From Sphingomonas mali NBRC 15500 (lineage in GTDB: Bacteria; Pseudomonadota; Alphaproteobacteria; Sphingomonadales; Sphingomonadaceae): 64,000 bases of DNA. Below are positions 1 through 64,000 of this stretch, in pieces (within the stretch, counting starts at the first letter, position 1; each line of letters starts with the position of its first letter). The stretch spans positions 1-64,000 of the forward strand of contig NZ_BCYX01000017.1 in the NCBI RefSeq assembly GCF_001598415.1, read 5' to 3'. Both the position numbers and the translations under genes were made by a program. Under the pieces are notes generated by a model. It ran no database searches, was not told where the DNA came from, and saw only the letters and a list, made by a program, of their open reading frames with translations.

Positions 1-48
1 GGGGGGCGGTGCCCCGGGCGATTTGCTTGTGGGTAGGCCCCACCCCAA

Positions 49-70
49 CCCCTCCCCTGAAGGGGAGGGG
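49..70. repeat. GC-rich perfect inverted repeat
   Basis: Two 10-base arms (CCCCTCCCCT and AGGGGAGGGG) face each other across GA. The repeat lies just past the 3' end of ubiE and could act as its terminator hairpin, although no T-run follows. The same unit recurs at 42206-42227 and around 43554-43652, so it is a dispersed genomic repeat. Confidence 0.75.
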
Positions 71-88
71 CTTTCGTTGCAGCCCCCA

Positions 89-820
89 TCAAATCTTCCA
101 GCCGCTATGGATCGCGACCAGTCCGCCGAGCATCGGTTCGACCTTGGTCTGGACGAAGCCGGCCTCGCCGATCATTTCCTTGAATCGTTCCATGCTGGGA
201 AAGCGGCGGATCGACTCGATCAGATAGCGATAGCTTTCGGCATCGCCGGCGATCGCCTGGCCGACCTTGGGCACGACATGGTGTGAGTAAGCGTCATAGA
301 CATCGCCGAAACCCGGCCACAAGGTGGTCGAGAATTCCAGGCAGAAGAAGCGGCCGCCGCGCTTGAGCACGCGATGTGCCTCGCGCAGCGCTTTGGGAAT
401 GTCGGTCACATTTCGGATGCCGAACGCGATCGTATAGGCGTCGAAGAAGCGGTCGGGCCATTGCAGCGTTTCGGCATTGGCCTCGCTCCACACCAGCCCG
501 TCGATGCCGCGCTTGGCGGCGCGCTCGATCCCGACCTCGAGCATCGCCGGGTTGATGTCGGCGACGGTGATCGCGGCGCCCGATTTTTCCATGCGAAAGG
601 CGATGTCGCCGGTGCCGCCAGCCATGTCGAGGATCGCCTCTCCGGCACGCGGCTTCACGCGGCGGACGAACACGTCCTTCCACACGCGATGCAGCCCACC
701 CGACATGGCGTCGTTCATCACGTCATATTTGCTGGCGACGCTGGCGAAGACACCGCCGACGCGGCGGGTCTTTTCCTCGGGGCTGACATCTTCGTAGCCG
801 AAGGAGACTGTATCGGTCAT
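89..820 (-). CDS. ubiE: Ubiquinone biosynthesis C-methyltransferase UbiE
   Basis: This is the SAM-dependent C-methyltransferase of quinone synthesis, which methylates the demethoxy-benzoquinol ring. The 243-residue product has the family length. It carries the SAM-binding motif I (DMAGGTGDIA) in the first third, the family segment YDVMNDAMSGGLHRVWK near the N-terminus, and the C-terminal GGLVAIHSGWKI. I chose the ATG at 820 because MTDTVSFGYEDV is the usual sphingomonad opening; seven codons further upstream are open but look non-coding. In alphaproteobacteria ubiE is commonly followed by ubiB, which would lie to the left of the window. The gene is divergent from mutM. Confidence 0.95.
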   Translation of the reverse strand: MTDTVSFGYEDVSPEEKTRRVGGVFASVASKYDVMNDAMSGGLHRVWKDVFVRRVKPRAGEAILDMAGGTGDIAFRMEKSGAAITVADINPAMLEVGIERAAKRGIDGLVWSEANAETLQWPDRFFDAYTIAFGIRNVTDIPKALREAHRVLKRGGRFFCLEFSTTLWPGFGDVYDAYSHHVVPKVGQAIAGDAESYRYLIESIRRFPSMERFKEMIGEAGFVQTKVEPMLGGLVAIHSGWKI

Positions 821-896
821 GCGCGGGCTGTAGCGAGGCAATCAGGCGCCGTCATCCCCGCAGAAGGCGGCGTGGCAAGGGGAGCGCGCCACCGAC

Positions 897-984
897 CGTT
901 CGTGCTGAGCTTGTCGAAGCACATGTCTGAGGCGCGCGATGTCCGAGCCATTACGCTGCCCTTCGACAAGCTCAGGGCGAACGG
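897..984. repeat. Palindromic intergenic repeat (REP-like), copy 1
   Basis: Two inverted arms of about 26 bases each begin or end with CCGTTCG and carry the core TGAGCTTGTCGAAG (left arm 897-922, right arm 958-984). A second copy with the same arms lies at 38209-38276. It sits between the divergent ubiE and mutM genes. Confidence 0.8.
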
Positions 985-1058
985 GTCGGAGTGATGGCGG
1001 CGTGCTTGAATGCGCAGGCGCTTGTGGCGGAGGCAAACCCAACTTAGCTGGACAGGAG

Positions 1059-1871
1059 ATGCCTGAACTCCCCGAAGTCGAAACCACCGTCCGCGGGCTG
1101 GAGCCCGTGCTCAAGGACCAGCGCCTGACGCATGTCATCACGCGGCGCGGCGATCTGCGCCGGCCGTTCCCGCCCGATCTCGCGCAGCGGATGACCGGGG
1201 CGACGGTGACCGGGCTGGGGCGCCGCGCCAAATACGGGCTGATCGCAACCGACCGCGGCGACACGATGATCTTCCATCTTGGCATGTCGGGGCGCTGGCG
1301 AGTCGATCCTCATCAGCTGCTGCCGCACGATCATCTGGTGATCGATACCCAAGAGGGACGCCGCGTGGTGCTGAACGACCCGCGGCGATTCGGCTCGGTC
1401 GACCTGGTGCCGACCGAGGGGCTGGCCGATTTTCCGGCGTTCAAGGCGCTGGGTCCCGAGCCGCTTGGCCCGGACTTCACCGCACCGTATCTCAAGGCCG
1501 CGCTCAAGACTCGGTTCGCGTCGATCAAGCAGATGCTGCTCGACCAGCGGATCGTGGCGGGCCTGGGCAATATCTATGTCTGCGAGGCGCTCTATGCCGC
1601 GCGCATCTCACCCAAGCGCGAGGCGGGACGGATCAGCCTCGCGCGGCTCGATCGGTTGGTGCGGGAAATCCATACGGTGCTCGACTCGGCGATCGCTGCG
1701 GGCGGATCGAGCCTGCGCGATTTCGCCCGGCCGGACGGCGAGCTCGGCTATTTCTCCAAGCAATTCGCGGTCTATGGCCGCGAAGGCGAGCCCTGCGGTT
1801 GCGGCGGCATCGTGCATCGCTATGTCGAGGGCGGACGGTCGACCTTCTGGTGTCCTGCCTGTCAGAAATGA
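1059..1871 (+). CDS. mutM: Formamidopyrimidine-DNA glycosylase (MutM/Fpg)
   Basis: This base-excision repair glycosylase and AP lyase removes 8-oxoguanine and formamidopyrimidines. The 270-residue product starts with the invariant MPELPEVET, whose Pro2 and Glu3 are catalytic after Met removal. It has the GRRAKYGL lysine loop near residue 55, the helix-two-turn-helix region (DQRIVAGLGNIYVCEAL), and a C-terminal zinc finger ending in FWCPACQK. The start at 1059 is fixed by the catalytic proline; AGGAG immediately precedes it. One oddity is that the first zinc knuckle reads C-G-C, where the classical family pattern is C-x2-C. Confidence 0.97.
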   Translation: MPELPEVETTVRGLEPVLKDQRLTHVITRRGDLRRPFPPDLAQRMTGATVTGLGRRAKYGLIATDRGDTMIFHLGMSGRWRVDPHQLLPHDHLVIDTQEGRRVVLNDPRRFGSVDLVPTEGLADFPAFKALGPEPLGPDFTAPYLKAALKTRFASIKQMLLDQRIVAGLGNIYVCEALYAARISPKREAGRISLARLDRLVREIHTVLDSAIAAGGSSLRDFARPDGELGYFSKQFAVYGREGEPCGCGGIVHRYVEGGRSTFWCPACQK

Positions 1872-1901
1872 TCGCGTGAACGCGGGCGCGCCCACCAAAG
1901 G

Positions 1902-1930
1902 TTGACCGAATCCCCCCATCTCGCTAAGGG
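1902..1930 (+). promoter_or_regulatory. Candidate promoter of rpsT
   Basis: TTGACC (1902-1907) and TAAGGG (1925-1930) are 17 bases apart. They lie about 65 bases upstream of the rpsT start, in the only gap between mutM and rpsT. The -35 match is good and the -10 match is weak. Confidence 0.35.
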
Positions 1931-1995
1931 CCACCGCTCCCGAGCGCGGCTATAGGTCGTGCCCGTCCCATTTTTGCGAAATTCAGAGGACTTTC

Positions 1996-2256
1996 ATGGC
2001 GAACACGCCGCAAGCGAAAAAGCGTATCCGTCGCAACGATCGTCGCGCCGAAATCAACGGCAACCGCGTCGGCCGTATCCGCACCTTCGTCAAGAAGGTC
2101 GAGTCGGCGCTGGCCGCCGGCGACAAGGAAGCCGCCACCGTTGCGCTGGCCGCCGTGCAGCCCGAGCTGCAGCGTGGCGTCGCCAAGGGCGTGCTCCACA
2201 AGAACACTGCCAGCCGCAAGTTCTCGCGTCTGACCAAGCGACTCGCCTCGCTCTAA
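1996..2256 (+). CDS. rpsT: 30S ribosomal protein S20
   Basis: This small-subunit protein binds the 5' and 3' minor domains of 16S rRNA. The 86-residue product is lysine/arginine-rich and helical, opens with [17 protein letters not shown], and ends with the conserved [15 protein letters not shown]. The Shine-Dalgarno AGAGGA lies eight bases upstream of the ATG. The order mutM-rpsT-dnaA is conserved in alphaproteobacteria. A hairpin terminator follows at 2285-2318. Confidence 0.98.
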
Positions 2257-2284
2257 AGATACCCGATTTGATAGCGGGAATGGC

Positions 2285-2318
2285 GCCCGTCGGTGAGAAA
2301 TTCGCCGGCGGGCTTTTT
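2285..2318 (+). terminator. Rho-independent terminator of rpsT
   Basis: GCCCGTCGG (2285-2293) pairs with CCGGCGGGC (2305-2313), with one G-U pair. Five T residues follow directly at 2314-2318. It lies 28 bases after the rpsT stop codon. Confidence 0.85.
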
Positions 2319-2740
2319 GCTGTCCGGCGCTCCCGTCATGCTGCTCTGCAGCGATCTCCATACCCGATATTCTAACGAATCCCGTAACCATGGGAAAACC
2401 TAGCGATTCGCAAATAGTTCACAGAAACGTAACGCGAAATTCGCCCGGATTCAGTGGGTTATTTCGAGAATCCCGGATTTCTGCGGCTCAGGGCGAGTCA
2501 ACGTTTTTATTTTAATATTTCTGTCATCGACGGGGTTGATCGACAGGCTTCGAGCTTCATAATCAATCCTCGCAGCGCCCATCAGGCGCTCGCCGAATCA
2601 TAGCAGTACTCGCGTTCAGGCGGATGGCAATTCCGGCTGGGGGGAGGCGTCTGTCTAACGAATCGGGCCCGTTGCGGGGGCGTGGGCCGGTGGGGAAGGG
2701 GTTGTTGCGGGTGGCAGTTTCGGTAGCAAGGGAAGGTGTC
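2319..2740 (+). other. Intergenic region upstream of dnaA
   Basis: This stretch of about 420 bases has no convincing gene. It includes an AT-rich block near 2501-2522 (TTTTTATTTTAATATTT core) and a promoter-like pair at 2536-2563. I looked for TTATCCACA-type DnaA boxes and saw none with a good match, so I do not call an origin here. The open frame from 2624 is more likely leader sequence than dnaA coding sequence. Confidence 0.5.
2536..2563 (+). promoter_or_regulatory. Candidate dnaA promoter
   Basis: TTGATC (2536-2541) and CATAAT (2558-2563) are separated by 16 bases. They follow an AT-rich stretch and lie about 180 bases upstream of the proposed dnaA start. Confidence 0.4.
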
Positions 2741-4093
2741 GTGCCCGGGGAAGTTCTCAATGCCTGGGCGAGGATCCGTAAGAATCTGAGGGAATCGGCT
2801 GGCGCGCGGCTGTTCGAGCAATGGCTCAAGCCGATCGAGCTCGACGATAGCGACGACGAGACCACGGTACGCCTGACGTTGCCGTCGGCCTTCACCGCCA
2901 ATTGGGTCCGCAACCATTATCAGGACCGACTGGTCCAGGAATTCCGCGCCGCGATCCCGGCGATTCGCACCGTGTCGATCGAAGTGCGTCAGGCGTCCGC
3001 CCCGGCGGTGTTGCGCATCGCCACCGAACAGCCGGCCGAATCGCCTGCCGCTCCCGTCGAAGCCGCCGAGCGCCCCACGCTCGATCCGCGCCTGACGTTC
3101 GAACGCTTCGTGGTCGATCCGTCGAACCGTGTCGCCTTCAACGCTGCGAAGGCGCTGGCCGAACCGGGCGTGCCGCGGTTCAGCCCGTTGTTCCTCCACT
3201 CGGGCACCGGCCTCGGCAAGACTCATCTGATGCACGCGATTGGCCATGCCTATCTCGCGGCGGTTCCCGACGCGCGTGTGATCCTGATGTCGGCCGAGCG
3301 ATTCATGTTCGAATTCGTCGCGGCGATTCGCGCCAACGATACGCATGCCTTCAAGACCCGGCTGCGCGGCGCCGATCTGCTGATGATCGACGATTTGCAC
3401 TTCATCTCGGGCAAGAAACCGACCCAGGACGAATTCTTCCACACGATCAACGAGCTGACCGCGGCGGGCAAGCGCCTGGTCATCACTGCCGACCGCCACC
3501 CGCAGGGACTCGACGATGTCGAGGCGCGGATCGTCTCGCGGCTGGCGATGGGCTTGGTCGCCGACATCAAGATGCCCGACGCGACTCTGCGCCGCGCGCT
3601 GCTCGACCATCGCCTCGGCGAACTGCCGGAGGTCAAGGTGCCTCAAGAGGTACTCGAGCTGCTCGCGCACAAGGTCACCGGCAGCCTGCGCGAAGTCGAA
3701 GGCGCGCTCAACCGCCTAGTCGCTTATGCCCAGTTGACCGGCGAGGAAATCAATCTGGAGTTTGCCCAGGCGACGCTCGGCGACGTGCTGCGCGGCGGCA
3801 CCAAGCGGATCACGATCGACGAGATCCAGCGTGCGGTGTCGGCGCATTACGACCTCAAGCCGGTCGACCTCGTCTCGGCGCGCCGCGCCGTGGTGGTCGC
3901 CCGCCCGCGCCAGATCGCGATGTACCTCGCCAAGCGCCTGACCACGCGCTCGCTGCCCGAGATCGGCCGCAAGTTCGGCGGCCGCGATCATTCTACCGTG
4001 ATCCATGCGGTGCGCCGTATCGAGGAATTGCGCGGCAGCGATCACGAGATCGACGGCGCGGTGCGCAGCCTGATCCGCCAGCTCGAGGGCTGA
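2741..4093 (+). CDS. dnaA: Chromosomal replication initiator DnaA
   Basis: DnaA is the AAA+ initiator that binds DnaA boxes and melts the origin. The product is 450 residues from the proposed GTG. An N-terminal interaction domain (NAWARIRKNLRESAG, ARLFEQWLKPIEL) is followed by the AAA+ core with Walker A GTGLGKTH near residue 155 and Walker B LLMIDDLHF. The C-terminal helix-turn-helix carries the DnaA signature GGRDHSTVIHAV near residue 413. I chose the GTG at 2741 because GGAAGG sits four bases upstream and because the open frame further upstream (from 2624) has low-complexity, non-family sequence. Another GTG at 2711 is possible. Confidence 0.96.
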   Translation: MPGEVLNAWARIRKNLRESAGARLFEQWLKPIELDDSDDETTVRLTLPSAFTANWVRNHYQDRLVQEFRAAIPAIRTVSIEVRQASAPAVLRIATEQPAESPAAPVEAAERPTLDPRLTFERFVVDPSNRVAFNAAKALAEPGVPRFSPLFLHSGTGLGKTHLMHAIGHAYLAAVPDARVILMSAERFMFEFVAAIRANDTHAFKTRLRGADLLMIDDLHFISGKKPTQDEFFHTINELTAAGKRLVITADRHPQGLDDVEARIVSRLAMGLVADIKMPDATLRRALLDHRLGELPEVKVPQEVLELLAHKVTGSLREVEGALNRLVAYAQLTGEEINLEFAQATLGDVLRGGTKRITIDEIQRAVSAHYDLKPVDLVSARRAVVVARPRQIAMYLAKRLTTRSLPEIGRKFGGRDHSTVIHAVRRIEELRGSDHEIDGAVRSLIRQLEG

Positions 4094-4158
4094 TTTCGGG
4101 ACTTTCTCTAGCGCTGCTATAAAGCTGGCGCACGAGATATGGCGGGTATCGAAAGCTA

Positions 4159-4264
4159 AACGCTTCCCCGGCGAAGGCCGGGGCCCAATCGCCACGAATT
4201 CACGGTAACAGGACGCCATCTCGACGACGCCGAAGCTAGGCCCCGGCCTTCGCCGGGGAAGCGT
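4159..4264. repeat. Dispersed 105-bp inverted-repeat element, copy 1
   Basis: Arms of about 26 bases (CTTCCCCGGCGAAGGCCGGG and its complement, 4159-4185 and 4239-4264) flank a unique centre reading ATCGCCACGAATTCACGG and then CGCCATCTC. A second copy with a related centre is at 46885-46990. It fills the gap between dnaA and the convergent phosphatase gene and may act as a bidirectional terminator. Confidence 0.7.
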
Positions 4265-4291
4265 GTTTCAATGCACCGGAAAGGATAAGCT

Positions 4292-5074
4292 TCAGCGCGG
4301 CTTGCCCAAACCCGCCACCGCGCGCTCGTGCAGCCGCGCGATCGCCGCGAGGTGGATGCCGGGGGCAGTCGCAAGCACGCCGAAAGCCTCCGCGCGCGGC
4401 GTATTGAAACGCAGCTTGCGCCCGACCGCATCGCTGACCGAACACCCCGCTTCGCGCGCGATGAGGACGGCGGCGGCGATATCCCATTCGTTGCCCCAAC
4501 GAATCGTGGCGAGCAAATCGGCCTGGCCCGACGCGACCATCGCGATGCGGAGTGCGATCGAATTGGGCTTGGCCACCGCGACCAGGTCGGCATCGACGCT
4601 GGGCAAAATATCGGTCGGAGTCCGCGCCCCGATAAAGACCGAGCGACCGCTATGCTCGATCGAACTGCCGTTGAGCGTCGCGCCCTTGCCCGTTTCGGCA
4701 CGCCAGACTTCGCCCAGCGCCGGAGCGTCGAGTACTGCCGCCACCGGCTGTTCGCCATCGACCAGCGCGATCGACACCGCCCAGCCTTCGCGCCCGCGAA
4801 TATAGTCGCGCGTGCCATCGATCGGGTCGACCACCCAGCAGCGGCGATGGTTGAGCCGCACCGCGTCGTCGACCGTCTCCTCCGACAGCCAGCCGGCATC
4901 GGGGGCGAGCGCGGTCAGCCGCTCGCGGAGCAGGTTGTTGACGTCGATATCGACCTGACAGACCGGGTTGCCCGGCGCCTTTTCCCAGCGCGCGAAATCG
5001 GTCCGCCAGCGTGCCAGCGCAAACGCGCTCGCCTCGGCCGCGACCTCGGCGATGTCGTCGATCAGCTCAGCCAC
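4292..5074 (-). CDS. Inositol monophosphatase-family phosphatase (CysQ/SuhB-like)
   Basis: This is a metal-dependent phosphatase of the IMPase / 3'(2'),5'-bisphosphate nucleotidase superfamily, 260 residues. Metal-binding motifs are visible in order: WLSEET (residues about 82-87), WVVDPIDGTRDYIRG (about 100-114), and WGNEWDIAAAVLIAREAG in the C-terminal half. This is the full family set, so it should be active. The sequence does not separate inositol phosphate, histidinol phosphate and PAP substrates. The GTG start overlaps the 3' end of pmbA by 8 bases, implying translational coupling in a pmbA-phosphatase unit. Confidence 0.85.
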   Translation of the reverse strand: MAELIDDIAEVAAEASAFALARWRTDFARWEKAPGNPVCQVDIDVNNLLRERLTALAPDAGWLSEETVDDAVRLNHRRCWVVDPIDGTRDYIRGREGWAVSIALVDGEQPVAAVLDAPALGEVWRAETGKGATLNGSSIEHSGRSVFIGARTPTDILPSVDADLVAVAKPNSIALRIAMVASGQADLLATIRWGNEWDIAAAVLIAREAGCSVSDAVGRKLRFNTPRAEAFGVLATAPGIHLAAIARLHERAVAGLGKPR

Positions 5075-6413
5075 CCGCGACCGTCATTCCATCGATTCGC
5101 AAGGTGGGGACATTGGTCGCGTAACGGAATTCGAGATCGTCGGCCGCGGTCAGCTGGAGGAACATGTCCTTCAGATTGCCGGCAATGGTGAATTCGTCGA
5201 CCGGCGTGGTGAGCACGCCGTCCTCGATCAGAAAACCCGCCGCGCCGCGGCTGTAGTCGCCGGTGACGCCGTTGACGCCCTGGCCGATCAACTCGGTGAC
5301 GTAGACGCCGCGCTTCACCCCGGCGATCAGGTCGTCGCGGCTGGTTTTGCCCGGGGCGAGATAGGTGTTGGTGGTGCTGACTCCCGGCGCACCGGCGCCG
5401 CCGCGCGCGGCATGACCGGTAGGCTCGAGTCCCAGCTGCCGCGCCGAAGCCGAATCGAGCAGCCAGGTCGTGAGAACGCCGTCGCGGATCAGGCTGGTAG
5501 CCGAGACCGCCAGCCCTTCGCCATCGAATGGCCGCGAGCGCAGGCCATGCGGGCGAAGCGGATCGTCGATGATATCGATGCCGCTCGCGAAGATTAGCTC
5601 GCCCAATTTGCCGAGCAGGAAGCTGGTCCCACGCGCGATCGCCGCGCCCGAAATGGCGCCGGTCAGGTGACCGATCAGCGAGGCGCCGACGCGCGGATCG
5701 AACAGCACGGGTATCGGGCCGCTCGCGACCTTGCCGGGGTTGAGCCGGGCGACCGCGCGTTCGCCCGCTTCGCGGCCGATCTCCTCGGGCGAGGGAAGGT
5801 GCGCGCGGTGCCGCGCCGAGCGGTGCCCGTAATCGCGCTGCATCGCGCCGCCGCTGCCCGCCAGCACGCTGGCCGAGACTGAATGGCTGGTCGTGGCATA
5901 GGCGCCGGCGAAACCGTGGCTGGTGGCGAGTGCCCAGGCGACGCGCGAGGCCGAAGCGCCGCCGCCTTCGCTGTTGGTCACGCCGGGCACGGCACGGGCG
6001 GCATCCTCCGCGGCGAGCGCGGTTTGCTTGAGCGTGGCGGGGGCGGGATCGTCGGCATCCTGCAGATCGAGATCGGGAATCGGCCCCGTCATCAGCCGAT
6101 CCTCGGGCGCGAGGCCGGCCCATTTGTCCTCGGGCGCCTCACGCGCCATCGCCACCGCGCGCTCGACCAGCGCGTCCATCGCGGCCGACGACAGATCGGA
6201 GGTGGAAACCGATGCCGACCGCTGGCCGACGAACACGCGCAGGCCCAATTGCTCCTCTTCGGAACGACCGACATCCTCAAGCTCGCCCAGCCGCACTGAT
6301 ACGTCGACGCTGGCCGAGGCGCCGAGCACTGCGTCGGCAGCATCGGCGCCGGCTTTGCGCGCGCGAGTAACGATATCGAGAGCGCGGTCACGCGCGGCGT
6401 CGGGAGTCAGCAT
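5067..6413 (-). CDS. pmbA: TldD/PmbA-family protein (PmbA/TldE subunit)
   Basis: PmbA (TldE) is the non-catalytic partner of the TldD metalloprotease, acting in peptide maturation and degradation. The 448-residue product has the family features: an N-terminal helical region with the GLRVFVGQRSASVSTSDLS strand, a Gly-rich middle, and a C-terminal block with GVYVTELIGQGVNGVTGDYSRGA. As expected for PmbA, there is no HExxD metal motif of the TldD type. I use the ATG at 6413; a GTG at 6422 is also in frame. It is coupled to the phosphatase gene downstream. No tldD is present in the window. Confidence 0.88.
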   Translation of the reverse strand: MLTPDAARDRALDIVTRARKAGADAADAVLGASASVDVSVRLGELEDVGRSEEEQLGLRVFVGQRSASVSTSDLSSAAMDALVERAVAMAREAPEDKWAGLAPEDRLMTGPIPDLDLQDADDPAPATLKQTALAAEDAARAVPGVTNSEGGGASASRVAWALATSHGFAGAYATTSHSVSASVLAGSGGAMQRDYGHRSARHRAHLPSPEEIGREAGERAVARLNPGKVASGPIPVLFDPRVGASLIGHLTGAISGAAIARGTSFLLGKLGELIFASGIDIIDDPLRPHGLRSRPFDGEGLAVSATSLIRDGVLTTWLLDSASARQLGLEPTGHAARGGAGAPGVSTTNTYLAPGKTSRDDLIAGVKRGVYVTELIGQGVNGVTGDYSRGAAGFLIEDGVLTTPVDEFTIAGNLKDMFLQLTAADDLEFRYATNVPTLRIDGMTVAGG

Positions 6414-6491
6414 GACCGGCACTTAGGAAGCGCAGGCGCGCCGGTCAAAGGGCGTTGGCAAAACTGACCGAGTTCGATTGCCGGTGCTCGC

Positions 6492-7415
6492 TCAAAAACT
6501 CGTCTGTCCGACGACGAAGCAGGCTAGGAACACCAGCAGCCCGGCGAATCGATTGGAGCGGAAGCGGCGAAGCGCGTTGGTGCCGTCGGTGGGGTCGAGT
6601 GTCGCGACTTGCCAGGCGAAATGGAGCGCGGCCGGGGCGAGTGCGACGAGCACCAGCGGGTCGGGTCGCAATTCCCACAGCGCCAGCGCCCAGCAAGCGA
6701 TCGCGAGCGCATAGAAGGTCCCGACGCCCGATCTGACCCGGCTGCCCAGCGCGCGCGCCGAAGAGCGGACGCCGACGAGCGTATCGTCCTCGATGTCCTG
6801 GAGCGCGTAGATCGTGTCGTAGCCAATGACCCAGAAGATTGACCCGAGATAGAGTAACGGCCCCGGCATCATCAGCGACCCGGCGATTTCGCTCCACCCG
6901 ACCAACGCCGCCCAGGAAAAGACGATGCCCAGCCACGCCTGCGGCCACCAGGTGATGCGCTTCATGAAGGGATAGGCCGCGACCGGTGCCAGGCTGACCA
7001 ACGCGACGATGGCGGCATAACGATGGAGCTGGAGCAGCACGACCAGTCCGATCAGGCACAGGAGCACCAGCCAGATCCACGCCGCCTTGAGCGACACAGC
7101 ACCCGAGGCTAGCGGGCGGCTTCGCGTGCGTTCGACCTGGCGATCGAGGTCGCGGTCGACGATGTCGTTATAGACGCAGCCGGCACCGCGCATGACGATC
7201 GCGCCGAGCGCGATCCACAGGATCAGATCCCAGCGGTCGATCGCGCCATGCGCCAGTGCGATTGCCCAGGCGCCGGGCCAGAACAGCAATTGCCAGCCGA
7301 TCGGCCGATCGAATCGCGCCAGCAGCGCCAAGGCGCGCGTATAGGGCGGCAATCGCCCGACCAGCCCGCGATATTGGGTGTCTGGGACGATCTCGGACTC
7401 GGGTTTTGCAGTCAT
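6492..7415 (-). CDS. ubiA: 4-hydroxybenzoate polyprenyltransferase UbiA
   Basis: This is the integral-membrane prenyltransferase that joins 4-hydroxybenzoate to a polyprenyl diphosphate, the first membrane step of ubiquinone synthesis. The 307-residue product has about eight hydrophobic segments. It carries both Asp-rich motifs: GCVYNDIVDRDLD near residue 80-91, and a second one in the cytoplasmic loop (YDTIYALQDIEDD near 200). FDRPIGWQLLFWPGAW is the conserved N-terminal substrate region. The ATG at 7415 is preferred to the GTG one codon upstream. ubiE at the window start belongs to the same pathway. Confidence 0.95.
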   Translation of the reverse strand: MTAKPESEIVPDTQYRGLVGRLPPYTRALALLARFDRPIGWQLLFWPGAWAIALAHGAIDRWDLILWIALGAIVMRGAGCVYNDIVDRDLDRQVERTRSRPLASGAVSLKAAWIWLVLLCLIGLVVLLQLHRYAAIVALVSLAPVAAYPFMKRITWWPQAWLGIVFSWAALVGWSEIAGSLMMPGPLLYLGSIFWVIGYDTIYALQDIEDDTLVGVRSSARALGSRVRSGVGTFYALAIACWALALWELRPDPLVLVALAPAALHFAWQVATLDPTDGTNALRRFRSNRFAGLLVFLACFVVGQTSF

Positions 7416-7528
7416 CACCCATTCACTAGCCGCGTGCGAATTGCCGCACCAGCGCCACGCCTTGCCCCACGACGGACAATTTCTATTTCTAGCTGCACAG
7501 GGGACGTGACGCGTATTTGGAGTTTGTA

Positions 7529-7966
7529 ATGCCGACGATCCTGCCTCGACTGCTGACCTGCGCCGCGCTTGCGCTGGCGGTTGCCGCGGGCTCCGCGAAT
7601 GCCCAGCCCGACCCCGATCCGGCGCGCAGCGCCGCCGCCTGGACGGGAACCTGGACCAACATGAACAACACGATGCACGTCAAAGCGGGGCGCTGCGGCG
7701 ATGCGATGTGCGGCACCGTGATCTGGGCCGACGACAAGACCAAGGCCGATATCGCGTCGCGCGGCCGGACCTTGGTCGGGACACAAGTGTTCCGCGAATT
7801 CCGCCAGACCGGTCCCAATGAATGGAAGGGCAAGGTCTATGTGCCGGCGCTCGACCAGACGATTTCGGGGCGAATCGAACTGACCGATTCCGACAGCATC
7901 ACCGCCAGCGGTTGCGCGTTGTTCGGTTTCGGCTGCCAGGTTCGGCACTGGAAACGGATACGCTAG
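7529..7966 (+). CDS. Secreted DUF2147-family protein
   Basis: The 145-residue product has an N-terminal signal peptide (hydrophobic residues 6-22, cleavage likely after SANAQ). The mature domain opens WTGTWTNMNNTMHV and continues with RCGDAMCGTVIWA, FREFRQTGPNEWKGKVYVPALDQTISGRIEL and a GCALFGFGCQ cysteine pair, the layout of DUF2147. TTGGAG lies six bases before the ATG at 7529, which decides the start. The function of the family is unknown. A second member in this window is at 36772-37206. Confidence 0.8.
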   Translation: MPTILPRLLTCAALALAVAAGSANAQPDPDPARSAAAWTGTWTNMNNTMHVKAGRCGDAMCGTVIWADDKTKADIASRGRTLVGTQVFREFRQTGPNEWKGKVYVPALDQTISGRIELTDSDSITASGCALFGFGCQVRHWKRIR

Positions 7967-7993
7967 GCGGGTTCGCGTGTTAGGGGCCAGTTC

Positions 7994-8146
7994 ATGGTCC
8001 ATCTATCCGTCGCCATTGCCCGGTTCGCAGAGACGCTGTTCTGGGGCATCGCCCAGGCGGCGGGGCTGGCGCTGATCGGCGGCGCGTTCGGAATCGCGGC
8101 GTTGTTGCTCGGCTGGCGGATGATGCGGCGCAAGCCGAGGCCGTGA
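7994..8146 (+). CDS. Small single-pass membrane protein (50 aa)
   Basis: A 50-codon frame begins MVHLSVAIARFAETLFW. It has one hydrophobic helix (residues about 17-42, with GLALIGGAFGIAALLLGW) and a positively charged tail, RMMRRKPRP. AGGGG lies eight bases before the ATG. It directly follows the DUF2147 gene (gap 27 bases) and precedes a hairpin. I recognise no family. Topology by the positive-inside rule would place the C-terminus in the cytoplasm. Confidence 0.45.
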   Translation: MVHLSVAIARFAETLFWGIAQAAGLALIGGAFGIAALLLGWRMMRRKPRP

Positions 8147-8170
8147 TCCCCTCCCGCAAGCGGGAGGGGA
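8147..8170. repeat. Perfect 24-bp GC-rich palindrome
   Basis: TCCCCTCCCGC (8147-8157) and GCGGGAGGGGA (8160-8170) face each other across AA, right after the stop codon of the 50-residue frame. It belongs to the CCCTCCC hairpin family also seen at 8971-8997 and 48557-48682. Confidence 0.75.
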
Positions 8171-8223
8171 GAAGAGAGCTGCGACGCTAGCCCGTTTGAA
8201 TCGAACCCGCTAAGTCGCCGGCC

Positions 8224-8967
8224 ATGGCAGCAACTCCCGCCTGGCCGCCGCGATCGACGCCGCGTTTGTTCGTCGAGACCCAGCTCGCCGAGGGTGCCGA
8301 TGTGCGCGTGGAGGGCGGGCAGGCGCATTATCTATTGTCGGTGCTGCGGCTGAAGGCGGGCGATCCGGTCAAATTGTTCGATGACGCCACCGGCGAGTGG
8401 CTCGGCATCGCCGGCGCGGTCGGCAGGCGCGACCTGATCCTGAACGTCTCGGCGCATCTCCGCGAGCGCGAACCGGTCCCGGATCTGTGGCTATGCGCCG
8501 CCCCGATCAAGAAAGGCCGGATCGACTGGGTCGCCGAGAAAGCGTGCGAGTTGGGCGTCGCCCGGCTGGTGCCGGTGCTGACGCGTCGCACGATGATCGA
8601 CCGGCTCAACCTCGATCGCCTGCGCAGCCACATGATCGAGGCGGCCGAGCAATGCGATCGCACTTCCCTGCCGCAACTGGCCGAGGCGATGAAGCTTGAT
8701 GCCCTGCTTCGCGATTGGCCCGCCGATCGCGCGCTGTTCTTCGCCGATGAAATGGGCGGCGCGCCCGCTGCCGAAGCAATGGCGGCGCATAAAGGACCAG
8801 CGGCGATCCTGATCGGGCCCGAGGGCGGGTTCGACGACGCCGAACGCGAGGCGATCCGCGCGCTTCCCCAGGCGATTGGGATCGGACTAGGTCCACGTAT
8901 CCTCCGCGCGGAAACCGCGGCGGCGGCGGCGGTGACAATCTGGATGTCTGCTGCGGGAGATTGGTGA
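8224..8967 (+). CDS. rsmE: 16S rRNA (uracil-1498-N3)-methyltransferase RsmE
   Basis: This SPOUT-class methyltransferase makes m3U1498 in 16S rRNA. The 247-residue product has an N-terminal PUA-like segment (RLFVETQL, GQAHYLLSVLRLKAGD). Its C-terminal trefoil-knot SAM site shows the hallmark motifs AAILIGPEGGFDDAERE and IGLGPRILRAETAAAAA. The central KKGRIDWVAEKACELGV and the AAEQCDRTSLP loop are also family-specific. It is followed by another CCCTCCC-type hairpin and then the gshA-type ligase. Confidence 0.95.
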   Translation: MAATPAWPPRSTPRLFVETQLAEGADVRVEGGQAHYLLSVLRLKAGDPVKLFDDATGEWLGIAGAVGRRDLILNVSAHLREREPVPDLWLCAAPIKKGRIDWVAEKACELGVARLVPVLTRRTMIDRLNLDRLRSHMIEAAEQCDRTSLPQLAEAMKLDALLRDWPADRALFFADEMGGAPAAEAMAAHKGPAAILIGPEGGFDDAEREAIRALPQAIGIGLGPRILRAETAAAAAVTIWMSAAGDW

Positions 8968-8970
8968 AAC

Positions 8971-8997
8971 TCCCTTTCCCCAAACGGGGGAGGGAGA
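8971..8997. repeat. GC-rich inverted repeat after rsmE
   Basis: CTCCCTTTCCCC faces GGGGGAGGGAG across AAAC. It probably serves as a terminator-like hairpin between rsmE and the ligase gene. Confidence 0.5.
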
Positions 8998-9033
8998 CTA
9001 GCGCGGCGCCTTTTGCGTAGCTACATGCGCGCC

Positions 9034-10407
9034 ATGACGACGAAGACCGTTACGGACACGAACGCAGCGGTCATCGAAGACCGCCAGCAGCTGATCGATT
9101 TTTTCGCAGGGGGAGAGAAGCCGGCCGAGCGCTGGCGGATCGGTACCGAGCATGAGAAATTCGTCTATCGCACTGCCGATCATCGCGCGCCGTCCTGGGA
9201 CGAACCCGGCGGCATTCGCGACCTGCTCAACGGCCTGACCGAGTTCGGCTGGCGACCGGTCGAGGAGAATGGCAAGATCATCGCGCTGACCGGCGCGGAC
9301 GGCTCGGTCAGCCTCGAGCCGGCGGGGCAATTCGAACTGTCGGGCGCCCCACTCGAAAATCTGCATGAGACCTGCGCCGAAACCGGCCGGCACTTGCAGC
9401 AGGTCAAGACGGTCGGCGACCGGCTGGGGCTGGGTTTCCTGGGCATGGGGATGTGGCCGGACAAAGCGCGGCAGGATCTGCCGATCATGCCCAAGGGCCG
9501 CTACGCGATCATGCTGCGCCACATGCCGCGGGTCGGCAGCCTGGGGCTCGACATGATGCTCCGGACCTGCACGATTCAGGTCAATCTGGACTATGCGTCC
9601 GAAGCCGACATGGTGAAGAAATTCCGCGTCGGCCTCGCGCTTCAGCCGCTGGCGACCGCATTGTTCGCTAACTCGCCCTTCACTGAGGGCAAGCCCAACG
9701 GCATGCTGTCGTATCGCAGCCATATCTGGTCGGACACCGATCCCGCGCGCACCGGCATGCTGCCCTTCGTGTTCGAGGACGGGTTCGGTTACGAGCGCTA
9801 CGCCGATTACGCGCTCGATGTGCCGATGTACTTCGTCTACCGCGACGGCCAGTATATCGACGCGGCAGGCCTGAGCTTCCGGGACTTCCTCGACGGCAAG
9901 CTCGAGGTGCTGCCGGGCGAAAAGCCGACGATCGAGGATTGGTCGGATCATCTCTCGACCGCTTTCCCCGAAGTCCGGCTCAAGACTTTCCTCGAGATGC
10001 GCGGCGCCGATGGCGGGCCGTGGGGACGGATCTGCGCGTTACCGGCATTCTGGGTCGGACTGCTCTACGATCAGGGCGCGCTCGACGCGGCATGGGACCT
10101 GGTCAGACATTGGGACATGGCCGAGCGCGAAGATCTACGGAATTCGGTGCCGGCGTTGGCGCTCGACGCGCCGTTGCCAGGCGGCGGCAAGCTCCGGGAT
10201 ATCGCCGGGGAAGTGCTCGATATCGCGCATGCCGGACTGACCGCGCGTGCACGGACCGATGCCGGCGGGACCAACGAGACCGGGTTCCTCGATCCGCTGC
10301 GTGAGGTGGTGCGGTCGGGCAAAGTGCCGGCGCAGATCCTGCTTGACCGCTACAACGGCGAGTGGAGCGGCGACATCTCGAAAATCTATGATGAGATGAG
10401 CTTCTGA
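9034..10407 (+). CDS. gshA: Glutamate-cysteine ligase (GCS2 type)
   Basis: It catalyses the ATP-dependent first step of glutathione synthesis. The 457-residue product matches the alphaproteobacterial/plant-type family (GCS2). It has WRIGTEHEKFVY near residue 38-49 for substrate and Mg binding, then VSLEPAGQFELSGAPLENLHET, GMGMWPD, and MLRTCTIQVNLDYASEADMVKKFRVGLALQPLATALFANSPF. The ATG at 9034 is chosen because MTTKTVTDTNAAVIEDRQQL is a normal start; an ATG at 9025 is also open. Its stop codon overlaps the ATG of the next small gene by one base (TGATG). The glyoxalase operon at 44.5-46.8 kb uses its product. Confidence 0.94.
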   Translation: MTTKTVTDTNAAVIEDRQQLIDFFAGGEKPAERWRIGTEHEKFVYRTADHRAPSWDEPGGIRDLLNGLTEFGWRPVEENGKIIALTGADGSVSLEPAGQFELSGAPLENLHETCAETGRHLQQVKTVGDRLGLGFLGMGMWPDKARQDLPIMPKGRYAIMLRHMPRVGSLGLDMMLRTCTIQVNLDYASEADMVKKFRVGLALQPLATALFANSPFTEGKPNGMLSYRSHIWSDTDPARTGMLPFVFEDGFGYERYADYALDVPMYFVYRDGQYIDAAGLSFRDFLDGKLEVLPGEKPTIEDWSDHLSTAFPEVRLKTFLEMRGADGGPWGRICALPAFWVGLLYDQGALDAAWDLVRHWDMAEREDLRNSVPALALDAPLPGGGKLRDIAGEVLDIAHAGLTARARTDAGGTNETGFLDPLREVVRSGKVPAQILLDRYNGEWSGDISKIYDEMSF

Positions 10408-10670
10408 TGGCCGGACCGCGGTCGGTTGCCGCGGTCATCTGTCTTATCGCGGTGATTACCGGATTAGCGGTCGCGACCCTGGAAAACGGGCGGATGACGA
10501 TCGCGGTTCGGGCAATCGAACGACGCTCGCGATCGTTCTGGCGCCCGGTCTTCCTGACCTGGCGCGATTATGCTCGGCTCTGTCCGGGCGGTCCCCATCT
10601 GCACCGTGCGCTGGCCGCCAGCGTGGTGGCGATGGCAGGGGCGATCGGCCTCATGCTGTGTCTGGCGTGA
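10407..10670 (+). CDS. Small two-helix membrane protein, unknown
   Basis: The 87-residue product has two hydrophobic helices (residues about 7-24, SVAAVICLIAVITGLAV, and about 68-86, SVVAMAGAIGLMLCLA), joined by an Arg-rich loop with RRSRSFWRPVFLTWRDYARLC. It is coupled to the ligase gene by a one-base overlap. Its last 20 bases overlap the 3' end of the convergent methyltransferase-like gene. I recognise no family. Coupling is the main evidence that it is real. Confidence 0.5.
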   Translation: MAGPRSVAAVICLIAVITGLAVATLENGRMTIAVRAIERRSRSFWRPVFLTWRDYARLCPGGPHLHRALAASVVAMAGAIGLMLCLA

Positions 10671-11967
10671 CCACTGCCGACTTGCCGCTGATCCAGCGGA
10701 AGAAGCGCGGCACCGGGCCGTTACGCTCCATCCACTGATAATATTCCTCGTAAGCCGGGTCGGCGCGCAGATGGCGCTCCTCGGTCCGCGCGCGCCAGTA
10801 ATAGATGCCGGCGATGATGCCCATGATCGCCGTCGACCGCACCGCGTCGAGCCAACTGCCGGTGGTGAGCAGCGGCACGGTCGCGATCAGCCAGAACAGG
10901 TTCTTGGAGAGATAGGCAGGGTGGCGCGAAAGAGCATAAGGCCCGTTGGTCAGGATGCCGCGGTTGGTCAGGTTGGAGAAGCGGATGCCGAACGTGACCG
11001 TCGCCCAGGCGTAGATCGCGGTCAGCAGCACCAGCAGGGTGCCGATGCCGACAAGCAGCACCGGATAACCGGCAAACCAGGTCGACCAGCCGGCTTCGCC
11101 ATAAGTGCCCGGATGATAATCGAGCGGGCCGTTATCGCCCATCAGCACGAAAGGCGGGTAGCAGATCAGCGCCGCCATCCAGCCCGCGGCATAGGGATTG
11201 GCGGTGCGGATGTGCGAATCGAGCGGGCGTAGCGCGAGTAGATAGCCGGCGGTGGCGAACGCGACATCGACCAGGAACATGAACGTGATCAGCCAATTGG
11301 CCAACGCCACCGGGCTGGCGAACACCCGGCTGAAATCGCCGCGCACGAAATCGCCGAACCCTGGCGGTACGATCGCCAGCATGAAGGCGGTGAAGAACAT
11401 CTTCACCCCCCAGCTCTTGAGGTGGTTCCAGATCGCTTCCTTGTCGATCGGTTCCTTGAGCCCCATCATCCACGCGCCGAGCGCCCAACAGCCGTCCTTG
11501 GGCTCGATCATGCGGCGATCGAGCCACAGCGTGTAGGGGATCGACAGCACGAACAGTGCCGGCGCCGCCCACATGAAGCACCACATCGAGAATTGGAAAT
11601 TGCCTTCCCAATAAAAGCGCCCGACCGCGTAGAGGCAGGCGATCCCCGCCCAGGTCAGCCACAGCCCGGCGAGCTTGGTGATCGAGATGTCGAGCGTCTC
11701 GCGCCACGGTTTGGGGTTGGCCCAGTCGATCCCGGTCGACGGATTGCGGTGGACCTTGTCGACGAACACCGACCACAGCACCATCGGTAGCCCGGTCGCG
11801 GCGACGTTGATCAGCGCGGCATAGGGTCCGTCCATTCCGAACCAGCGCGCGATCGCGATCCAGGTGAATAGCCCGGCCAGCCCGGATATGCCGGTCCCGG
11901 TCGACACGGCGGACTTGGGGCGCGGATCGGCCTTGGCGGCCGTGCCCAATGCTGGGTCGTGATACAT
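10651..11967 (-). CDS. ICMT/PEMT-like membrane methyltransferase
   Basis: The polytopic membrane protein has 438 residues and about ten hydrophobic segments. Its C-terminal third has the isoprenylcysteine carboxyl methyltransferase pattern: NRGILTNGPYALSRHPAYLSKNL, then hydrophobic helices and RARTEERHLRADPAYEEYYQW. The N-terminal two thirds (WFGMDGPYAALINVAATGLPM, WLTWAGIACLYAVGRFYWEG) is an extra membrane domain not present in the usual 150-250-residue family members. I chose the ATG at 11967 because the longer open frame runs through the tRNA-Gly gene and cannot be all coding. The substrate is unknown. Confidence 0.7.
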   Translation of the reverse strand: MYHDPALGTAAKADPRPKSAVSTGTGISGLAGLFTWIAIARWFGMDGPYAALINVAATGLPMVLWSVFVDKVHRNPSTGIDWANPKPWRETLDISITKLAGLWLTWAGIACLYAVGRFYWEGNFQFSMWCFMWAAPALFVLSIPYTLWLDRRMIEPKDGCWALGAWMMGLKEPIDKEAIWNHLKSWGVKMFFTAFMLAIVPPGFGDFVRGDFSRVFASPVALANWLITFMFLVDVAFATAGYLLALRPLDSHIRTANPYAAGWMAALICYPPFVLMGDNGPLDYHPGTYGEAGWSTWFAGYPVLLVGIGTLLVLLTAIYAWATVTFGIRFSNLTNRGILTNGPYALSRHPAYLSKNLFWLIATVPLLTTGSWLDAVRSTAIMGIIAGIYYWRARTEERHLRADPAYEEYYQWMERNGPVPRFFRWISGKSAVVTPDTA

Positions 11968-12068
11968 GCGCGCGGGGATACGCGCGGAATGGTAAGCAAG
12001 CCGTGAAGGATGTCCGGGTTGCATGGGCGCGGCGGACTCGCTAGTTCCCCGCTTCGCTCCGGCGACGG

Positions 12069-12142
12069 GCGGGTATAGCACAATGGTAGTGCAGCAGCCT
12101 TCCAAGCTGAATACACGGGTTCGATTCCCGTTACCCGCTCCA
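12069..12142 (+). tRNA. tRNA-Gly (anticodon TCC)
   Basis: The acceptor arm GCGGGTA pairs with TACCCGC, followed by T and an encoded CCA. The D-arm is AGCACAATGGTAGTGC, the anticodon loop is CTTCCAA with TCC in the centre, and the T-arm is CGGGTTCGATTCCCG. Length is 74 with CCA, and all four arms are intact. Confidence 0.97.
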
Positions 12143-12368
12143 ACCTCATAGCAGCGACCGAGCGCCCGCTGCTGACGCGGCCTCTGTTCCGACATTCGAC
12201 CGTGCGTCTTGACGCCTGCCTTTTCACGGCCCGGGGGACAACCGGCAGTTCGCCTAATCGATCGAGATCCGGTGAAATACGAACAGCCAAGGCTACGCTG
12301 CATCGTTCATGAATGGGAACGCGACGGGCCGTGCGTTCGCTTGGCTCGATATCGGCGAGGAGGGTTGG

Positions 12369-12755
12369 ATGATCGACCATATCGGCATCGGGGCGAGCGA
12401 TTTCGACGCATCCAGGCGCTTTTACGACGCGGCGTTGTCGGCGCTGGATTTCGGCATGATCATGGAAGTGTTGTCGGAACAGAGCGGTGGCTATCATGGC
12501 ATCGGCTACGGCAAGGACGGCAAACCGTTCTTTTGGCTCGGCGATGATGGTCCTCGCGGCACCGGCATGCATATCGCCTTTTCAGCGGCTTCGCGATCGC
12601 AGGTCGATGCCTTTTACGCCGCGGCGCTGGGCGCCGGCGGCAAGGACAATGGCGCGCCCGGACTTCGCCCGCATTACCACCCGAATTACTACGCCGCGTT
12701 CGTCATCGATCCCGATGGCCTCAACGTCGAGGCGGTGTGTCACACGCCCGGATGA
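12369..12755 (+). CDS. VOC-superfamily (glyoxalase/bleomycin resistance-like) protein
   Basis: The 128-residue single-domain vicinal-oxygen-chelate protein opens MIDHIGIGASDFDASRRFYDAAL and ends with AAFVIDPDGLNVEAVCH, giving the metal-binding His near residue 4 and Glu near 123 typical of the fold. GAGGAG lies six bases upstream of the ATG at 12369. The substrate is unknown. It is convergent with the ThDP-enzyme gene, separated by a hairpin at 12770-12789. Confidence 0.8.
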   Translation: MIDHIGIGASDFDASRRFYDAALSALDFGMIMEVLSEQSGGYHGIGYGKDGKPFFWLGDDGPRGTGMHIAFSAASRSQVDAFYAAALGAGGKDNGAPGLRPHYHPNYYAAFVIDPDGLNVEAVCHTPG

Positions 12756-12769
12756 TGTCCGGACGATCT

Positions 12770-12789
12770 GTCGGGCAGTTCGGCCCGAC
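12770..12789. terminator. Hairpin between convergent genes
   Basis: GTCGGGC (12770-12776) pairs with GCCCGAC (12783-12789). It lies between the ends of two convergent genes. No T-run follows on either strand, so a terminator role is only suggested. Confidence 0.35.
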
Positions 12790-12794
12790 CGTCG

Positions 12795-14456
12795 CTAGCC
12801 TTTCTTCTCCGCCGCGGCCCTGAGTCCATCCAGCGTCGCGGTCGGCGTGATCGCCTGGCTGTCGAGATGGCAATGCAGGATCGCCGGCTTGCCGCTGGCG
12901 AGTGCGCGTTCGAACGCGGGGGCGAATTCGGCGGTGGTGGTCACCGTCTCGCCATGGCCGCCATAGGCACGCGCCAATGCGGCGAAGTCGGGATTGGTGA
13001 GATCGGTCGCCGAGATGCGTCCGGGAAAGGTCTTTTCCTGGTGCATGCGGATCGTGCCGTAAATGCCGTTGTCGATCAGCACGACGATCAGCGGGATGCC
13101 GTGATGGACCGCTGTAGCGAATTCCTGGCCGTTCATCAGGAAGTCGCCGTCGCCGGCGATGGTCAGCGCGATGCTGTCGGGTTTTTGCCGCTTGGCCATC
13201 ACGCCGGCGGGTAGGCCATAGCCCATCGATCCGCTGGTCGGCGCGAGTTGTGTGCCGAAGTCGCGGAAGCGGTAGTAGCGATGGATCCAGCTCGCGAAAT
13301 TGCCCGCGCCGTTGCAGATCGTCGCATCGGGCGGCAGCCGGTCGCGCAGCCACGCCATGACGTCGCCATATTGGAAATCGCCCGGCACGGCGGGCGGGGT
13401 GTCGGACCAAGCCAGGTAATCGGCGCGTGCCGCCTCGAGATTGGCTGACCAGGTCGGATTGGCCTCGATGCCGTCGAGTGCCGCGAAGAAGGCCGGCGGC
13501 GTGGCGTTGATCGCGAGCACCGGCTGATAGACGCGGCCGAGTTCGAGCGGGTCGGGATGGACGTGGACGAGTTGCTGCGCAGAGGCAGGAATGCCGAGCA
13601 ACGTATAGGATTGCGAGGCGATTTCCGACATCCGCCCGCCGATCAACAGGACGAGGTCAGCGGCCTTGATGCGTTCGATCAGCTTGGGATTGGGCGCGAG
13701 ACCAAGGTCGCCGATGAAATGGTCGTCGGTCGCGGGGAAGAGCGGCGCGCGACGGAATTGCGCGGCGACGGGCAGGTCGAAGCGATGCGCGAAGGCGACC
13801 ATCGCGTCGCGCGCTTCCGGCGTCCAGCGCGAGCCGCCGACGATCGCGACGGGGTTGTTTGCGCTCGCGAGCAACTCGCCGAGCCGGTCGATATCGGCAG
13901 GGGCAGGGGCGGTCTCGACGGGATCGACGCGCGGCGCATCGGCCACCTCCGCCATATCGTCGAGCATGTCCTCCGGGAGCGCGATCACCACCGGGCCCGG
14001 CCGTCCCTGCATGGCGACGCGGAAGGCGCGGGCGATGATCTCCGGGATGCGCGCGGCATCGTCGATCTCGACCACCCATTTCGCCAACGCGCCGAACGCT
14101 GCGCGATAATCGAGCTCCTGGAACGCCTCGCGGTCGCGCATGCCGCGCTCGATCTGGCCGACGAACAGGATCAACGGAGTCGAATCCTGCATCGCGATAT
14201 GCAGGCCGGGCGAGGCGTTGGTCGCGCCCGGCCCACGCGTCACGAAACAGATGCCCGGACGGCCGGTCAGCTTGCCGTACGCCTCGGCCATCATCGCCGC
14301 GCCACCCTCGGCGCGACAGGTCAGCAGATCGATCCCGCTGCCGATCAGCGCGTCGAGCACCGACAGATAGCTTTCGCCAGGCACGCAGGTGGCGCGATCG
14401 ACGCCTTGCGCGATCAACTGGTCGACCAGGATGCGGGCTGCGGTACGCTCACTCAT
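12795..14456 (-). CDS. ThDP-dependent enzyme, acetolactate synthase-like (possible 2-oxo acid decarboxylase)
   Basis: The 553-residue product has the three-domain layout of the POX/ALS family. The catalytic Glu is in TCRAEGGAAMMAEAYGKLTG near residue 43, followed by a central Rossmann-like domain (NNPVAIVGGSRWT). The C-terminal ThDP site has GDGDFLMNGQEFATAV, with the Asn about 28 residues later in DNGIYGTIRMHQ. No small regulatory ALS subunit is encoded nearby. The ATG overlaps the stop codon of the upstream aldehyde dehydrogenase gene (ATGA), so the two are coupled. That pairing points to a keto-acid decarboxylase feeding an aldehyde dehydrogenase rather than branched-chain amino acid synthesis; the substrate is an inference. 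Confidence 0.85.
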   Translation of the reverse strand: MSERTAARILVDQLIAQGVDRATCVPGESYLSVLDALIGSGIDLLTCRAEGGAAMMAEAYGKLTGRPGICFVTRGPGATNASPGLHIAMQDSTPLILFVGQIERGMRDREAFQELDYRAAFGALAKWVVEIDDAARIPEIIARAFRVAMQGRPGPVVIALPEDMLDDMAEVADAPRVDPVETAPAPADIDRLGELLASANNPVAIVGGSRWTPEARDAMVAFAHRFDLPVAAQFRRAPLFPATDDHFIGDLGLAPNPKLIERIKAADLVLLIGGRMSEIASQSYTLLGIPASAQQLVHVHPDPLELGRVYQPVLAINATPPAFFAALDGIEANPTWSANLEAARADYLAWSDTPPAVPGDFQYGDVMAWLRDRLPPDATICNGAGNFASWIHRYYRFRDFGTQLAPTSGSMGYGLPAGVMAKRQKPDSIALTIAGDGDFLMNGQEFATAVHHGIPLIVVLIDNGIYGTIRMHQEKTFPGRISATDLTNPDFAALARAYGGHGETVTTTAEFAPAFERALASGKPAILHCHLDSQAITPTATLDGLRAAAEKKG

Positions 14457-15886
14457 GCGATGTGCACCGCCTTGGTGGTGAGGTGCGCCATGATGCCCTC
14501 CGGACCGTCCTCGGAGCCGAAGCCCGATTCCTTCATCCCGCCGAACGGCGCGTCGGGCCAGGTCATCCGAACCTGGTTGATTGCCAACATCCCGGCCTCG
14601 ACCGTTTCGGCCAGCAGATTCTGGCGCCGACCGCTCTCGGTGAAGCAATAAGCGGCAAGACCGAAGGGCAGGCGGTTGGCCTCGGCGATCGCGTCCTCGA
14701 CCGTGCCGAACGGACGGATCAAGGCGAGCGGGCCGAATGGCTCGTCGTTCATCGCCTTGGCTTCCAAGGGCACATCGGCGATCACCGTCGGCTGGAAGAA
14801 GAAGCCGCCGTCTTTATCCTGGCGCTCGCCGCCGGCGAGCACACGTGCGCCGATCGATCGCGCATCCTCGACCAGCGCGGCGATCGTGTCGGGGCGGCGT
14901 GGATTGGCCAGCGGGCCCATCTGGTTGGCGGCGTCGAGGCCGCTGCCGATCTGCATCTTCTTCGTGCGCTCGGCGAACCCCTGGACGAACTTCTCGTAGA
15001 TGCCGTCCTGAACGTGGAAGCGAGTCGGCGCGACGCAGACTTGGCCGGCATTTCTGAACTTGTGCGTGACGAGGATGTCGAGCGTCTTTTCGAGGTCGCA
15101 ATCGTCGAACACCAGCACCGGCGCGTGGCCGCCCAATTCCATCGTCATCCGCATCACACTGTCCGACGCCAGCTTCATCAGATGCTTGCCGACCGGCACC
15201 GAGCCCGTGAAGCTCAGCTTGCGCGTGACCGGCGAGGCGAGCAGGTGGCGCGAGATCATGTCGGGCACGCCGAACACGATCTGCGCGACATTGCCGGGCA
15301 GGCCGGCATCCTGGAAGCAGCGCATGATCTCGACCGCCGAGCCCGGGGTCTCTTCGCTCGGCTTGAGGATAATCGAGCAGCCCGCGGCGATGGCGGGCGC
15401 GATCTTGCGGACGACGTTCAGGGCCGGGAAATTCCACGCGCAGAAGGCGGCGACCGGCCCGACCGGGTGGTGCAGCACCATCGAGCGCATGCCCGGGGCG
15501 CGCATCAGCACGCGGCCATAGACGCGCACCGCTTCGCCGGCATGGAATTCGAGCATCGCGGCGGCGGCCATGACTTCGCCCTTGGCCTCGGCGACTGGCT
15601 TGCCTTCCTCCATCGTCGCGATGCGGGCGATCGCGTCGGCGCGCTCGCGAACCAAGGCAGCGGTCTTGTTGAGCACGGCGGCGCGCTGCTCGGGGACGAC
15701 CGCGCGCCACGCCTCGAATCCCTTTTGCGCGGCGGCGAGCGCGCGGTCGAGATCGGCGGCGGTGGCCAGCGGCAGATCGGCCTGGCCCGTGCCCGTCGCG
15801 GGGTTGAGCACCGAGTGCACGTCGCGGCCGTCCCCGGTCAGCCACTCGCCGTCGATATAGAGGCCGAGCTTGGCGGAATAGGTCAT
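14453..15886 (-). CDS. NAD(P)-dependent succinate-semialdehyde-type aldehyde dehydrogenase
   Basis: The 477-residue aldehyde dehydrogenase has FCAWNFPALNVVRKIAPAIA, the SFTGSVPVGKHLM nucleotide-binding turn, the catalytic Glu in MELGGHAPVLVFDDCDLE, the catalytic Cys in NAGQVCVAPTRF, and C-terminal EPFGPLALI and GMKESGFGSEDGPEGI. The last block is typical of the GabD / succinate-semialdehyde branch. AGGAG lies ten bases upstream of the ATG at 15886. It overlaps the ThDP-enzyme gene by 4 bases and so is first in a two-gene operon. Confidence 0.88.
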   Translation of the reverse strand: MTYSAKLGLYIDGEWLTGDGRDVHSVLNPATGTGQADLPLATAADLDRALAAAQKGFEAWRAVVPEQRAAVLNKTAALVRERADAIARIATMEEGKPVAEAKGEVMAAAAMLEFHAGEAVRVYGRVLMRAPGMRSMVLHHPVGPVAAFCAWNFPALNVVRKIAPAIAAGCSIILKPSEETPGSAVEIMRCFQDAGLPGNVAQIVFGVPDMISRHLLASPVTRKLSFTGSVPVGKHLMKLASDSVMRMTMELGGHAPVLVFDDCDLEKTLDILVTHKFRNAGQVCVAPTRFHVQDGIYEKFVQGFAERTKKMQIGSGLDAANQMGPLANPRRPDTIAALVEDARSIGARVLAGGERQDKDGGFFFQPTVIADVPLEAKAMNDEPFGPLALIRPFGTVEDAIAEANRLPFGLAAYCFTESGRRQNLLAETVEAGMLAINQVRMTWPDAPFGGMKESGFGSEDGPEGIMAHLTTKAVHIA

Positions 15887-15976
15887 TGGGGGACTCCTGA
15901 GGGCGGGGGATTTGCCGCTCATCTAGGGTTCCGATCCGTTCGGGGCAATCGTGACGCTAACGGTCAGGTATAGACG

Positions 15977-17035
15977 TCAGGCAATCGGTGCCGGATCGCC
16001 CTCGACGAGTTCGCGCCACAGCATCACCAGCACCGCCATCGTCGCGGGACCGACGAACAGGCCGAGCAGCCCCAGTGTCTCGACGCCGCCGAGAATGCCG
16101 ACCAAGGCCCAGAAGAACGGCAGCCGCGTCGCGCTGCCGATCAAGGCGGGACGGACGAAATGGCCGGCGACGAATTCGGCGGCGAAACCGATCACGACGA
16201 CCGCGATCGCGCCGCCGGGCGATCCCTGACCGAGCAGCAGCAAGGCGGCGATCCCGAACGCGACCGGCGCGCCGAACGGGATCATCGCGGCGATCGCGGT
16301 GACCGCGCCGAGCAGGATGGGGTGCGGCACGCCGAGGAAGACATACACTAACGTCATGACCACGCCGAAGCCGAGCCCGACCAGCACCAGCCCGTCGATC
16401 GTCCCGCGGACCGAGGCGAGCGCCTGCTGTCCGATCCGCTCGCCTTGCGGCCCAAGCAGTTTGGCGCTGGCGGTGCGGAATTGCGCTGCCAGCGCATCGC
16501 GGTCGCGGATCAGGAAGAACAAGGCGATCAGCGTGAAGCCGAACACCACCGCTCGATGAACCAGCCCGAAGCCGAGCAACCGCGCCTGCGCGCCGAGCAG
16601 GGTGTGGCTCAGCACCTCGAAATGGTGATTGGCGGCTTCGGGCGGGGCCAGGTTCGTCTGCCACCAGCCGATCGCCTCTGCGCTGAACGGCAGATTGGCG
16701 AGCCAGACCGGAGGCGGCACGCCGTGCAGCCGCGCATCGCTTACCCAGGCCGCGACATCGTGTGCCTCTCGCGCGGCCTGCGCGATACCGATCGCGATCG
16801 GCGCGAGCACGATCACCGCAAAGCCCAGCGTGAAGGCCGCCGCGACGAGGTTGGGCCGCGGAAACCGGTGCTCGGCGCGCTGGACGAGCGGATCTACCGC
16901 GACCGCGATGACCACCGCCCACACCACGGCAGGCAGGAAGGCGTGGATGACCCACAGACCGAGCAGGCCCAGCAGGACGATCAGGGTCAGCCGGATGGCC
17001 GATTGGCGCTTGGGCGGTAAGGGCGTGCCGGTCAT
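15977..17035 (-). CDS. AI-2E family (PerM/TqsA-like) transporter
   Basis: The 352-residue membrane protein has about eight hydrophobic segments with the family pattern: LTLIVLLGLLGLWVIHAFLPAVVWAVVIAVAVDPLV at the N-terminus, a soluble middle (residues about 90-170), and the C-terminal GVPHPILLGAVTAIAAMIPFGAPVAFG and VGGVETLGLLGLFVGPATMA-like strings. Members export autoinducer-2, ions or small solutes; the substrate here is unknown. Its ATG overlaps the stop of the S-adenosylmethionine decarboxylase gene by 4 bases. It is therefore the last gene of the 16-24 kb array. Confidence 0.85.
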   Translation of the reverse strand: MTGTPLPPKRQSAIRLTLIVLLGLLGLWVIHAFLPAVVWAVVIAVAVDPLVQRAEHRFPRPNLVAAAFTLGFAVIVLAPIAIGIAQAAREAHDVAAWVSDARLHGVPPPVWLANLPFSAEAIGWWQTNLAPPEAANHHFEVLSHTLLGAQARLLGFGLVHRAVVFGFTLIALFFLIRDRDALAAQFRTASAKLLGPQGERIGQQALASVRGTIDGLVLVGLGFGVVMTLVYVFLGVPHPILLGAVTAIAAMIPFGAPVAFGIAALLLLGQGSPGGAIAVVVIGFAAEFVAGHFVRPALIGSATRLPFFWALVGILGGVETLGLLGLFVGPATMAVLVMLWRELVEGDPAPIA

Positions 17036-17394
17036 TCGGCGATGGCCTCCAGGCTGAAGCCGCGCGCAAAGCGGCGTTGCTCGACCCGTCCGGCGTCGAG
17101 CATGCTGGCCATTGCAGCCAGCGCGGCGTCAAGATCATGGCGCTGTCCGCACAGGAACATGTCGACCGCGGCATAGCCCCGCTCGGGCCAAGAATGGATC
17201 GAGATGTGCGATTCGGCGAGCAAGGCGACCCCAGTCACGCCCTGGCCGGTGCCGAAAGCATGGACCTTGAGGTCGAGCAGGATCGCGTCCGCAGCGACGA
17301 CCGCCGCGCGCAATGCCGCTTCGATCCGCGCCTCATCGTCGAGATGATCGCAGTCGAACAGGTCGGCTAGAAGGTGGGTTCCGCTGAAGTCCAC
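17032..17394 (-). CDS. speD: S-adenosylmethionine decarboxylase proenzyme (SpeD/SpeH type)
   Basis: This pyruvoyl enzyme makes decarboxylated SAM, the aminopropyl donor for polyamine synthesis. The 120-residue proenzyme is of the short class. The self-cleavage site is Glu61-Ser62 in LLAESHISIHSWPE, with His67 and the catalytic Cys82 in VDMFLCG all present, so processing should occur. The start is GTG at 17394, nine bases after the flavoprotein stop. It lies between the flavoprotein and the AI-2E gene and works with the aminopropyltransferase at 19023-20555. Confidence 0.93.
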   Translation of the reverse strand: MDFSGTHLLADLFDCDHLDDEARIEAALRAAVVAADAILLDLKVHAFGTGQGVTGVALLAESHISIHSWPERGYAAVDMFLCGQRHDLDAALAAMASMLDAGRVEQRRFARGFSLEAIAE

Positions 17395-17403
17395 GGTGCC
17401 GTC

Positions 17404-19023
17404 CTACGTCAGCACCGAGCGATAGGGAATGCCGAGATGCGTCATCGCGTCCTCGGCGGCGCGGATGCCGCGATATTGCGCTTCCTCGAACAGCGACAGG
17501 CCGCTCAGGTCCGAATGCGCGAAGAAGAGCGGCGGGCGCGGTGCGGCGGCGGCCTCGCGGCGACCGTCCCAGAAATAGCCGGGGACCGGGCGGATCATCG
17601 CATGGCCCCAGCGCCAGACGTCGATCCGGCGGATCGCGCCCTTGAGGTCGGGGTTGGTCAGCAACAGGTCGTCGCGCACGATGTCCTGCCAATAGCCAAG
17701 CGGCCGCTCGAGAAGTTCGCGGCGCGCGTCGGCAGGGGCCAGATCCGACAACGGCAGATACCAGCTCAGCACCGTCGCGCGTGGGACGCGGTCGAGCGAC
17801 TGATGGGTATCGACGACATAGCCGAGCGAGCGGCTGGTCCACGACACATTGTCCCAAGCGACCTCGAACCCTGGCCCAGCCGGCGTGCGGTCGACGGTGA
17901 CGGCGGCAACCACCCAGGGGGCATAGTCGAACCCGGCGGCGGACGGCGCGTCGCTGGTCAGGCGCGCGCTTACGAAATGCGGCGTGGCGAGCACCACCGC
18001 CTCTGCCTCGATCCGAATGCCGCGACCGCTGGCGACGTCGAGCGCATCGACCCGCACGCCTTGGTTCGAGCGAGTAACGCGATGGATGATCCGTCCGCAG
18101 TCGAGATGATCCTTGAGGCGCGCCGCCATCCGCCCGACCAGATGGCCGTTGCCTTCGGGCCAGGTCAGCATCGTGTCGGGGTCGGCATTGGCGGCATGCC
18201 CGCGGCGGCTGGCGAAATAATGCACCCCGGCCCAGGCCGAGACCTGGTCGGGTTCGGTGCCGTAATCGTCGCGGCACGCGTAGCGGACATGCGCGCGCAA
18301 TATGGGCGATGTCCACCCTTGCTGGTCGAGCCATTGGGTGAAGCTCAGTTGGTCGAGCGCAAGCAGATCGGGATCGCGCGAACTCAATTCCATCGGGATC
18401 GCGAAAGCGGGGCGGCCCTGCGCGTCGCGTCGCCCTTGATAGATCTTCATCGCAGCGAAGAAGGCCTTCAGGTCATGGATGTCGGTCTCGCTCAGCCCCT
18501 TTTGCGGCACCAAACCTTCCTGCCATTTGCCGAGATAGAGCAGGCGCTCTTCGGGGTCGGAGACGAGCTGATAGGGATCGTAGACCGGCTTGCCGTCCTG
18601 CCAGCCGGTGATGATGCCGAGCTGTTCGAGCAGATGGATGACGCCCTTCGCCTCGGCATTGGGCAGCGGCAGATAATGCGCGCCGAGCGGGTAGGCTGAG
18701 ACGTTGTTGCGCCCGCTTCGCGCATTGCCGCCGGTGCGGTCCTCGAGTTCGAGCAAGCGGAAATCCTGCACCCCGGCATCCGCCAGCGTCCAGGCCGCGG
18801 CGAGCCCCGCGACGCCGCCGCCGACGATCGCGACCTGGGTCCGCACCGTCTCGTTTGGCGCGGGGAACTTGCCGCCGCGCAGCCGGTGCCCGCGGCGGAA
18901 ATCGGCGCCGCCCAGCGTGCCCGGGATCGTGTCGTCGTGCGGGGCGAGCGCAATCGCGCCCGCACCCAACGCCGCGGCGCCGGCGACCGACCCGGCGATG
19001 ACAGAGCGGCGCGACCAGGCCAT
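17404..19023 (-). CDS. Tat-exported FAD-dependent amine-oxidase-like flavoprotein
   Basis: The 539-residue product starts MAWSRRSVIAGSVAGAAALG, a twin-arginine signal (SRRSVIAG), so it should be exported folded with cofactor. An FAD dinucleotide-binding motif follows, VAIVGGGVAGLAAAWTLADAG (about residues 65-85), with the LLELEDRTGGNARS loop. A late segment, FFAHSDLSGLSLFEEAQYRGIRAAEDA, matches the C-terminal FAD contact of amine oxidase / phytoene desaturase flavoproteins. Its ATG overlaps the stop of the aminopropyltransferase gene by one base. The substrate is unknown; the neighbours suggest a polyamine or polyamine conjugate. An in-frame open frame extends upstream through the neighbouring gene but is only a shadow. 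Confidence 0.85.
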   Translation of the reverse strand: MAWSRRSVIAGSVAGAAALGAGAIALAPHDDTIPGTLGGADFRRGHRLRGGKFPAPNETVRTQVAIVGGGVAGLAAAWTLADAGVQDFRLLELEDRTGGNARSGRNNVSAYPLGAHYLPLPNAEAKGVIHLLEQLGIITGWQDGKPVYDPYQLVSDPEERLLYLGKWQEGLVPQKGLSETDIHDLKAFFAAMKIYQGRRDAQGRPAFAIPMELSSRDPDLLALDQLSFTQWLDQQGWTSPILRAHVRYACRDDYGTEPDQVSAWAGVHYFASRRGHAANADPDTMLTWPEGNGHLVGRMAARLKDHLDCGRIIHRVTRSNQGVRVDALDVASGRGIRIEAEAVVLATPHFVSARLTSDAPSAAGFDYAPWVVAAVTVDRTPAGPGFEVAWDNVSWTSRSLGYVVDTHQSLDRVPRATVLSWYLPLSDLAPADARRELLERPLGYWQDIVRDDLLLTNPDLKGAIRRIDVWRWGHAMIRPVPGYFWDGRREAAAAPRPPLFFAHSDLSGLSLFEEAQYRGIRAAEDAMTHLGIPYRSVLT

Positions 19024-20555
19024 CAGCCCTCGAACACCGACCATTCGGCGTCGAACTCGCGGACCAGCGCCTGGTTGTCGAGCCGGTTCACCGGGGTCGG
19101 GCGTCGCGCCATGTCGGGCGGGAAGAAGAAGGCGAGGGTGTCGACCCGTGGCGTCAGGAACCGCAGCCCCGCCGGCAGGGCGCCGGGCGCGCCGATCGGC
19201 CCGTTCGAGGCGAGGACGAACCCCCATTCGCCAAAGCTCGGAACATAGACGTGATAGCCGCGCGTGGTCAGCCCGGCCGCCTCCAGCGTGGTCGCGACGG
19301 TCCAATAGGCCTTGGGCGCGACCAGCGGCGACGTGCTCTGGACGCTGAGCACCGCGCCGGGATTCAGCGCGCGGGCGAGCTCGCGATAGAAGCTGACGGT
19401 GTAGAGCTTGCCGATCGCGAAATTGGTCGGGTCGGGAAAGTCGACCAGCACCGCGTCGAACCGCTGCCGGTTGGCGCGCAGCCAGCTGAAGGCATCGGCG
19501 GTGATGACATGGACTTTGGGCGACAGCAAAGACCCGTGGTTGAGCGCGACGAGCATCGAACTCTTGCGGAACAAGGTGGTCATCGCGGGGTCGAGATCGA
19601 CCAGAGTGACCGACTGTACGCCCGGATATTTGAGGATCTCGCGCACCGCCAGGCCGTCGCCGCCGCCGAGCACCAGCACGTTGCGCGGGTTGAGGACACG
19701 GCTCAGCACCGGATGCACCAGGGCTTCGTGATAGCGATATTCGTCGCGCGACGAGAATTGCAGATTGCCGTTGAGGAACAGCCGCAAGTCGTTGGCGCGC
19801 TTGGTGATGACGATCCGCTGGTACGGCGTGGCGTCGGCATAGATGATCGGGTCGCCATAGGCGGCGACTTCGGCGGTGCGCTCGATCTTCTCCGATGCGG
19901 CGAAGCCGGCGGCGAGCACGATCGTGACCAGGATCGCGACGAGCAATTCGATCGTCATCCGGCGGCGCTGTGGCAGCATCAGGATCACCGCGATCGCTAC
20001 GCCGACGTTGAACAGGCCGAACAGGAAGCCGGTGCGGATCAGCCCGAGATGCGGGACGAGCAGCAGTGGGAACAGCAAGGAAGCGGCGAGTGCGCCGACA
20101 TAGTCGAACGTCAGCACTTTCGAGACCAGGTCGCTGAACTCGAGCCGGTCCTTGAGGATGCGCATGAGGAGCGGAATTTCGAGCCCGACCAGAAAGCCGA
20201 TCGCCAGCACCAGCCCATAAAGCGGCAAGCGGAAATCCTGGACGCGGTCGAACAGCAGGAACAGCATCGCCGCCGAACAGCCGCCGATCGCGGCGATCAG
20301 CACTTCTACCCGGACGAAGGTCACCAGCTCGTTCTTGCGGACATAGCGCGAGCACCACGAGCCCATGCCCATCGCGAACAGATAGATGCCGATGATGATC
20401 GAGAATTGGGTGACGCTGTCGCCGAGCAGATAGCTCGCCAGCGTGCCGGCGAGCAGTTCGTAGATCAGCCCGCACGTCGCGACGACGAACGCGGAGGCCA
20501 GCTGCAAAGCCCCGGCGCGGGAAGGGCGGGCGACGCCGCCCTGTTCCTCCGTCAT
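19023..20555 (-). CDS. Membrane-anchored polyamine aminopropyltransferase (spermidine synthase-like)
   Basis: The 510-residue protein has about seven transmembrane helices (residues about 15-225, with LQLASAFVVATCGLIYELLAG first). A cytoplasmic spermidine-synthase domain follows: substrate segment ATPYQRIVITKR, YRYHEALVHPVL, the donor-binding motif NVLVLGGGDGLAVREILKYP, VTLVDLDPAM, and the catalytic DAVLVDFPDPTN. It should transfer aminopropyl groups from decarboxylated SAM. The acceptor is not readable from sequence. It is coupled to the flavoprotein by a one-base overlap. A dispersed repeat at 20566-20660 separates it from DUF350 upstream. Confidence 0.88.
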   Translation of the reverse strand: MTEEQGGVARPSRAGALQLASAFVVATCGLIYELLAGTLASYLLGDSVTQFSIIIGIYLFAMGMGSWCSRYVRKNELVTFVRVEVLIAAIGGCSAAMLFLLFDRVQDFRLPLYGLVLAIGFLVGLEIPLLMRILKDRLEFSDLVSKVLTFDYVGALAASLLFPLLLVPHLGLIRTGFLFGLFNVGVAIAVILMLPQRRRMTIELLVAILVTIVLAAGFAASEKIERTAEVAAYGDPIIYADATPYQRIVITKRANDLRLFLNGNLQFSSRDEYRYHEALVHPVLSRVLNPRNVLVLGGGDGLAVREILKYPGVQSVTLVDLDPAMTTLFRKSSMLVALNHGSLLSPKVHVITADAFSWLRANRQRFDAVLVDFPDPTNFAIGKLYTVSFYRELARALNPGAVLSVQSTSPLVAPKAYWTVATTLEAAGLTTRGYHVYVPSFGEWGFVLASNGPIGAPGALPAGLRFLTPRVDTLAFFFPPDMARRPTPVNRLDNQALVREFDAEWSVFEG

Positions 20556-20565
20556 ACGGGCCTAG

Positions 20566-20660
20566 CCGTCATGCCGGACTTGCTCCGGCATCCAAAGTGC
20601 AACAACGGCTGAATTCCCTTGTGGAGGGTTGGACCCCGGAACAAGTCCGGGGTGACGAAG
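20566..20660. repeat. Dispersed repeat (CCGG-arm family), copy inside the polyamine array
   Basis: Two hairpins, GCCGGACTTGCTCCGGC-like and ACCCCGGAACAAGTCCGGGGT, sit about 50 bases apart between the aminopropyltransferase gene and DUF350. Related copies occur at 34929-35101 and 61264-61371. On the reverse strand it could attenuate readthrough between the two halves of the array. Confidence 0.6.
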
Positions 20661-20695
20661 TGCTTCGTTCGACTGGGAAGTTTCAACCCAGCCGT

Positions 20696-20905
20696 TCACC
20701 CATGGATCGCAGCGGCGATGATCATCGCGACGGAAATCGCGATCGAACCGGTGAAGATCGCCAGCGCGACGTTCTTTTCGCGGCAGATCTCGCCCCACAT
20801 GTCGACCGGACTGATCCTGTCCCACAGCCAGAAGCCGCCGATGAAGATCACCAGGCCAATGGCGGTGTAGACCAGGGTGGTGACGAGAATGGGGATGGAG
20901 ATCAT
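20696..20905 (-). CDS. DUF350-family small membrane protein
   Basis: The 69-residue product has two hydrophobic helices (PILVTTLVYTAIGLVIFIGGFWLW and ALAIFTGSIAISVAMIIAAAIHG) joined by a polar loop, RISPVDMWGEICREKNV. This is the half-length DUF350 module, as in the YjfL family. AAAGGA precedes the ATG by seven bases. It follows the 49-residue peptide gene by 15 bases. DUF350 proteins of unknown function recur next to SPFH, PspA and polyamine-type genes. Confidence 0.8.
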   Translation of the reverse strand: MISIPILVTTLVYTAIGLVIFIGGFWLWDRISPVDMWGEICREKNVALAIFTGSIAISVAMIIAAAIHG

Positions 20906-20920
20906 CGTCCGATCCTTTCG

Positions 20921-21070
20921 TTATTTGTGGGTGGGGCCGTAGGAGCCGAACATCATCGGGCCGCGCGCGCCGCCAGTGGCAAAGGGCGAATAGCCGTCGC
21001 GGGCCGCCATCATCGTTAGCATGACGACGCCCAGACAATAGAGCCCGTAAACCAGAATATGCCGGCTCAT
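20921..21070 (-). CDS. 49-residue membrane peptide of the SPFH/DUF4178 array
   Basis: The short frame MSRHILVYGLYCLGVVMLTM begins one hydrophobic helix (residues 5-22). A soluble Gly-rich tail with SPFATGGARGPMMFGSYGP follows. The ATG shares its A with the stop codon of the upstream DUF4178-like gene (TGATG), and the DUF350 gene follows 15 bases later. That spacing strongly suggests it is translated as part of the array. I recognise no family. Confidence 0.65.
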   Translation of the reverse strand: MSRHILVYGLYCLGVVMLTMMAARDGYSPFATGGARGPMMFGSYGPTHK

Positions 21071-22485
21071 CAGTCGTCGTCTCCCCCGCTGTCGTCGTCA
21101 CTGCCGCCGCTGCCGCTGACCGGGGCCATGCGGCGCTTTTCGAACCCGAATTGCTTGAACAACACGATCAGCGGCCATGCCGCGATCAGCAGGAAAGCGA
21201 GCAAGATATTGCCGCCGAACACGCCGCCGCGCTTGACCGTGACCGTCACCGGGATGGTCTGGCCGCTATCTTGTCCAAACACGCTGCCGCCGGCGAAACC
21301 GGTCGGCATGGAAAAGCTGCTGCTGCTCGAACCGCCGTTCCAGCGATGCGCGGACAGGGTGACGACCAGATCGTATTTGCCCCCGGGAATGCTCGACAGG
21401 CTGACCTCGGGGCGCGGGTCGCCTTCGGTCCAGGACCCATCGCTGTCGCTGCCCGAATAATGTTCGGCCAGGCCGTAGCTGTCGACGCTGTCCTGCGTCT
21501 TCTCGTCGGTCAGCGAATAGTCCAGGTCGACCCACGCATTGTCGATAGCGCCGGCATCGGCATCGACGACGACCCGCGATCGCGCGGAAGGCAGATCGAG
21601 CCCTCGGATCACCACGGTCTTTTCGGGGCCATCGAGCACCGCGTCGGTCGTGGTCTGGCCGATCACCTGCTCGCGGCCGCCTATGCCCGAGACGACGAAC
21701 AAGGCGAGCAGGGCGACGACGCCGACCACCAGTGCCTCGCGAAGTTGCCGTTTATAGGGCGACGGTTCGTGGGGCGCGGGATGGCTGTATTCGCGGCGGC
21801 GCGCGGGAATGCCGAACGCCTTTTCGGCGACTCCCCAGTCGAACAGGTCGAGCCGGGTCCAGGTGCGCTCGGTCTGATAGACTTCGCACGACAGCATCGT
21901 GCCCGGGCGCACGAAATCGGTCTCGTCGACCGTTTCGCCAACCGCGACGCGCCAGTAGAATTCGCCGACGACGAAGGTGACGCGGACCGGATAGGTGCCG
22001 CCGAACCGCGAAAAGCTCTGGTGATCGAGCTGCATCGCATTGCCCCAGCCCATCGTCGGCAGGCGATCGAGCATGATACCCAGGCTGAAGCGGCGGCCAT
22101 CGTCGACCAGGAAGGCATAGCCTTCATAGGGATTGAACAGCAGATATTCGGCCCAGCCGATCTCCTCGTCGGTGCGCTCCATATAGCCGACGATTTCCCA
22201 CACCCGGCCGTTGAGCGTGCCGCGCGTGCCGAGCGGGATCTCCGGTGTCTTGAGCGCCTCGTTGGCGCGCGCGATGACCTGGAGGTCGGGGCTGGTCGCA
22301 TCGAGCGTCGAGCCGCAATGTTCGCACAGCACGCTGACCGTCAGGCCCTGCGCGCGGACGTTGACGATGCCGCCGCAATTGGGACAGCTCAGCGCGCGGA
22401 CGGTCGACGCCGGCGTGACGGGCGCAACCGGCGGCTGCGCGGGTGCCGGCGGCGCGGCGTCGGCGGGGAGTGCGTCGTCGCTCAT
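21070..22485 (-). CDS. Zinc-ribbon DUF4178-like membrane protein
   Basis: The 471-residue product has a Pro/Ala-rich N-terminus, then a zinc ribbon (CPNC at 34-37, CEHC at 54-57). A DUF4178-like beta domain follows (RGTLNGRVWEIVGYMERTDEE, WAEYLLFNPYEGYAFLVDDG, FYWRVAVGETVDETDFVRPG). After this come a transmembrane helix (about 256-272, EALVVGVVALLALFVVSGIGG), a long region likely outside the membrane, a second helix (NILLAFLLIAAWPLIVLF), and an acidic tail ending DDDSGGDDD. Its ATG overlaps the stop of the shorter paralogue by 4 bases. Function is unknown. Confidence 0.75.
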   Translation of the reverse strand: MSDDALPADAAPPAPAQPPVAPVTPASTVRALSCPNCGGIVNVRAQGLTVSVLCEHCGSTLDATSPDLQVIARANEALKTPEIPLGTRGTLNGRVWEIVGYMERTDEEIGWAEYLLFNPYEGYAFLVDDGRRFSLGIMLDRLPTMGWGNAMQLDHQSFSRFGGTYPVRVTFVVGEFYWRVAVGETVDETDFVRPGTMLSCEVYQTERTWTRLDLFDWGVAEKAFGIPARRREYSHPAPHEPSPYKRQLREALVVGVVALLALFVVSGIGGREQVIGQTTTDAVLDGPEKTVVIRGLDLPSARSRVVVDADAGAIDNAWVDLDYSLTDEKTQDSVDSYGLAEHYSGSDSDGSWTEGDPRPEVSLSSIPGGKYDLVVTLSAHRWNGGSSSSSFSMPTGFAGGSVFGQDSGQTIPVTVTVKRGGVFGGNILLAFLLIAAWPLIVLFKQFGFEKRRMAPVSGSGGSDDDSGGDDD

Positions 22486-23156
22486 GCGGCAGACGCCGGC
22501 ATCGGCCAGCCTTCGAACGATCGCAGCCCGGTCGCGTTGAGCTCGGCAAGCGACATGTAGCGGCCGACATAGGCCTCGACTTCACCGCCCTGATCCTTCT
22601 GGATGCTCGCGCACTCGCCATCGGGAGTCATCAGGTCGATGCTGGTGGCGGTGAGCCCGAGCGGCGCGTTGAACGGGAGTTCGCCTTCGCTGGCGATGCA
22701 GGTAACCTGCTTGTTGTCGGCGACGGCATAATCGACCCCGCCGATCGTGATCAGCGTGTCGATCGCGATCGGCTGGCCCGATTTGATATGATCGACGACG
22801 ACCGGCGCAAGCGCGTCGTCGTCGACCTCGCGCAGCATCATATAGCGCCCCATCGATTCGCCGACCCAGCCGGTCGATCCGTCGTCGAACAATGCCAGCC
22901 ACTCGTTCCACGCGCCGTCGGCATAGCGCCAGCGGACGCGGCCGATCAGCTCGAAACCCTGCGCTCCGTCGCGACCGCGCACGCCCAATTGCAGCGGGCT
23001 GACGTCGTCGGGCACCTCGGCGATCTTGCCGATCGCCTGGAGGTTGCCGCCAGTCCGCAGCACCGATGTGCGGCAATAGTCGCACACCTTCACCGGCAGG
23101 TCGTTCGACCTGAACCGGATCGGAGCGCCGCAATTGGGGCAGTTGGCGTCGAGCAC
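22482..23156 (-). CDS. Zinc-ribbon DUF4178-like soluble protein
   Basis: The 224-residue product opens with a zinc ribbon (CPNC at 6-9, CDYC at 25-28). It has a repeat of DUF4178-like strands (FELIGRVRWRYADGAWNEWLALFDDGSTGWV, then GGVDYAVADNKQVTCIASEGELPF) and no membrane segment. It is a shorter relative of the next gene, to which it is coupled by an ATGA overlap, and it follows the SPFH gene by ten bases. Function is unknown. Confidence 0.75.
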   Translation of the reverse strand: MLDANCPNCGAPIRFRSNDLPVKVCDYCRTSVLRTGGNLQAIGKIAEVPDDVSPLQLGVRGRDGAQGFELIGRVRWRYADGAWNEWLALFDDGSTGWVGESMGRYMMLREVDDDALAPVVVDHIKSGQPIAIDTLITIGGVDYAVADNKQVTCIASEGELPFNAPLGLTATSIDLMTPDGECASIQKDQGGEVEAYVGRYMSLAELNATGLRSFEGWPMPASAA

Positions 23157-23166
23157 TGGGTCGCGA

Positions 23167-24177
23167 TCAGATCTTGGCGAGTAGAGCGGTCTTCTTCGCG
23201 TCGAACTCCTCTTGCGTGATCGCGCCGGCGACCATCAGTTTGTGCAGCTTCTCGATCTGCTCATAGGGATCGACCTCGGGCTGCGGTGCGGCCGCGGGAA
23301 TGCTGGTCGCACCGCCACTACCGACGCCGCCGAGCCCCGCCGCCATTTGCTGCCCGATCGCCATGCCCGCCGCCGCACTCGCGCCGATCCCGGCGAGACC
23401 CCCCGGATTGGCCGCAGCAGTCTGGATCGAATCGGCGGCCTGGAACTTGGCATATTGGTCGAGATTGCCGAGCACGCGCATCTGGCTGCCCTTGTCGAGA
23501 TATTCCTGGACATTCTCGGGGAGCGACACGCTCTCGACGAAGAAGGTGCGGCACGACAGGCCCCATTCCTTGAACCCGGCTTCGACCGCGCCTTTCAGCT
23601 TTTCCGACATCGCCTGCTGGTTGCCGGCCAGATCGACGAACGCGATCTCGCCGCCGCCCAACGCCGTCGCGATCGCGGTGTTGATCACCGCGCGCAATTG
23701 CTGATCGAGATCGGTCACGGTCAGCCGGTCGAGCGAGCCCATCATCTTGACCGCGAAGGTCGCGACATCGTCGATGCGGAACGAATAGCTGCCGAACGCG
23801 CGGATACGCAGCGGCCCGAATTCCTTGTCGCGCACCGTGATCGGCTGCGGCGTGCCCCATTTCAGACCGGTCTGCTCGCGCTGGGTGAAGAAATAGATGT
23901 CGGCCTTGAACGGGGCCTTGAAACCCTTGTCCCAGTTCATGATCGCCGTCAGCAGCGGCAGGTTCTGCGTGACCAGCGTGTGCTGGCCCGGCTCGAACGC
24001 GTCGGCCAACTTGCCCTCATTATAGAACATCGCGACCTGGCCTTCGCGCACGGTCAATTGGCCGCCATTCTGGATCTCGCGATCCTGCATCGGATAGCGG
24101 ATCGCCAGCACGCCCGGCTCGTCGACCCAGTCGATCACGTCGACCAGTTGCTTCTTCAGGAAATCACCCAGACCCAT
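23167..24177 (-). CDS. SPFH-domain protein with C-terminal SHOCT motif (YdjI/virion-core type)
   Basis: The 336-residue product has an SPFH/band-7-type domain (residues about 20-240: VLAIRYPMQDREIQNGGQL, VREGQVAMFYNEGKLADAFEPGQHTL, and VTDLDQQLRAVINTAIATAL). A Gly/Ala-rich linker (about 255-305) leads to a C-terminal SHOCT motif, EQIEKLHKLMVAGAITQEEF. GGAGG lies seven bases upstream of the ATG at 24177, so I prefer it to the GTG one codon earlier. Such proteins assemble at membranes. It is first in the 16-24 kb array. Bacillus ydjFGHI is the best known neighbourhood with an SPFH protein and a zinc-ribbon protein. Confidence 0.82.
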   Translation of the reverse strand: MGLGDFLKKQLVDVIDWVDEPGVLAIRYPMQDREIQNGGQLTVREGQVAMFYNEGKLADAFEPGQHTLVTQNLPLLTAIMNWDKGFKAPFKADIYFFTQREQTGLKWGTPQPITVRDKEFGPLRIRAFGSYSFRIDDVATFAVKMMGSLDRLTVTDLDQQLRAVINTAIATALGGGEIAFVDLAGNQQAMSEKLKGAVEAGFKEWGLSCRTFFVESVSLPENVQEYLDKGSQMRVLGNLDQYAKFQAADSIQTAAANPGGLAGIGASAAAGMAIGQQMAAGLGGVGSGGATSIPAAAPQPEVDPYEQIEKLHKLMVAGAITQEEFDAKKTALLAKI

Positions 24178-24284
24178 CACGCATCCTCCAAAGATGCGCC
24201 CAATCTATCAGGCTTTGGCAGCTTCGCGAGAGCCGAATTTTTGGCGAACCGGCGGCGCGACATTGCCAGTGCGCAGGTCGATAT

Positions 24285-25466
24285 TCACGATCGTTTTGGC
24301 CGCAATCTGCGCAGTGCGAGGAGAAACGGCCGCAGAGGGTAGTAAAGGCCCCGGGCGAAATAGGGCAATTTCACCATGTCGACGTCACTCTGGCTTAGGA
24401 GCGCCCTAGCAAGGACTTCGCGCCGGTAACGCCAATCGCGCCGCAATCCGAGCTGCATCATCAACATGCGCACCAGTCGCGGTATCGATGGCGCGTTCGA
24501 CGCCGCCGCTGGTGCCGCCAGCGCCTCTCGCGATCGATTGACGATTCGGAGGGACGCTGACGAGTGGGCGTCCCCAATCGCGCCGGACAATGGGAGGCCG
24601 AATATTTGCTCGACCAATGTGGCGGCGCTGGTGGTCATCGGCCGAACCCCTAGCCGATCCGCGGCCTCGGCAAAGCCGGCGAGGGCCGCTGGCGACCCTG
24701 ACGCGAAGATGCGCGCAATGTCCTGGAGCCATTTCAGCCGAAACCAGCCGCACAAGGCGCCGTGCCCGCAAAGATACAGGAAATCGTCGGTCGCCGACAA
24801 TATTGGCAGCGTCGTTCCGGCGACTGCCAGCGTTTCGTGCATGGACCAGAAATGATCGAACGACAGTGGTAATAATTGAGCAACGTCGAACAGACGATCG
24901 TGCAATTCCAGTTCGATGCTGCCGTCCCTGCTTCGAAAGCTGACGTCCTTCGGCGCCAGTGATGCGCGCCACGGATCCCCCGGCGTTGTCGCTGTGTGCG
25001 TGCGGCGGAACCCGAGATCGGCGATTGCCGCTTCCGCCGGCGTACGCGCAGCGGGATCGATGAAAATATCGATATCCTTGCAGTCGCGCGCGGCGAGATC
25101 GTCATACAGGCGCTGCGATAGAGCCGGACCTTTGAGCACCAGATGCCGGATGCCGGCCTTGGAGAGCTCCTGGGACACCGCGACCAAGGCGGACGAGAGC
25201 CTCAGCGCGGACAATTGCCGTTCCCGCGCCAGTTCGAGCAGCCTTGTGGCGGTGTCGGCATCGAGTGCGGGATCGCGCGCCAAAATGCGGAGCACCGGTG
25301 TGCTGACGCGGTGGCGCATCGCCATCGCGAGGATCGCGTCGCCGCCCGGATGCGGGGGTGGATAGTCGATGAAGTCGCCTTCGCCGGTCGCGGCCGCTCG
25401 GCAGGCGGCGGCGACAATCGCGAACGCCGGCGATCGGCGTGCGGTCTCGGCGTCGCGCCGCATCAC
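24285..25466 (-). CDS. Nucleotidyltransferase-family protein of the RiPP locus
   Basis: The 393-residue product fits the uncharacterised NTP_transf_5-type family. A helical N-terminus is followed by the minimal nucleotidyltransferase core, with GIRHLVLKGPALSQRLYDDL and the metal-binding DxD in CKDIDIFIDP (about residues 135-144). Later come VSFRSRDGSIELELHDRLF, which supplies a third acidic position, and FLYLCGHGALCGWFRLKWLQDIAR. Similar proteins accompany PqqD-like and HprK-like genes. In the lasso peptide pseudomycoidin a nucleotidyltransferase is a tailoring enzyme. It is separated from the other modification genes by the beta-helix gene. Confidence 0.72.
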   Translation of the reverse strand: MMRRDAETARRSPAFAIVAAACRAAATGEGDFIDYPPPHPGGDAILAMAMRHRVSTPVLRILARDPALDADTATRLLELARERQLSALRLSSALVAVSQELSKAGIRHLVLKGPALSQRLYDDLAARDCKDIDIFIDPAARTPAEAAIADLGFRRTHTATTPGDPWRASLAPKDVSFRSRDGSIELELHDRLFDVAQLLPLSFDHFWSMHETLAVAGTTLPILSATDDFLYLCGHGALCGWFRLKWLQDIARIFASGSPAALAGFAEAADRLGVRPMTTSAATLVEQIFGLPLSGAIGDAHSSASLRIVNRSREALAAPAAASNAPSIPRLVRMLMMQLGLRRDWRYRREVLARALLSQSDVDMVKLPYFARGLYYPLRPFLLALRRLRPKRS

Positions 25467-25626
25467 ACGAGCCCGTACAGGTGACGCGCGCGGTTCAGGC
25501 CGACAGAAACCAGCTGCTGAGAACCTTGCGGAAGGAGCCGCGGTCGCATCGATTCATCCGCTACTCGACACCGCACCGGCTCTCCTGCCCCTTATCTTTC
25601 TGTTGGCGAGGGACTCCGCGCACAGA

Positions 25627-25656
25627 AACGGCGGGACTATTGCCAGTCCCGCCGTT
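25627..25656 (-). terminator. Strong hairpin after the beta-helix gene
   Basis: Perfect 12-base arms AACGGCGGGACT (25627-25638) and AGTCCCGCCGTT (25645-25656) lie 22 bases past the stop codon of the reverse-strand gene. On the transcript a T-containing stretch (TTTCTGTG) follows. Confidence 0.75.
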
Positions 25657-25677
25657 CAGTTTCCAGTCGCGTGCCGA

Positions 25678-26697
25678 TCAGTGCAGCGGGATCGTCGCGG
25701 TGAAGGCGCCGTCCGACGCGACGGCGGAACTGTTGAAATTGCCGTCAAGGCGGTTGTTGCCATAGCTCGACACCACCGATGCGTTCACCGCGTTAACGCC
25801 GGTCGCTGTCGCTGCGGTTGCGGCGCCGTTGCCGGTGATGGTGGTGGTGGCGAAGCGAGCGTTTACGCCGTTACCATTCGCGAAAACGCCATAGCTGACG
25901 TTGTTCGAAACGGTCGTGTCGGTCACGAGAGCATTGATCGTGCCCGTCCCGGCCGGCGCTTTGAACTGAATGCCGATACCGTCGCCGCTCAATTGGCTGT
26001 TGGCCAGCTGCACGTTGATACGGCTGCCCGTCGTGCCCGTAGTGTCGAGGCGAAGACCGACATTGACATTGTTCTGAACGCGGCTGTTACTGATCACGAC
26101 ATTGGCGGTGGCGCCGGTCGCCGGCGCGACCTTGATGGCGCCGGTCGTCGGATCGCCTGTGTTGCCGTTCCCAATAATGTCGACATTGTTCAGATTGAGA
26201 AAGGCGGTCTTGCCGGCGCCCGGCGTAAAGCTGACGGCCTGCGTGGCAAATCCCTTGATGGTGGTATTGCGCAGATTGAGCCCGGCACCATTCACGAAGT
26301 TGATGGCGTTGGTGCCCGGGACGGTCGTCGGCCCCAAGATATCGAGCCCGCTCACCGTGACGACATCGGTATCGCCAGCATTGATGGTGATTGCTGGCGA
26401 TGCAGCAACCAGCACACCGGCTTCGACATCGTCGCAAATGAGGCTGATCGCCTTGGTGATCGTCACCGCGCCGAAACCGCCCGGATCGATGCAATTGATC
26501 TCGCCGCCGGCGGCGGTCTTCGAGATCGCGCCGGCAAAGGTCTTGCACGGGGCGGTCCGGCTGCACGGATTGACATCGTCGCCGACACCGGAAATCCACG
26601 TCCGCGTCGCCTGAGCTGCCGCCGGCGCGGCGTAAAACGTGCTTGCCCCCACAATGGCGACGACCACAAAAGCCGACTTCTTAACTATAGATAACAT
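25678..26697 (-). CDS. Secreted right-handed beta-helix protein
   Basis: The 339-residue product has a signal peptide (residues 1-28, hydrophobic FVVVAIVGASTFYAAPAAAQA). The mature part opens with RTWISGVGDDVNPCSRTAPCKTFAGAI. Many short Asn/Thr/Val/Ile-rich rungs follow (DVVTVSGLDILGP, GLNLRNTTIKGFA, ANVVISNSRVQNN), as in a parallel beta-helix. No catalytic site is recognised and there is no autotransporter barrel. The cysteines (44, 50, 67 and 86 or so) could pair. It lies between the nucleotidyltransferase and the PqqD-like gene, but nothing ties it to peptide modification. Confidence 0.7.
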   Translation of the reverse strand: MLSIVKKSAFVVVAIVGASTFYAAPAAAQATRTWISGVGDDVNPCSRTAPCKTFAGAISKTAAGGEINCIDPGGFGAVTITKAISLICDDVEAGVLVAASPAITINAGDTDVVTVSGLDILGPTTVPGTNAINFVNGAGLNLRNTTIKGFATQAVSFTPGAGKTAFLNLNNVDIIGNGNTGDPTTGAIKVAPATGATANVVISNSRVQNNVNVGLRLDTTGTTGSRINVQLANSQLSGDGIGIQFKAPAGTGTINALVTDTTVSNNVSYGVFANGNGVNARFATTTITGNGAATAATATGVNAVNASVVSSYGNNRLDGNFNSSAVASDGAFTATIPLH

Positions 26698-27003
26698 TGT
26701 CTCTCCCCCATTTCGCGCACGCTACGCGACGACATGACGATCGTCTTGATAACGGCAACCGCTCAGTCGAATTCCGACGCCTTAAGTATTGATCCGAGAA
26801 GCCCGGCCAATCTTTGTCCAGAACCCCCCATCACATATACTTACCGAAATACTAATAGTGAAAATTCGGTTGATGTGCGAATGGAATCTGTCGTGGTGAC
26901 CACAGCGGTTATGCCATTGACGTGAAAGAATAACTCCGTGATCCTGCGAGAAAATTCCCATTTTAGGCATGGCTTAAACACGACCACGCCGGCCGACTCG
27001 ACC
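26698..27003. other. AT-richer intergenic region between divergent genes
   Basis: This gap separates the beta-helix gene from the PqqD-like gene. It is visibly less GC-rich than its surroundings (for example CATATACTTACCGAAATACT near 26835). I see no gene with codon use like its neighbours. It presumably carries divergent promoters, of which only the forward one at 27004-27033 is clear. Confidence 0.45.
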
Positions 27004-27033
27004 TTGCCAAGTCGGCGGACGGCAGCCTAGAAT
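27004..27033 (+). promoter_or_regulatory. Candidate promoter of the PqqD-like / asparagine-synthetase-like operon
   Basis: TTGCCA (27004-27009) and TAGAAT (27028-27033) are separated by 18 bases. They lie 35 bases upstream of the TTG start of the PqqD-like gene. Confidence 0.45.
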
Positions 27034-27068
27034 TGTCGCCAAGGTTGCATCGTTAAGGGTTATTTCGG

Positions 27069-27329
27069 TTGCTGAAGATCGCGCCACATATTGCGTGGAA
27101 CAATGTCGGTGGCGAACTCGCGCTGTTCGATGGCCGAGATGGCACCTACCATGCGCTCAATGAATCCAGCGCCGCGATCTGGCGAGGCATCGCCGCGGGA
27201 TTGGACGAGACCGAGATCGTGCGGTCGCTCGCCGAGAATCATAACGCCGAGCCGGCCGAAATCGGCCGGGATGTGCGCGAATTTATCGATCTGGCGCGGA
27301 CGAAGGGGCTCTTGGAGGGCAGCGATTGA
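27069..27329 (+). CDS. PqqD-like RiPP recognition element (lasso B1-like)
   Basis: The 86-residue winged-helix PqqD-family protein has the order expected of a leader-peptide-binding RRE: an N-terminal beta-hairpin (KIAPHIAWNNVGGELALFDG, then GTYHALNESSAAIWRGI) and C-terminal helices ending FIDLARTKGLL. It should bind the leader of the precursor at 31025-31174 and present it to the modifying enzymes. The start is TTG at 27069, with AAGGG about 11 bases upstream; no ATG is available. The stop codon overlaps the TTG of the next gene (TTGA). PqqD-like proteins also occur in HprK-related kinase systems of unknown product. Confidence 0.83.
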   Translation: MLKIAPHIAWNNVGGELALFDGRDGTYHALNESSAAIWRGIAAGLDETEIVRSLAENHNAEPAEIGRDVREFIDLARTKGLLEGSD

Positions 27330-29224
27330 GCGCCATCGCCGGCGCGGTTCTCGCTCACGGCAACACGCTGTCCGACGCTATATTGACGCGTATCGTGGCG
27401 GCCTCGCCGCCGCGCGGATTCGATGGCGTCACGCGCTGGCATGACGGGCCTGCCGGCATGATCCGGTTCCATCACGCGACCACCCCGGAGGCGGTGGCCG
27501 AACGGCAGCCGCTCCCCGGGGCCTCCGGCGCGGTGATGGCGTTTGACGGAAGACTGGATAACCGCGGCGATCTCCTGGCGCTTCTCGGCGAGCGAGGGCG
27601 TGCTCTGGCCGGTGCGCCCGACGTGGATATCGCGCTTGCCTTATGGGAAGCACGCGGCGAGCGCTTCCTGAACGACCTGGTTGGCGATTGGGCGCTGGCG
27701 ATCTGGCAGCCCGACAGACGCAGGCTGTTCTGCGCGCGCTCGCCGATGGGTTGGCGACCGTTACTATGGAGCTTCGACGGCCGGACTTTCGGTTTCGCGA
27801 CCGAACCGCGCGCGCTGGTCGTCGGGCTCGACCTCGAACGGCGGCTCGACGAGGGCGCCATCGGCGAGATGTTGTCGGCCCGTTTCGTCACGGGCACGGA
27901 CACGTTCTGGCAAGGGGTGCAGCGTCTTGGCCAGGGAGCGGCGGTCGAGCTTGAAAAGGGTCGCGTCAGGACCTGGCATTGGCACTCGGGCCCGTTCGAG
28001 GATCTCTCGCACCTGTCTGAAGGCGACCTTGTCGAGCGATTCCGCGAGCTTCTCGACCAATCGCTGATTGCGACGATGCGCAGCAACACGACGGTCAGCG
28101 CGCACCTTTCGGGTGGCCTCGATTCCTCGACCGTCGTCGCGCGCGCCACCGAATTGCATCGCGCCGGCAGGATCGATCGTCAGGTCCAGCCGGTCACTGC
28201 CCGCTTTCCGGGTGAGGCGCAGGACGAGACGCCATGGAGCAAGGCGGTAGAAGAGCATGTCGGTCTGACCGCACGGGTTACCTCCGCCGATCCGTTCGTT
28301 CTGGACGAGGCGCGCCGGTGGACCGCGCAAACGCTGCAACTGCCGTTGCGCCCCAACGTCAACGACACCACGACTGCTGCGTTTCGCCTGATGCAGGCGG
28401 AGGGTGGCCGCGTCCTGCTGACCGGCGAAGGCGGCGACGATTGGATAGCGGGCAGCCTAGCCCATCTGCCGGATATGCTGCGCAAGGGTGACCTGACTGG
28501 CCTGTTTCGCGAGGCGATGACGCAATTTCCCCAATTGTCGCCCGTTTTACGGTTTCGGCGAACCGGCTTTCTTGCTGCTGCGCCATTATTCAGTCGCGCC
28601 TATCGCGCCCGTTTTCTCCGCCCCCACCTGACCTATGACGGTGCAGTTCCGGACTGGATACGACCGGAATGGGCCGCGCGGACCGGGCTCGAGGAACGGT
28701 GGCGCGCGGATCTGCCCCCGGTCGAACTCAACAGCTTCGCGCAAATGCAGCGGTACAATGTCTTCGCGCATGCGCGCCGCCACCTCGCTCATGATACGAT
28801 CCTCGCTTTTGCCGAGGCACACGGAGTCGAGATCCGTCATCCGCTACACGACTTGCGACTTGCGACCTTCTTCATGGGGGTGCCGGGAACGATGTTGCTG
28901 CGGAACGGTGAAAAGAAGCATCTGTTGCGCGAAGCGATGCGGGGGACGCTGCCTGAGGTGGTTCGTCAACGCCAGGACAAGGCGATCTTCATCACCAGCC
29001 TGATCGACGCGATCGCGGAGCGCTTTCGGGAATGCCCGCCACAAAATCTGCTACCGGCCAGACTTGGCTGGGTCGACGGCGACAAGGTGGCGGAGATGTT
29101 CGCGCCGGCGCTGGAATGGCGTTCGGCGGGGTCGACGGGCCAATTGTCGCGCGGCAGAATCGGGCCGATCTGGTTCGTGGTGGCGATGGATATGTGGCTC
29201 GAACACGCCTTTGGCATGTCGTGA
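27326..29224 (+). CDS. Asparagine-synthetase-like macrolactam synthetase (lasso C-like)
   Basis: The 632-residue product combines an N-terminal class-II amidotransferase-like fold (VMAFDGRLDNRGDLLALLG, FLNDLVGDWALAIWQPDRRRLFCARS) with an ATP-pyrophosphatase domain. The latter has the PP-loop AHLSGGLDSSTVVARA near residue 262 and LTGEGGDDWIAGS later. Residue 2 is Ser, so the catalytic Cys of a working glutaminase is missing. This is usual for lasso cyclases, which activate an Asp/Glu side chain. The start is TTG, overlapping the PqqD-like stop by 4 bases. It is convergent with the sulfotransferase gene. Confidence 0.82.
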   Translation: MSAIAGAVLAHGNTLSDAILTRIVAASPPRGFDGVTRWHDGPAGMIRFHHATTPEAVAERQPLPGASGAVMAFDGRLDNRGDLLALLGERGRALAGAPDVDIALALWEARGERFLNDLVGDWALAIWQPDRRRLFCARSPMGWRPLLWSFDGRTFGFATEPRALVVGLDLERRLDEGAIGEMLSARFVTGTDTFWQGVQRLGQGAAVELEKGRVRTWHWHSGPFEDLSHLSEGDLVERFRELLDQSLIATMRSNTTVSAHLSGGLDSSTVVARATELHRAGRIDRQVQPVTARFPGEAQDETPWSKAVEEHVGLTARVTSADPFVLDEARRWTAQTLQLPLRPNVNDTTTAAFRLMQAEGGRVLLTGEGGDDWIAGSLAHLPDMLRKGDLTGLFREAMTQFPQLSPVLRFRRTGFLAAAPLFSRAYRARFLRPHLTYDGAVPDWIRPEWAARTGLEERWRADLPPVELNSFAQMQRYNVFAHARRHLAHDTILAFAEAHGVEIRHPLHDLRLATFFMGVPGTMLLRNGEKKHLLREAMRGTLPEVVRQRQDKAIFITSLIDAIAERFRECPPQNLLPARLGWVDGDKVAEMFAPALEWRSAGSTGQLSRGRIGPIWFVVAMDMWLEHAFGMS

Positions 29225-29249
29225 CGAGGTGTGGGGCTGACGGGCTCGC

Positions 29250-30086
29250 TCAACCGGTGGCGGCGCGATGCTCGCGCAAATACCTCAGCACGAACGCTTC
29301 GTTGTCGCTACCCGACTGGCGCTGCAAACGGATGGGTGGAATGGGCGAGTTGCTGCCGATACTGTTCAGCACGTGGCGGACGCCGCCCTCATAATCGGCA
29401 ACCAGATTCTCGTAGCTCAGCCGGATCGGATCAGCCTCGATTGCGTCGAAGAAGTTGCGCCAATGGCCGTGACAATGGTCGGCATAGGCGATGAGCGAGT
29501 CGATCCGTCCGAAATCATATTCGGGGACCGCCTTCGCGGGCGGCGTCTCGGTCATCGGCACGATGCGAAACAGACCCGTTTGCGTGGCCGCCAGCCCCGA
29601 CACGGCCTGGCGGACGCGGTCCTTGCGTTCGAGATGAACGAAGCGGGGACGGGGAAAGATCGGATCGAGCAACGCGGCGATCTCGCGATAGGTGCCGGCA
29701 TCGACCTCGTCGGGCCGGCGTCCGGCCAAAGCGGCGAACCGGGTTGGCTCTAACTCTGCCGCCAAGGCTTCGACATCGCTCCAGAACAACTTCACCGACA
29801 GCACGCCGGTGGGATCGGTGCGCCAGCGATGCACCGCACGAATATAGTCCGTCAGCGTTTGAGCATTCCAGCGCTCGGCGAAGTCGGGCTGAAAGCCCTG
29901 ATGGAAATATTCGAGCGGGCAACCGAGCCCGCCGGCAAAGTGGAGCGCTTCGCCAAGCAAGGTGCTGCCCGAGCGCGGAACCGAACAGATGAGCAACGTG
30001 CGCCGCGGCGGCCCGACGCACTCGGGATAGTCGCGGTCGGCCAGGGTCAGGTCATAGGGGCGTCGTGGCGGAGCGTCGATCGACAT
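29250..30086 (-). CDS. Stf0-type sulfotransferase of the RiPP locus
   Basis: The 278-residue product has the PAPS 5'-phosphosulfate loop CSVPRSGSTLLGEAL near residue 34-48. It also carries the Stf0-type segments EYFHQGFQPDF, FVHLERKDRVRQAVSGLAATQTGLF and IRLSYENLVADYEGGVRHVL. It should transfer a sulfate to a hydroxyl. Its ATG begins one base after the stop of the HprK-like gene, so kinase and sulfotransferase are probably coupled and share a substrate. Trehalose-type substrates of classical Stf0 are unlikely here. Confidence 0.8.
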   Translation of the reverse strand: MSIDAPPRRPYDLTLADRDYPECVGPPRRTLLICSVPRSGSTLLGEALHFAGGLGCPLEYFHQGFQPDFAERWNAQTLTDYIRAVHRWRTDPTGVLSVKLFWSDVEALAAELEPTRFAALAGRRPDEVDAGTYREIAALLDPIFPRPRFVHLERKDRVRQAVSGLAATQTGLFRIVPMTETPPAKAVPEYDFGRIDSLIAYADHCHGHWRNFFDAIEADPIRLSYENLVADYEGGVRHVLNSIGSNSPIPPIRLQRQSGSDNEAFVLRYLREHRAATG

Positions 30087-30087
30087 G

Positions 30088-31047
30088 TCAGTGCTGCAAC
30101 ATCCCCTCTAGCTGCTCGACGATCGCGGGAAGCGCGCCATAATCCGGCGGATAGAACAAGCGGAAGCAAGGAGTGACCTGCGCCATCGTGCTGAGCGCGG
30201 CAAAGGTCGCGCGCAATTCGGCGCCGGTCGTTTCGGCGGGGTTGAACCGGATCCGCTCGCGGGTAGAACATCCCAGCGCCTCTATCGGCGGAACGGGGAC
30301 AAGATGTGCTTCCCGAGCATTGGCCGAGCGTTCGAGAAGTACGATGGCGTTCAGCGGCATCGGCGCGGTGTTGGTTTCGTTTCCCGGAACGAAGCGCCGC
30401 TTGCCGAGGTAGCCGGGCATCGGCGTCGATTGCCGAGGGGGCAGGGCGAGCGCGGCGAACGAGTCCGCCCACACACAGATTCCGGTAGTGGCCGGCGCGA
30501 CCCGGGGGGCATCGTGATCCCACAATATCGAGATGTCGTCGCTGAGCACGTCCCAGCCGGCCGCTCCCAACGCCGCCGACGTGGTCGATTTGCCCGCCCC
30601 CGATGCGCCGAGCAACAGCAGTGCGTGATCGCCCTTCGCTGCGGCTGCAGCATGCAACGCTACCGCACCATAGCGGATGGCGACGCGTGGCAAGATGCGG
30701 CGAACGAGCACGTCGAGCCAAGCCGGATCCCTTCGATCGCGAACGACACAGCTTATCGTGTGTCGCGCTTCGTCAATCAGGAAAGCGCAATCGAGCGACG
30801 TGGTCAGCAACCAGCGTTCGCCGACCCTTCCCAAGGAGAGACCATAGCGCCCATTCCAACGGAAAAGAATGGTGTCGGGCGTCGGCAACGGCCCTTCCAT
30901 AACGTCCAGAGAGAGCGATGCTTTCGCCTCGCCCGATTCCTCGCATTCTTCTCTTAATTGTGCGAGCGGCTCGCTCGATTCCAGCTTTAAACCGCCGTAA
31001 CGATACCGATAGCGGATGGTATCCTCAGCTATTGCTGCTGAGACCAT
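30088..31047 (-). CDS. HprK-related kinase (lasso-peptide-kinase-like)
   Basis: The 319-residue product has a P-loop GASGAGKST (residues about 147-155) preceded by AVALHAAAA (His near 132), with LSDDISIL at 168-175. That is the HPr kinase core without an HPr partner nearby. The N-terminal part (residues 1-110) is not HprK-like. Such proteins occur in two settings: kinases that phosphorylate a C-terminal Ser of lasso peptides such as paeninodin, and HprK-related systems of unknown product. The ATG lies inside the 3' end of the precursor gene (23-base overlap) in another frame, implying coupling. Confidence 0.8.
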   Translation of the reverse strand: MVSAAIAEDTIRYRYRYGGLKLESSEPLAQLREECEESGEAKASLSLDVMEGPLPTPDTILFRWNGRYGLSLGRVGERWLLTTSLDCAFLIDEARHTISCVVRDRRDPAWLDVLVRRILPRVAIRYGAVALHAAAAAKGDHALLLLGASGAGKSTTSAALGAAGWDVLSDDISILWDHDAPRVAPATTGICVWADSFAALALPPRQSTPMPGYLGKRRFVPGNETNTAPMPLNAIVLLERSANAREAHLVPVPPIEALGCSTRERIRFNPAETTGAELRATFAALSTMAQVTPCFRLFYPPDYGALPAIVEQLEGMLQH

Positions 31048-31174
31048 CGCCCGGATTCAGGGTTGCCGCCTTGGTTGCCAAAACCGCGTCGAACGAAACG
31101 ACTTCCGGCTTCACCCAATCGCGCTTGATTTGGCTCGTCTCGTGCTCGGTTCCAACTTCGACATGCTTCGTCAT
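31025..31174 (-). CDS. Candidate RiPP precursor peptide (lasso-like, 49 aa)
   Basis: This short peptide gene is too small for routine calling. It has a strong ribosome site: AGGGGG, seven bases, then ATG. A charged leader (MTKHVEVGTEHETSQIKR) is followed by WVKPEV, which resembles the YxxPxL recognition motif of lasso leaders. Then comes Thr34-Lys35 and a possible 14-residue core, AATLNPGDGLSSNS. With Thr at position -2, core residue 1 is Ala and residue 8 is Asp, which allows an eight-residue macrolactam ring. The core ends in Ser, the residue phosphorylated in paeninodin. The kinase gene overlaps its 3' end. Leader and core boundaries are inferred. Confidence 0.7.
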   Translation of the reverse strand: MTKHVEVGTEHETSQIKRDWVKPEVVSFDAVLATKAATLNPGDGLSSNS

Positions 31175-31201
31175 TTAACTGCCCCCTGAATTCAGGCCGG
31201 A

Positions 31202-31230
31202 TAGCTAACACAGCGATTACGGCAGATCAA
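31202..31230 (-). promoter_or_regulatory. Candidate promoter of the precursor-kinase-sulfotransferase unit
   Basis: On the reverse strand TTGATC (31230-31225) and TAGCTA (31207-31202) are 17 bases apart. They end 27 bases upstream of the precursor ATG. Confidence 0.35.
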
Positions 31231-31471
31231 TTGGCGCGCGGCCGGGCCGTTACCCGCTTATGCAACTTGCTTCTGTGCAATTGCTTGTCGCCGAGCGCTC
31301 TTCGTCAGGATCGGCGGGATGATGAATAGTGTTCAATCCGGGCGGCTCGGCGACGAGCCTTGCTCGTCACTGCCGGCCCAGCTGCGAACATCTCTTTGCC
31401 CATCCCACAGGCAGCGCGCGCAAGGGCGCAATTGGTGCGAAGATATGTTGGCGGATGCTCGAAACATGAAA

Positions 31472-31557
31472 TGGTGGACAGGGCTGGATTCGAACCAGCG
31501 TACGCTTGCACGGGCAGATTTACAGTCTGCTGCCTTTAACCACTCGGCCACCTGTCC
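31472..31557 (-). tRNA. tRNA-Tyr (anticodon GTA)
   Basis: This class II tRNA of 86 bases includes an encoded CCA. Acceptor GGACAGG pairs with CCTGTCC. The D-arm is GGCCGAGTGGTTAAAGGC, the anticodon stem-loop has CTGTAAA with GTA in the centre, and there is a long variable arm. The T-arm is CTGGTTCGAATCCAG. Confidence 0.97.
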
Positions 31558-31758
31558 CCAGGTCTTCGTCCGCAAAGGGACGGTCGCTTCGAAAAGCGAG
31601 GGCGCCCCATGCCCAAGCCGCGCGGCCATGTCAACGCGGCGGCGGCACGTTTTCGACCCGTCTGGAGCCAGGCGTACGATATGTGTGGCACACCCTTGCG
31701 CGGGTGGCGCGGCGGCAATAGCGTGGGCGTCATAATATCCCGGGGAGCATAATCGTTC

Positions 31759-33363
31759 ATGCGCAAGATGATCGCCGCCTTTGCCGCGGCCGCCGCCGTC
31801 GCCATTCCCGCGTCGCTGCATTCCAATGACCTGTCGATGGTCAACCGGATCATGGATGAGGGCTTCAACCGCTCTCAGGTGATGATCACCGCCGAATATC
31901 TCTCCGACCAGATCGGCCCGCGGCTGACCAATTCGCCCAATATGCGCAAGGCCGAGGCGTGGACCTCGTCCAAGTTCAGCGAATGGGGCCTGACCAACGT
32001 CCATAAGGAAGGATTCGAGTTCGGCCGCGGCTGGTGGATCGAAAGCTCTTCGGTGCGGATGACCAGCCCGCGCCCGATCCAACTGACCGCGATCCCGATC
32101 GCCTGGACGCCCGCCACCAACGGAACGGTATCGGGCGAGGTGTTTGTCGCGCCGATCGCGACGCCGGCCGATTTCGCCAAGTGGAAAGGCAAGCTCAAGG
32201 GCAAGATCGTGCTGGTGACCAAGCCCGATGACGGGTCGGAGCCAGGCGACGCGCCGTTCAAGCGCTATTCCGCCGATGATCTCGCCAAGCTCGACCAGTT
32301 CGTTCAGCCGAAATACGATCCCGCCGCCGCCGAGCGTGGCATGAAGCGGCTCGACTTCGCCAAGAAGCTCGATGCCTTCCTGCAGGAGGAAGGCGCGGTC
32401 GCTTATGCCACCAAGTCGCGGCTCGACGGCAAGCTCGTCCATGGCGAAGGCTATCTGTTCGGCGCCGGCGATACCGTGAAGACCCCGGGCGTCGAAATCG
32501 CGGCGGAGGATTATCGCCGCCTCGTCCGCCTCTCGATCGTCGGTGCGGCGCCGACCGTGTCGATCAACAACGACGTCCGCTTCGACGACAGCGACGTCAA
32601 TGCTTACGACATCATCGCCGACATCCCCGGCAGCGCAAAGGACGGCAGCTATGTGATGGCCGGCGCGCATCTCGATTCCTGGGTGGCGGGCGACGGTGCC
32701 GCCGATAACGGCGCGGGCAGCGCGATGATCATGGAAGCCGCGCGCATCCTGTCGACCTTGAAGGTGAAGCCCAAGCGGACGATCCGCTTCGCGCTCTGGG
32801 CAGGCGAGGAACAGGGGTTGCTCGGCAGCCTGGCCTATGTCGAGAACCATTTCGCGACCCGCGGCAGCGGCAGTGATCCCAAGCTGACCGGTCTTGCGCG
32901 CTATCAGGGTTGGGCCAATCGCTGGCCGATCGCGACCAAGGCCGATTGGTCGAAAATGGCGGCCTATTTCAACATCGACAACGGATCGGGCAAATTGCGC
33001 GGCATCTATGCCGAGAACAATCCGGCGGTGGTGCCGATCTTCAAGCAATGGCTGGAGCCGTTCAATTCGATGGGCGCGTCCTCGGTGGTGATCCGCAAGA
33101 CCGGCGGCACCGACCATGTCTTCATGCAGGCGGTCGGCCTGCCGGGCTTCCAGTTCATCCAGGATCCGCTCGATTATGGCAGCCGCATCCACCACACGTC
33201 GATCGATACCTATGATCACTTGAAGGGCGACGACATGCGTCAGGCGGCGGTTGTGCTGGCGGCGTTCCTGTGGAATGCGGCGAACGGCGACGCGCTGCCG
33301 CGTCCGCCGCTGCCGACGCAGCCGTCCAAGAGCGATCCGTTCGCTTATCCGGACGCCGATTGA
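31759..33363 (+). CDS. Secreted M28-family metallopeptidase
   Basis: The 534-residue product has a signal peptide (residues 1-22, MIAAFAAAAAVAIPASLHS). A PA-type insert around residues 110-200 is followed by the M28 zinc core: GAHLDSWVAGDGAADNGAGSAMIM supplies the first ligands, LWAGEEQGLLGS the catalytic Glu, and FNIDNGSG plus IHHTSIDTYDHL the late Asp/His ligands. All active-site positions expected of a dizinc aminopeptidase or carboxypeptidase are present. It is probably periplasmic and is followed directly by rlmB (gap 9 bases). Confidence 0.88.
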   Translation: MRKMIAAFAAAAAVAIPASLHSNDLSMVNRIMDEGFNRSQVMITAEYLSDQIGPRLTNSPNMRKAEAWTSSKFSEWGLTNVHKEGFEFGRGWWIESSSVRMTSPRPIQLTAIPIAWTPATNGTVSGEVFVAPIATPADFAKWKGKLKGKIVLVTKPDDGSEPGDAPFKRYSADDLAKLDQFVQPKYDPAAAERGMKRLDFAKKLDAFLQEEGAVAYATKSRLDGKLVHGEGYLFGAGDTVKTPGVEIAAEDYRRLVRLSIVGAAPTVSINNDVRFDDSDVNAYDIIADIPGSAKDGSYVMAGAHLDSWVAGDGAADNGAGSAMIMEAARILSTLKVKPKRTIRFALWAGEEQGLLGSLAYVENHFATRGSGSDPKLTGLARYQGWANRWPIATKADWSKMAAYFNIDNGSGKLRGIYAENNPAVVPIFKQWLEPFNSMGASSVVIRKTGGTDHVFMQAVGLPGFQFIQDPLDYGSRIHHTSIDTYDHLKGDDMRQAAVVLAAFLWNAANGDALPRPPLPTQPSKSDPFAYPDAD

Positions 33364-33372
33364 GGAATATTG

Positions 33373-34125
33373 ATGGCGCGTAGAGGTCACCGTCCAAGCC
33401 AGGCGCCCGCGTCGCGGCCCCGTTTCTGGGGGCGCCATGCGGTGCTGGCAGCGCTCGCCAATCCCGAGCGGACGGTCAGGAAGATGTGGGCGACGCGCGA
33501 GGCGCTGGCCGGGCTCGACATTCCGCCAGTAATCCCGATCACTTATGCCGATGTCGCCGATCTCGGCCGGCTGGTGCCGAACGACGCGCCGCATCAAGGG
33601 CTGGTGATCGAGGTCGAGCCGCTAGAGGATATCTGGCTCGGCGACCTGCTCGAGCAAGGGCAGGGGGAGGATGACCGGCGGCCGCTGGTGGTGCTCGACC
33701 AGGTCACCGATCCGCACAATGTCGGCGCGATCCTGCGCTCGGCGGCGGCATTCGACGCGCTCGGCATCGTCACCCAGGATCGCCATTCCCCGCCCGAATC
33801 GGGCGCGGTGGCGCGGACCGCGTCGGGCGCGCTCGAGATCGTGCCCTGGGTCCGCGTGGTGAATTTGTCGCGCGCGCTGGGAGAGATTGCCGAGGCCGGG
33901 TTCTGGCGCGTCGGCCTGGCCGGGGAAGCGACCGAAACGCTGGGCAACGTGATCGGCGCGGCGCGGATCGCTTTGGTGCTGGGGGCCGAGGGCGAAGGCA
34001 TGCGGCACAACACGATGCAGCATTGCGATCAGCTTGCGCGCCTGCCGATATCGCCTAGGATCGAGAGCCTGAATGTATCCAATGCCGCTGCGATCGCGCT
34101 CTATGCGGTGGCCGCGCGCGACTGA
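33373..34125 (+). CDS. rlmB: 23S rRNA 2'-O-ribose methyltransferase, RlmB-type (SpoU family)
   Basis: The 250-residue product has an N-terminal substrate-binding domain (FWGRHAVLAALANPERTVRKMW, APHQGLVIEVEPL). The SPOUT catalytic domain carries the three SpoU motifs: VVLDQVTDPHNVGAILRSAAAF, IALVLGAEGEGMRHNT and LARLPISPRIESLNVSNAAAIALY. It should 2'-O-methylate a guanosine in 23S rRNA (position 2251 in the RlmB family). The ATG at 33373, with GAGGA seven bases upstream, is preferred to the TTG just before it. Confidence 0.92.
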   Translation: MARRGHRPSQAPASRPRFWGRHAVLAALANPERTVRKMWATREALAGLDIPPVIPITYADVADLGRLVPNDAPHQGLVIEVEPLEDIWLGDLLEQGQGEDDRRPLVVLDQVTDPHNVGAILRSAAAFDALGIVTQDRHSPPESGAVARTASGALEIVPWVRVVNLSRALGEIAEAGFWRVGLAGEATETLGNVIGAARIALVLGAEGEGMRHNTMQHCDQLARLPISPRIESLNVSNAAAIALYAVAARD

Positions 34126-34138
34126 TGGGGGAATTGTG

Positions 34139-34918
34139 ATGACGGCACGAGTGACGCGTCTCGCGCTGGTGCTGCTCGCGCCCTTGATGCTGCTCGGCTG
34201 CCTGCTCGCGCCGGGCAAATTCACCTCGACACTGACGATCAATGCCGACCGCACCTTCACCTATAGCTATCAGGGGGAGGTCTATGCCTTCGACCTCAAC
34301 GAGGCGATGAAGGACATGCCGTCGGGCGGCGACGACGACACCAAGAAGACCGACGGCGTCTCGCTGCAGAAGATCGGCTTCGACAAGAGCGGCCAGAAGA
34401 GCGGCAAGGGCGAGAAGAATAACAAGGACGACGCGAAGGACGATGCCAAGACCCAGGCCGCGGCCGATGCCAAGAACCGCGAAATGGCCGCGACCCTGTC
34501 TAAGGAAGCGGGGTTCCGCAAGGTCACCTATGTCGGCAATAACAAGTTCGTGATCGACTATCAGATCAGCGGGAAGCTCGATCACACCTATCTGTTTCCC
34601 TACAATCTCGACGCCGGGATCATCATCCCGTTCGTCGCGGTCGAAATCCGCGCCAACGGCACCGCGCGCGTCAAGGCACCGGGCTTCGCCAACGATTCGA
34701 AGGATTCGGCGGGCGGCATGGGCGGGTCGGACGCGAGCAAGGCCTCGGCCAAGCTCGACGGCACCTTCATCCTCGACACCGACGCCGAGATCGTCAGCCA
34801 GAATAACGAGGATGGGGTGAAGGTCGTGAACGGCCGCAAGACCGTGACGTGGAAAGCGACCCCGCTGTCGAGCACCGCGCCGATGGCGGTGGTGCGGTTT
34901 GCCGGGGCTGCGAAGTAG
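34139..34918 (+). CDS. Predicted lipoprotein, unknown function
   Basis: The 259-residue product has a lipoprotein signal ending LMLLGC (lipobox Cys near residue 20). The mature part opens LLAPGKFTSTLTINADRTFTYSYQGEVYAF. A very charged, Lys/Asp-rich middle (residues about 62-115, for example KGEKNNKDDAKDDAKTQ) is followed by beta-rich sequence (FVIDYQISGKLDHTYLFPYNL). A GGGGA ribosome site precedes the ATG, 13 bases after rlmB. The only inference is an outer-membrane or periplasmic location. Confidence 0.72.
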   Translation: MTARVTRLALVLLAPLMLLGCLLAPGKFTSTLTINADRTFTYSYQGEVYAFDLNEAMKDMPSGGDDDTKKTDGVSLQKIGFDKSGQKSGKGEKNNKDDAKDDAKTQAAADAKNREMAATLSKEAGFRKVTYVGNNKFVIDYQISGKLDHTYLFPYNLDAGIIIPFVAVEIRANGTARVKAPGFANDSKDSAGGMGGSDASKASAKLDGTFILDTDAEIVSQNNEDGVKVVNGRKTVTWKATPLSSTAPMAVVRFAGAAK

Positions 34919-34928
34919 ATTTCTACTT

Positions 34929-35101
34929 CGTCACCCCGGCCTTGTGCCCGTTCGAGCTTTGGCTTGCCCCCCCGGCAAGCCAAGATCGTGTCCGGGGGAC
35001 ACGATCTCGCTCGAACGCCACCGGGAGGCAAGCGTAAAGCTCGAGGCTCCACTTCCTCAGCCAGAGGCACGGTGGATGCCGGGACGAGCCCGGCATGACG
35101 G
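34929..35101. repeat. Dispersed CCGG-arm repeat, expanded copy
   Basis: CGTCACCCCGGCCTTGTGCC begins the element and GCCGGGACGAGCCCGGCATG ends it, the same outer arms as at 61264-61371. The centre here is longer and holds a further inverted pair around AAGCCAAGATCGTGTCCGGG. It lies between convergent genes. Confidence 0.55.
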
Positions 35102-35115
35102 CTTGAAGAAGAGGC

Positions 35116-35433
35116 CTAATCCTCCTCCGCGATCCGCACCTTCAGGCCATCCAGCGCATTGCTGAACTCGATCTGGCACGACAACCGGCTGTTCTCGTCG
35201 CGGTCGGCGGAGGAATCGAGCAGATCGTTCTCGTCCTCGCTCATCGGTTTCAGTTTGGCAGCAAATTCCGGGTCGACATGGACGTGGCACGTGGCGCAGC
35301 TGCAGCAGCCGCCGCACAGCGCCAAAACCTCATCGATCCCGGCGTCGCGGATCACTTCCATCACCGACAGGCCAGCCTCGCCCGTGATTTCCTGTTCTTT
35401 CCCGTCGCGCGTCACGACGATAAGCTTGGGCAT
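35116..35433 (-). CDS. 2Fe-2S ferredoxin (adrenodoxin type)
   Basis: The 105-residue ferredoxin starts [21 protein letters not shown]. It has the cluster-binding cysteines in [19 protein letters not shown] and [18 protein letters not shown], the C-x5-C-x2-C...C arrangement of vertebrate-type ferredoxins. [12 protein letters not shown] is the acidic partner-binding region. Such proteins donate electrons to P450s or serve in Fe-S assembly (Fdx). No isc or suf gene lies nearby, so I do not choose between these. Confidence 0.9.
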
Positions 35434-35508
35434 GTCTTTCCTCCGTCCGGTTGCCAGCGGCCATGCCGTGCCCGGGCGCATCGATCAAGGTTTCGTACAA
35501 GGTTTCAT

Positions 35509-36132
35509 ATGGTCCAGACCGCCAAGTCGTTGAACACCGCGCTCGACGCGCTCGCCGCGATCGAGCCCGCTTTCGCCGTCGCGCTGCAGCGCGCAGGCTA
35601 TCCCGAGCCGCGCGTGCGCGACCGCGGCTATGCCACCTTGCTGCGGACGATCATGGGGCAGCAGGTGTCGGTGGCGGCCGCGCAATCGATCTGGAACAAG
35701 CTCGAGGCGCAAATCGGCGACCTGACCGACCCCGCCACCATCGCCGCGGCGAGCGATGAGCAACTCCGCGCCGCAGGTCTGTCGCGGCAAAAGGCGAGCT
35801 ATGCGCGCAGCCTGGCCGAGGAAGTGACGAGCGGCCGGCTCGACTTCGCGCAATTGCCCGAGGATGATGAGGAGGCGATCGCGCAGCTGGTCAAGATCAA
35901 GGGAATCGGCCGTTGGTCGGCGGAAATTTATCTGCTGTTCGCGGAAGGCCGTCCGGATATCTGGCCGGCGGGCGATTTGGCAGTGCAGATCGAGATCGGC
36001 CGCATCCTGGGGCATAAAGAAAGACCGGCGGAGAAGCTGATGCGCAACCTGGCGGAAGCCTGGCGTCCGCACCGCGGAGCTGCCGCGATCCTCGCGTGGC
36101 ATCATTACAAGGTGGATATGGATGTGATTTAG
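35509..36132 (+). CDS. DNA-3-methyladenine glycosylase, AlkA-type HhH-GPD protein
   Basis: The 207-residue product is the short AlkA/MAG form. It has LLRTIMGQQVSVAAAQSIWNKL near the N-terminus, the helix-hairpin-helix LVKIKGIGRWSAEIYLLFAEG (about residues 124-144), and the catalytic Asp in WPAGDLAVQIEIGRIL. It excises alkylated purines. I chose the ATG at 35509 because the open frame upstream overlaps the ferredoxin gene in antisense. A hairpin follows at 36182-36201. Confidence 0.9.
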   Translation: MVQTAKSLNTALDALAAIEPAFAVALQRAGYPEPRVRDRGYATLLRTIMGQQVSVAAAQSIWNKLEAQIGDLTDPATIAAASDEQLRAAGLSRQKASYARSLAEEVTSGRLDFAQLPEDDEEAIAQLVKIKGIGRWSAEIYLLFAEGRPDIWPAGDLAVQIEIGRILGHKERPAEKLMRNLAEAWRPHRGAAAILAWHHYKVDMDVI

Positions 36133-36181
36133 CGAGAGGTGTCTACTTGCGACCCAATGGTGGTCATTGGATCTCTCTACA

Positions 36182-36201
36182 GGGCCGCCCGAAAGCGGCC
36201 C
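36182..36201. terminator. Hairpin between convergent glycosylase and VOC genes
   Basis: GGGCCGC (36182-36188) pairs with GCGGCCC (36195-36201) across CCGAAA. It lies between two convergent gene ends. T-runs are weak on both strands. Confidence 0.5.
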
Positions 36202-36218
36202 TTGAGCAGCAGGCAGGG

Positions 36219-36599
36219 TTAGGAGCGTCGTTCGCCTATGTCGATTCGGTTGCCGTCCGGATCAGCGAAGACAAAGGCTCGTTGCCCATAGTCCTTGTCC
36301 GCGAGGCTTTTAATGATTCTCACGCCCTCTACCTCGCAGATGGCATAGAGCGCCGCCACGTCGTTGACGAACATGTGCATGACGTTGACAGTCGAGGCCT
36401 TGTGGTCGGGCTTTTGGCTCAAGTGGATTTCGGCACGATCCTTTTTCATCACCATGAAGCCGATCGGATCGCCATTTTCAAAAACCTTCTCGAACCCTAG
36501 AACGCGCGAATAGAAGTCTTGCGCGGCTTGGATATCGCGCACGCATATTCCCGGCGCAGCGCGCCCAAAGGTAATCGTCGCCAAAGCGGAGTCCGCCAT
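36219..36599 (-). CDS. VOC-superfamily (bleomycin-resistance-like) protein
   Basis: The 126-residue single VOC domain contains ICVRDIQAAQDFYSRVLGFEKVFENGDPIGFMVMKKDRAEIHLSQ in its first half and FADPDGNRIDIGERRS at the end, with His and Glu metal-ligand positions. The pattern is that of bleomycin-binding or related small-molecule-binding proteins. Codon use is less GC-biased than in neighbouring genes (for example many AAA and TTC/TTT codons), which could mean recent acquisition. The substrate is unknown. Confidence 0.78.
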   Translation of the reverse strand: MADSALATITFGRAAPGICVRDIQAAQDFYSRVLGFEKVFENGDPIGFMVMKKDRAEIHLSQKPDHKASTVNVMHMFVNDVAALYAICEVEGVRIIKSLADKDYGQRAFVFADPDGNRIDIGERRS

Positions 36600-36771
36600 C
36601 GTCTCGTCCTTATCAGGCAGGGGCGGCGGTGCGCGTGCCGGTTACGGAGCGGTGTCCGGGGCCACCCTGCTGCTTCGTGCGCGGAAATCTGTCAACAAAA
36701 GGGATGGGCAGCTTTGGCTTGTCGTTCACCCAAACCAGACCGGCAAGAATCCACCCAATAGTAGCCGTCGT

Positions 36772-37206
36772 CTACCCCGTTCGAGTCCAAATCATTGTCT
36801 GGCAGAAGATCGCGATACAGCCCTGGACCTTCAGATTGGCGCCGTCGCGGGCGACCACCGCGCGATAGGTCTTGCCGCTCTTGGGGTCGTAGATCTTGCC
36901 CTTCCAGCCGTCGCCCGACGACGACATCCCCGTCAGGATCGGCAGGCCAACCAGTGGGCGGGTCTTGAGTTTGGGATCGGGATTGAGCGAATCGACCCAG
37001 GGCCGGCCGGCCGGCGGCCCTTTGATTACCTTGACGACGCGGCCGCAGATCGACCCTCCGCAATCGCCGATCGCGACCACCGCGCCGCCATCGGCGGTCA
37101 GCCAGCGGCCGGCGATCGGCGGCGCCGCTAACAGCGGAACGGGGAGCGCGGCAGCGGTAAGGGCGGCGAGGGCGAGAAGGGGCGGGCGAATCATGGGCAA
37201 CGGCAT
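36772..37206 (-). CDS. Secreted DUF2147-family protein (second copy)
   Basis: The 144-residue product has a signal peptide (residues about 5-27, LLALAALTAAALPVPLLA). The DUF2147 domain follows: IAGRWLTADGGAVVAIGDCGGSICGRVVKV, WKGKIYDPKSGKTYRAVVA and LKVQGCIAIFCQTMIW at the C-terminus. AAAGG lies eight bases upstream of the ATG at 37206; an ATG four codons later is possible. It is a relative of the gene at 7529-7966. Confidence 0.78.
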   Translation of the reverse strand: MPLPMIRPPLLALAALTAAALPVPLLAAPPIAGRWLTADGGAVVAIGDCGGSICGRVVKVIKGPPAGRPWVDSLNPDPKLKTRPLVGLPILTGMSSSGDGWKGKIYDPKSGKTYRAVVARDGANLKVQGCIAIFCQTMIWTRTG

Positions 37207-37329
37207 AGCAGGCCTTTGTGCCACTGGCCGAGCCAACCGTTCATCGCGGCGAATCCATCCCGATCGGACGCTGCGTCCCGCGCGCCGATCGCCTAAGGAG
37301 GCGGCGACTCGGCACCCACAGGAGACGAT

Positions 37330-38202
37330 ATGAGCGACGGTTGGACGATCGGGATCATCGGCGGATCGGGACTCTATGCGATCGACGGGCTGGAGGATGC
37401 CGAGTGGCGCCGGGTCGACACGCCCTGGGGCCAGCCTTCCGACGAATTGCTGTTCGGGCGGATCGGCGCGGTCAACCTCGTCTTCTTGCCGCGCCACGGC
37501 CGCGGCCATGCCATCCCGCCGTCCGAACTCAATTTCCGCGCCAATATCGATGCGCTCAAGCGGTCGGGCGTGACCGACATCTTGGCGATCTCGTCGATCG
37601 GGTCGCTCGAAGAGGATCTGCCGCCCGGTCATTTTGTCGTGGTCGACCAGTTCATCGACCGCACCGTGCATCGCGCGTCGAGCTTCTTCGGCACCGGAAT
37701 GGTCGCCCATGTCAGCATGGCCTATCCGGTGTGTGAACGGCTGTCGGGGTTCGCTGCGGCGGCGGTCGAGGCGGCAGGCGGCAAGGTCGCGACCGGCGCC
37801 ACCTATCTGGCGATGGAGGGGCCGCAATTCTCGACCCGCGCCGAAAGCCTGCTCTATCGCGACTGGGGTGCCGACGTGATCGGCATGACCGCGATGCCCG
37901 AAGCCAAGCTCGCGCGCGAGGCGGAACTACCCTACGCGCTGATCGGCATGGTCACCGATTACGATTGCTGGCGCGAGAGCGAGGCGCCGGTCGAGGTCGC
38001 CGAAGTGATCGCGCAAATGCACAAGAATGGCGAGGTCGCGCGTCGCACGGTCGAGGCGTTCGTCAAGGCATTGCCCAACGAGCGCACGCCGTCGCCGATC
38101 GACACCTGCCTGGACGTCGCGTTGATCACCGACCCGGCCAAGCGCGACCCGGCGTTGCTGGCGAAGCTGGACGCAGTGGCGGGGCGGGCTTTGCGGCGCT
38201 AG
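37330..38202 (+). CDS. mtnP: S-methyl-5'-thioadenosine phosphorylase
   Basis: It cleaves 5'-methylthioadenosine with phosphate, salvaging adenine and methylthioribose-1-phosphate. The 290-residue trimeric PNP-type product has GIIGGSGLYAIDGLEDAEW, the phosphate/substrate segment PRHGRGHAIPPSELNFRANIDALK, ISSIGSLEEDL, and YLAMEGPQFSTRAES with VIGMTAMPEAKLAREAELPYALIGMVTDYDCW. ACAGGAGA precedes the ATG. Methylthioadenosine is the by-product of the aminopropyltransferase encoded at 19023-20555. Confidence 0.95.
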   Translation: MSDGWTIGIIGGSGLYAIDGLEDAEWRRVDTPWGQPSDELLFGRIGAVNLVFLPRHGRGHAIPPSELNFRANIDALKRSGVTDILAISSIGSLEEDLPPGHFVVVDQFIDRTVHRASSFFGTGMVAHVSMAYPVCERLSGFAAAAVEAAGGKVATGATYLAMEGPQFSTRAESLLYRDWGADVIGMTAMPEAKLAREAELPYALIGMVTDYDCWRESEAPVEVAEVIAQMHKNGEVARRTVEAFVKALPNERTPSPIDTCLDVALITDPAKRDPALLAKLDAVAGRALRR

Positions 38203-38208
38203 GACACG

Positions 38209-38276
38209 CCGTTCGCCCTGAGCTTGTCGAAGGGCGTGCCCAGAACACGTGCTTCGACAGGCTCAGCACGAACGGA
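38209..38276. repeat. Palindromic intergenic repeat (REP-like), copy 2
   Basis: Inverted arms with CCGTTCG ends and the TGAGCTTGTCGAAG core match copy 1 at 897-984. The arm order is swapped (CGCCCTGAGC first, then CAGGCTCAGCACG). It lies between mtnP and mntH. Confidence 0.8.
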
Positions 38277-38295
38277 TAGGTTTGCAAGGACCCGA

Positions 38296-39633
38296 ATGAC
38301 GCCACCGCCGAACAGCGACGCGATAAGCAATGCCGCGCCTTTCGCGCGGGGCCGGCCGTCGCTTGCCGAAAGCCATGCCAGTATCGCAGTGCCGGCGACC
38401 GGCGCGTGGCGGCGATTCTTCGCATTCATCGGGCCAGGCTATCTGGTCGCGGTCGGCTATATGGACCCCGGCAATTGGGCGACCGATCTCGCCGGCGGAT
38501 CGGCATTCGGCTACACCCTGCTCGCCGTCGTCCTGCTGTCGAGCCTGATGGCGATCCTGCTCCAGACCTTGTCGGCGCGGCTCGGCATCGCGGCGAAGCT
38601 CGATCTCGCCCAGGCATGCCGCGCGCGATACGGGCGCAAGACCACGATCGTGCTGTGGCTGTTGTGCGAGGTGGCGATCATCGCTTGCGACCTGGCGGAA
38701 GTGCTCGGCACCGCGGTCGCGCTCAAATTGCTGTTCGGCCTTCCGTTGCTGGCGGGCGTGGCGATCACGTCGTTCGACGTATTGTTATTGCTGTCGCTGC
38801 AACGGTTCGGCTTTCGCAAGCTGGAAGCGTTCATCGCCACGTTGCTGGTCGTGATCGCGGGATGCTTTGCCTACGAATTGTGGCTGGCGCGGCCCGATTG
38901 GGGCGCGGTCGCCGGCGGGCTGGTGCCGCGGCCGGAAATCGTGACCAACCCGGCGATGCTCTATATCGCGATCGGCATCCTGGGCGCGACGGTGATGCCG
39001 CACAATCTCTATCTCCATTCGTCGGTCGTGCAGACGCGCAAGGTTGCGGCGGACGACGAGCGCGGCGCGATCCGGCTGGCGACGATCGACACGATCGTCT
39101 CGCTCGGCCTCGCATTCTTGATCAACGCAGCGATCCTGATCCTGGCGGCATCGGTGTTCCACACCTCGGGCCGCACCGATGTCGCCGATATCGAGCAGGC
39201 GCACAGCCTGTTGTCGCCGATGCTGGGTGCTGGCGCGGCGAGCGTCGTATTCGCGCTGGCGCTGCTCGCCTCGGGGCAGAATTCGACGATCACCGGCACG
39301 CTGGCGGGACAGATCGTGATGGAGGGGTTCCTCGACCTCCGGCTTCCGGTCTGGTTGCGCCGCATTGTCACGCGCCTGCTGGCGATCGTGCCCGCGGCGC
39401 TGGTGATCGGCATCGCCGGTGAAGGGGCGACGACCAGTCTGCTGGTACTGAGCCAGGTAGTGCTGAGCCTGCAACTGCCGTTCGCGGTGATCCCGCTGGT
39501 TTCGTTCACCAGTGACCGGCGGATGATGGGCGAGTTTTCCAGCCCCTGGGCGCTGCGCATCGCGGCCTGGGTGGTGGCGGCGGCGATCGTCGTGCTCAAC
39601 GTGAAGTTGTTGGTGGGCGTGATTACGGGCTGA
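38296..39633 (+). CDS. mntH: NRAMP-family Mn(II)/Fe(II) transporter
   Basis: This is a proton-coupled divalent metal importer of the inner membrane. The 445-residue product has about eleven helices. The metal-site motif DPGN is in [15 protein letters not shown] (near residue 57), the matching MPH is in [16 protein letters not shown], and the transport signature [19 protein letters not shown] is intact. I chose the ATG at 38296, with AAGGA upstream, because the frame before it runs through the REP-like repeat. Confidence 0.94.
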
Positions 39634-39677
39634 TCCAACGACAAGGCCCACCCCCGAAGGGGAAGGACGAGCGGATT

Positions 39678-40115
39678 TCAGGCATCCCACTCCCAATTAA
39701 GCGTGACCTTCGTCGCGCCGCGCACGCTCTCGACCATAGCCCTCATCGACCGTTTGCCGCCATCGCGCGCGGAGAACAGGGTCGGGGTCGACAAAGCGGG
39801 GACGAGGCCCTCGAGCACTGCCTTGTCCTTGTACCAGGCGATGATCGCGTCGGGCGTGGCACCGGTCGTATAGACCACTGTCCCGCTCTCTCGGCGCAGT
39901 TCGCCGGCGGGACCCGAGACGCAGGTCTCGATGCGGGCATCGGCATAGAGCGGGACGAAATCGGGGAGCTTGCCGCAATCGGTCGGAACGTTGCCGGCCC
40001 CCGCGACGGCCGAGGTGGCGGAGGGCCCGCGTTCCTCAGCGGATTGATTGTCGTTGCCGGCCTCGCATCCGCCCAGGCTGAGCATGGCGCCGGCGAGAAT
40101 GATGCGGAGCCTCAT
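39678..40115 (-). CDS. Predicted lipoprotein, unknown function
   Basis: The 145-residue product has a lipoprotein signal with lipobox LSLGGC (Cys near residue 17). A Ser/Ala linker and a small globular domain follow (LPDFVPLYADARIETCVSG, VVYTTGATPDAIIAWYKDKAVLEGLV, AMVESVRGATKVTLNWEW). The pattern of a periplasmic alpha/beta sandwich is plausible. No family is recognised. The next upstream gene on the same strand is far, so it is probably transcribed alone. Confidence 0.65.
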   Translation of the reverse strand: MRLRIILAGAMLSLGGCEAGNDNQSAEERGPSATSAVAGAGNVPTDCGKLPDFVPLYADARIETCVSGPAGELRRESGTVVYTTGATPDAIIAWYKDKAVLEGLVPALSTPTLFSARDGGKRSMRAMVESVRGATKVTLNWEWDA

Positions 40116-40161
40116 CGGGCTCCCCAGCAGGATCGAGCGGCGGTGGCGCGCGCCCGGCGGC

Positions 40162-41376
40162 TCACTTGGCCATCGACTGCAATTGGCCGAGATCGACCGC
40201 GGCGACCGCGGATTTCAGTGTGTCGATACTGGGGGCCGAGCCGCTCGCCTCGACAGCGAAGCGGCTGGCGACGAGCACCGAATAGCTGCCCGACTTCGAC
40301 TGATTGTCCCATTTCTCGCTGACCATGTTGCCGCCCTGCATCTCGGACTTCTCATAGCCGGTCGTGGTCTGCTTGTTGGACGACGCGTTGATCGCGCCGC
40401 CCAGGGTTGCGATGTTGCCGAGCACGCCGGTGTCGGTGACCGAGAGGCTGAAATTCTGGTCACCCGACTGGAATTCGGCGCGTGCGTTACTGCCGCCGAT
40501 GCCCGCCGCGCCGCCGCCCTGATTCTCGACGCTGGTTCGGTTCCAGCCCGAGATCGACGCCGGTAACAGGTTCTGGAGCGCGCCCGGGTCGACCGCCTTG
40601 ACCGCGCCATCGCCGCCCTTGATCGACGCCTCCATCGACTTGCTGGCGGCCTCCATCTTGGTCGCTGCATCGGTCAGCTTGCCCGTATCGAGCGTCGTCC
40701 CGCCAACCGAGATCGTGCCGCCCCCCCCCGGGCCGAACGCATTCGGGGTCATCGCGAACATCGCGCCGCCGATCGCGATCGCGACTATGCCAGCGACGAC
40801 CATCGCAACCACACCGACGATGATCGAGACGACGACGAAGCCGACCGCTTTGTCCTGCGGCACCTTCATCAGCATCGGACCGCCGATCCAGAAAAGGTAG
40901 ATGTTATAAAGCCCGATCAAGCTGCCGATGATGCCGAGTGCCGGCAGGATGCCGAGGACCGCTGCAATCCAACCGGCGGTGGCCGAGAAGGCTGCGACCT
41001 TCAATGCTGAAATTGGGTTCTTGGTACCACCGAAGCTGGGGGCGAGCGCGTCAATGATCAAAGCCCACACATAGGTGAGGCCAATCGTCAGGGCCCACGC
41101 GAGGATCGCCGTGACGATCGAGCCGATCAGCGGCGGTCGCCACGTCACCCCGAAGAAGTTCATCGGAAAGACTTGGCCCTGGATCAGGTGAGCGACCGGC
41201 CCGATCGCCGCGAGCGGCGCCACCCAGCCCATCAGGATTCCCTGGACGGTCATCGGCTCGGCATCGATCGCCGGCCATTCGTCCTTGGGTTTCAACATCA
41301 GGCGCTGAACGCGCCCGATCATGCCGCCGCCCCCGACCGGAGGCTGTCCGATATCCTTAGGAAATTCGCTCGCCAT
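40162..41376 (-). CDS. Yip1-domain membrane protein with extracytoplasmic C-terminus
   Basis: The 404-residue product starts MASEFPKDIGQPPVGGGGM and opens with MIGRVQRLMLKPKDEWPAI. Five hydrophobic helices in the Yip1 arrangement follow (residues about 50-240, with IGSLIGLYNIYLFWIGGPMLMKVPQDKAVGFV). The last 165 residues are soluble: VGGTTLDTGKLTDAATKMEAASKSME, then SISGWNRTSV and a beta-rich end. The ATG at 41376 is chosen over an open frame that continues upstream through unrelated sequence. Function is unknown. Confidence 0.75.
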   Translation of the reverse strand: MASEFPKDIGQPPVGGGGMIGRVQRLMLKPKDEWPAIDAEPMTVQGILMGWVAPLAAIGPVAHLIQGQVFPMNFFGVTWRPPLIGSIVTAILAWALTIGLTYVWALIIDALAPSFGGTKNPISALKVAAFSATAGWIAAVLGILPALGIIGSLIGLYNIYLFWIGGPMLMKVPQDKAVGFVVVSIIVGVVAMVVAGIVAIAIGGAMFAMTPNAFGPGGGGTISVGGTTLDTGKLTDAATKMEAASKSMEASIKGGDGAVKAVDPGALQNLLPASISGWNRTSVENQGGGAAGIGGSNARAEFQSGDQNFSLSVTDTGVLGNIATLGGAINASSNKQTTTGYEKSEMQGGNMVSEKWDNQSKSGSYSVLVASRFAVEASGSAPSIDTLKSAVAAVDLGQLQSMAK

Positions 41377-41562
41377 GATACTGAAACCCCTTTCTTTTTC
41401 GCGCCGAAGCGCGCCGCTACCGTCACCTTCTGCCGCCTTCGGCGGCGCAATTATTGGATCGACCCGACATCGCTTGCCGTAACGGAAGCGTGTCGCCGGA
41501 ATGGTATCATCGTTTGGTTGCCACGGGGAGGGTGATGTTGCGCCCGCGCAACCGATGACTAC

Positions 41563-42123
41563 ATGGCGGGCATGAGCGACAAGATGACGTGGCACGGCAC
41601 GACAATTCTCTCCGTGCGCAAGAACGGCAAGGTGATCATCATCGGCGATGGCCAGGTGACCGCCGGCCAGACGGTGATGAAACCCAATGCCAAGAAGGTC
41701 CGCCGGTTGGGCGACGGCAGCGTGATCGCCGGGTTCGCCGGCGCGACCGCCGACGCCTTCACCCTGTTCGAGCGGCTCGAGGCAAAGCTCGAGCGCGCCA
41801 ATGGCCAATTGATGCGCGCCGCGGTCGACCTCGCCAAGGACTGGCGGACCGATAAGTATCTGCGCAACCTGGAAGCGATGATGATCGTCGCCGACAAGGA
41901 CGTGACCCTGATCCTGACCGGCAATGGCGACGTGCTTGAGCCCGAGGCGGGGGTCGCCGCGATCGGATCCGGCGGCAATTACGCGCTCGCCGCAGCGCGC
42001 GCTTTGGTCGACTATGAGGAAGATGCCGAGACGATCTGCCGCAAGGCGATGAAGATCGCTGCCGAGGTCTGCGTCTACACCAACGACAGGGTCACGGTGG
42101 AGAGCCTCGACAGCGCGACCTGA
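41563..42123 (+). CDS. hslV: ATP-dependent protease subunit HslV (ClpQ)
   Basis: HslV is the proteasome-like threonine protease that forms a dodecamer with HslU hexamers. The 186-residue product contains [36 protein letters not shown], in which the Thr after WHG becomes the N-terminal nucleophile once the short propeptide is removed. [29 protein letters not shown] is the conserved late segment. ATG codons at 41563 and 41572 are both possible. hslU follows after a repeat-containing gap of 119 bases. Confidence 0.96.
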
Positions 42124-42205
42124 CCTAAGCCGCCCTCCCTGCAAGGGAGGGGTTGGGTGGGGCAGCCACGAGCAACCCACTCTACGAGATATCCCCCACC
42201 CCCTG

Positions 42206-42227
42206 CCCCTCCCCTGAAGGGGAGGGG
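42206..42227. repeat. GC-rich inverted repeat between hslV and hslU
   Basis: The unit CCCCTCCCCT-GA-AGGGGAGGGG is identical in plan to the one at 49-70. A degenerate CCCTCCCTGCAAGGGAGGG unit also sits at about 42131-42152. It ends 15 bases before the hslU start and so lies in the 5' region of that gene. Confidence 0.75.
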
Positions 42228-42242
42228 CTGAAGAAGAAGAAT

Positions 42243-43541
42243 ATGAACGACAAACTGACTCCCAAGGCGATCGTCGCCGCACTCGACGCGCATATCATCG
42301 GCCAGACGGACGCCAAGAAGGCAGTCGCCGTCGCGCTGCGCAATCGCTGGCGCCGCCAGCGGCTGTCGGCCGATCTGCGCGACGAAGTGACGCCCAAGAA
42401 CATCCTGATGATAGGCCCGACCGGGTGCGGCAAGACCGAGATTTCGCGCCGCCTGGCCAAGCTGGCCGACGCGCCGTTCGTCAAGGTTGAGGCGACCAAG
42501 TTCACCGAAGTCGGCTATGTCGGCCGCGACGTCGAACAGATCGCGCGCGACCTGGTCGAGGAAGCGATCCGGCTCGAGAAGGAGCGCCGCCGTATCGCGG
42601 TCAAGGACAAGGCCGAGGAGGCGGCGATGAACCGCTTGCTCGACGCGCTGACCGGGCGCGACAGCTCGACCGCCACGCGCGAGGCGTTTCGCCAGCGCTT
42701 CAAGGACGGTCATCTCGACGAGACCGAGATCGAGATCGAGCTGGAGGCCGCGCCCCAGATGCCATTCGAGATTCCGGGTGGCGGCCAGGTCGGGATGATC
42801 AACCTGGGCGAGATGATGGGCAAGGCGTTCGGCCAGGGCCAGATGAAGCGCCGCAAGCTGACCGTTCCCTCGGCCTGGGACAAATTGGTCGAGGAAGAAG
42901 CCGACAAGCGCCTCGACCAGGAAGATGTCGCGCGGGTCGCGCTGATGGATGCCGAATCCAACGGCATCGTGTTCCTCGACGAGATCGACAAGATCGCGGT
43001 CAGCGACGTGCGCGGCGGATCGGTCAGCCGCGAGGGTGTGCAGCGGGACTTGCTGCCGTTGATCGAAGGGACGACGGTCGCGACCAAATACGGGCCGATG
43101 AAGACCGACCATATCCTGTTCATCGCGAGCGGGGCGTTCCACGTCGCCAAGCCGTCCGATCTGCTGCCCGAACTTCAGGGCCGCTTGCCGATCCGGGTCG
43201 AATTGAAGGGCCTGACCGAGGATGATTTCGTCGCGATCCTCAACGACACCAAGGCGTCGCTGCCCGAGCAATACAAGGCGCTGATCGCGACCGAAGGCGT
43301 GACGATCAACTTCACCGACGATGGCCTTCGCGCGGTGGCGAAGATCGCCGCCGAGGTGAATGGCGCGGTCGAGAATATCGGCGCGCGGCGGCTGCAGACG
43401 GTGATGGAAAAGCTGCTCGAGGAAATCAGCTTCGATGCCGAGGACCGGTCGGGCAGCACGATGACGATCGATGCCGCCTATGTCGATCAGCAGCTCGCCT
43501 CGATCGCCCGCAACACCGATCTCAGCCGCTTCGTGTTGTAA
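42243..43541 (+). CDS. hslU: ATP-dependent protease ATPase subunit HslU (ClpY)
   Basis: HslU is the AAA+ unfoldase of the HslVU protease, 432 residues. The N-terminal [32 protein letters not shown] is followed by Walker [21 protein letters not shown] (about residues 55-75), the pore-loop [14 protein letters not shown], the intermediate I-domain, Walker [12 protein letters not shown] and a C-terminal domain ending DLSRFVL, which inserts into HslV. The ATG at 42243 is preferred because the open frame before it is the CCCCTCCCC repeat. Confidence 0.97.
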
Positions 43542-43553
43542 CGGGGCTCTCAG

Positions 43554-43652
43554 CCCCTCCCCTTCAGGGGAGGGGTTGGGGTGGGGCCTCCCCACAGGCG
43601 AGCGGCTTGAGGCACTCCCCCACCCCCAAACCCCTCCCCTGAAGGGGAGGGG
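43554..43652. repeat. Two GC-rich inverted repeats after hslU
   Basis: CCCCTCCCC hairpins at 43554-43575 and 43631-43652 flank a short spacer. They lie between the hslU stop and the convergent secreted-protein gene and probably terminate transcription from both sides. Confidence 0.7.
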
Positions 43653-43684
43653 CTAAGCCAGCTACGGGTCGGGCCAACGAGGCG

Positions 43685-44077
43685 CTACTTCGCCTTTTCC
43701 GGCTTGTCGTAGGGCGTAAACTTGCCCAGCCTGCAGATCGGGCCAGGGATGCGCAGGCCCGGGGTCAGGGCGCGGAAATGATCGTTGCGGCATAGCTGAC
43801 TGCCGAAAATCTCGACGACCAGTGTGTCCATCGGCTGGAGGCCGGGGCACTCGCCGATCAGGTCGTTGCGCCAGATCCGGCGGCCCGATTCACGATAGAT
43901 CAGCGTCTTCTTATCGATGATCTGTGGCCCATCGAGGCGCGATTTCTCGACGCAATCGACCGGTGTTCCGGCGACCCGGCCGGCCAGCGCGCTGGCGAGC
44001 GTGTCCTCCCGCGGAGCAGCGGGTGCGGCGGCGCCGAGCAGGCCGAGCGCGGCGACGGGGATGAGCACGATACGCAT
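43685..44077 (-). CDS. Small secreted protein, paralogue A
   Basis: The 130-residue product has a signal peptide (residues 1-21, VLIPVAALGLLGAAAPA). Its mature domain has VDCVEKSRL, DKKTLIYRESGRRIWRNDLIGECPG, DTLVVEIFGSQLCRNDHFRAL and IPGPICRLGKFTPY, with four cysteines likely forming two disulfides. The same frame of Cys, LIY/LVY, CRND/CRGD and GxFxxY occurs in the next gene, so the two are tandem paralogues. Function unknown. Gap to the neighbour is four bases. Confidence 0.68.
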   Translation of the reverse strand: MRIVLIPVAALGLLGAAAPAAPREDTLASALAGRVAGTPVDCVEKSRLDGPQIIDKKTLIYRESGRRIWRNDLIGECPGLQPMDTLVVEIFGSQLCRNDHFRALTPGLRIPGPICRLGKFTPYDKPEKAK

Positions 44078-44081
44078 GGCG

Positions 44082-44504
44082 TTACTTCGCGCGATAGGTG
44101 ACGAACGAGCCCAACGCGCAGCTGCCCGACGGCATGCGCGATCCCGGCATCACCGTTCGTGCAATATCGCCGCGGCACAACCGCCCGCTCGGCGACTTGG
44201 TGACCAGGATGTCGCCGCGTTCGACCGCTTCGCAACCGCCGCCGGTGTCGTTGACGTACTTGAGCTTCTTGCTGACGCTATAGACCAGGGTCCCACCATA
44301 GGCCTTGAGCGACGAGGACTGGTAATTGTCCATACAGTCCCTGGTCTCGGTCGGCGTCAGCCCGGCGAGTTCCTTACCCAGCGCGGCCTGGGTCGCCGCC
44401 TTGGCGTCGGCGGCGCGGGCGGTCTCGGCAGGCGTCATCGCGCAGGACGATAGCGCGACTGCCGCGACGGACAGCGACGCGAGCGGAAAGATACGGTTAC
44501 GCAT
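44082..44504 (-). CDS. Small lipoprotein, paralogue B
   Basis: The 140-residue product has a lipoprotein signal with lipobox LSSC (near residue 21). The mature domain parallels paralogue A: RDCMDNYQSSSLKAYGGTLVYSVSKKL, a Cys before EAVERGDILVTKSPSGRLCRGDIART, and MPSGSCALGSFVTYRAK. One paralogue is membrane-anchored and the other soluble, and they are co-transcribed. Function unknown. Confidence 0.7.
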   Translation of the reverse strand: MRNRIFPLASLSVAAVALSSCAMTPAETARAADAKAATQAALGKELAGLTPTETRDCMDNYQSSSLKAYGGTLVYSVSKKLKYVNDTGGGCEAVERGDILVTKSPSGRLCRGDIARTVMPGSRMPSGSCALGSFVTYRAK

Positions 44505-44546
44505 AAGCGGCTCCTTCGCATCCCCTCGGCCCGATCCTATACCGGT

Positions 44547-45281
44547 TCAGCCGCGGAATACATCCTTAGAGGCTCGCCTTTCGGCAAATTGTTCAATCGA
44601 TCGTGCGCGCATGAACGGATTGGTGGCGCGTTCCAGCGCGACCGTCGTCGGCACCGTTGCCTGGCCACGCTCACGCATCGCCTCCACCTCGCGCAATCGG
44701 CTGGCGATCACGTCATTGTCGGGCTCGGCAACCTGCGCATAACGCGCGTTCGACAGCGTATATTCGTGCGCGCAATAGACCGACGTCTCGGGCGGCAAGT
44801 CGGCCAACCGCCGCATATTGGCATACATCTGCGCCGCGGTGCCCTCGAACAAGCGGCCACATCCCATCGCGAACAACGTGTCGCCGGTAAAAGCCACGGC
44901 GTCATCGGCGAAATGATAGGTGATGTGGCCGGCGGTATGCGCGGGGGTTTCGAGCACGGTCGCAGCGTGCTTGCCGAGTTGCACGATGTCGCCTTCGATC
45001 ACCAGCAGGTCGGCAGTGGGGATCTTCGCGGCCTCGGCGGCGGGGGCGATTACCGGCGCGCCGGTCGCCTGTTTGATCGCGGCATTGCCGCCGGTGTGAT
45101 CGGGATGCCAATGCGTGTTCCAGATCGCGTCGATCGTCCAGCCACGGCGGTCGGCCTCTGCCAGTACCGGGTCGGCCTCGGCGGGATCGACCACCATCGT
45201 CTCGCCGCTGTCGGGATCGTGCACCAGCCAGATGTAATTGTCGCTGAGCGCGGCGATGCGGACGATGTCGAGCTTGCTCAT
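44547..45281 (-). CDS. gloB: Hydroxyacylglutathione hydrolase (glyoxalase II)
   Basis: It hydrolyses S-lactoylglutathione to lactate and glutathione. The 244-residue metallo-beta-lactamase-fold product has the metal motif NTHWHPDHTGGN (near residue 50-61), CGRLFEGTAAQMYANMRRLADLP and the late ligand block VYCAHEYTLSNARYA. The Trp in THWHPDH replaces the more usual His of THHHxDH. The metal-binding His and Asp positions remain. Its ATG overlaps the stop of the nitronate monooxygenase gene by 4 bases, in a gloA-nmo-gloB operon. Confidence 0.93.
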   Translation of the reverse strand: MSKLDIVRIAALSDNYIWLVHDPDSGETMVVDPAEADPVLAEADRRGWTIDAIWNTHWHPDHTGGNAAIKQATGAPVIAPAAEAAKIPTADLLVIEGDIVQLGKHAATVLETPAHTAGHITYHFADDAVAFTGDTLFAMGCGRLFEGTAAQMYANMRRLADLPPETSVYCAHEYTLSNARYAQVAEPDNDVIASRLREVEAMRERGQATVPTTVALERATNPFMRARSIEQFAERRASKDVFRG

Positions 45282-46333
45282 ATCCTGCTTCCTTCCAGCG
45301 CCGCGGCGCCTAGCCTTGCGGTCAGCTCTTCGGCGGGCTCCTCGCCGGCCAGCCGTACGCCTTGCCCCGCCCATAACGGCGAATAGTCGCCACGCCCGTC
45401 GGCTTCAGCCTTGGCGCGCAATTGCGCCAGCGCGGCGCTGGCATAAGGGAAAGGCGGCGCAAACTCGCTTACCGGTCCCAGCGCTTCGATCAGCCGATTG
45501 CGCAAGCCGCGCGCGAGCCCGCCGGAAAACAGGTTGGTGAAGACGCTATCCTCCGGCCCGGCCTCGGCCAGCCGCTGGCGATGCACCGCGCTGGTCGTCG
45601 CTTCGGGGGTGCGGAGATAGGCGGTGCCGACCTGCACCGCCGCCGCGCCCGCCGCTATGGCGCCCCGAGCTGCGCCTTCATCGGCGATCCCACCCGCCGC
45701 GATCACCGGCAGGTCCACGTCCTTCAGGATCTGCCGCACCAATGCGAGCACGCCGATCGGGCGGTGGCCGATCAGGAAATGGCCGGCATGGCCGCCCGCT
45801 TCGAACCCCTGGGCGACAATCGCGTCGACCTTGGCGTCGGCGAGAAACCGCGCTTCCATCGCATTGGTCGCGTTGCCGAAAATCCTGGCACCGCTCGCCC
45901 GGACACGGTCGAGCAGGACGCGCTCCGGCAGGCCGAAATGAAAGCTGACGATTTCTGGCCGCACTGCCTCGATCACCTCGGCCATCGCGGCGTCGAACGG
46001 CTTGCGCAACACCGGCGGCTGCACCGGCGGGGCGACGCCCTCCGCCTGGTAAAAGGGGGCGAGCGCCGCGTGCCAGGCGCTCTCGTCCGGCTGCGGCCCG
46101 AGTTTGTGGCAGAAGAAATTGAGATTGATCGGCCCCGCTATCGCTGCCCGGATCGCCGCGACCTCGGCCGCGACCTGGTCGGGCGACAGCACCGCGCAGG
46201 CGAGCGAGCCGACCGCGCCGGCCTTGAGTGCGGCGATCGCCAACGCGCTGCCGGCGAAATTGGCCATCGGCGCCTGGACGAGCGGCAACCGCGCGCCGGT
46301 CAGCGCCAGGAAGCGATCGGTTGCCGCACTCAC
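45278..46333 (-). CDS. Nitronate monooxygenase-type flavoprotein
   Basis: The 351-residue FMN TIM-barrel protein has the family opening (LPLVQAPMANFAGSALAIAALKAGAVGSLACAVLSP), INLNFFCHK, and the FMN-phosphate site IVAQGFEAGGHAGHF together with PVIAAGGIADEGAARGAIAAGAAAVQVGTAYL. The His in the GGHAGH loop is the usual catalytic residue. It oxidises nitronates; its place between glyoxalase genes suggests a related detoxification role. The GTG start at 46333 begins four bases after the gloA stop. Confidence 0.88.
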   Translation of the reverse strand: MSAATDRFLALTGARLPLVQAPMANFAGSALAIAALKAGAVGSLACAVLSPDQVAAEVAAIRAAIAGPINLNFFCHKLGPQPDESAWHAALAPFYQAEGVAPPVQPPVLRKPFDAAMAEVIEAVRPEIVSFHFGLPERVLLDRVRASGARIFGNATNAMEARFLADAKVDAIVAQGFEAGGHAGHFLIGHRPIGVLALVRQILKDVDLPVIAAGGIADEGAARGAIAAGAAAVQVGTAYLRTPEATTSAVHRQRLAEAGPEDSVFTNLFSGGLARGLRNRLIEALGPVSEFAPPFPYASAALAQLRAKAEADGRGDYSPLWAGQGVRLAGEEPAEELTARLGAAALEGSRI

Positions 46334-46337
46334 CGCG

Positions 46338-46781
46338 TCACCATTCCCCCGTATTCGGCATCGACGCCCAGGGCTCGGCGGGTTCGAGCACGCCGTTCTG
46401 GAGCAACTCGATCGAGATGTTGTCGGGGGTGCGGACGAACGCCATATGGCCGTCGCGCGGCGGGCGATTGATCGTCACGCCGCCATCCATCAGCCGCTGG
46501 CAGGTCTCGTAGATATTGTCGACGCGATAGGCGAGGTGGCCGAAATTGCGCCCGCCCGAATAGGTTTCGACGCTGCCGTCTTCGGCCGGCCAATTGTAGG
46601 TGAGCTCGACCTCGGCGCGCCGGTCGCCGATCCGCGCGTCGTCCTCGGTCGCCAGGAAGATCAGGGTGAACCGCCCCTTCTCATTGTCGAAGCGGCGCAC
46701 TTCCTTGAGGCCCAGCAGCTCGAAGAACTTCACCGTCGCCTCGGGATCGCTGACCCGAATCATGGTGTGGAGATAATTCAT
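46338..46781 (-). CDS. gloA: Lactoylglutathione lyase (glyoxalase I)
   Basis: It converts the hemithioacetal of methylglyoxal and glutathione to S-lactoylglutathione. The 147-residue VOC product has [63 protein letters not shown] and [16 protein letters not shown], supplying the His and Glu metal ligands in both halves. AGGGAGAAGG lies upstream of the ATG. It is first in the operon with the nitronate monooxygenase and gloB. Confidence 0.94.
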
Positions 46782-46884
46782 GCGCCTTCTCCCTGCTGGT
46801 GGTGCAGGCGGGAGATAGGGGGAGGGGCGCGGCGGCGCCAGTATCGGTTGACCGATTGAGTCTTATCCGGCGCAACGCAAAACA

Positions 46885-46990
46885 ACGCCTCCCCGGCGAA
46901 GACCGGGGCCTAGTCGCCACGTAATCTCCACGGCGGGGCGCCATCTCCCCGTCATCGATCCTGGGCCCCGGCCTTCGCCGGGGAGGGGTT
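46885..46990. repeat. Dispersed 105-bp inverted-repeat element, copy 2
   Basis: The arms (CTCCCCGGCGAAGACCGGGG and CCCCGGCCTTCGCCGGGGAG) and the centre (AGTCGCCACGTAATCTCCACG and CGCCATCTCC) correspond to copy 1 at 4159-4264, including the same order and spacing. Confidence 0.7.
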
Positions 46991-47004
46991 CAAACGGATC
47001 GACC

Positions 47005-47802
47005 TTACGGCTTCTTGGCTGGCGCGGGATTCGTCGCAGGCGGCGTAGCTGGCGCCGCCGCCGCGGGCGTATCGAACTGGGCGAGCGCAGCGCGGGCATT
47101 GTCCGCGGTCGCGGTGCCGGGCGCGAGCTTGGCCGCTGCCTGCCACGCCGTCCTCGCGCTATCGGCATCGCCCGACAAAGCGGCGATATTGCCAGCCTCG
47201 AGCTGGACCGAGGCATCGTCCGACGAGAGTTTCAGCGCCTCGGCGATATCGGTCTGGGCGCGCGGCAGGTCGTTCATCCGCCGCGCCAGCGTCGCCGACA
47301 ACAGCCAGGCGAGCGGATCCTTGGGCGTCGCTTCCTGCGCGGCATCGATGTCGCCGCGCGCCGAGGCGAGGCGGCCGGCCGCGACCTGGGCGCGGGCGCG
47401 GTCGAGCAAAGCCTCGCCGCGGCCGAAATTGTCGAGCGTGCCGGCAGTGATCGCCGTCGTCAACGCAGTCTGCGCCTTGACCGCGTCGCCGGCCGCCAGC
47501 CAGGCGTTGCCGGCCTGCGCCCAATAGCGTGCCGCCAGCGGATCGCGGGCGGCATCGGCATCGCGCGCCGCGCTCTCGAACGCGGTCGCCGCATCGCTCC
47601 AGCGCGATTCCTGGGCATAAGCCATGCCCTGACATTGGTGCGCTTTGGCGCCGCCGCCGGCGATGCGGAAACGATCGGCCTCCGCCTCGGCGGCCTTGGG
47701 ATCGCTCGTCGCCAGCGAGATGCAGGCAGCATAACGTTGCTCGTTTGGCGACAAAGGCGACGGGGTCGCCCCGACCTGGAGCATCAGCGGAAGCAGGATC
47801 AT
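47005..47802 (-). CDS. Tetratricopeptide-repeat protein
   Basis: The 265-residue product has a short hydrophobic N-terminus (MILLPLMLQVGATPSPL) that may act as a signal. Tandem alpha-helical TPR-like units of 34 residues follow (AQESRWSDAATAFESAARDADAARDPLAARYWAQAGNA and so on), and then a Pro/Ala tail. Repeats such as NFGRGEALLDRARAQVAAGRLASARGDIDAA are clear. It should mediate protein contacts, probably in the periplasm. Its ATG overlaps the end of the hydrolase gene by 4 bases. Confidence 0.75.
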   Translation of the reverse strand: MILLPLMLQVGATPSPLSPNEQRYAACISLATSDPKAAEAEADRFRIAGGGAKAHQCQGMAYAQESRWSDAATAFESAARDADAARDPLAARYWAQAGNAWLAAGDAVKAQTALTTAITAGTLDNFGRGEALLDRARAQVAAGRLASARGDIDAAQEATPKDPLAWLLSATLARRMNDLPRAQTDIAEALKLSSDDASVQLEAGNIAALSGDADSARTAWQAAAKLAPGTATADNARAALAQFDTPAAAAPATPPATNPAPAKKP

Positions 47803-48521
47803 GATCGCGTCGACAGTCCTTCGATCGTCCGGATCAGCAGCGCGATGTCCTGATCGCGCGACAGCCGGTGGTCGCCGTCCTTGATCAACGTCACCTGCAC
47901 GTCGGCTGAACGGAGGATCCGCGCCAGATGGAGCGAGCGTTCGTGCGGCACGTCGCGATCGCCTTGGCCGTGGAGGATGCGTACCGGGCAATCCACCGCC
48001 AGCATCGATGCTGTCAGCCGCGACGCCTCGCCCGATTGCCAGAAGCGGCTGGTATAGACGGTCGGCTGGTCCGAATATGGCGACGGTCGCTCGAGCTGGC
48101 CGTCCTGGAGCAACTTCATCTTCTCGTCCATCGAGAAGCCCCAGTCGGTGAAGTCGGGCGCCGGCGCGATGCCGACCAATGCCGCGACCAGCTCGGGATG
48201 GTCGCGCGCGATCATCAGCATGAGCCAGCCGCCCATCGACGATCCGACTAGGATCGCGGGCTCGGCCAGCATGTCGAGCATCGCCAGCACGTCATCGCGC
48301 CAGCCGGTCAGCGTTTGATCCGCGAACTCACCCTCGCTCGCGCCGCAGCCGCCATAATCGAAGCGCAGATAGGTGCGGCCAACCGCCTTGGCCCATTCTT
48401 CCAGCGCGACCGCCTTCGACCCGCTCATGTCGCTGGCATAACCGGGCAGGAAGACCACCGGCGGTCCCTTGCCGACGGTCAGATGGTAAGCGAGCGCGGG
48501 GCGGATGGCGGTATCTGTCAT
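47799..48521 (-). CDS. Alpha/beta hydrolase
   Basis: The 240-residue single-domain hydrolase has VVFLPGYASDMSGSKAV at the oxyanion region. The nucleophile elbow is GSSMGG in AILVGSSMGGWLMLMIA (Ser near residue 101), and the Asp and His are in VRILHGQGDRDVPHE and IKDGDHRLSRDQD. It has no signal peptide and is cytoplasmic. The pattern is that of small esterases or thioesterases. It is coupled to the TPR gene. Confidence 0.82.
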   Translation of the reverse strand: MTDTAIRPALAYHLTVGKGPPVVFLPGYASDMSGSKAVALEEWAKAVGRTYLRFDYGGCGASEGEFADQTLTGWRDDVLAMLDMLAEPAILVGSSMGGWLMLMIARDHPELVAALVGIAPAPDFTDWGFSMDEKMKLLQDGQLERPSPYSDQPTVYTSRFWQSGEASRLTASMLAVDCPVRILHGQGDRDVPHERSLHLARILRSADVQVTLIKDGDHRLSRDQDIALLIRTIEGLSTRS

Positions 48522-48556
48522 GGGGAGGCTGTAGGGGGAGGGCGGGCAAACAAAAA

Positions 48557-48682
48557 GCCCCTCCCGTTTACGGGAGGGGCCGTTTTGCTCCCCTCCCGCT
48601 CGCGGGAGGGGCTGGGGGAGGGCGTGTCGTGTTGAAGCGATGAACAGGCCCTCCCCTAACCCCTCCCGCAAGGCGGGAGGGG
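48557..48682. repeat. Cluster of three CCCTCCC hairpins
   Basis: Three units, GCCCCTCCCG-TTTA-CGGGAGGGGC (48557-48580), CCCCTCCCGC-TC-GCGGGAGGGG (48590-48611) and a third at about 48660-48682, lie between two alpha/beta hydrolase genes on the same strand. They could terminate or shield the transcripts. Confidence 0.7.
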
Positions 48683-48691
48683 AACACCGAG

Positions 48692-49609
48692 TCACCCGGC
48701 AAACGCCATCAGCGTCTTCTGGAACACCGCCGGCTGGTCGAGCATGATGAAATGCGCGCTGTCGGGCACCTCGACCAACGTCGCGTGCAGCGCATCCTTA
48801 TAGGCGGCGGTGTAGAGCGGTTCGGCCACTGCTTTCGGCAATGTCACGGAGGTCGGATAGAGCATCGTGATCGGCGTCGCGATCTTGCCCATGTCGCCGC
48901 GCAGATCGGTGATCATGTCCTCGTACATCGCCTGAGCGGAGACGCGCACGTCCGTCTTGCTCATCCAGCCCGCGATCTTGGCCTGGGCATCGGGCCGCCG
49001 CGCGAACCGCGTCGCCAGCGCCTGGTTCGCTGCGGGATCGAGCTTGCCATAGCTCGCCGCAAACTCGTCGCGCATCACTACCGCCTTCGGCTTGACCGTA
49101 TCGACCGTCGCGCCGGGGCCGAACAACACACCGTACCAGGGCAAGGAGTCGACGATCATCAGCTTGCCGACATCGCCGGGCTGCGCCTTGGCCAGCATCA
49201 GCCCGACCAGCCCGCCCATCGAATGACCGACTACCGCGGCACCCTGCAGCTTGTGCTTCGCCATATAGCCATGGAGATCGCCGACGATCCCGTCGAGCAT
49301 GCCCGGCTTCAGATTGGCACCGGCATCGTCGCCGGCAAAGCCGTTGACCTGGACCAGGATGACCCGGTGATTCTTCGCCAGTTCGGGCACAACCCCGTCC
49401 CACACCGCGCGCGGCGAGGACAGACCGGGGATCAGGATGACTGGCGATCCCTTGCCGGTCTCGGTCACCGAAATGTGGTCCATGCGGACTTCGCCAGTAG
49501 CGGGGGCCGGGCTTGCGGCCGCAGCCGGGGCGCAATGGCCGATATTGGGCTGGAGGATGGCGAGCGGCGCGAGCACGGCGACGGCGAAGCGGAGAGTGAA
49601 GTGGTTCAT
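48692..49609 (-). CDS. Secreted alpha/beta hydrolase
   Basis: The 305-residue product has a signal peptide (residues 1-27 or so, RFAVAVLAPLAILQPNIGHCA). The hydrolase domain has PVILIPGLSSPRAVWDGVVPEL and the nucleophile elbow VVGHSMGGLVGLMLA (Ser near 134). The lid contains helical insertions, and the His lies in VPDSAHFIMLDQPAVF. It should act in the periplasm. It follows the XRE regulator gene by three bases, so it may belong to the same transcript. Confidence 0.82.
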   Translation of the reverse strand: MNHFTLRFAVAVLAPLAILQPNIGHCAPAAAASPAPATGEVRMDHISVTETGKGSPVILIPGLSSPRAVWDGVVPELAKNHRVILVQVNGFAGDDAGANLKPGMLDGIVGDLHGYMAKHKLQGAAVVGHSMGGLVGLMLAKAQPGDVGKLMIVDSLPWYGVLFGPGATVDTVKPKAVVMRDEFAASYGKLDPAANQALATRFARRPDAQAKIAGWMSKTDVRVSAQAMYEDMITDLRGDMGKIATPITMLYPTSVTLPKAVAEPLYTAAYKDALHATLVEVPDSAHFIMLDQPAVFQKTLMAFAG

Positions 49610-49612
49610 GAT

Positions 49613-49816
49613 TCAGGCTTCCTTGCTGGGAGAAACGAAAATGTCTTCGATGGCGAGCTCGAACAGCTCGGCGATCTTGAAGGCGAGGGGGAGTGAAGGG
49701 TCGTAGCGGCCGGTCTCGATCGCGTTGACGCTTTGCCGGCTGACCTCGAGCTTGTCGGCGAGGTCGCCCTGGCTCCAGTTACGCTCGGCGCGCAGCACCT
49801 TGAGGCGGTTGTTCAT
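49613..49816 (-). CDS. XRE-family helix-turn-helix regulator
   Basis: The 67-residue product is a single HTH domain: NNRLKVLRAERNWSQGDLADKLEVSRQSVNAIETGRYDPSLPLAFKIAELFELAIEDIF. This is the YozG/Cro-type regulator that usually partners a small membrane protein. The ATG at 49816 overlaps the end of the membrane gene by 4 bases. Inverted TTTAC repeats upstream of the pair (50239-50288) are the likely binding sites. Confidence 0.85.
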   Translation of the reverse strand: MNNRLKVLRAERNWSQGDLADKLEVSRQSVNAIETGRYDPSLPLAFKIAELFELAIEDIFVSPSKEA

Positions 49817-50217
49817 CGCCCCCTCCCGATCGTCAGCCGGTTGGCGAAATTGCCGAGGCCAAGCCCGCCGAACCACAGGACGGAGACCCAATAGACCTCG
49901 ACATGGCTGACCAGTTCGAAGCTTTCGAGAAAGCCCCAGACGGTCGCGATGCTGAGCGAGAAGCCCGACGCCCAGAGCGTCTGGCGGACCATCAGCATCC
50001 GGACATATTCGTCCTGTTCCTCGACCAGATAGAGGCCGATCGCGGCGAAGATACCGATGATCGGCAGCGCCGGCAGGATCGCCACGATCCAGGCGAAGAC
50101 GCCACTCACCAGGTGATGTTTGAACCCATAGACCGCGCCGATCAGGAACGCGGAATAGATCAGGCTGAGGATGATGACCCGTTTGTTGTAGCGCCGGGTG
50201 GCGGGACTCATAATCAT
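49813..50217 (-). CDS. Four-helix membrane protein partnered with XRE regulator
   Basis: The 134-residue product has about four hydrophobic helices (residues about 13-30, 40-60, 80-98 and 110-126). They are connected by LVEEQDEYVRMLMVRQTLWASGF, which resembles the middle of small membrane partners of XRE regulators. A second ATG two codons later is possible. It is coupled to the XRE gene by an ATGA overlap. Function unknown. Confidence 0.75.
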   Translation of the reverse strand: MIMSPATRRYNKRVIILSLIYSAFLIGAVYGFKHHLVSGVFAWIVAILPALPIIGIFAAIGLYLVEEQDEYVRMLMVRQTLWASGFSLSIATVWGFLESFELVSHVEVYWVSVLWFGGLGLGNFANRLTIGRGR

Positions 50218-50238
50218 GTAAAGCCTCCTTTCGAATCA

Positions 50239-50288
50239 GTAAAGTCAGCTTTACAGTAAAGCGTGCTTGTTAGTCAAGGGAGCTTTAC
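50239..50288. promoter_or_regulatory. Candidate operator: repeated TTTAC half-sites
   Basis: The half-site CTTTAC/GTAAAG occurs at 50239-50244, 50249-50254, 50256-50261 and 50283-50288. Together the first three form two overlapping inverted repeats, the perfect one being GCTTTACAGTAAAGC (50248-50262). A TTGACT (reverse strand, 50277-50272) fits a -35 element, so the palindrome would cover the -10 region. It suits autoregulation by the XRE protein. Confidence 0.6.
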
Positions 50289-50403
50289 ATGGCGGGCAGC
50301 CGCGACCGCTGGTGGCGGCGTCCCACTTGGCGGCGGCATGACGGTGGAGTGGCTATATCCAAAGTGATATGAAGCCGAGGGGACCGTCTTGGGGGAGATT
50401 GGC

Positions 50404-50613
50404 GTGGAGTCGGTATTGCTGTTCGCATTGGCGATCGGGGCCGTCGCGGGGGCGGCGATCTTTGTTATGCGCGCCATCCAGGAACCGCAGCGCCGCAAGC
50501 GCGGCCGTGAACGTGCCGCGCGTCATGCCGCCAATGTGCGGCTGTGGAACAAATTGTTCGCACGTCGCGACCAGCGCTTGCTGATCGACCAACGCGACGC
50601 CCGTAACGGATAA
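50404..50613 (+). CDS. Small membrane-anchored basic protein
   Basis: The 69-residue product starts at GTG (50404), with GGGGGAG upstream. One N-terminal hydrophobic helix (VLLFALAIGAVAGAAIFVM) is followed by a cytoplasmic tail very rich in Arg (EPQRRKRGRERAARHAANVRLWNKLFARRDQRLL). Codon use is like that of neighbouring genes. No family is recognised. It stands alone between two larger genes. Confidence 0.5.
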   Translation: MESVLLFALAIGAVAGAAIFVMRAIQEPQRRKRGRERAARHAANVRLWNKLFARRDQRLLIDQRDARNG

Positions 50614-50841
50614 AAAAGAGACGCGTGGGTCAGAACGGTTAGGGCGCACTGCAAACGACGAGACTGGAATAGACAGCTGCCGCCAACACCCTGAAAATAC
50701 TTATGCAATTACGATGGCATGCGAGTATTGGTTCACTTTGGTTCAATCGCCTGGATTGACGGCGATCGAGAATAAGGGCTCTCTCTTCCAACGGACTGAC
50801 GCGGGGGCGTTTGATTCGCTAAGTTTTTCAGGGGGGAAGCC

Positions 50842-51513
50842 ATGAATATTGTTTCTGTGAGCGCTGTTGCGTGCGCGCTGGTCTTTGCCGCGCCTGCAGG
50901 GGCGCAAACCACCGCTACGCCAACCGCTCCAATTGCCGCGCCCGCGAACACTGGGGCGGTCTTGAGGACCGGGACGCCCGTCCCGCTCAAGATGTCGGAA
51001 ACGATAACGACCAAAGGCAAGGAGTTGCGCGTCGGATATCGGGTTCATCTCGAGGTCTCGGAGGACGTCAAGGTCAATGGGGTGACCGTTATTCCAGCGG
51101 GAAGCCCGGCGGTCGGCGAAGTTACCGATGTCCGCAACAAAGGGATGTGGGGGAAGTCGGGACGTATTAATGCACAGCTTCTCTATGCCACGGTCAATGG
51201 CCGCCAGATCCGCTTGAGCGGGCAGTTTGACGATAAGGGCGTGACCGGCACGGCAGGCGTCGTTGCCGCCATCGCGTTCGTTCCCATCGCCGGCTTCTTT
51301 ACCACCGGCACGAGCGCGACCATTCCGCTGGGTGGCGCAGTCAAAGGCTTTGTCGATGAGGATGTGCCCTTGGCGATGGTAGCCGCTACCGGGCCGGCGC
51401 CGCTTAACGTCGCAGCGCCCGCAGCCCAGTCCGTAACGCCTGCTGCCCAGGCCGCGACTACTGCCGTGGTTGCGCCCGCCGCGACTGCAAAGCCGGCTAC
51501 TGCGACCAAGTAA
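50842..51513 (+). CDS. Secreted protein of unknown function
   Basis: The 223-residue product has a signal peptide (residues 1-21, SVSAVACALVFAAPAGAQ). The central domain has LRTGTPVPLKMSETITTKGKELRVG, VHLEVSEDVKVNGVTVIPAGSPAVGEVTDV, and a Gly-rich strand. The tail is Ala/Pro/Thr-rich (residues 185-223). The GVTVIPAGSPAVGEV-type beta pattern recalls secretion-system and VirB10-like beta barrels, but the match is too short to assign. GGGGGGAAG precedes the ATG. Confidence 0.68.
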   Translation: MNIVSVSAVACALVFAAPAGAQTTATPTAPIAAPANTGAVLRTGTPVPLKMSETITTKGKELRVGYRVHLEVSEDVKVNGVTVIPAGSPAVGEVTDVRNKGMWGKSGRINAQLLYATVNGRQIRLSGQFDDKGVTGTAGVVAAIAFVPIAGFFTTGTSATIPLGGAVKGFVDEDVPLAMVAATGPAPLNVAAPAAQSVTPAAQAATTAVVAPAATAKPATATK

Positions 51514-51566
51514 GCGATCGTTAGCGATCAAGATCGGGTCGCGCGGCGGACGTCGTGCGGCCCGTT

Positions 51567-52979
51567 TTAGTGCCGGTCGCTCTCCCGATGCCCCGCAATC
51601 TTCGCCAATATATCGCCCGCGAGCGCGCTCAGCGTATCGTCGCGCGCGCCCATCACCACCACGCGGTCGCCCGGTCGGGCGATCCCCGCGATCATGTCCG
51701 CCGCTTCGGCGCGGTCGGCGATGTGGCTGGCGTTGCGGCCGGCCGCCTTCACGTCGTCGACAATGTCGGCGCTGGTCACCTCGCGCGTGACGGTGCCGCC
51801 ATAATAAGCCGGGTCGGGCAGGATCAGCACGTCGTCCTCCTTCAGCCCGTCGGCGAAGGCCGCGACAAGTTCGCGGCGCATCGTCTTGAGCGGGCCGTAA
51901 CCGTGCGGCTGGAACAGGACGATCAACCGGCCGGGAAAGGCGTGGAGCGTGGTCAGCGTCGCGGCGATCTTGTCGGGATTGTGCCCGAAATCGTCGAGCA
52001 CCGCGATGCCGTTGGTCTCGCCGACCAGCTCGAAACGGCGGCGCAGCCCGGTGAAGCCGCCGAGCGCGACCGCGGCATCGTCGAACGAAACTCCCGCCGC
52101 GTGGCACGCGGCGATCGCTGCGAGCGCGTTGGCGATATTGTGGCGGCCGGGCACCTGGAGTTCGACCGCGACGGGATCGTGCCCGCGCGCAACGAGCTGG
52201 AAATGCGCGCCATAGGGTTCCTCGACGATATCGGTCGCGGTGATCTCGGCATCGGCCTTGAGCGCGAACCCGACCACGCGATTGGCGGGCAGCGTTCCGG
52301 CCAGCCGCGCGCCGTCCTCATTATCGAGATTGACGACCGCGATCTCCGATTTGGCGATGAAGTCGCCGAACAATTGGTTGAGCTCGTCGAGGCTCTTATG
52401 GTCGAGACTGACATTGTTGAGCACCGCGATGCGCGGCGCGAACAAAGCGATCGATCCGTCGCTTTCGTCGACCTCGCTGACGAAGACGTCGCCGCCGCCG
52501 ACCAACGCGCTGGCGAAGGCCGCGTTGGGCGTAGCGAAATTCTTCATCACCGCGCCGTTCATCACCGTCGGATCGCGGCGCAGCGCATGGAGGATCCAGC
52601 CGATCATGCCGGTCACGGTCGACTTGCCGCTGGTGCCGGCGACGCCGATCGGCATCGTGCTGGCATTGAACAGATCGGCGAGCATTTCCGCGCGGGTGCG
52701 GCGCGGGCAATCGAGCCGTTCCGCGGCGATCATGTCGGGGACTGTCGGCTCGATCGCGGCGGAGGCGATGACGATCTGGTCGGGCGAGGTGATGCCGCTG
52801 CCGTCCTGCGGGAACAATTCGATCCCCAGGTCGCGCAGATAGTCGAACTTGGCCGGCAGCCGCGCCTGATCGAGGCTGCGGTCCGATCCCGCCACGCTGG
52901 CGCCGCGCGCGGCCAGGATCATCGCGAGCGGCATCATGCCCGATCCGCCAATGCCGACGAAGAAACAAGGTTTGCTCAT
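51567..52979 (-). CDS. Mur ligase family protein, probably Mpl-like (murein tripeptide ligase)
   Basis: The 470-residue three-domain Mur ligase has an N-terminal Rossmann-like FVGIGGSGMMPLAMILAARGASVAGSD, P-loop MPIGVAGTSGKSTVTGMIGW (about residues 110-125), VSEVDESDGSIALFAPRIAVLNNVSLDHKS, and C-terminal LDDFGHNPDKIAATLTTL. That last block replaces the DDYxHHPTEI of MurC. MurC itself is normally in the dcw cluster, absent here. The divergent neighbour is an LD-carboxypeptidase, which fits Mpl: it joins UDP-MurNAc to the recycled tripeptide. ATG codons at 52979 and 52985 are both possible. Confidence 0.78.
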   Translation of the reverse strand: MSKPCFFVGIGGSGMMPLAMILAARGASVAGSDRSLDQARLPAKFDYLRDLGIELFPQDGSGITSPDQIVIASAAIEPTVPDMIAAERLDCPRRTRAEMLADLFNASTMPIGVAGTSGKSTVTGMIGWILHALRRDPTVMNGAVMKNFATPNAAFASALVGGGDVFVSEVDESDGSIALFAPRIAVLNNVSLDHKSLDELNQLFGDFIAKSEIAVVNLDNEDGARLAGTLPANRVVGFALKADAEITATDIVEEPYGAHFQLVARGHDPVAVELQVPGRHNIANALAAIAACHAAGVSFDDAAVALGGFTGLRRRFELVGETNGIAVLDDFGHNPDKIAATLTTLHAFPGRLIVLFQPHGYGPLKTMRRELVAAFADGLKEDDVLILPDPAYYGGTVTREVTSADIVDDVKAAGRNASHIADRAEAADMIAGIARPGDRVVVMGARDDTLSALAGDILAKIAGHRESDRH

Positions 52980-53041
52980 ATCCATCGTGCCGGGCTATCC
53001 CCGCTTTCACGAGTGACGGCAAGGACGGGACGGCAGGGTAC

Positions 53042-53878
53042 ATGAAAATCGCGGTGATGGCGCCCGCCAACCGGGTCGAGGAACATTCGCTCGACGCGTT
53101 GCCGGCAATCGCCGCCGACTATGGTGTCGAGCTGGTGATCGACCCGCAATGCTGGGCTTCGGGCGGCGGCCATACCTGGGCAGGGCCGGATCAGCTACGC
53201 GCCGACACCTTCCTCAAATACGCCAATGATCCGAGTGTCCATGCGGTGTGGTTCGCGCGCGGCGGCTATGGCTCGAACCGGCTGTTCCCGCTGATCTTCC
53301 CGCACCTCGAAGACGCTGCGAAGCGCAAGGCCTATGTCGGCTATTCGGACATGGGGTTCATGCTCGGCGCGCTCTACGCGCACAAGATCGGCAAGCCGAT
53401 CCATGGCCCGATGCCGGCCGACGTCACGCGCAATGACAATGGCGCATCGGTCCGGCGCACGCTCGGCTGGCTGGTCCATGGCGACAAATCGGGGCTCGAA
53501 CCCGGCATCATCGGATCGGGGCGCCCGGCGGCGGCGTTCAACCTGTCGATCCTGGACGCGATGATCGGCACGCCCTGGCTGCCCGATCTGACCGATCACG
53601 ATCTGCTGGTCGAGGAAGTCAGCGAGCATCTCTATCGCGTCGACCGGATGATGTTCCACGTCGCCAACGCGACCCAATTGTCGGGAATCGCCTCGCTGCG
53701 CGTCGGCTCGATCACGTTGCCGCCGGCCGATGGCCAGGCCGATTTCGGGCACAATCCCGACCAGATCGCCTGGGACTGGAGCAAGATCATGAAGGTCCCG
53801 TACGAAGGCCGTGCGCTGATCGGGCACGACAGCAACAACCATGTCGTGCCGTTCGGCCAGGTCATATCGAGAGGGTAA
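53042..53878 (+). CDS. LD-carboxypeptidase (S66 family)
   Basis: It removes the terminal D-Ala of murein tetrapeptides, giving the tripeptide that Mpl reuses. The 278-residue product has the S66 elements ARGGYGSNRLFPLIF, the nucleophilic Ser in YVGYSDMGFML (near residue 101), the Glu in LLVEEVSEHLYRVDRM and the His of ALIGHDSNNHVVPFG. Serine, Glu and His are all present. No signal peptide, so it is cytoplasmic like LdcA. It is divergent from the Mur ligase gene, with a 56-62 base shared promoter. Confidence 0.88.
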   Translation: MKIAVMAPANRVEEHSLDALPAIAADYGVELVIDPQCWASGGGHTWAGPDQLRADTFLKYANDPSVHAVWFARGGYGSNRLFPLIFPHLEDAAKRKAYVGYSDMGFMLGALYAHKIGKPIHGPMPADVTRNDNGASVRRTLGWLVHGDKSGLEPGIIGSGRPAAAFNLSILDAMIGTPWLPDLTDHDLLVEEVSEHLYRVDRMMFHVANATQLSGIASLRVGSITLPPADGQADFGHNPDQIAWDWSKIMKVPYEGRALIGHDSNNHVVPFGQVISRG

Positions 53879-53974
53879 TCATACCCGTATTGGCCATATC
53901 CGTCGAACTACGTAGGTTCCCAAAGCCTTTGCTAACCAATTCCGATTAGCGATCGGGCGATCGAGAGGTCCCCG

Positions 53975-54439
53975 ATGCCGCAGACGCTGGAAGAATATCA
54001 CGCCGAGATCGAACGGATGATGGCCGAGGGCGACGCCCTGGTGATGGCGCGTGACGCCGCGACCGAAGAGCTGGTCAAGCAGCGCATCGCCGACTCCGCC
54101 TTGGTCCTCGCCTCCTACCAATTGTTCGTCCACCGAGAAGTGTTCGCGCCGATGCTCGAACATGCCGATGCCGGGACGCGGGCGCGGGTCAACGAACTCA
54201 AGGTCGAGTGCATCGCGCTGACCGAGGATCTGCGCTTCAACGTCCGCGAGCTCAAGGCGCAGGCCGACGACGCCCCGCTCGACTGGGACACGATCGCCGC
54301 CGGCGTCGCCTGGTTCAACGGTCGCGTGCGCGCGCACATCGCCCAGGTCCGCCAGATGATGGCGCCCGAGTTGAGCGACGCCGAGCATGCCCGGCTGCGC
54401 GCGCATCGGAACGACATTGTAGGTACTCTGGCCGCCTAG
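53975..54439 (+). CDS. Helical protein of unknown function
   Basis: The 154-residue product is largely alpha-helical and charged (MPQTLEEYHAEIERMMAEGDALVMARDAATEELVKQR, HREVFAPMLEHADAG). Scattered His and Glu would suit a helical-bundle, hemerythrin-like or ferritin-like fold. Metal ligands cannot be placed with certainty. No signal peptide. GAGAGGT precedes the ATG. No family is recognised. Confidence 0.6.
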   Translation: MPQTLEEYHAEIERMMAEGDALVMARDAATEELVKQRIADSALVLASYQLFVHREVFAPMLEHADAGTRARVNELKVECIALTEDLRFNVRELKAQADDAPLDWDTIAAGVAWFNGRVRAHIAQVRQMMAPELSDAEHARLRAHRNDIVGTLAA

Positions 54440-54478
54440 CGACTACTGGCCTTCCGCAACGGCGATGCGTCCGCAAAT

Positions 54479-55372
54479 CTAGCCGGCGCGCGACCGCGCG
54501 AAATCGATGAATGCCCGTAACGGCGACGGCATCTGCCGCCGGCTCGGATAATAGAGATACAGGCCCGGCCAATAGGGGCACCAATCGCCGAGCACGCGCT
54601 CGAGCCGGCCGGCAGCCACGAGGTCGACAACCATTTCCTCGAACACGAAGGCCAGCCCGATCCCGTCGAGCGCGGCGCTCAGCATCAATTCGTGCTCGTT
54701 GGTGGTGAACGGGCCGTCGACCGCGATCTCGAGTTCTTCTCCCGCGCGTTCGAATTCCCAGTGATAATCGTCGCCGCGCTCGAAACGATAACGGACGCAG
54801 GGTAGCCCGATCAGGTCGCGCGGATGCGCCGGTTTCGGCCAGCGCTCGAAATAGGCCGGCGACCCCACCACCGCGAAGCGCCGCCGCCGGCCGATCGGCA
54901 CCGCGATCATGTCGGCGGCGATGCGCTCCCCGAACCGGACGCCGGCATCATAGCCTTGGGCGACGGTATCGATCAGCGCGGTCTGCGCGATGATCTCGAC
55001 CTCGACCGACGGATTGGCGGCCAGGAAGTCGGCGAGCAGCGGCATCAGTTCGAGCCGGGCAGACGCGAGCGCGGTATTGAGCCGCAGGGTCCCGATCGGC
55101 TTACCGCCCCACGCGCTCAATTCCTCGATCGCATCGTCGATGTCGCGGAAGGCGGGCTCGATACGATCGAACAACTTCTGTCCCACTTCGGTCAACGAGA
55201 TGCTCCGCGTCGTGCGATTGACCAGGCGAAGGTCGAGCCGTTCCTCCAGCGCGCGCAGATTGTGACTCAGCGCGGAGGGAGTCACGCCCAGCTCGACCGC
55301 CGCGCGACGAAAGCTCTTCGCGCGGGCGATGGCGAGGAATCCGTTGAGGTCGCCGGGGACGATACGCTGCAT
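54479..55372 (-). CDS. LysR-family transcriptional regulator
   Basis: The 297-residue product has the N-terminal winged HTH (IVPGDLNGFLAIARAKSFRRAAVELGVTPSALSHNLRALEERLDLRLVNRTTRSISLTEVGQ). The effector-binding domain follows (IGTLRLNTALASARLELMPLLADFLAANPSVEVEI, GFGERIAADMIAVPIG, and others). It is divergent from the SDR gene at 55488, which it probably controls. A near-palindrome around ATATCGCCGATTAT in the intergenic region could be a binding site. Confidence 0.93.
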   Translation of the reverse strand: MQRIVPGDLNGFLAIARAKSFRRAAVELGVTPSALSHNLRALEERLDLRLVNRTTRSISLTEVGQKLFDRIEPAFRDIDDAIEELSAWGGKPIGTLRLNTALASARLELMPLLADFLAANPSVEVEIIAQTALIDTVAQGYDAGVRFGERIAADMIAVPIGRRRRFAVVGSPAYFERWPKPAHPRDLIGLPCVRYRFERGDDYHWEFERAGEELEIAVDGPFTTNEHELMLSAALDGIGLAFVFEEMVVDLVAAGRLERVLGDWCPYWPGLYLYYPSRRQMPSPLRAFIDFARSRAG

Positions 55373-55487
55373 TGATGAATCCTGTTCATCGAGTCGTGGA
55401 GCATATCGCCGATTATCTCATCATTCTCCAGCCTCTATCTGATGCTCACCGACGGATCGCCGTCGGGCAAAATGAAGGAGATAGATC

Positions 55488-56336
55488 ATGCGGACTTGGT
55501 TCATCACCGGCGCGTCGCGCGGCCTGGGTGTGCTGATCGCCAAGGCGGCGCTCGATGCGGGCGACGCGGTGGTCGCGACCGCGCGCAATCCCGATGCGGT
55601 CACCGAAGCCCTGGGCAGCCACGACAATCTGCTGGCGGTCAAGCTCGATGTCACCGACCAGGACCAGGCCAACGATGCGGTTGCCGCCGCGGTCAAGCGG
55701 TTCGGCCGGATCGACGTGCTGGTCAACAATGCCGGTTTCGGCGTGGTCGGCGCGGTCGAAGAGGCGAGTGCCGAGGAAATCGCGCGCGTCTATGCGACCA
55801 ATGTGTTCGGCCTGTTGGGCGTGACGCGCGCGGTGCTGCCGCATATGCGTCGCGAACGCTCGGGGCGGGTATTCAACATTTCGTCGATCGGCGGATATCA
55901 GTCGCGCGCCGGCTTTGGCATCTATTGCTCGACCAAGTTCGCGGTCGAGGCGATCAGCGAGGCGATGTACGAGGAACTGGCGCCGCTGGGCATCCACGTC
56001 ACCGTGGTCGAGCCGGGCGCCTTCCGCACCGACTTCCTCGACGGCAGTTCGCTGATGCCGCACGCCCAGCGCATCGCCGATTACGATCAGACGTCGGGAA
56101 GGACCCGCGACTGGTCGACCGACAACAACCATGCACAGCAGGGCGATCCCGAAAAGCTCGCCGCGGCGATGGTCCGGCTGGCGGGCGAGAGCGAGCCGCC
56201 GATGCGTATCCAGTTCGGCAGCGACAGCGTGTCGCGGGTCGAGGCCAAGAACGCCTTCGTCGTGGGCGAGCTTGCCAAGTGGCGCGACCTCGCGGTCAGC
56301 ACCGATTATCCGGCGGACGAACTCGCCGACGCCTGA
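55488..56336 (+). CDS. Short-chain dehydrogenase/reductase
   Basis: The 282-residue classical SDR has the nucleotide motif TGASRGLG (residues 7-14), VLVNNAGFG near 83, ISSIGG, and the catalytic IYCSTKFAVEA (Tyr and Lys). VEPGAFRTDF is the conserved late motif. The end of the first strand, followed by TARNPDAV, has an Arg, which often means NADP(H) preference. GGAGATAG precedes the ATG. It is divergent from the LysR regulator. Confidence 0.9.
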   Translation: MRTWFITGASRGLGVLIAKAALDAGDAVVATARNPDAVTEALGSHDNLLAVKLDVTDQDQANDAVAAAVKRFGRIDVLVNNAGFGVVGAVEEASAEEIARVYATNVFGLLGVTRAVLPHMRRERSGRVFNISSIGGYQSRAGFGIYCSTKFAVEAISEAMYEELAPLGIHVTVVEPGAFRTDFLDGSSLMPHAQRIADYDQTSGRTRDWSTDNNHAQQGDPEKLAAAMVRLAGESEPPMRIQFGSDSVSRVEAKNAFVVGELAKWRDLAVSTDYPADELADA

Positions 56337-56405
56337 CCGATCAGCTCGCAGTCGATCCTCCCCCCTCAAGCGGGGGAGGATTTGCTGAATATCGATACGC
56401 TCGAT

Positions 56406-56738
56406 CTACAGACCCTGCACCGCGCCGCCGACCACGCGGTGATGCTCGACATGGTCGGGCCGTGTGAGCAGGAAGCGATCGTCCTCAGGATAGTAACGCG
56501 CGCAGTCGATGTCCTCGCCGGCAAACGCCGCGATCGCGTCGATCGATTCCCACCAGCTGAGCGTGGTGACCTCGCTTTCGCCATTGCCGAGCGTGCGGAC
56601 CAGCATCTGCGCGCCGAGATTGCCCGGCGTCGCGCGGTAGTCGTCGAGCCCGGTGCCGGCGATATAGGCGACATACTCCGCCTCATCGGCGGTACGGATG
56701 CGCGCCGACCAGCGGCGCAGGATGACGGTCTTGTCCAT
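56406..56738 (-). CDS. Antibiotic-biosynthesis-monooxygenase-like dimeric alpha/beta-barrel protein
   Basis: The 110-residue product has the ABM-type pattern: VILRRWSARIRTADEAEYVAYIAGTGLDDYRATPGNLGAQMLVRTL, then VTTLSWWESIDAIAAFAGEDIDCARYYPEDDRFLL. The Trp pair and the late His are typical of this small ferredoxin-like fold. Members are monooxygenases or heme-handling enzymes; substrate unknown. Confidence 0.68.
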   Translation of the reverse strand: MDKTVILRRWSARIRTADEAEYVAYIAGTGLDDYRATPGNLGAQMLVRTLGNGESEVTTLSWWESIDAIAAFAGEDIDCARYYPEDDRFLLTRPDHVEHHRVVGGAVQGL

Positions 56739-56873
56739 CGGGCGATCTCCTCCGGATCGGTGTCTATCCGAGGGCGGGGCAGTCGGGGAAATCGAACGCG
56801 CGGTAGTGGCGATAAGCGCTGGTTATGACGATGTACCGCGAGCGGTCTTCGCGCCGCAGCCTTTTCCTCCGCC

Positions 56874-57206
56874 ATGACGCCGTGCATAGCGCGCGCGACG
56901 ATCGCGGCAGTGTCGCTCTGCGCGATTTCCGGAGAATGGATCAAGGAAGAAATCATCGACCTCAATGCCCAGATCGTGGCGCTGCGGATGGCCGTCGAAG
57001 GCATCTGGCTGTCGCTGCTCAGCAGCGATGCGGATCCCGCCGCTCAGTCGGCGATGCTCCGTCAGGCCAACGTTGCCGCGATCGGCCAGATGGACGCGCC
57101 GACGCCGGCCGCGATATCGATGCGCGATGCGGTTGCGGCGCATACCGACAGGTTATGGGGTTCGATCGAATGGCAGCTTCAGCACGAAGCAGGCAAAAAA
57201 GCCTGA
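56874..57206 (+). CDS. Helical protein of unknown function
   Basis: The product, 110 residues at most, has a confident part from about residue 20 on: GEWIKEEIIDLNAQIVALRMAVEGIWLSLLSSD and then AMLRQANVAAIGQMDAPTPAAISMRDAVAAH. The first 20 residues are uncertain because no ribosome site supports the ATG, and the true start may be a later GTG. No family is recognised. It is followed, 37 bases later, by the thrS leader peptide. Confidence 0.5.
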   Translation: MTPCIARATIAAVSLCAISGEWIKEEIIDLNAQIVALRMAVEGIWLSLLSSDADPAAQSAMLRQANVAAIGQMDAPTPAAISMRDAVAAHTDRLWGSIEWQLQHEAGKKA

Positions 57207-57243
57207 CTGGATTCCTTAACTGCCGCCGCTTATATCCCTCTCC

Positions 57244-57315
57244 ATGAACCGCGCGTTCCCCACGACTACCACCACTACCCCGGGTTTCCGGGGGGTGTTC
57301 GGCGCGCGCGACTGA
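57244..57315 (+). CDS. Threonine-rich leader peptide of thrS (attenuator)
   Basis: The 23-residue frame starts MNRAFP, continues with six consecutive Thr codons (ACG ACT ACC ACC ACT ACC) and ends PGFRGVFGARD. It lies 115 bases upstream of thrS with competing hairpins between, which is the classic layout of ribosome-mediated attenuation. No good Shine-Dalgarno precedes its ATG, so translation remains unproven. Confidence 0.6.
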   Translation: MNRAFPTTTTTTPGFRGVFGARD

Positions 57316-57374
57316 CGCTCTCGCCGATTGCCTCGCCCGGGAACGGGTGAGGTCGGCGTCCGCTCTCCCGTTCC
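57278..57374 (+). promoter_or_regulatory. Alternative hairpins of the thrS attenuator
   Basis: CCCCGG (57278-57283) pairs with CCGGGG (57288-57293), right after the Thr codons. CTCGCCCG (57332-57339) pairs with CGGGTGAG (57344-57351). In competition, GGAACGGG (57340-57347) pairs with CCCGTTCC (57367-57374), which is followed by a T-rich AGTCTTTCCCT. The second and third cannot form together. CCCGGG segments at 57279-57284 and 57336-57341 could also pair with each other. Confidence 0.55.
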
Positions 57375-57430
57375 AGTCTTTCCCTCGGACGCTGCCCGGT
57401 GCATAGGCGCGCCAACTGACAGGAACGACC

Positions 57431-59464
57431 ATGGAAATGCTCTCGATCACGCTCCCCGACGGCTCGGTTCGCGAGGTCGCGCCCGGCACGACCCCAGCCG
57501 ATATCGCCGCGGCGATCGGCCCCGGTTTGGCCAAGGCGGCGATCGCCGCGCGCGTCGATGGCGAATTGCGCGACATCACGCGCCCGCTCGATCACGACGC
57601 CAAGCTCGCGCTGGTGACCAGCCGCGACGAAAAGGATGCGCTCGAACTCGCGCGTCACGACTTCGCGCACGTCCTGGCCGAGGCGGTGCAGAATCTGTTC
57701 CCGGGCACGCAGATCACCTTCGGTCCGGCGACCGATGACGGTTTCTATTACGATTTCGCGCCGCCCCCCGAACACGGCCCGTTCACCGAGGAGGAACTGC
57801 CCGCGATCGAGGCGGAGATGCGCGCGATCATCGCGCGCGACGAACCGCTGATCCGCGAAGTGTGGAGCCGCGCCGATTTGATCGCGCGCTGGAAGACGCA
57901 AGGCGAGACGTTCAAGGCCGAATGGGCCGCCGAACTGCCCGAGGGCGAGGAACTGACGGTCTACAAGGCCGGCAATCGCCCCGATGCGTGGCTCGACATG
58001 TGCCGCGGCCCGCATCTGGCCTCGACCGGCAAGCTCGATCCGCAGGCGTTCAAGCTGACGCGCGTGTCGGGCGCCTATTGGCGTGGCGACCAGAATAACG
58101 CGATGCTCTCGCGCATCTACGGCACCGGCTGGCTCAACAAGAAGCAGCTCGATGCGCACATGGTGATGCTCGAGGAAGCGGCCAAGCGCGATCACCGCAA
58201 GATCGGGCAGGAGATGGACCTGTTCCACCTCCAGGCCGAGGCGCATGGCTCGGTGTTCTGGCACCCCAAGGGCTATATGATCTGGCGCGAGCTCGAATCC
58301 TACATGCGCCGCCGGCTCGATGCCGCGGGCTATGAGGAAGTGAAGACGCCGCAGGTGATGGACGCCCGCCAATGGGAGAAGTCCGGCCATTGGGGCAAAT
58401 ATCGCGAGAACATGTTCGTCATCCCCGATGAGGTGCCGAACATCGAGGACGAAGGGCCTCTGGTCTCGGACGATGCGCAGTGGATGGCGCTCAAGCCGAT
58501 GAATTGCCCGGCGCACATCCTGATCTTCCGCCAGGGGATCAAATCGTATCGCGACCTGCCGATCCGCATGGCCGAATTCGGCTGCTGCCACAGGAACGAG
58601 CCGCACGGCGCGCTGCACGGCATCATGCGCGTGCGTCAGTTCACCCAGGACGACGCGCATATCTTCGTGCGCGCCGACCAACTGGTCGACGAGGTGGCGG
58701 CGTTCATCGACCTGCTCGATACGGTCTACAAGGACCTCGGCTTCGACAAATATGCGATCAAGCTCGCGCTCCGTCCCGACAAAAGGTTCGGCAGCGAAGA
58801 GATGTGGGACTGGTCCGAACAGTCGCTGCGCGACGCGGTGGCGGCGACGGGTCGCAACACCGAGGAGTTCGGCTGGGAAGAATTGCCGGGCGAGGGCGCC
58901 TTCTACGCGCCGAAGCTCGAATTCCATCTGACCGACGCGATCGGCCGGACGTGGCAGGTCGGCACGATCCAGACCGACACGGTGCTGCCCGAGCGGCTCG
59001 ACGCGTCCTATGTCGGCGACGATGGCGAGCGCCATCGCCCGATCATGCTCCACCGCGCGATCCTGGGCAGCTTCGAGCGTTTCATCGGCATCCTGATCGA
59101 GCATCATGCCGGACGCTTCCCGCTCTGGCTGGCGCCGACCCAGGTGGTCGTCGCGACGATCGTGTCGGACGCCGACGACTACGCACATCAGGTCGCCGCC
59201 GAATTGCGCGCGGCCGGGCTGCGGGTCGAGACCGATCTTCGCAACGAGAAGATCAATTACAAGGTGCGCGAGCACAGCCTGGCCAAGGTCCCGAACCTGC
59301 TGGTCGTCGGCAAGCGCGAGGCCGATGAAGGTACCGTGGCGCTGCGCCAGCTGGGCAGCGATCGCCAGCAAGTGCTGACCCTGGCGGCGGTGGTCGAACA
59401 ATTGCAGCGCGCCGCGATGCCGCCCGACCTCGCTGTGGCGGCGGAGGCCGAGGCTCAGGCGTGA
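57431..59464 (+). CDS. thrS: Threonyl-tRNA synthetase
   Basis: It charges tRNA-Thr, with editing of mischarged Ser-tRNA. The 677-residue product has the N-terminal TGS domain ([28 protein letters not shown]) and the editing domain motif [11 protein letters not shown] (HxxxH). The class II core has [42 protein letters not shown] and [23 protein letters not shown]. The anticodon-binding domain ends the protein. ATG codons at 57431 and 57437 are both possible; CAGGA precedes the first. Downstream is a strong terminator. Confidence 0.97.
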
Positions 59465-59473
59465 TACGAACAG

Positions 59474-59500
59474 CGGGCGGCGGTGTTTCGCCGCCCGTTT
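59474..59500. terminator. Terminator between thrS and the convergent porin gene
   Basis: CGGGCGGCG (59474-59482) pairs with CGCCGCCCG (59489-59497), followed by TTT on the forward strand. It lies between two convergent gene ends and may act in both directions. Confidence 0.75.
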
Positions 59501-59503
59501 GTC

Positions 59504-60319
59504 TCAAAAAGCGGCGCTGACCGAAAACAGCGCGGTGGCATCGGCGATCGATGATCCATTCTTGGTCGAGGCGAAATTGGGCAGCAGATAGGCCGATCTC
59601 GCCTTGCTTATATCGGTATCGACATAGGACACGCCCAACGTCACCGGGCCGATCACATAGTCGACGCCGAGCGACCAGTCGAAATACTCGCCGGTCGGCG
59701 CCACGCTGGTGCCGTTGGGACCGAGCCCAGGATTGCCGTTGGAATGGCCGAGATGCGCCTTGGCGGTCAGCGGGGTCTTGGGAATACCGACACTGGCATC
59801 GCCCCAGAGGTAGAGATTGTCCTGCGCCTGGCCGTGGCTTTGCGGCGTGTTGGAGAAATTGCCCAGCGCCTTCTGCTTCGGGGCATAAGCGATGCCCGCG
59901 AGCAGGTTGGCCGGTCCGATCGTGGTGCCGAGCTTGACATAGGGCTCGGCGAAATCGGTCGTGTCGGCGCCACCGGGATACATATACCAGGTCAGCCCGA
60001 CGTCGATCGTCGTGCCGCTGGAGATCGGCTTCTTGATCCCGGCAAACAGGTCGAGTTCCAGATTGGCGCCGCCGAACGTGCCCCAGCCGGAAAGATTCGA
60101 GGCCCAGGCACCGGCATAGACGCCGCTTTCATGCGTGACGGTCACGCCGCCTTGCAGCGCCGCCTCCTTGTCGGTCTGCGACACGCCGCGAAAACGATAG
60201 TCGGACACCAGGGCGACATTGCCCGACACGGTGACCGGCTTGGGCGGCTCTTCCTGCGCGGCGGCAGGCACGGCGGCCAGCAACGACGACGCCGCCATGG
60301 CGGCGAGGCGATAGATCAT
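59504..60319 (-). CDS. TorF-family putative porin
   Basis: The 271-residue outer-membrane protein has a signal peptide (residues 1-22, LAAMAASSLLAAVPAAAQ). Alternating beta strands follow, with the family opening VTVSGNVALVSDYRFRGVSQTDKEAALQGG, VYAGAWASNLSGWG and GANLELDLFAGI. The last strand ends in Phe (FSVSAAF), the BAM recognition residue. It is common in sphingomonads. ATG at 60319 is chosen; longer upstream frame has no signal peptide. Confidence 0.9.
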   Translation of the reverse strand: MIYRLAAMAASSLLAAVPAAAQEEPPKPVTVSGNVALVSDYRFRGVSQTDKEAALQGGVTVTHESGVYAGAWASNLSGWGTFGGANLELDLFAGIKKPISSGTTIDVGLTWYMYPGGADTTDFAEPYVKLGTTIGPANLLAGIAYAPKQKALGNFSNTPQSHGQAQDNLYLWGDASVGIPKTPLTAKAHLGHSNGNPGLGPNGTSVAPTGEYFDWSLGVDYVIGPVTLGVSYVDTDISKARSAYLLPNFASTKNGSSIADATALFSVSAAF

Positions 60320-60580
60320 GGAACATTCCCCTGAGCGATGAGGTGAACGTTCCTCCTGCGGCCGCCCGGCAGGGTCTTCTATGGCGAGACCGAGTCCCGG
60401 CGGCGACTCCTGACTATCGTCGCGGGATTGCCGTAATCGTGCGCAATCGTGAGGAAATGTTGCTGCCGGTCCGGGTTGCGCCGACCGTGAACCGCCATTC
60501 GCGCGCATAAATGCCGACTTTTGCTGTCCCCGCTTTTAAATCCTTCGGCAAAATTCTATATCAGTTCCCTTACAACCCAA

Positions 60581-60596
60581 AGGAGCAGTACCTATC
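60581..60596 (+). promoter_or_regulatory. infC ribosome-binding site with AUC start
   Basis: AGGAG (60581-60585) is followed by eight bases and then ATC (60594-60596), in frame with infC. The nearest ATG (60609) lies 23 bases from AGGAG, too far. This is the pattern of autogenous IF3 control through a rare start codon. Confidence 0.6.
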
Positions 60597-61139
60597 CGTC
60601 CTCCCACGATGCGCCGACCAAACCAGGCGCCGCCGATGAACGGCCCCCGATTCAACGAATGGATCCAGTCGCCCAAGGTTCGAGTGATCGACCATGAAGG
60701 CGAGAATCTGGGTGTTATGTACACGAAAGAGGCGATGGAGCAGGCCCAAGGGCTTGGTCTCGACCTCGTCGAAGTGTCGCCCAACGCCGATCCGCCCGTG
60801 GCCAAGTTCCTCGATGTCGGCAAGTTCAAGTACGAGGCGCAGAAGAAGGCCAACCTCGCTCGCAAGAGCCAGAAGACGCAGGAGATCAAGGAGATCAAAA
60901 TGCGTCCGAACATCGACGATCATGATTATGAGACGAAGATGAAGGCCATCCACAAGTTCATCGGTGAGGGCGACAAGGTCAAGGTGACGCTGCGCTTCCG
61001 CGGCCGCGAGTTGAGCCACGGCCAGCTCGGCATGAACCTATTGAAGCGCGTGCAGGAAGACACCGCCGAGGACGCGAAGGTCGAAAGCTATCCGCGCATG
61101 GAAGGCCGTCAGATGCTGATGGTGCTTTCCCCGAAGTAA
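60594..61139 (+). CDS. infC: Translation initiation factor IF-3 (non-AUG start)
   Basis: IF3 checks start-codon and initiator-tRNA pairing on the 30S subunit. The product is 181 residues from ATC, 176 from the first ATG. The N-domain has [36 protein letters not shown] and [26 protein letters not shown]. The C-domain has [26 protein letters not shown] and [23 protein letters not shown]. coli infC starts with AUU and represses its own translation; here AGGAG is correctly spaced only from ATC. rpmI and rplT do not follow; repeats and bioA do. Confidence 0.95.
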
Positions 61140-61263
61140 GGCTCGCCGACGCGGAATAGCGGAACGCTATTCCGCGAAAGCTCGGCGAGCCCGGCCGGCG
61201 GCGCGAAGCGCCGACCGACGGCGCGGATTTACTCCGCGCCGGCTCCGTTGCCTCAAATACGAC

Positions 61264-61371
61264 CGTCACCCCGGCCTTGTGCCGGGGTCCAACGGGCGGC
61301 AAGCGCCAGATAAGAGGCTCCAGCTACTGCCAACCTGCACGTTGGATGCCGGGACGAGCCCGGCATGACGG
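61264..61371. repeat. Dispersed CCGG-arm repeat, copy after infC
   Basis: CGTCACCCCGGCCTTGTGCC begins it and GCCGGGACGAGCCCGGCATG ends it, the same ends as at 34929-35101, with AAGCGCCAGATAAGAGGCTC in the centre. It lies between infC and the convergent bioA. Upstream of it (61155-61235) is another inverted GC-rich stretch around GGAATAGC and GCTATTCC. Confidence 0.6.
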
Positions 61372-61391
61372 GTGCGAGGGCGGAGCATCGC

Positions 61392-62624
61392 TCAGAGCGC
61401 CGTCGCAATAGCCTTGTAAACCGCATCCAATTCCGCGTCGGAAATGCAGTAAGGCGGCATCACGTACACCGTATTGCCAAGCGGCCGCAGCAGCACGTCG
61501 CGCTCGCGGAAATGCTTCAGCAAGCGCGGCCCGATCGCGGCGAGATACCCGCCGTCGCCAACCGGCACGTCCATCGCCGCGATCGTCCCGATCCGCCGCT
61601 TCCCCGTCACGCCCGACAGAGCATCGAGTCGCGTCTGTTGCCGCGCGCCCAGATCGGCGATTCGCTCGAGCACCGGTTCGTCGCGCCAGATCTCCAGATT
61701 GGCGACCGCCGCGGCGCAGGCGATCGGGTTGGCGGTGTAGCTCGACGAGTGGAAGAACATCTTGGCGCGATCGTCGGACAGATGCGCATCGAAGATCGAT
61801 TGCGTCGCCATCGTCACCGCGAGCGGGACCGCGCCGCCGGTCAGCCCCTTCGACAGGCACAATATGTCAGGCACGACATCGGCCTGTTCGCAGGCCAGCA
61901 ATGTCCCAGTGCGGCCCCAGGCGGTCATCACTTCGTCGGCGATGAACAGCACGTCGTGCCGCGCGCAGATCGCGCGCATTTCGGCCAGTATGTGCGCGGG
62001 ATAGACCAGCATCCCGCCGGCGCCCAAGATCAGCGGCTCGACGATGAACGCGGCGGGCTGCTCGCGGCACGCCGCCTCCAGCGCGTCGAGCGTCGCCTGT
62101 TCGTGACCTTCCGCGGGAAAAGGAATGGTGCCGACATCGAACAGCAATGGCGAATAGGCCTGGTTGAATACCCCGCGCGCCCCGACCGACATCGCGCCGA
62201 TCGTGTCGCCGTGATAGCTATGCTCCATCACCAGGATGCGGTGCCGAGCCTCGCCGCGATTGGTCCAGAAGCCGAGCGCCATCTTGAGCGCGACCTCGAC
62301 GCTGGTCGACCCGCTGTCCGAATAGAAGACGTGGGTGAGGGCAGGGGGCATGATCGCGGTCAGCCCGCGCGCCAGCGTCTCGGCGGGCTCGTGCGTCCAG
62401 CCGGCGTAGATGATTTGATCGAGTTTTTGCGCCTGGGCGGCGATCGCCGCCATGATGCGTGGATGGCAATGGCCGTGCGTGGTCACCCACCAGGACGAGA
62501 TGGCATCGATCACCCGCCGGCCATCGGCGGTATGGAGCACCGCACCCTCGGCATGCGTCACCAACGGGATCGGCTCGCCGAGCCCGTGCTGGGTGAAGGG
62601 GTGCCAGACCGGCGAATCGCTCAT
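61392..62624 (-). CDS. bioA: Adenosylmethionine-8-amino-7-oxononanoate aminotransferase
   Basis: This PLP enzyme makes 7,8-diaminopelargonate from KAPA, using SAM as amino donor. The 410-residue product has [15 protein letters not shown], the substrate block [33 protein letters not shown], and the PLP Lys in [16 protein letters not shown] (near residue 262), with [14 protein letters not shown] downstream. Its ATG overlaps the stop of bioD by 4 bases. It is the last gene of a bioF-bioD-bioA operon; bioB is not in the window. Confidence 0.95.
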
Positions 62625-63244
62625 CGGAAATCGGCCAGATCGAAATGGGCGGCGAAGGCAGCGGCGAGCGGGGCAGGTTCGAGCCGGTCGAGCATTGGCA
62701 GCCGGCCGAGCCGTTTGACCCCTCCCATCTCCGCGATGGTCATCTCGCTGTCCTCCACCGCATCGCCGACAAAGGCGATTCCGCGGATGTCGACATCGCG
62801 CGTGCGCAGCGCCTCGATCGCGGCAAGGCTGTGGCTGATCGTCCCGAGCGATGTCGCAGCCACGAGCACCACGGACAGCTGCCAGCGCGCCATCACGTCC
62901 GCGAAGGTGACCTGTCGCGTGAGCGGCACCAGCACGCCGCCGGCGCCTTCGATCACCAATGGCCTGTCGCACTGCGGCGGGACGAGCGTGTCGATGTCGA
63001 TCGTCACGCCGTCGATCTCCGCCGCGCGATGCGGCGAGCAAGGCGTGGTCAGGCGATAGGCTTCGGGCAGCAGGCGGTCGGCGGCCAGCCCTGACAATCG
63101 TCCGACGCGCTCCAGGTCGCTGCCGTCGTCGAGCCCGGCCTGGACCGGCTTCCAATAGCAGCCGTCGAGCGCAGCGGTCAGCGCGGCGGCGAACACCGTC
63201 TTGCCGATATCGGTACCGGTGGCGGTGACGACGATCGCGGTCAC
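62621..63244 (-). CDS. bioD: Dethiobiotin synthetase
   Basis: It makes dethiobiotin from diaminopelargonate, CO2 and ATP. The 207-residue product has the P-loop [19 protein letters not shown] (residues about 5-22), then [14 protein letters not shown], and the nucleotide/CO2 site [13 protein letters not shown]. The start is GTG at 63244, which overlaps the TGA of bioF (GTGA), and the ATG of bioA overlaps its own stop. This chain of 4-base overlaps suggests coupled translation across all three genes. The longer open frame upstream is shadow sequence within bioF. Confidence 0.94.
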
Positions 63245-64000
63245 AATGCCTCTTTCAGCGCCTCGGCAAGCGCATCGATCGTCGCGGCGTCGACGTTGAG
63301 CGTGATCGACAGCCGTAGCCGCGCGGTGCCGACGGGGACGGTCGGCGGGCGGATGCCGCGTACGTCGAAACCCTGAGCCTGGAGTCGTGCGGCAATCTCC
63401 ATCGTCCGCGCATCGTCGCCGACAATCACGGGCATGATCGGCGACCCGCTGGCAAGTGCGCCAAGCGGGACGAGGCGATCGTGCGCGTGACGCACCAAGC
63501 CGTCCAGGCGGGCGATCCGTTCCGCCTCCCTCTCGAGCAAAGCGAGGCTGCCGCGCACCGCCGCCGCCATCAATGGGGACGGCGCGGTCGAAAAAATGAA
63601 GCCGCGCGCGCGGTTGATCAGGATGTCGCACACCGCGCGCGAAGCGCAGACCAAGGCGCCTTCCGCTCCCAGCGCCTTGCCGCAGGTGCGCAAGGTAATG
63701 AGGTTGTCGCGACCTTCCCATTTGGCAGCGAGCCCGCGCCCGCCCGGCCCGAACACACCGGTCGCATGCGCCTCGTCAACGATCAGCACGGCATCCTCGC
63801 GGTCGGCGATCGCGACCAGATCGGCGAGCGGGGCGCGGTCGCCGTCCATCGAATAAAGGCTCTCGACGGCGATCCACGGACGGCCGGTGCCGCCTTCGCG
63901 CCGCCACTGCGCGATAGCGTCGGCGACGGCATCGGCGTCGTTATGCCTGGCTGATACGCGCGCGGCGCGGCCAAGCCGCATGCCGTCATGCACGCTGGCA
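63241..64000 (-). CDS. bioF: 8-amino-7-oxononanoate synthase, 3' part (cut by window end)
   Basis: This PLP enzyme condenses pimeloyl-thioester with L-alanine. Only the C-terminal about 253 residues are inside the window; the frame stays open to base 64000 ([14 protein letters not shown] at the edge). Visible motifs are [36 protein letters not shown], and the PLP Lys in [14 protein letters not shown], then FIFSTAPSP. The usual family string is TFGKALG; here Thr-Cys precedes GK. The stop overlaps the GTG of bioD. Confidence 0.93.

Follow-up and report, generated by a model that had tools for sequence, protein, structure and literature searches.

The window, a stretch of 64,000 nucleotides from Sphingomonas mali NBRC 15500 (contig NZ_BCYX01000017.1, positions 1 to 64,000), carries the following features:

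24285-25466, minus strand: nucleotidyltransferase of the NTP_transf_5 family PF14907 (N), 393 aa, E 9.6e-42
25678-26697, minus strand: beta-helix-like secreted protein, a conserved neighbour between N and B1
27069-27329, plus strand: PqqD-like RRE (B1), 86 aa, PF05402 E 9.7e-15
27326-29224, plus strand: putative AsnB-like lasso macrolactam cyclase (C), 632 aa, TTG start, PF00733 Asn_synthase E 8e-43
29250-30086, minus strand: Stf0-type PAPS sulfotransferase, 278 aa, PF09037 E 1.1e-30
30088-31047, minus strand: putative HprK-type precursor kinase (K), 319 aa, recognised by its kinase motif and weak model matches
31025-31174, minus strand: lasso-type precursor gene (A), 49 aa, with a leader (31070-31174) bearing a WVKPEV motif
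31028-31069, minus strand: predicted core of this precursor, AATLNPGDGLSSNS

The open reading frames listed in a first-pass annotation of this DNA are all present, and HMM searches bear out its PqqD, Asn_synthase, Stf0 and NTP_transf_5 assignments with the Pfam E values given above. The first 23 bases of the kinase gene lie within the precursor gene, and the cyclase and PqqD genes share four bases. Inspection by eye of the reading frames of 20000-36000 brought out no recognisable exporter or immunity gene. Judged by their sequences, these genes very probably constitute a lasso-type cluster of precursor, RRE, cyclase, HprK-type kinase, Stf0 sulfotransferase and PF14907 nucleotidyltransferase.

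The AsnB-like, PqqD-like and HprK-like proteins all score under the curated NCBIfam cut-offs. The best NCBIfam model for the AsnB-like protein is the lasso cyclase NF033535 (E 4.3e-74, 250 bits vs a cut-off of 525); it contains an SGGLDSS loop and, as had been claimed from the sequence, lacks the glutaminase Cys in the manner of lasso cyclases, its N-terminus reading L/M-S-A-I in the window and in 17/17 relatives read. The PqqD-like protein passes the PF05402 cut-off, as expected of a lasso RRE, and its best NCBIfam model is lasso_PqqD_Strm (E 4.2e-12, 46 bits vs a cut-off of 70). For the kinase, matches to TIGR04352 (E 3.3e-12) and Pfam Hpr_kinase_C (E 0.18) are accompanied by the motif H132-G147-G150-G152-K153-S154-D170-D171, which contains the His-Lys-Asp-Asp set of paeninodin-type kinases (H132, K153, D170, D171) and has the same spacing as the lasso-kinase motif printed for BsfK (PMC10368454). 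When 11 of the 16 kinases encoded in Stf0 loci were aligned with two from Stf0-less loci, His, Lys and the last Asp proved to be present in 13/13 and the first Asp in 12/13. Both the kinase (46.1 bits vs 200) and the PqqD-like protein (28.8 bits vs 35) fall below the cut-offs of the HPr-rel-A system (TIGR04352/TIGR04353). At scores below the curated cut-offs, the kinase and the AsnB-like protein are nearest to lasso/RiPP enzymes and not to capsule enzymes; kinship with the latter is what the first-pass annotation had named as damaging to its proposal.

The sulfotransferase attains 107 bits against the PF09037 cut-off of 22. A profile built from five of the 19 Stf0 sequences matches one solved structure only, the Stf0 trehalose 2-sulfotransferase 1tex (E 1.1e-21). 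The PRSGS loop and Glu59 are invariant in 5/5 sequences, and Glu59 occupies the alignment position of Glu56 in the 1tex chain (native Glu36), which we take to be catalytic. The window enzyme is like 1tex in profile family, PAPS-loop motif and Glu at the aligned position, but is encoded beside a RiPP precursor and reaches only 84.9 bits against the cut-off of 400 of the trehalose 2-sulfotransferase model NF047724. An AlphaFold2 model of Stf0 from three sequences had a mean pLDDT of 40 and was left unused.

Across the family, 21 precursors are distributed over 19 Stf0 loci, each locus with at least one of this design. All 21 combine the [Y/W]xxPx[L/V/I] leader of lasso precursors with an acid in the core that falls within ring positions 7-9 (WVKPEV and Asp8 in the window); the core starts a fixed 16 residues downstream of the leader Trp, is 14-16 residues long and holds exactly one acid, at position 8 in 19 and at position 9 in two. 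Residue -2 of the leader is Thr in 4/21, the window included, and Ala in 17/21. The window core is predicted to form a ring from Ala1 to Asp8 with a six-residue tail, and it ends (...SSNS) in the C-terminal Ser that is typical of paeninodin-type lasso peptides; Ser/Thr is C-terminal in 14/21 cores and is followed by Pro or Ala in 7/21. The precursor gene is more than a chance reading frame, as evident from purifying selection (dN/dS 0.08 between the window and S. asaccharolytica, with 13 synonymous and 5 nonsynonymous changes) and from the excess of pattern matches (21 over 19 loci vs 0.75 per shuffled set). The first regular expression missed the precursor of L067, which was found by eye, while a simpler pattern catches all 21.

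Sulfotransferases of this clade occur in 15/295 genomes of the window's genus and in one genome of another genus, giving 19 loci in 16 genomes. Co-occurrence in relatives was one test proposed by the first-pass annotation, and the association holds: the precursor is found in 19, clade AsnB in 18, PqqD in 18 and clade HprK in 16 of the 19 loci (raw counts, with kinship ignored and the duplicate clusters L045 = L081 and L046 = L080 each counted once; contig ends cut some loci, in G312, G400 and G528, and make gene absences there uncertain). Excluded from these counts are the Stf0 relatives outside the clade, namely seven loci from a class-wide search (L112-L118), with no cluster genes within about 1.5 kb, and five plasmid matches of ≤31% identity. 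The precursor adjoins Stf0 in 12 loci and is separated from it by the kinase alone in seven. Three loci have no kinase in the stretch (L066, L068 and L072) and a clade HprK copy elsewhere in the genome; the clade kinase is carried by 16/16 Stf0-positive genomes. Complete co-directional operons of the order N-B2-A-K-Stf0-B1-C-B1' were found twice, in G474 (L078) and G402 (L079). A correlation between PRMT and Arg was dropped as independent evidence, since the Stf0 tree explains it by only two changes.

The B2 transglutaminase-like leader peptidase, usually part of a lasso cluster, was not found in the window, an absence on which the first-pass annotation is silent, and it lies within only 4/19 Stf0 loci. 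Nevertheless, every one of the 16 Stf0-positive genomes encodes a B2, which in 12 of them lies exclusively outside the Stf0 locus; thus, B2 probably acts in trans. The candidate in the window's own genome (C14:101729-102205, 159 aa) matches the lasso B2 model NF033537 with 78.8 bits vs a cut-off of 33 and shares 48% identity with the B2s of both complete operons; a further B2 is located on contig C19. This C14-type B2 was not found in 2/15 Stf0-positive genomes (G501 and G535). Within the genus, PF13471 is present in 15/15 Stf0-positive vs 114/280 Stf0-negative genomes. Four genomes (G354, G308, G402 and G474) have one B2 each; it lies far from the Stf0 cluster in G354 and G308, while G474 has a single B2 for two Stf0 clusters. 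In two of six B2 loci read (L037 and L122, in G000 and G400), the outlying B2 has an M13 peptidase gene as its neighbour.

The PF14907 nucleotidyltransferase is, from its genomic context, a probable member of the pathway: a gene of this type is present in 13/19 Stf0 loci and adjoins B2 in both complete operons. The S. asaccharolytica orthologue (G312, L119) lies within 200 bases of a contig end. As for the gene between N and B1, earlier called a beta-helix gene, a Pfam search of the window protein gave no match, whereas one of two tandem copies in S. caeni matches PF13229 Beta_helix at E 2.3e-4, below the cut-off; the name thus finds some backing in the homologue and none in the window protein itself. 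Such homologues stand beside PqqD in three of the 18 other Stf0 loci.

It is likely, on these grounds, that the locus makes a small cysteine-free lasso peptide that is phosphorylated, cleaved by B2 in trans, sulfated by Stf0 and tailored by the PF14907 enzyme. The RRE would bind the WVKPEV leader and present the precursor to the kinase, the peptidase and the cyclase. Phosphorylation of the still linear precursor by the HprK-type kinase would fall on a Ser/Thr of the core, with Ser14 at the C-terminus as the likeliest site (compare PadeK/SyanK) and Thr3 as a less likely one (compare BsfK). The B2 from contig C14 may cut after Thr-Lys, whereupon the AsnB-like cyclase would adenylate Asp8 and link it to Ala1, closing a ring of eight residues and leaving a tail of six that may be threaded. 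Stf0 is expected to use PAPS as its sulfate donor. The PF14907 enzyme, if PsmN-like, could put a hexose (or nucleotide) on the phosphate. The order of these steps is as we would propose it, and the product would be a peptide both phosphorylated and sulfated.

Where the sulfate goes can be read in different ways. By analogy with pseudomycoidin, it may quite conceivably sit on a sugar: K would phosphorylate the C-terminal Ser/Thr, the PF14907 enzyme would add a hexose to that phosphate (as PsmN reportedly does) and Stf0 would sulfate the hexose. A Ser/Thr at or beside the C-terminus is the only hydroxyl kept in 21/21 cores, offering one anchor for both enzymes, and it is the site used by PadeK, ThcoK, SyanK and PsmK (PMC8498205, PMC9266682); the ubiquity of the clade kinase and the trehalose-sulfating enzyme as nearest named model and only matched structure point the same way. 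On the other hand, N is missing from 6/19 loci (yet each of the six genomes has a PF14907 gene at another site), the precursor remains next to Stf0 in L066, L068 and L072, where K and N lie elsewhere, and PsmN is presupposed to be a PF14907 member. Alternatively, a hydroxyl of the peptide itself (Thr/Ser3, Ser11 or the C-terminal Ser) could receive the sulfate and another one the phosphate, a possibility that we regard with some doubt. The proximity of precursor and Stf0 in 19/19 loci is consistent with it, as are the Ser/Thr residues at position 3 (15/21 cores) and position 11 (15/21), but neither position is universal. Tyr is a common sulfation site, and it is missing from 8/21 cores, including that of the window. 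A kinase acting on Ser3, as the lasso kinase BsfK does (PMC10368454), would leave the C-terminus free.

It is improbable that the locus encodes a linear phosphopeptide system like the linear polyphosphorylated peptides (LPPs) of Bacillota, with the AsnB-like protein serving another role, e.g., amidation. LPP clusters share RRE, HprK-type kinase and NTP transferase with the window, but lack a cyclase, use a signal-peptidase-type leader peptidase and yield a linear product (PMC13381572), whereas the window and 18/19 loci possess the cyclase, both complete operons contain B2 and every core holds the single acid. Decidedly improbable, too, is a decaying remnant that has lost B2 and the second RRE: the latter is indeed missing from the window and found in 15/19 Stf0 loci, but dN/dS is low (0.07-0.27) in the six genes for which the window was set against S. 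asaccharolytica (N not among them), the A-K-Stf0 / B1-C layout is repeated in S. asaccharolytica, S. caeni and G354, and the reading frames are open across the whole locus. Capsule or sugar-metabolism genes in accidental proximity, suggested by Stf0 and nucleotidyltransferase families that act on sugars and nucleotides, were rejected on synteny (lasso B2 and precursor being co-directional with them in L078 and L079) and are near refuted by an association that spans 19 loci, among which Stf0 identity falls as low as 48%.

Returning to the sulfated, phosphorylated lasso peptide, a far-reaching version of it, which in its entirety is rather unlikely, would be that Sphingomonas makes a family of very short lassos of 14-16 residues by a genome-scattered pathway, wherein B2, and in some species K and N, act in trans for precursor-Stf0 loci far away. 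The C-terminal Ser/Thr would then bear a sulfated phospho-sugar that by its bulk and charge may plug the short tail in the ring, and relatives would add arginine methylation, hydroxylation and C-methylation to a core of this kind. The family offers natural substrates together with kinase, sulfotransferase and nucleotidyltransferase genes and exact mass predictions, and relatives add methyltransferase and oxygenase genes to this enzyme set. For the window core, the calculated [M+H]+ values are 1285.602 (lasso), 1365.568 (+HPO3), 1365.559 (+SO3), 1527.621 (+HPO3+hexose) and 1607.578 (+HPO3+hexose+SO3), which puts phosphate and sulfate 9.5 mDa apart. Furthermore, a lasso cluster whose indispensable peptidase is probably encoded elsewhere could be overlooked or wrongly called by tools searching for complete clusters.

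In the accessible parts of the literature, neither a sulfated lasso peptide nor a described compound with phosphate and sulfate on a lasso peptide was found; in the available text of a June 2026 review of lasso modifications (PMC13352647), a term search found "sulfo" absent and "sulfa" only as a sulfatase reference. Among known systems, the SyanA/SyanK-type cluster of Sphingobium yanoikuyae (Zhu et al., 2016, via PMC8498205, PMC9266682, PMC10368454) is likewise a sphingomonad lasso system with HprK-type kinase, C-terminal Ser and B2, while the window family differs in grouping Stf0 with the precursor and in having its B2 away from the locus, a 14-16-residue core with one acid at 8/9 and mostly Ala at -2. 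Paeninodin from Paenibacillus dendritiformis shares the WxxP leader type (PMC13381572) and a kinase that acts on the C-terminal Ser of the still linear precursor (PMC8498205, PMC9266682); the window adds Stf0, belongs to another phylum and has no recognised exporter. Pseudomycoidin, made in vivo without a leader peptidase (Zyubko et al., 2019), similarly involves a kinase (PsmK) and an annotated nucleotidyltransferase (PsmN) (PMC8498205, PMC9266682), but the window has Stf0, its N lies apart from K, and PsmN is only presumed to belong to PF14907. The bsf cluster of Bradymonas sediminis (BsfA, B1, B2, C, D, K, N) resembles the window in K, N, a separate B2, kinase motif spacing and an unusual -2 residue, and is unlike it in that BsfK targets Ser3, an exporter is present and its seven genes include no sulfotransferase (PMC10368454). 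Phosphorylated lasso clusters as an overall kind are already known, and the novelty is limited by a putative sulfotransferase gene noted at the start of some lasso clusters of Firmicutes (Zhu et al., 2016, via PMC8498205); what is novel here is the sphingomonad Stf0 family, its precursors and the scattered gene layout.

The Stf0 (PF09037) sulfotransferase locus of the window is laid out as follows.

24285-25466: PF14907 nucleotidyltransferase, beyond the beta-helix-like gene
25678-26697: secreted beta-helix-like gene, between the PF14907 gene and the remaining cluster genes
27069-29224, forward strand: overlapping PqqD-like RRE and AsnB-like genes, assigned from ORFs and families
31174-29250, reverse strand: 49-aa precursor, HprK-like kinase and Stf0 sulfotransferase, a unit facing the PqqD-like/AsnB-like pair

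The genes were present as named in the first-pass annotation, the beta-helix identity being reached only through a homologue's weak match. The nearest named relative, by which the window is placed in the genus Sphingomonas, is S. asaccharolytica NBRC 15499 (94% identity of the AsnB-like protein). In both organisms the first 23 bases of the kinase gene are shared, in a different frame, with the end of the precursor gene (window 31025-31047), making translational coupling of the two genes possible. The beta-helix-like gene is retained beside PqqD in window-type loci, with two copies in S. caeni (locus L080:9512-11589). Elsewhere in the genome, stretch L039 (contig C20:33000-52000) carries a second lasso-like cluster with AsnB-like, PqqD and HprK-like genes, and a small ORF at 5685-5903 of that stretch has a W..P motif and a C-terminal Ser.

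A search profile built from five Stf0 proteins (locus threshold E <= 1e-30) recovered 18 loci in 15 of the 295 genomes of the genus, while an order-wide draw of 396 genomes added a single one (G172, of a different genus), giving a family of 19 loci across 16 genomes. From 327 genomes drawn class-wide, the search returned the window's own and seven with distant Stf0 relatives (E 2.4e-33 or weaker). Gene content, scored within fetched stretches of mostly 20 kb, bears out the grouping of genes proposed from the window: a precursor is found in 19/19 Stf0 loci, an AsnB of the clade in 18/19, a PqqD in 18/19, an HprK of the clade in 16/19, a PF14907-type gene in 13/19 and the leader peptidase B2 in 4/19. 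Stf0 and precursor genes adjoin in 12 loci; in the other seven, including the window, they are separated by a single kinase gene. In L078 and L079 the operon is complete and all its genes point the same way, ordered nucleotidyltransferase-B2-precursor-kinase-Stf0-RRE (B1)-cyclase-second RRE (B1'). Stf0 is tied to the lasso enzymes by these counts and operons, and the RiPP reading of the first-pass annotation is supported. The second PqqD-type RRE occurs in 15/19 loci (for example, L035:10984-11286) and is absent from the window; where both are present, one might recruit the kinase and the other the cyclase.

The precursor, MTKHVEVGTEHETSQIKRD-WVKPEVVSFDAVLATK-AATLNPGDGLSSNS, carries in its leader the RRE-recognised motif [Y/W]xxPx[L/V/I/F/A] named in the part of PMC13381572 consulted, where, for Bacillota, Trp in place of Tyr marks the paeninodin type. 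Thr at -2 agrees with the usual rule for lasso leaders (PMC10368454, in part); among 21 precursors of the family, this residue is Thr in four and Ala in 17. Against S. asaccharolytica, the precursor gene has 13 synonymous and five nonsynonymous changes (dN/dS 0.08), and the five other genes compared (kinase, Stf0, PqqD, AsnB and beta-helix) give 0.07 to 0.27. The predicted core of the window, with Asp8 as its single acidic residue and a C-terminal Ser, is small by lasso standards, and certain known lasso peptides are equally short. When aligned on the leader Trp, the core begins 16 residues after it in 21/21 precursors, is 14 to 16 residues long, holds exactly one acidic residue (position 8 in 19, position 9 in two) and ends in Ser/Thr (14/21) or has Ser/Thr ahead of a final Pro or Ala (7/21). 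When the 19 loci were searched in six frames for W..P.[VILM] followed by 12-20 further residues, 30 sites matched; 21 of these showed the one-acid pattern, and every one of the 21 was a cluster precursor. Shuffled controls (20 shuffles) gave 11.1 and 0.75 per set, respectively.

B2 (PF13471) was absent from the window by five B2 queries and a genome search. The genome encodes two PF13471 proteins above the cut-off, on contigs C14 and C19, of which the former (159 aa) stands alone and passes the lasso model NF033537. Within the genus, PF13471 is present in 15/15 Stf0-positive genomes versus 114/280 others (p 2.5e-6, kinship ignored), and a relative of the C14 type in 13/15 (not found in G501 and G535) versus 46/280 (p 2e-8, kinship ignored). 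Across the 16 genomes, B2 lies inside the Stf0 locus in four (G155, G172, G474, G402) and solely outside it in 12, among which the loci of G312, G400 and G528 stop at contig ends. Genomes G354 and G308 each hold one B2, which lies far away from the Stf0 genes; that of G308 sits in a separate AsnB/PqqD/HprK cluster. G474 has two Stf0 clusters and one B2. Genomes G528 and G534 have an additional locus (L125, L126) with nucleotidyltransferase, B2, kinase and B1 in that order, which complements the precursor-Stf0 locus (L072, L066); in G528 the latter also holds B1' and the cyclase. These distributions are most simply read as parts of the pathway acting in trans.

The HprK-like kinase scores weakly with general models. 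Nevertheless, alignment of 13 relatives shows H132, G147, G150, G152, K153, S154 and D171 in 13/13 and D170 in 12/13, with spacing identical to that of the BsfK lasso-kinase motif given in the part of PMC10368454 consulted. BsfK phosphorylates Ser3 (same source), while PadeK, ThcoK, SyanK and PsmK act at a C-terminal Ser (PMC8498205, PMC9266682, in part). As Ser/Thr3 is present in 15/21 cores versus 21/21 for a C-terminal Ser/Thr, the C-terminal residue is the better guess for the phosphate.

The only solved structure matched by the Stf0 protein is 1tex, Stf0 itself (E 1.1e-21). The PRSGS loop and the Glu aligned with Glu56 of the 1tex chain, which we take to be the catalytic native Glu36, are conserved in 5/5. 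Sulfation of a sugar, by way of a hexose attached to the C-terminal phosphate, is slightly favoured, since the C-terminal Ser/Thr is the sole universal hydroxyl and also where the phosphate is expected, and a hexose is reportedly transferred to the C-terminal Ser phosphate by PsmN, pseudomycoidin being phosphoglycosylated (PMC8498205, PMC9266682, in part). Sulfation directly on a peptide side chain is slightly less favoured; the adjacency of Stf0 and precursor even where kinase and nucleotidyltransferase lie elsewhere (L066, L068, L072) speaks a little for it.

Further tailoring genes occur in relatives, exemplified by locus L069; none of the three was found in the window.

L069:10705-11814: PRMT7-like methyltransferase, with homologues in L035, L036, L068, L070, L071 and L073-L077
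L069:8873-9535: 2OG-Fe(II) oxygenase
L069:6640-8487: B12 radical SAM C-methyltransferase (TIGR03975, E 6.8e-158), present in six loci

The PRMT7-like protein (nearest structure 4c4a, E 2.8e-35) is encoded in 11/11 loci with an Arg-containing core and in 0/8 lacking Arg there (Fisher 1.3e-5), a pattern explained on the Stf0 tree by only two changes. This suggests an arginine-methylated lasso peptide in these loci, on the strength of one or two evolutionary changes. Furthermore, the oxygenase is present in 9/9 loci with an Arg-Pro core and 0/10 others. The oxygenase and radical SAM loci would yield heavily decorated peptides of 14-15 residues.

In the literature searched on lasso/RiPP sulfotransferases and Stf0, of incomplete coverage, no description of a sulfated lasso peptide was found, and a term search for 'sulfo' returned nothing in review PMC13352647. 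A Pontixanthobacter genome survey (PMC10040529) lists B2, nucleotidyltransferase, sulfotransferase, PqqD and AsnB-like families with near-consecutive numbers among halotolerance-linked genes; such gene sets are therefore already in print, and in the part consulted they are not read as a pathway. Phosphorylated lasso clusters have been described for Firmicutes and Proteobacteria, with a putative sulfotransferase gene mentioned in some Firmicutes clusters (PMC8498205, PMC9266682, in part). Compared with these systems, gene content and conserved motifs support reading the window locus as a putative lasso-type RiPP cluster that includes a kinase and a sulfotransferase, of a known kind and in a variant that appears new.
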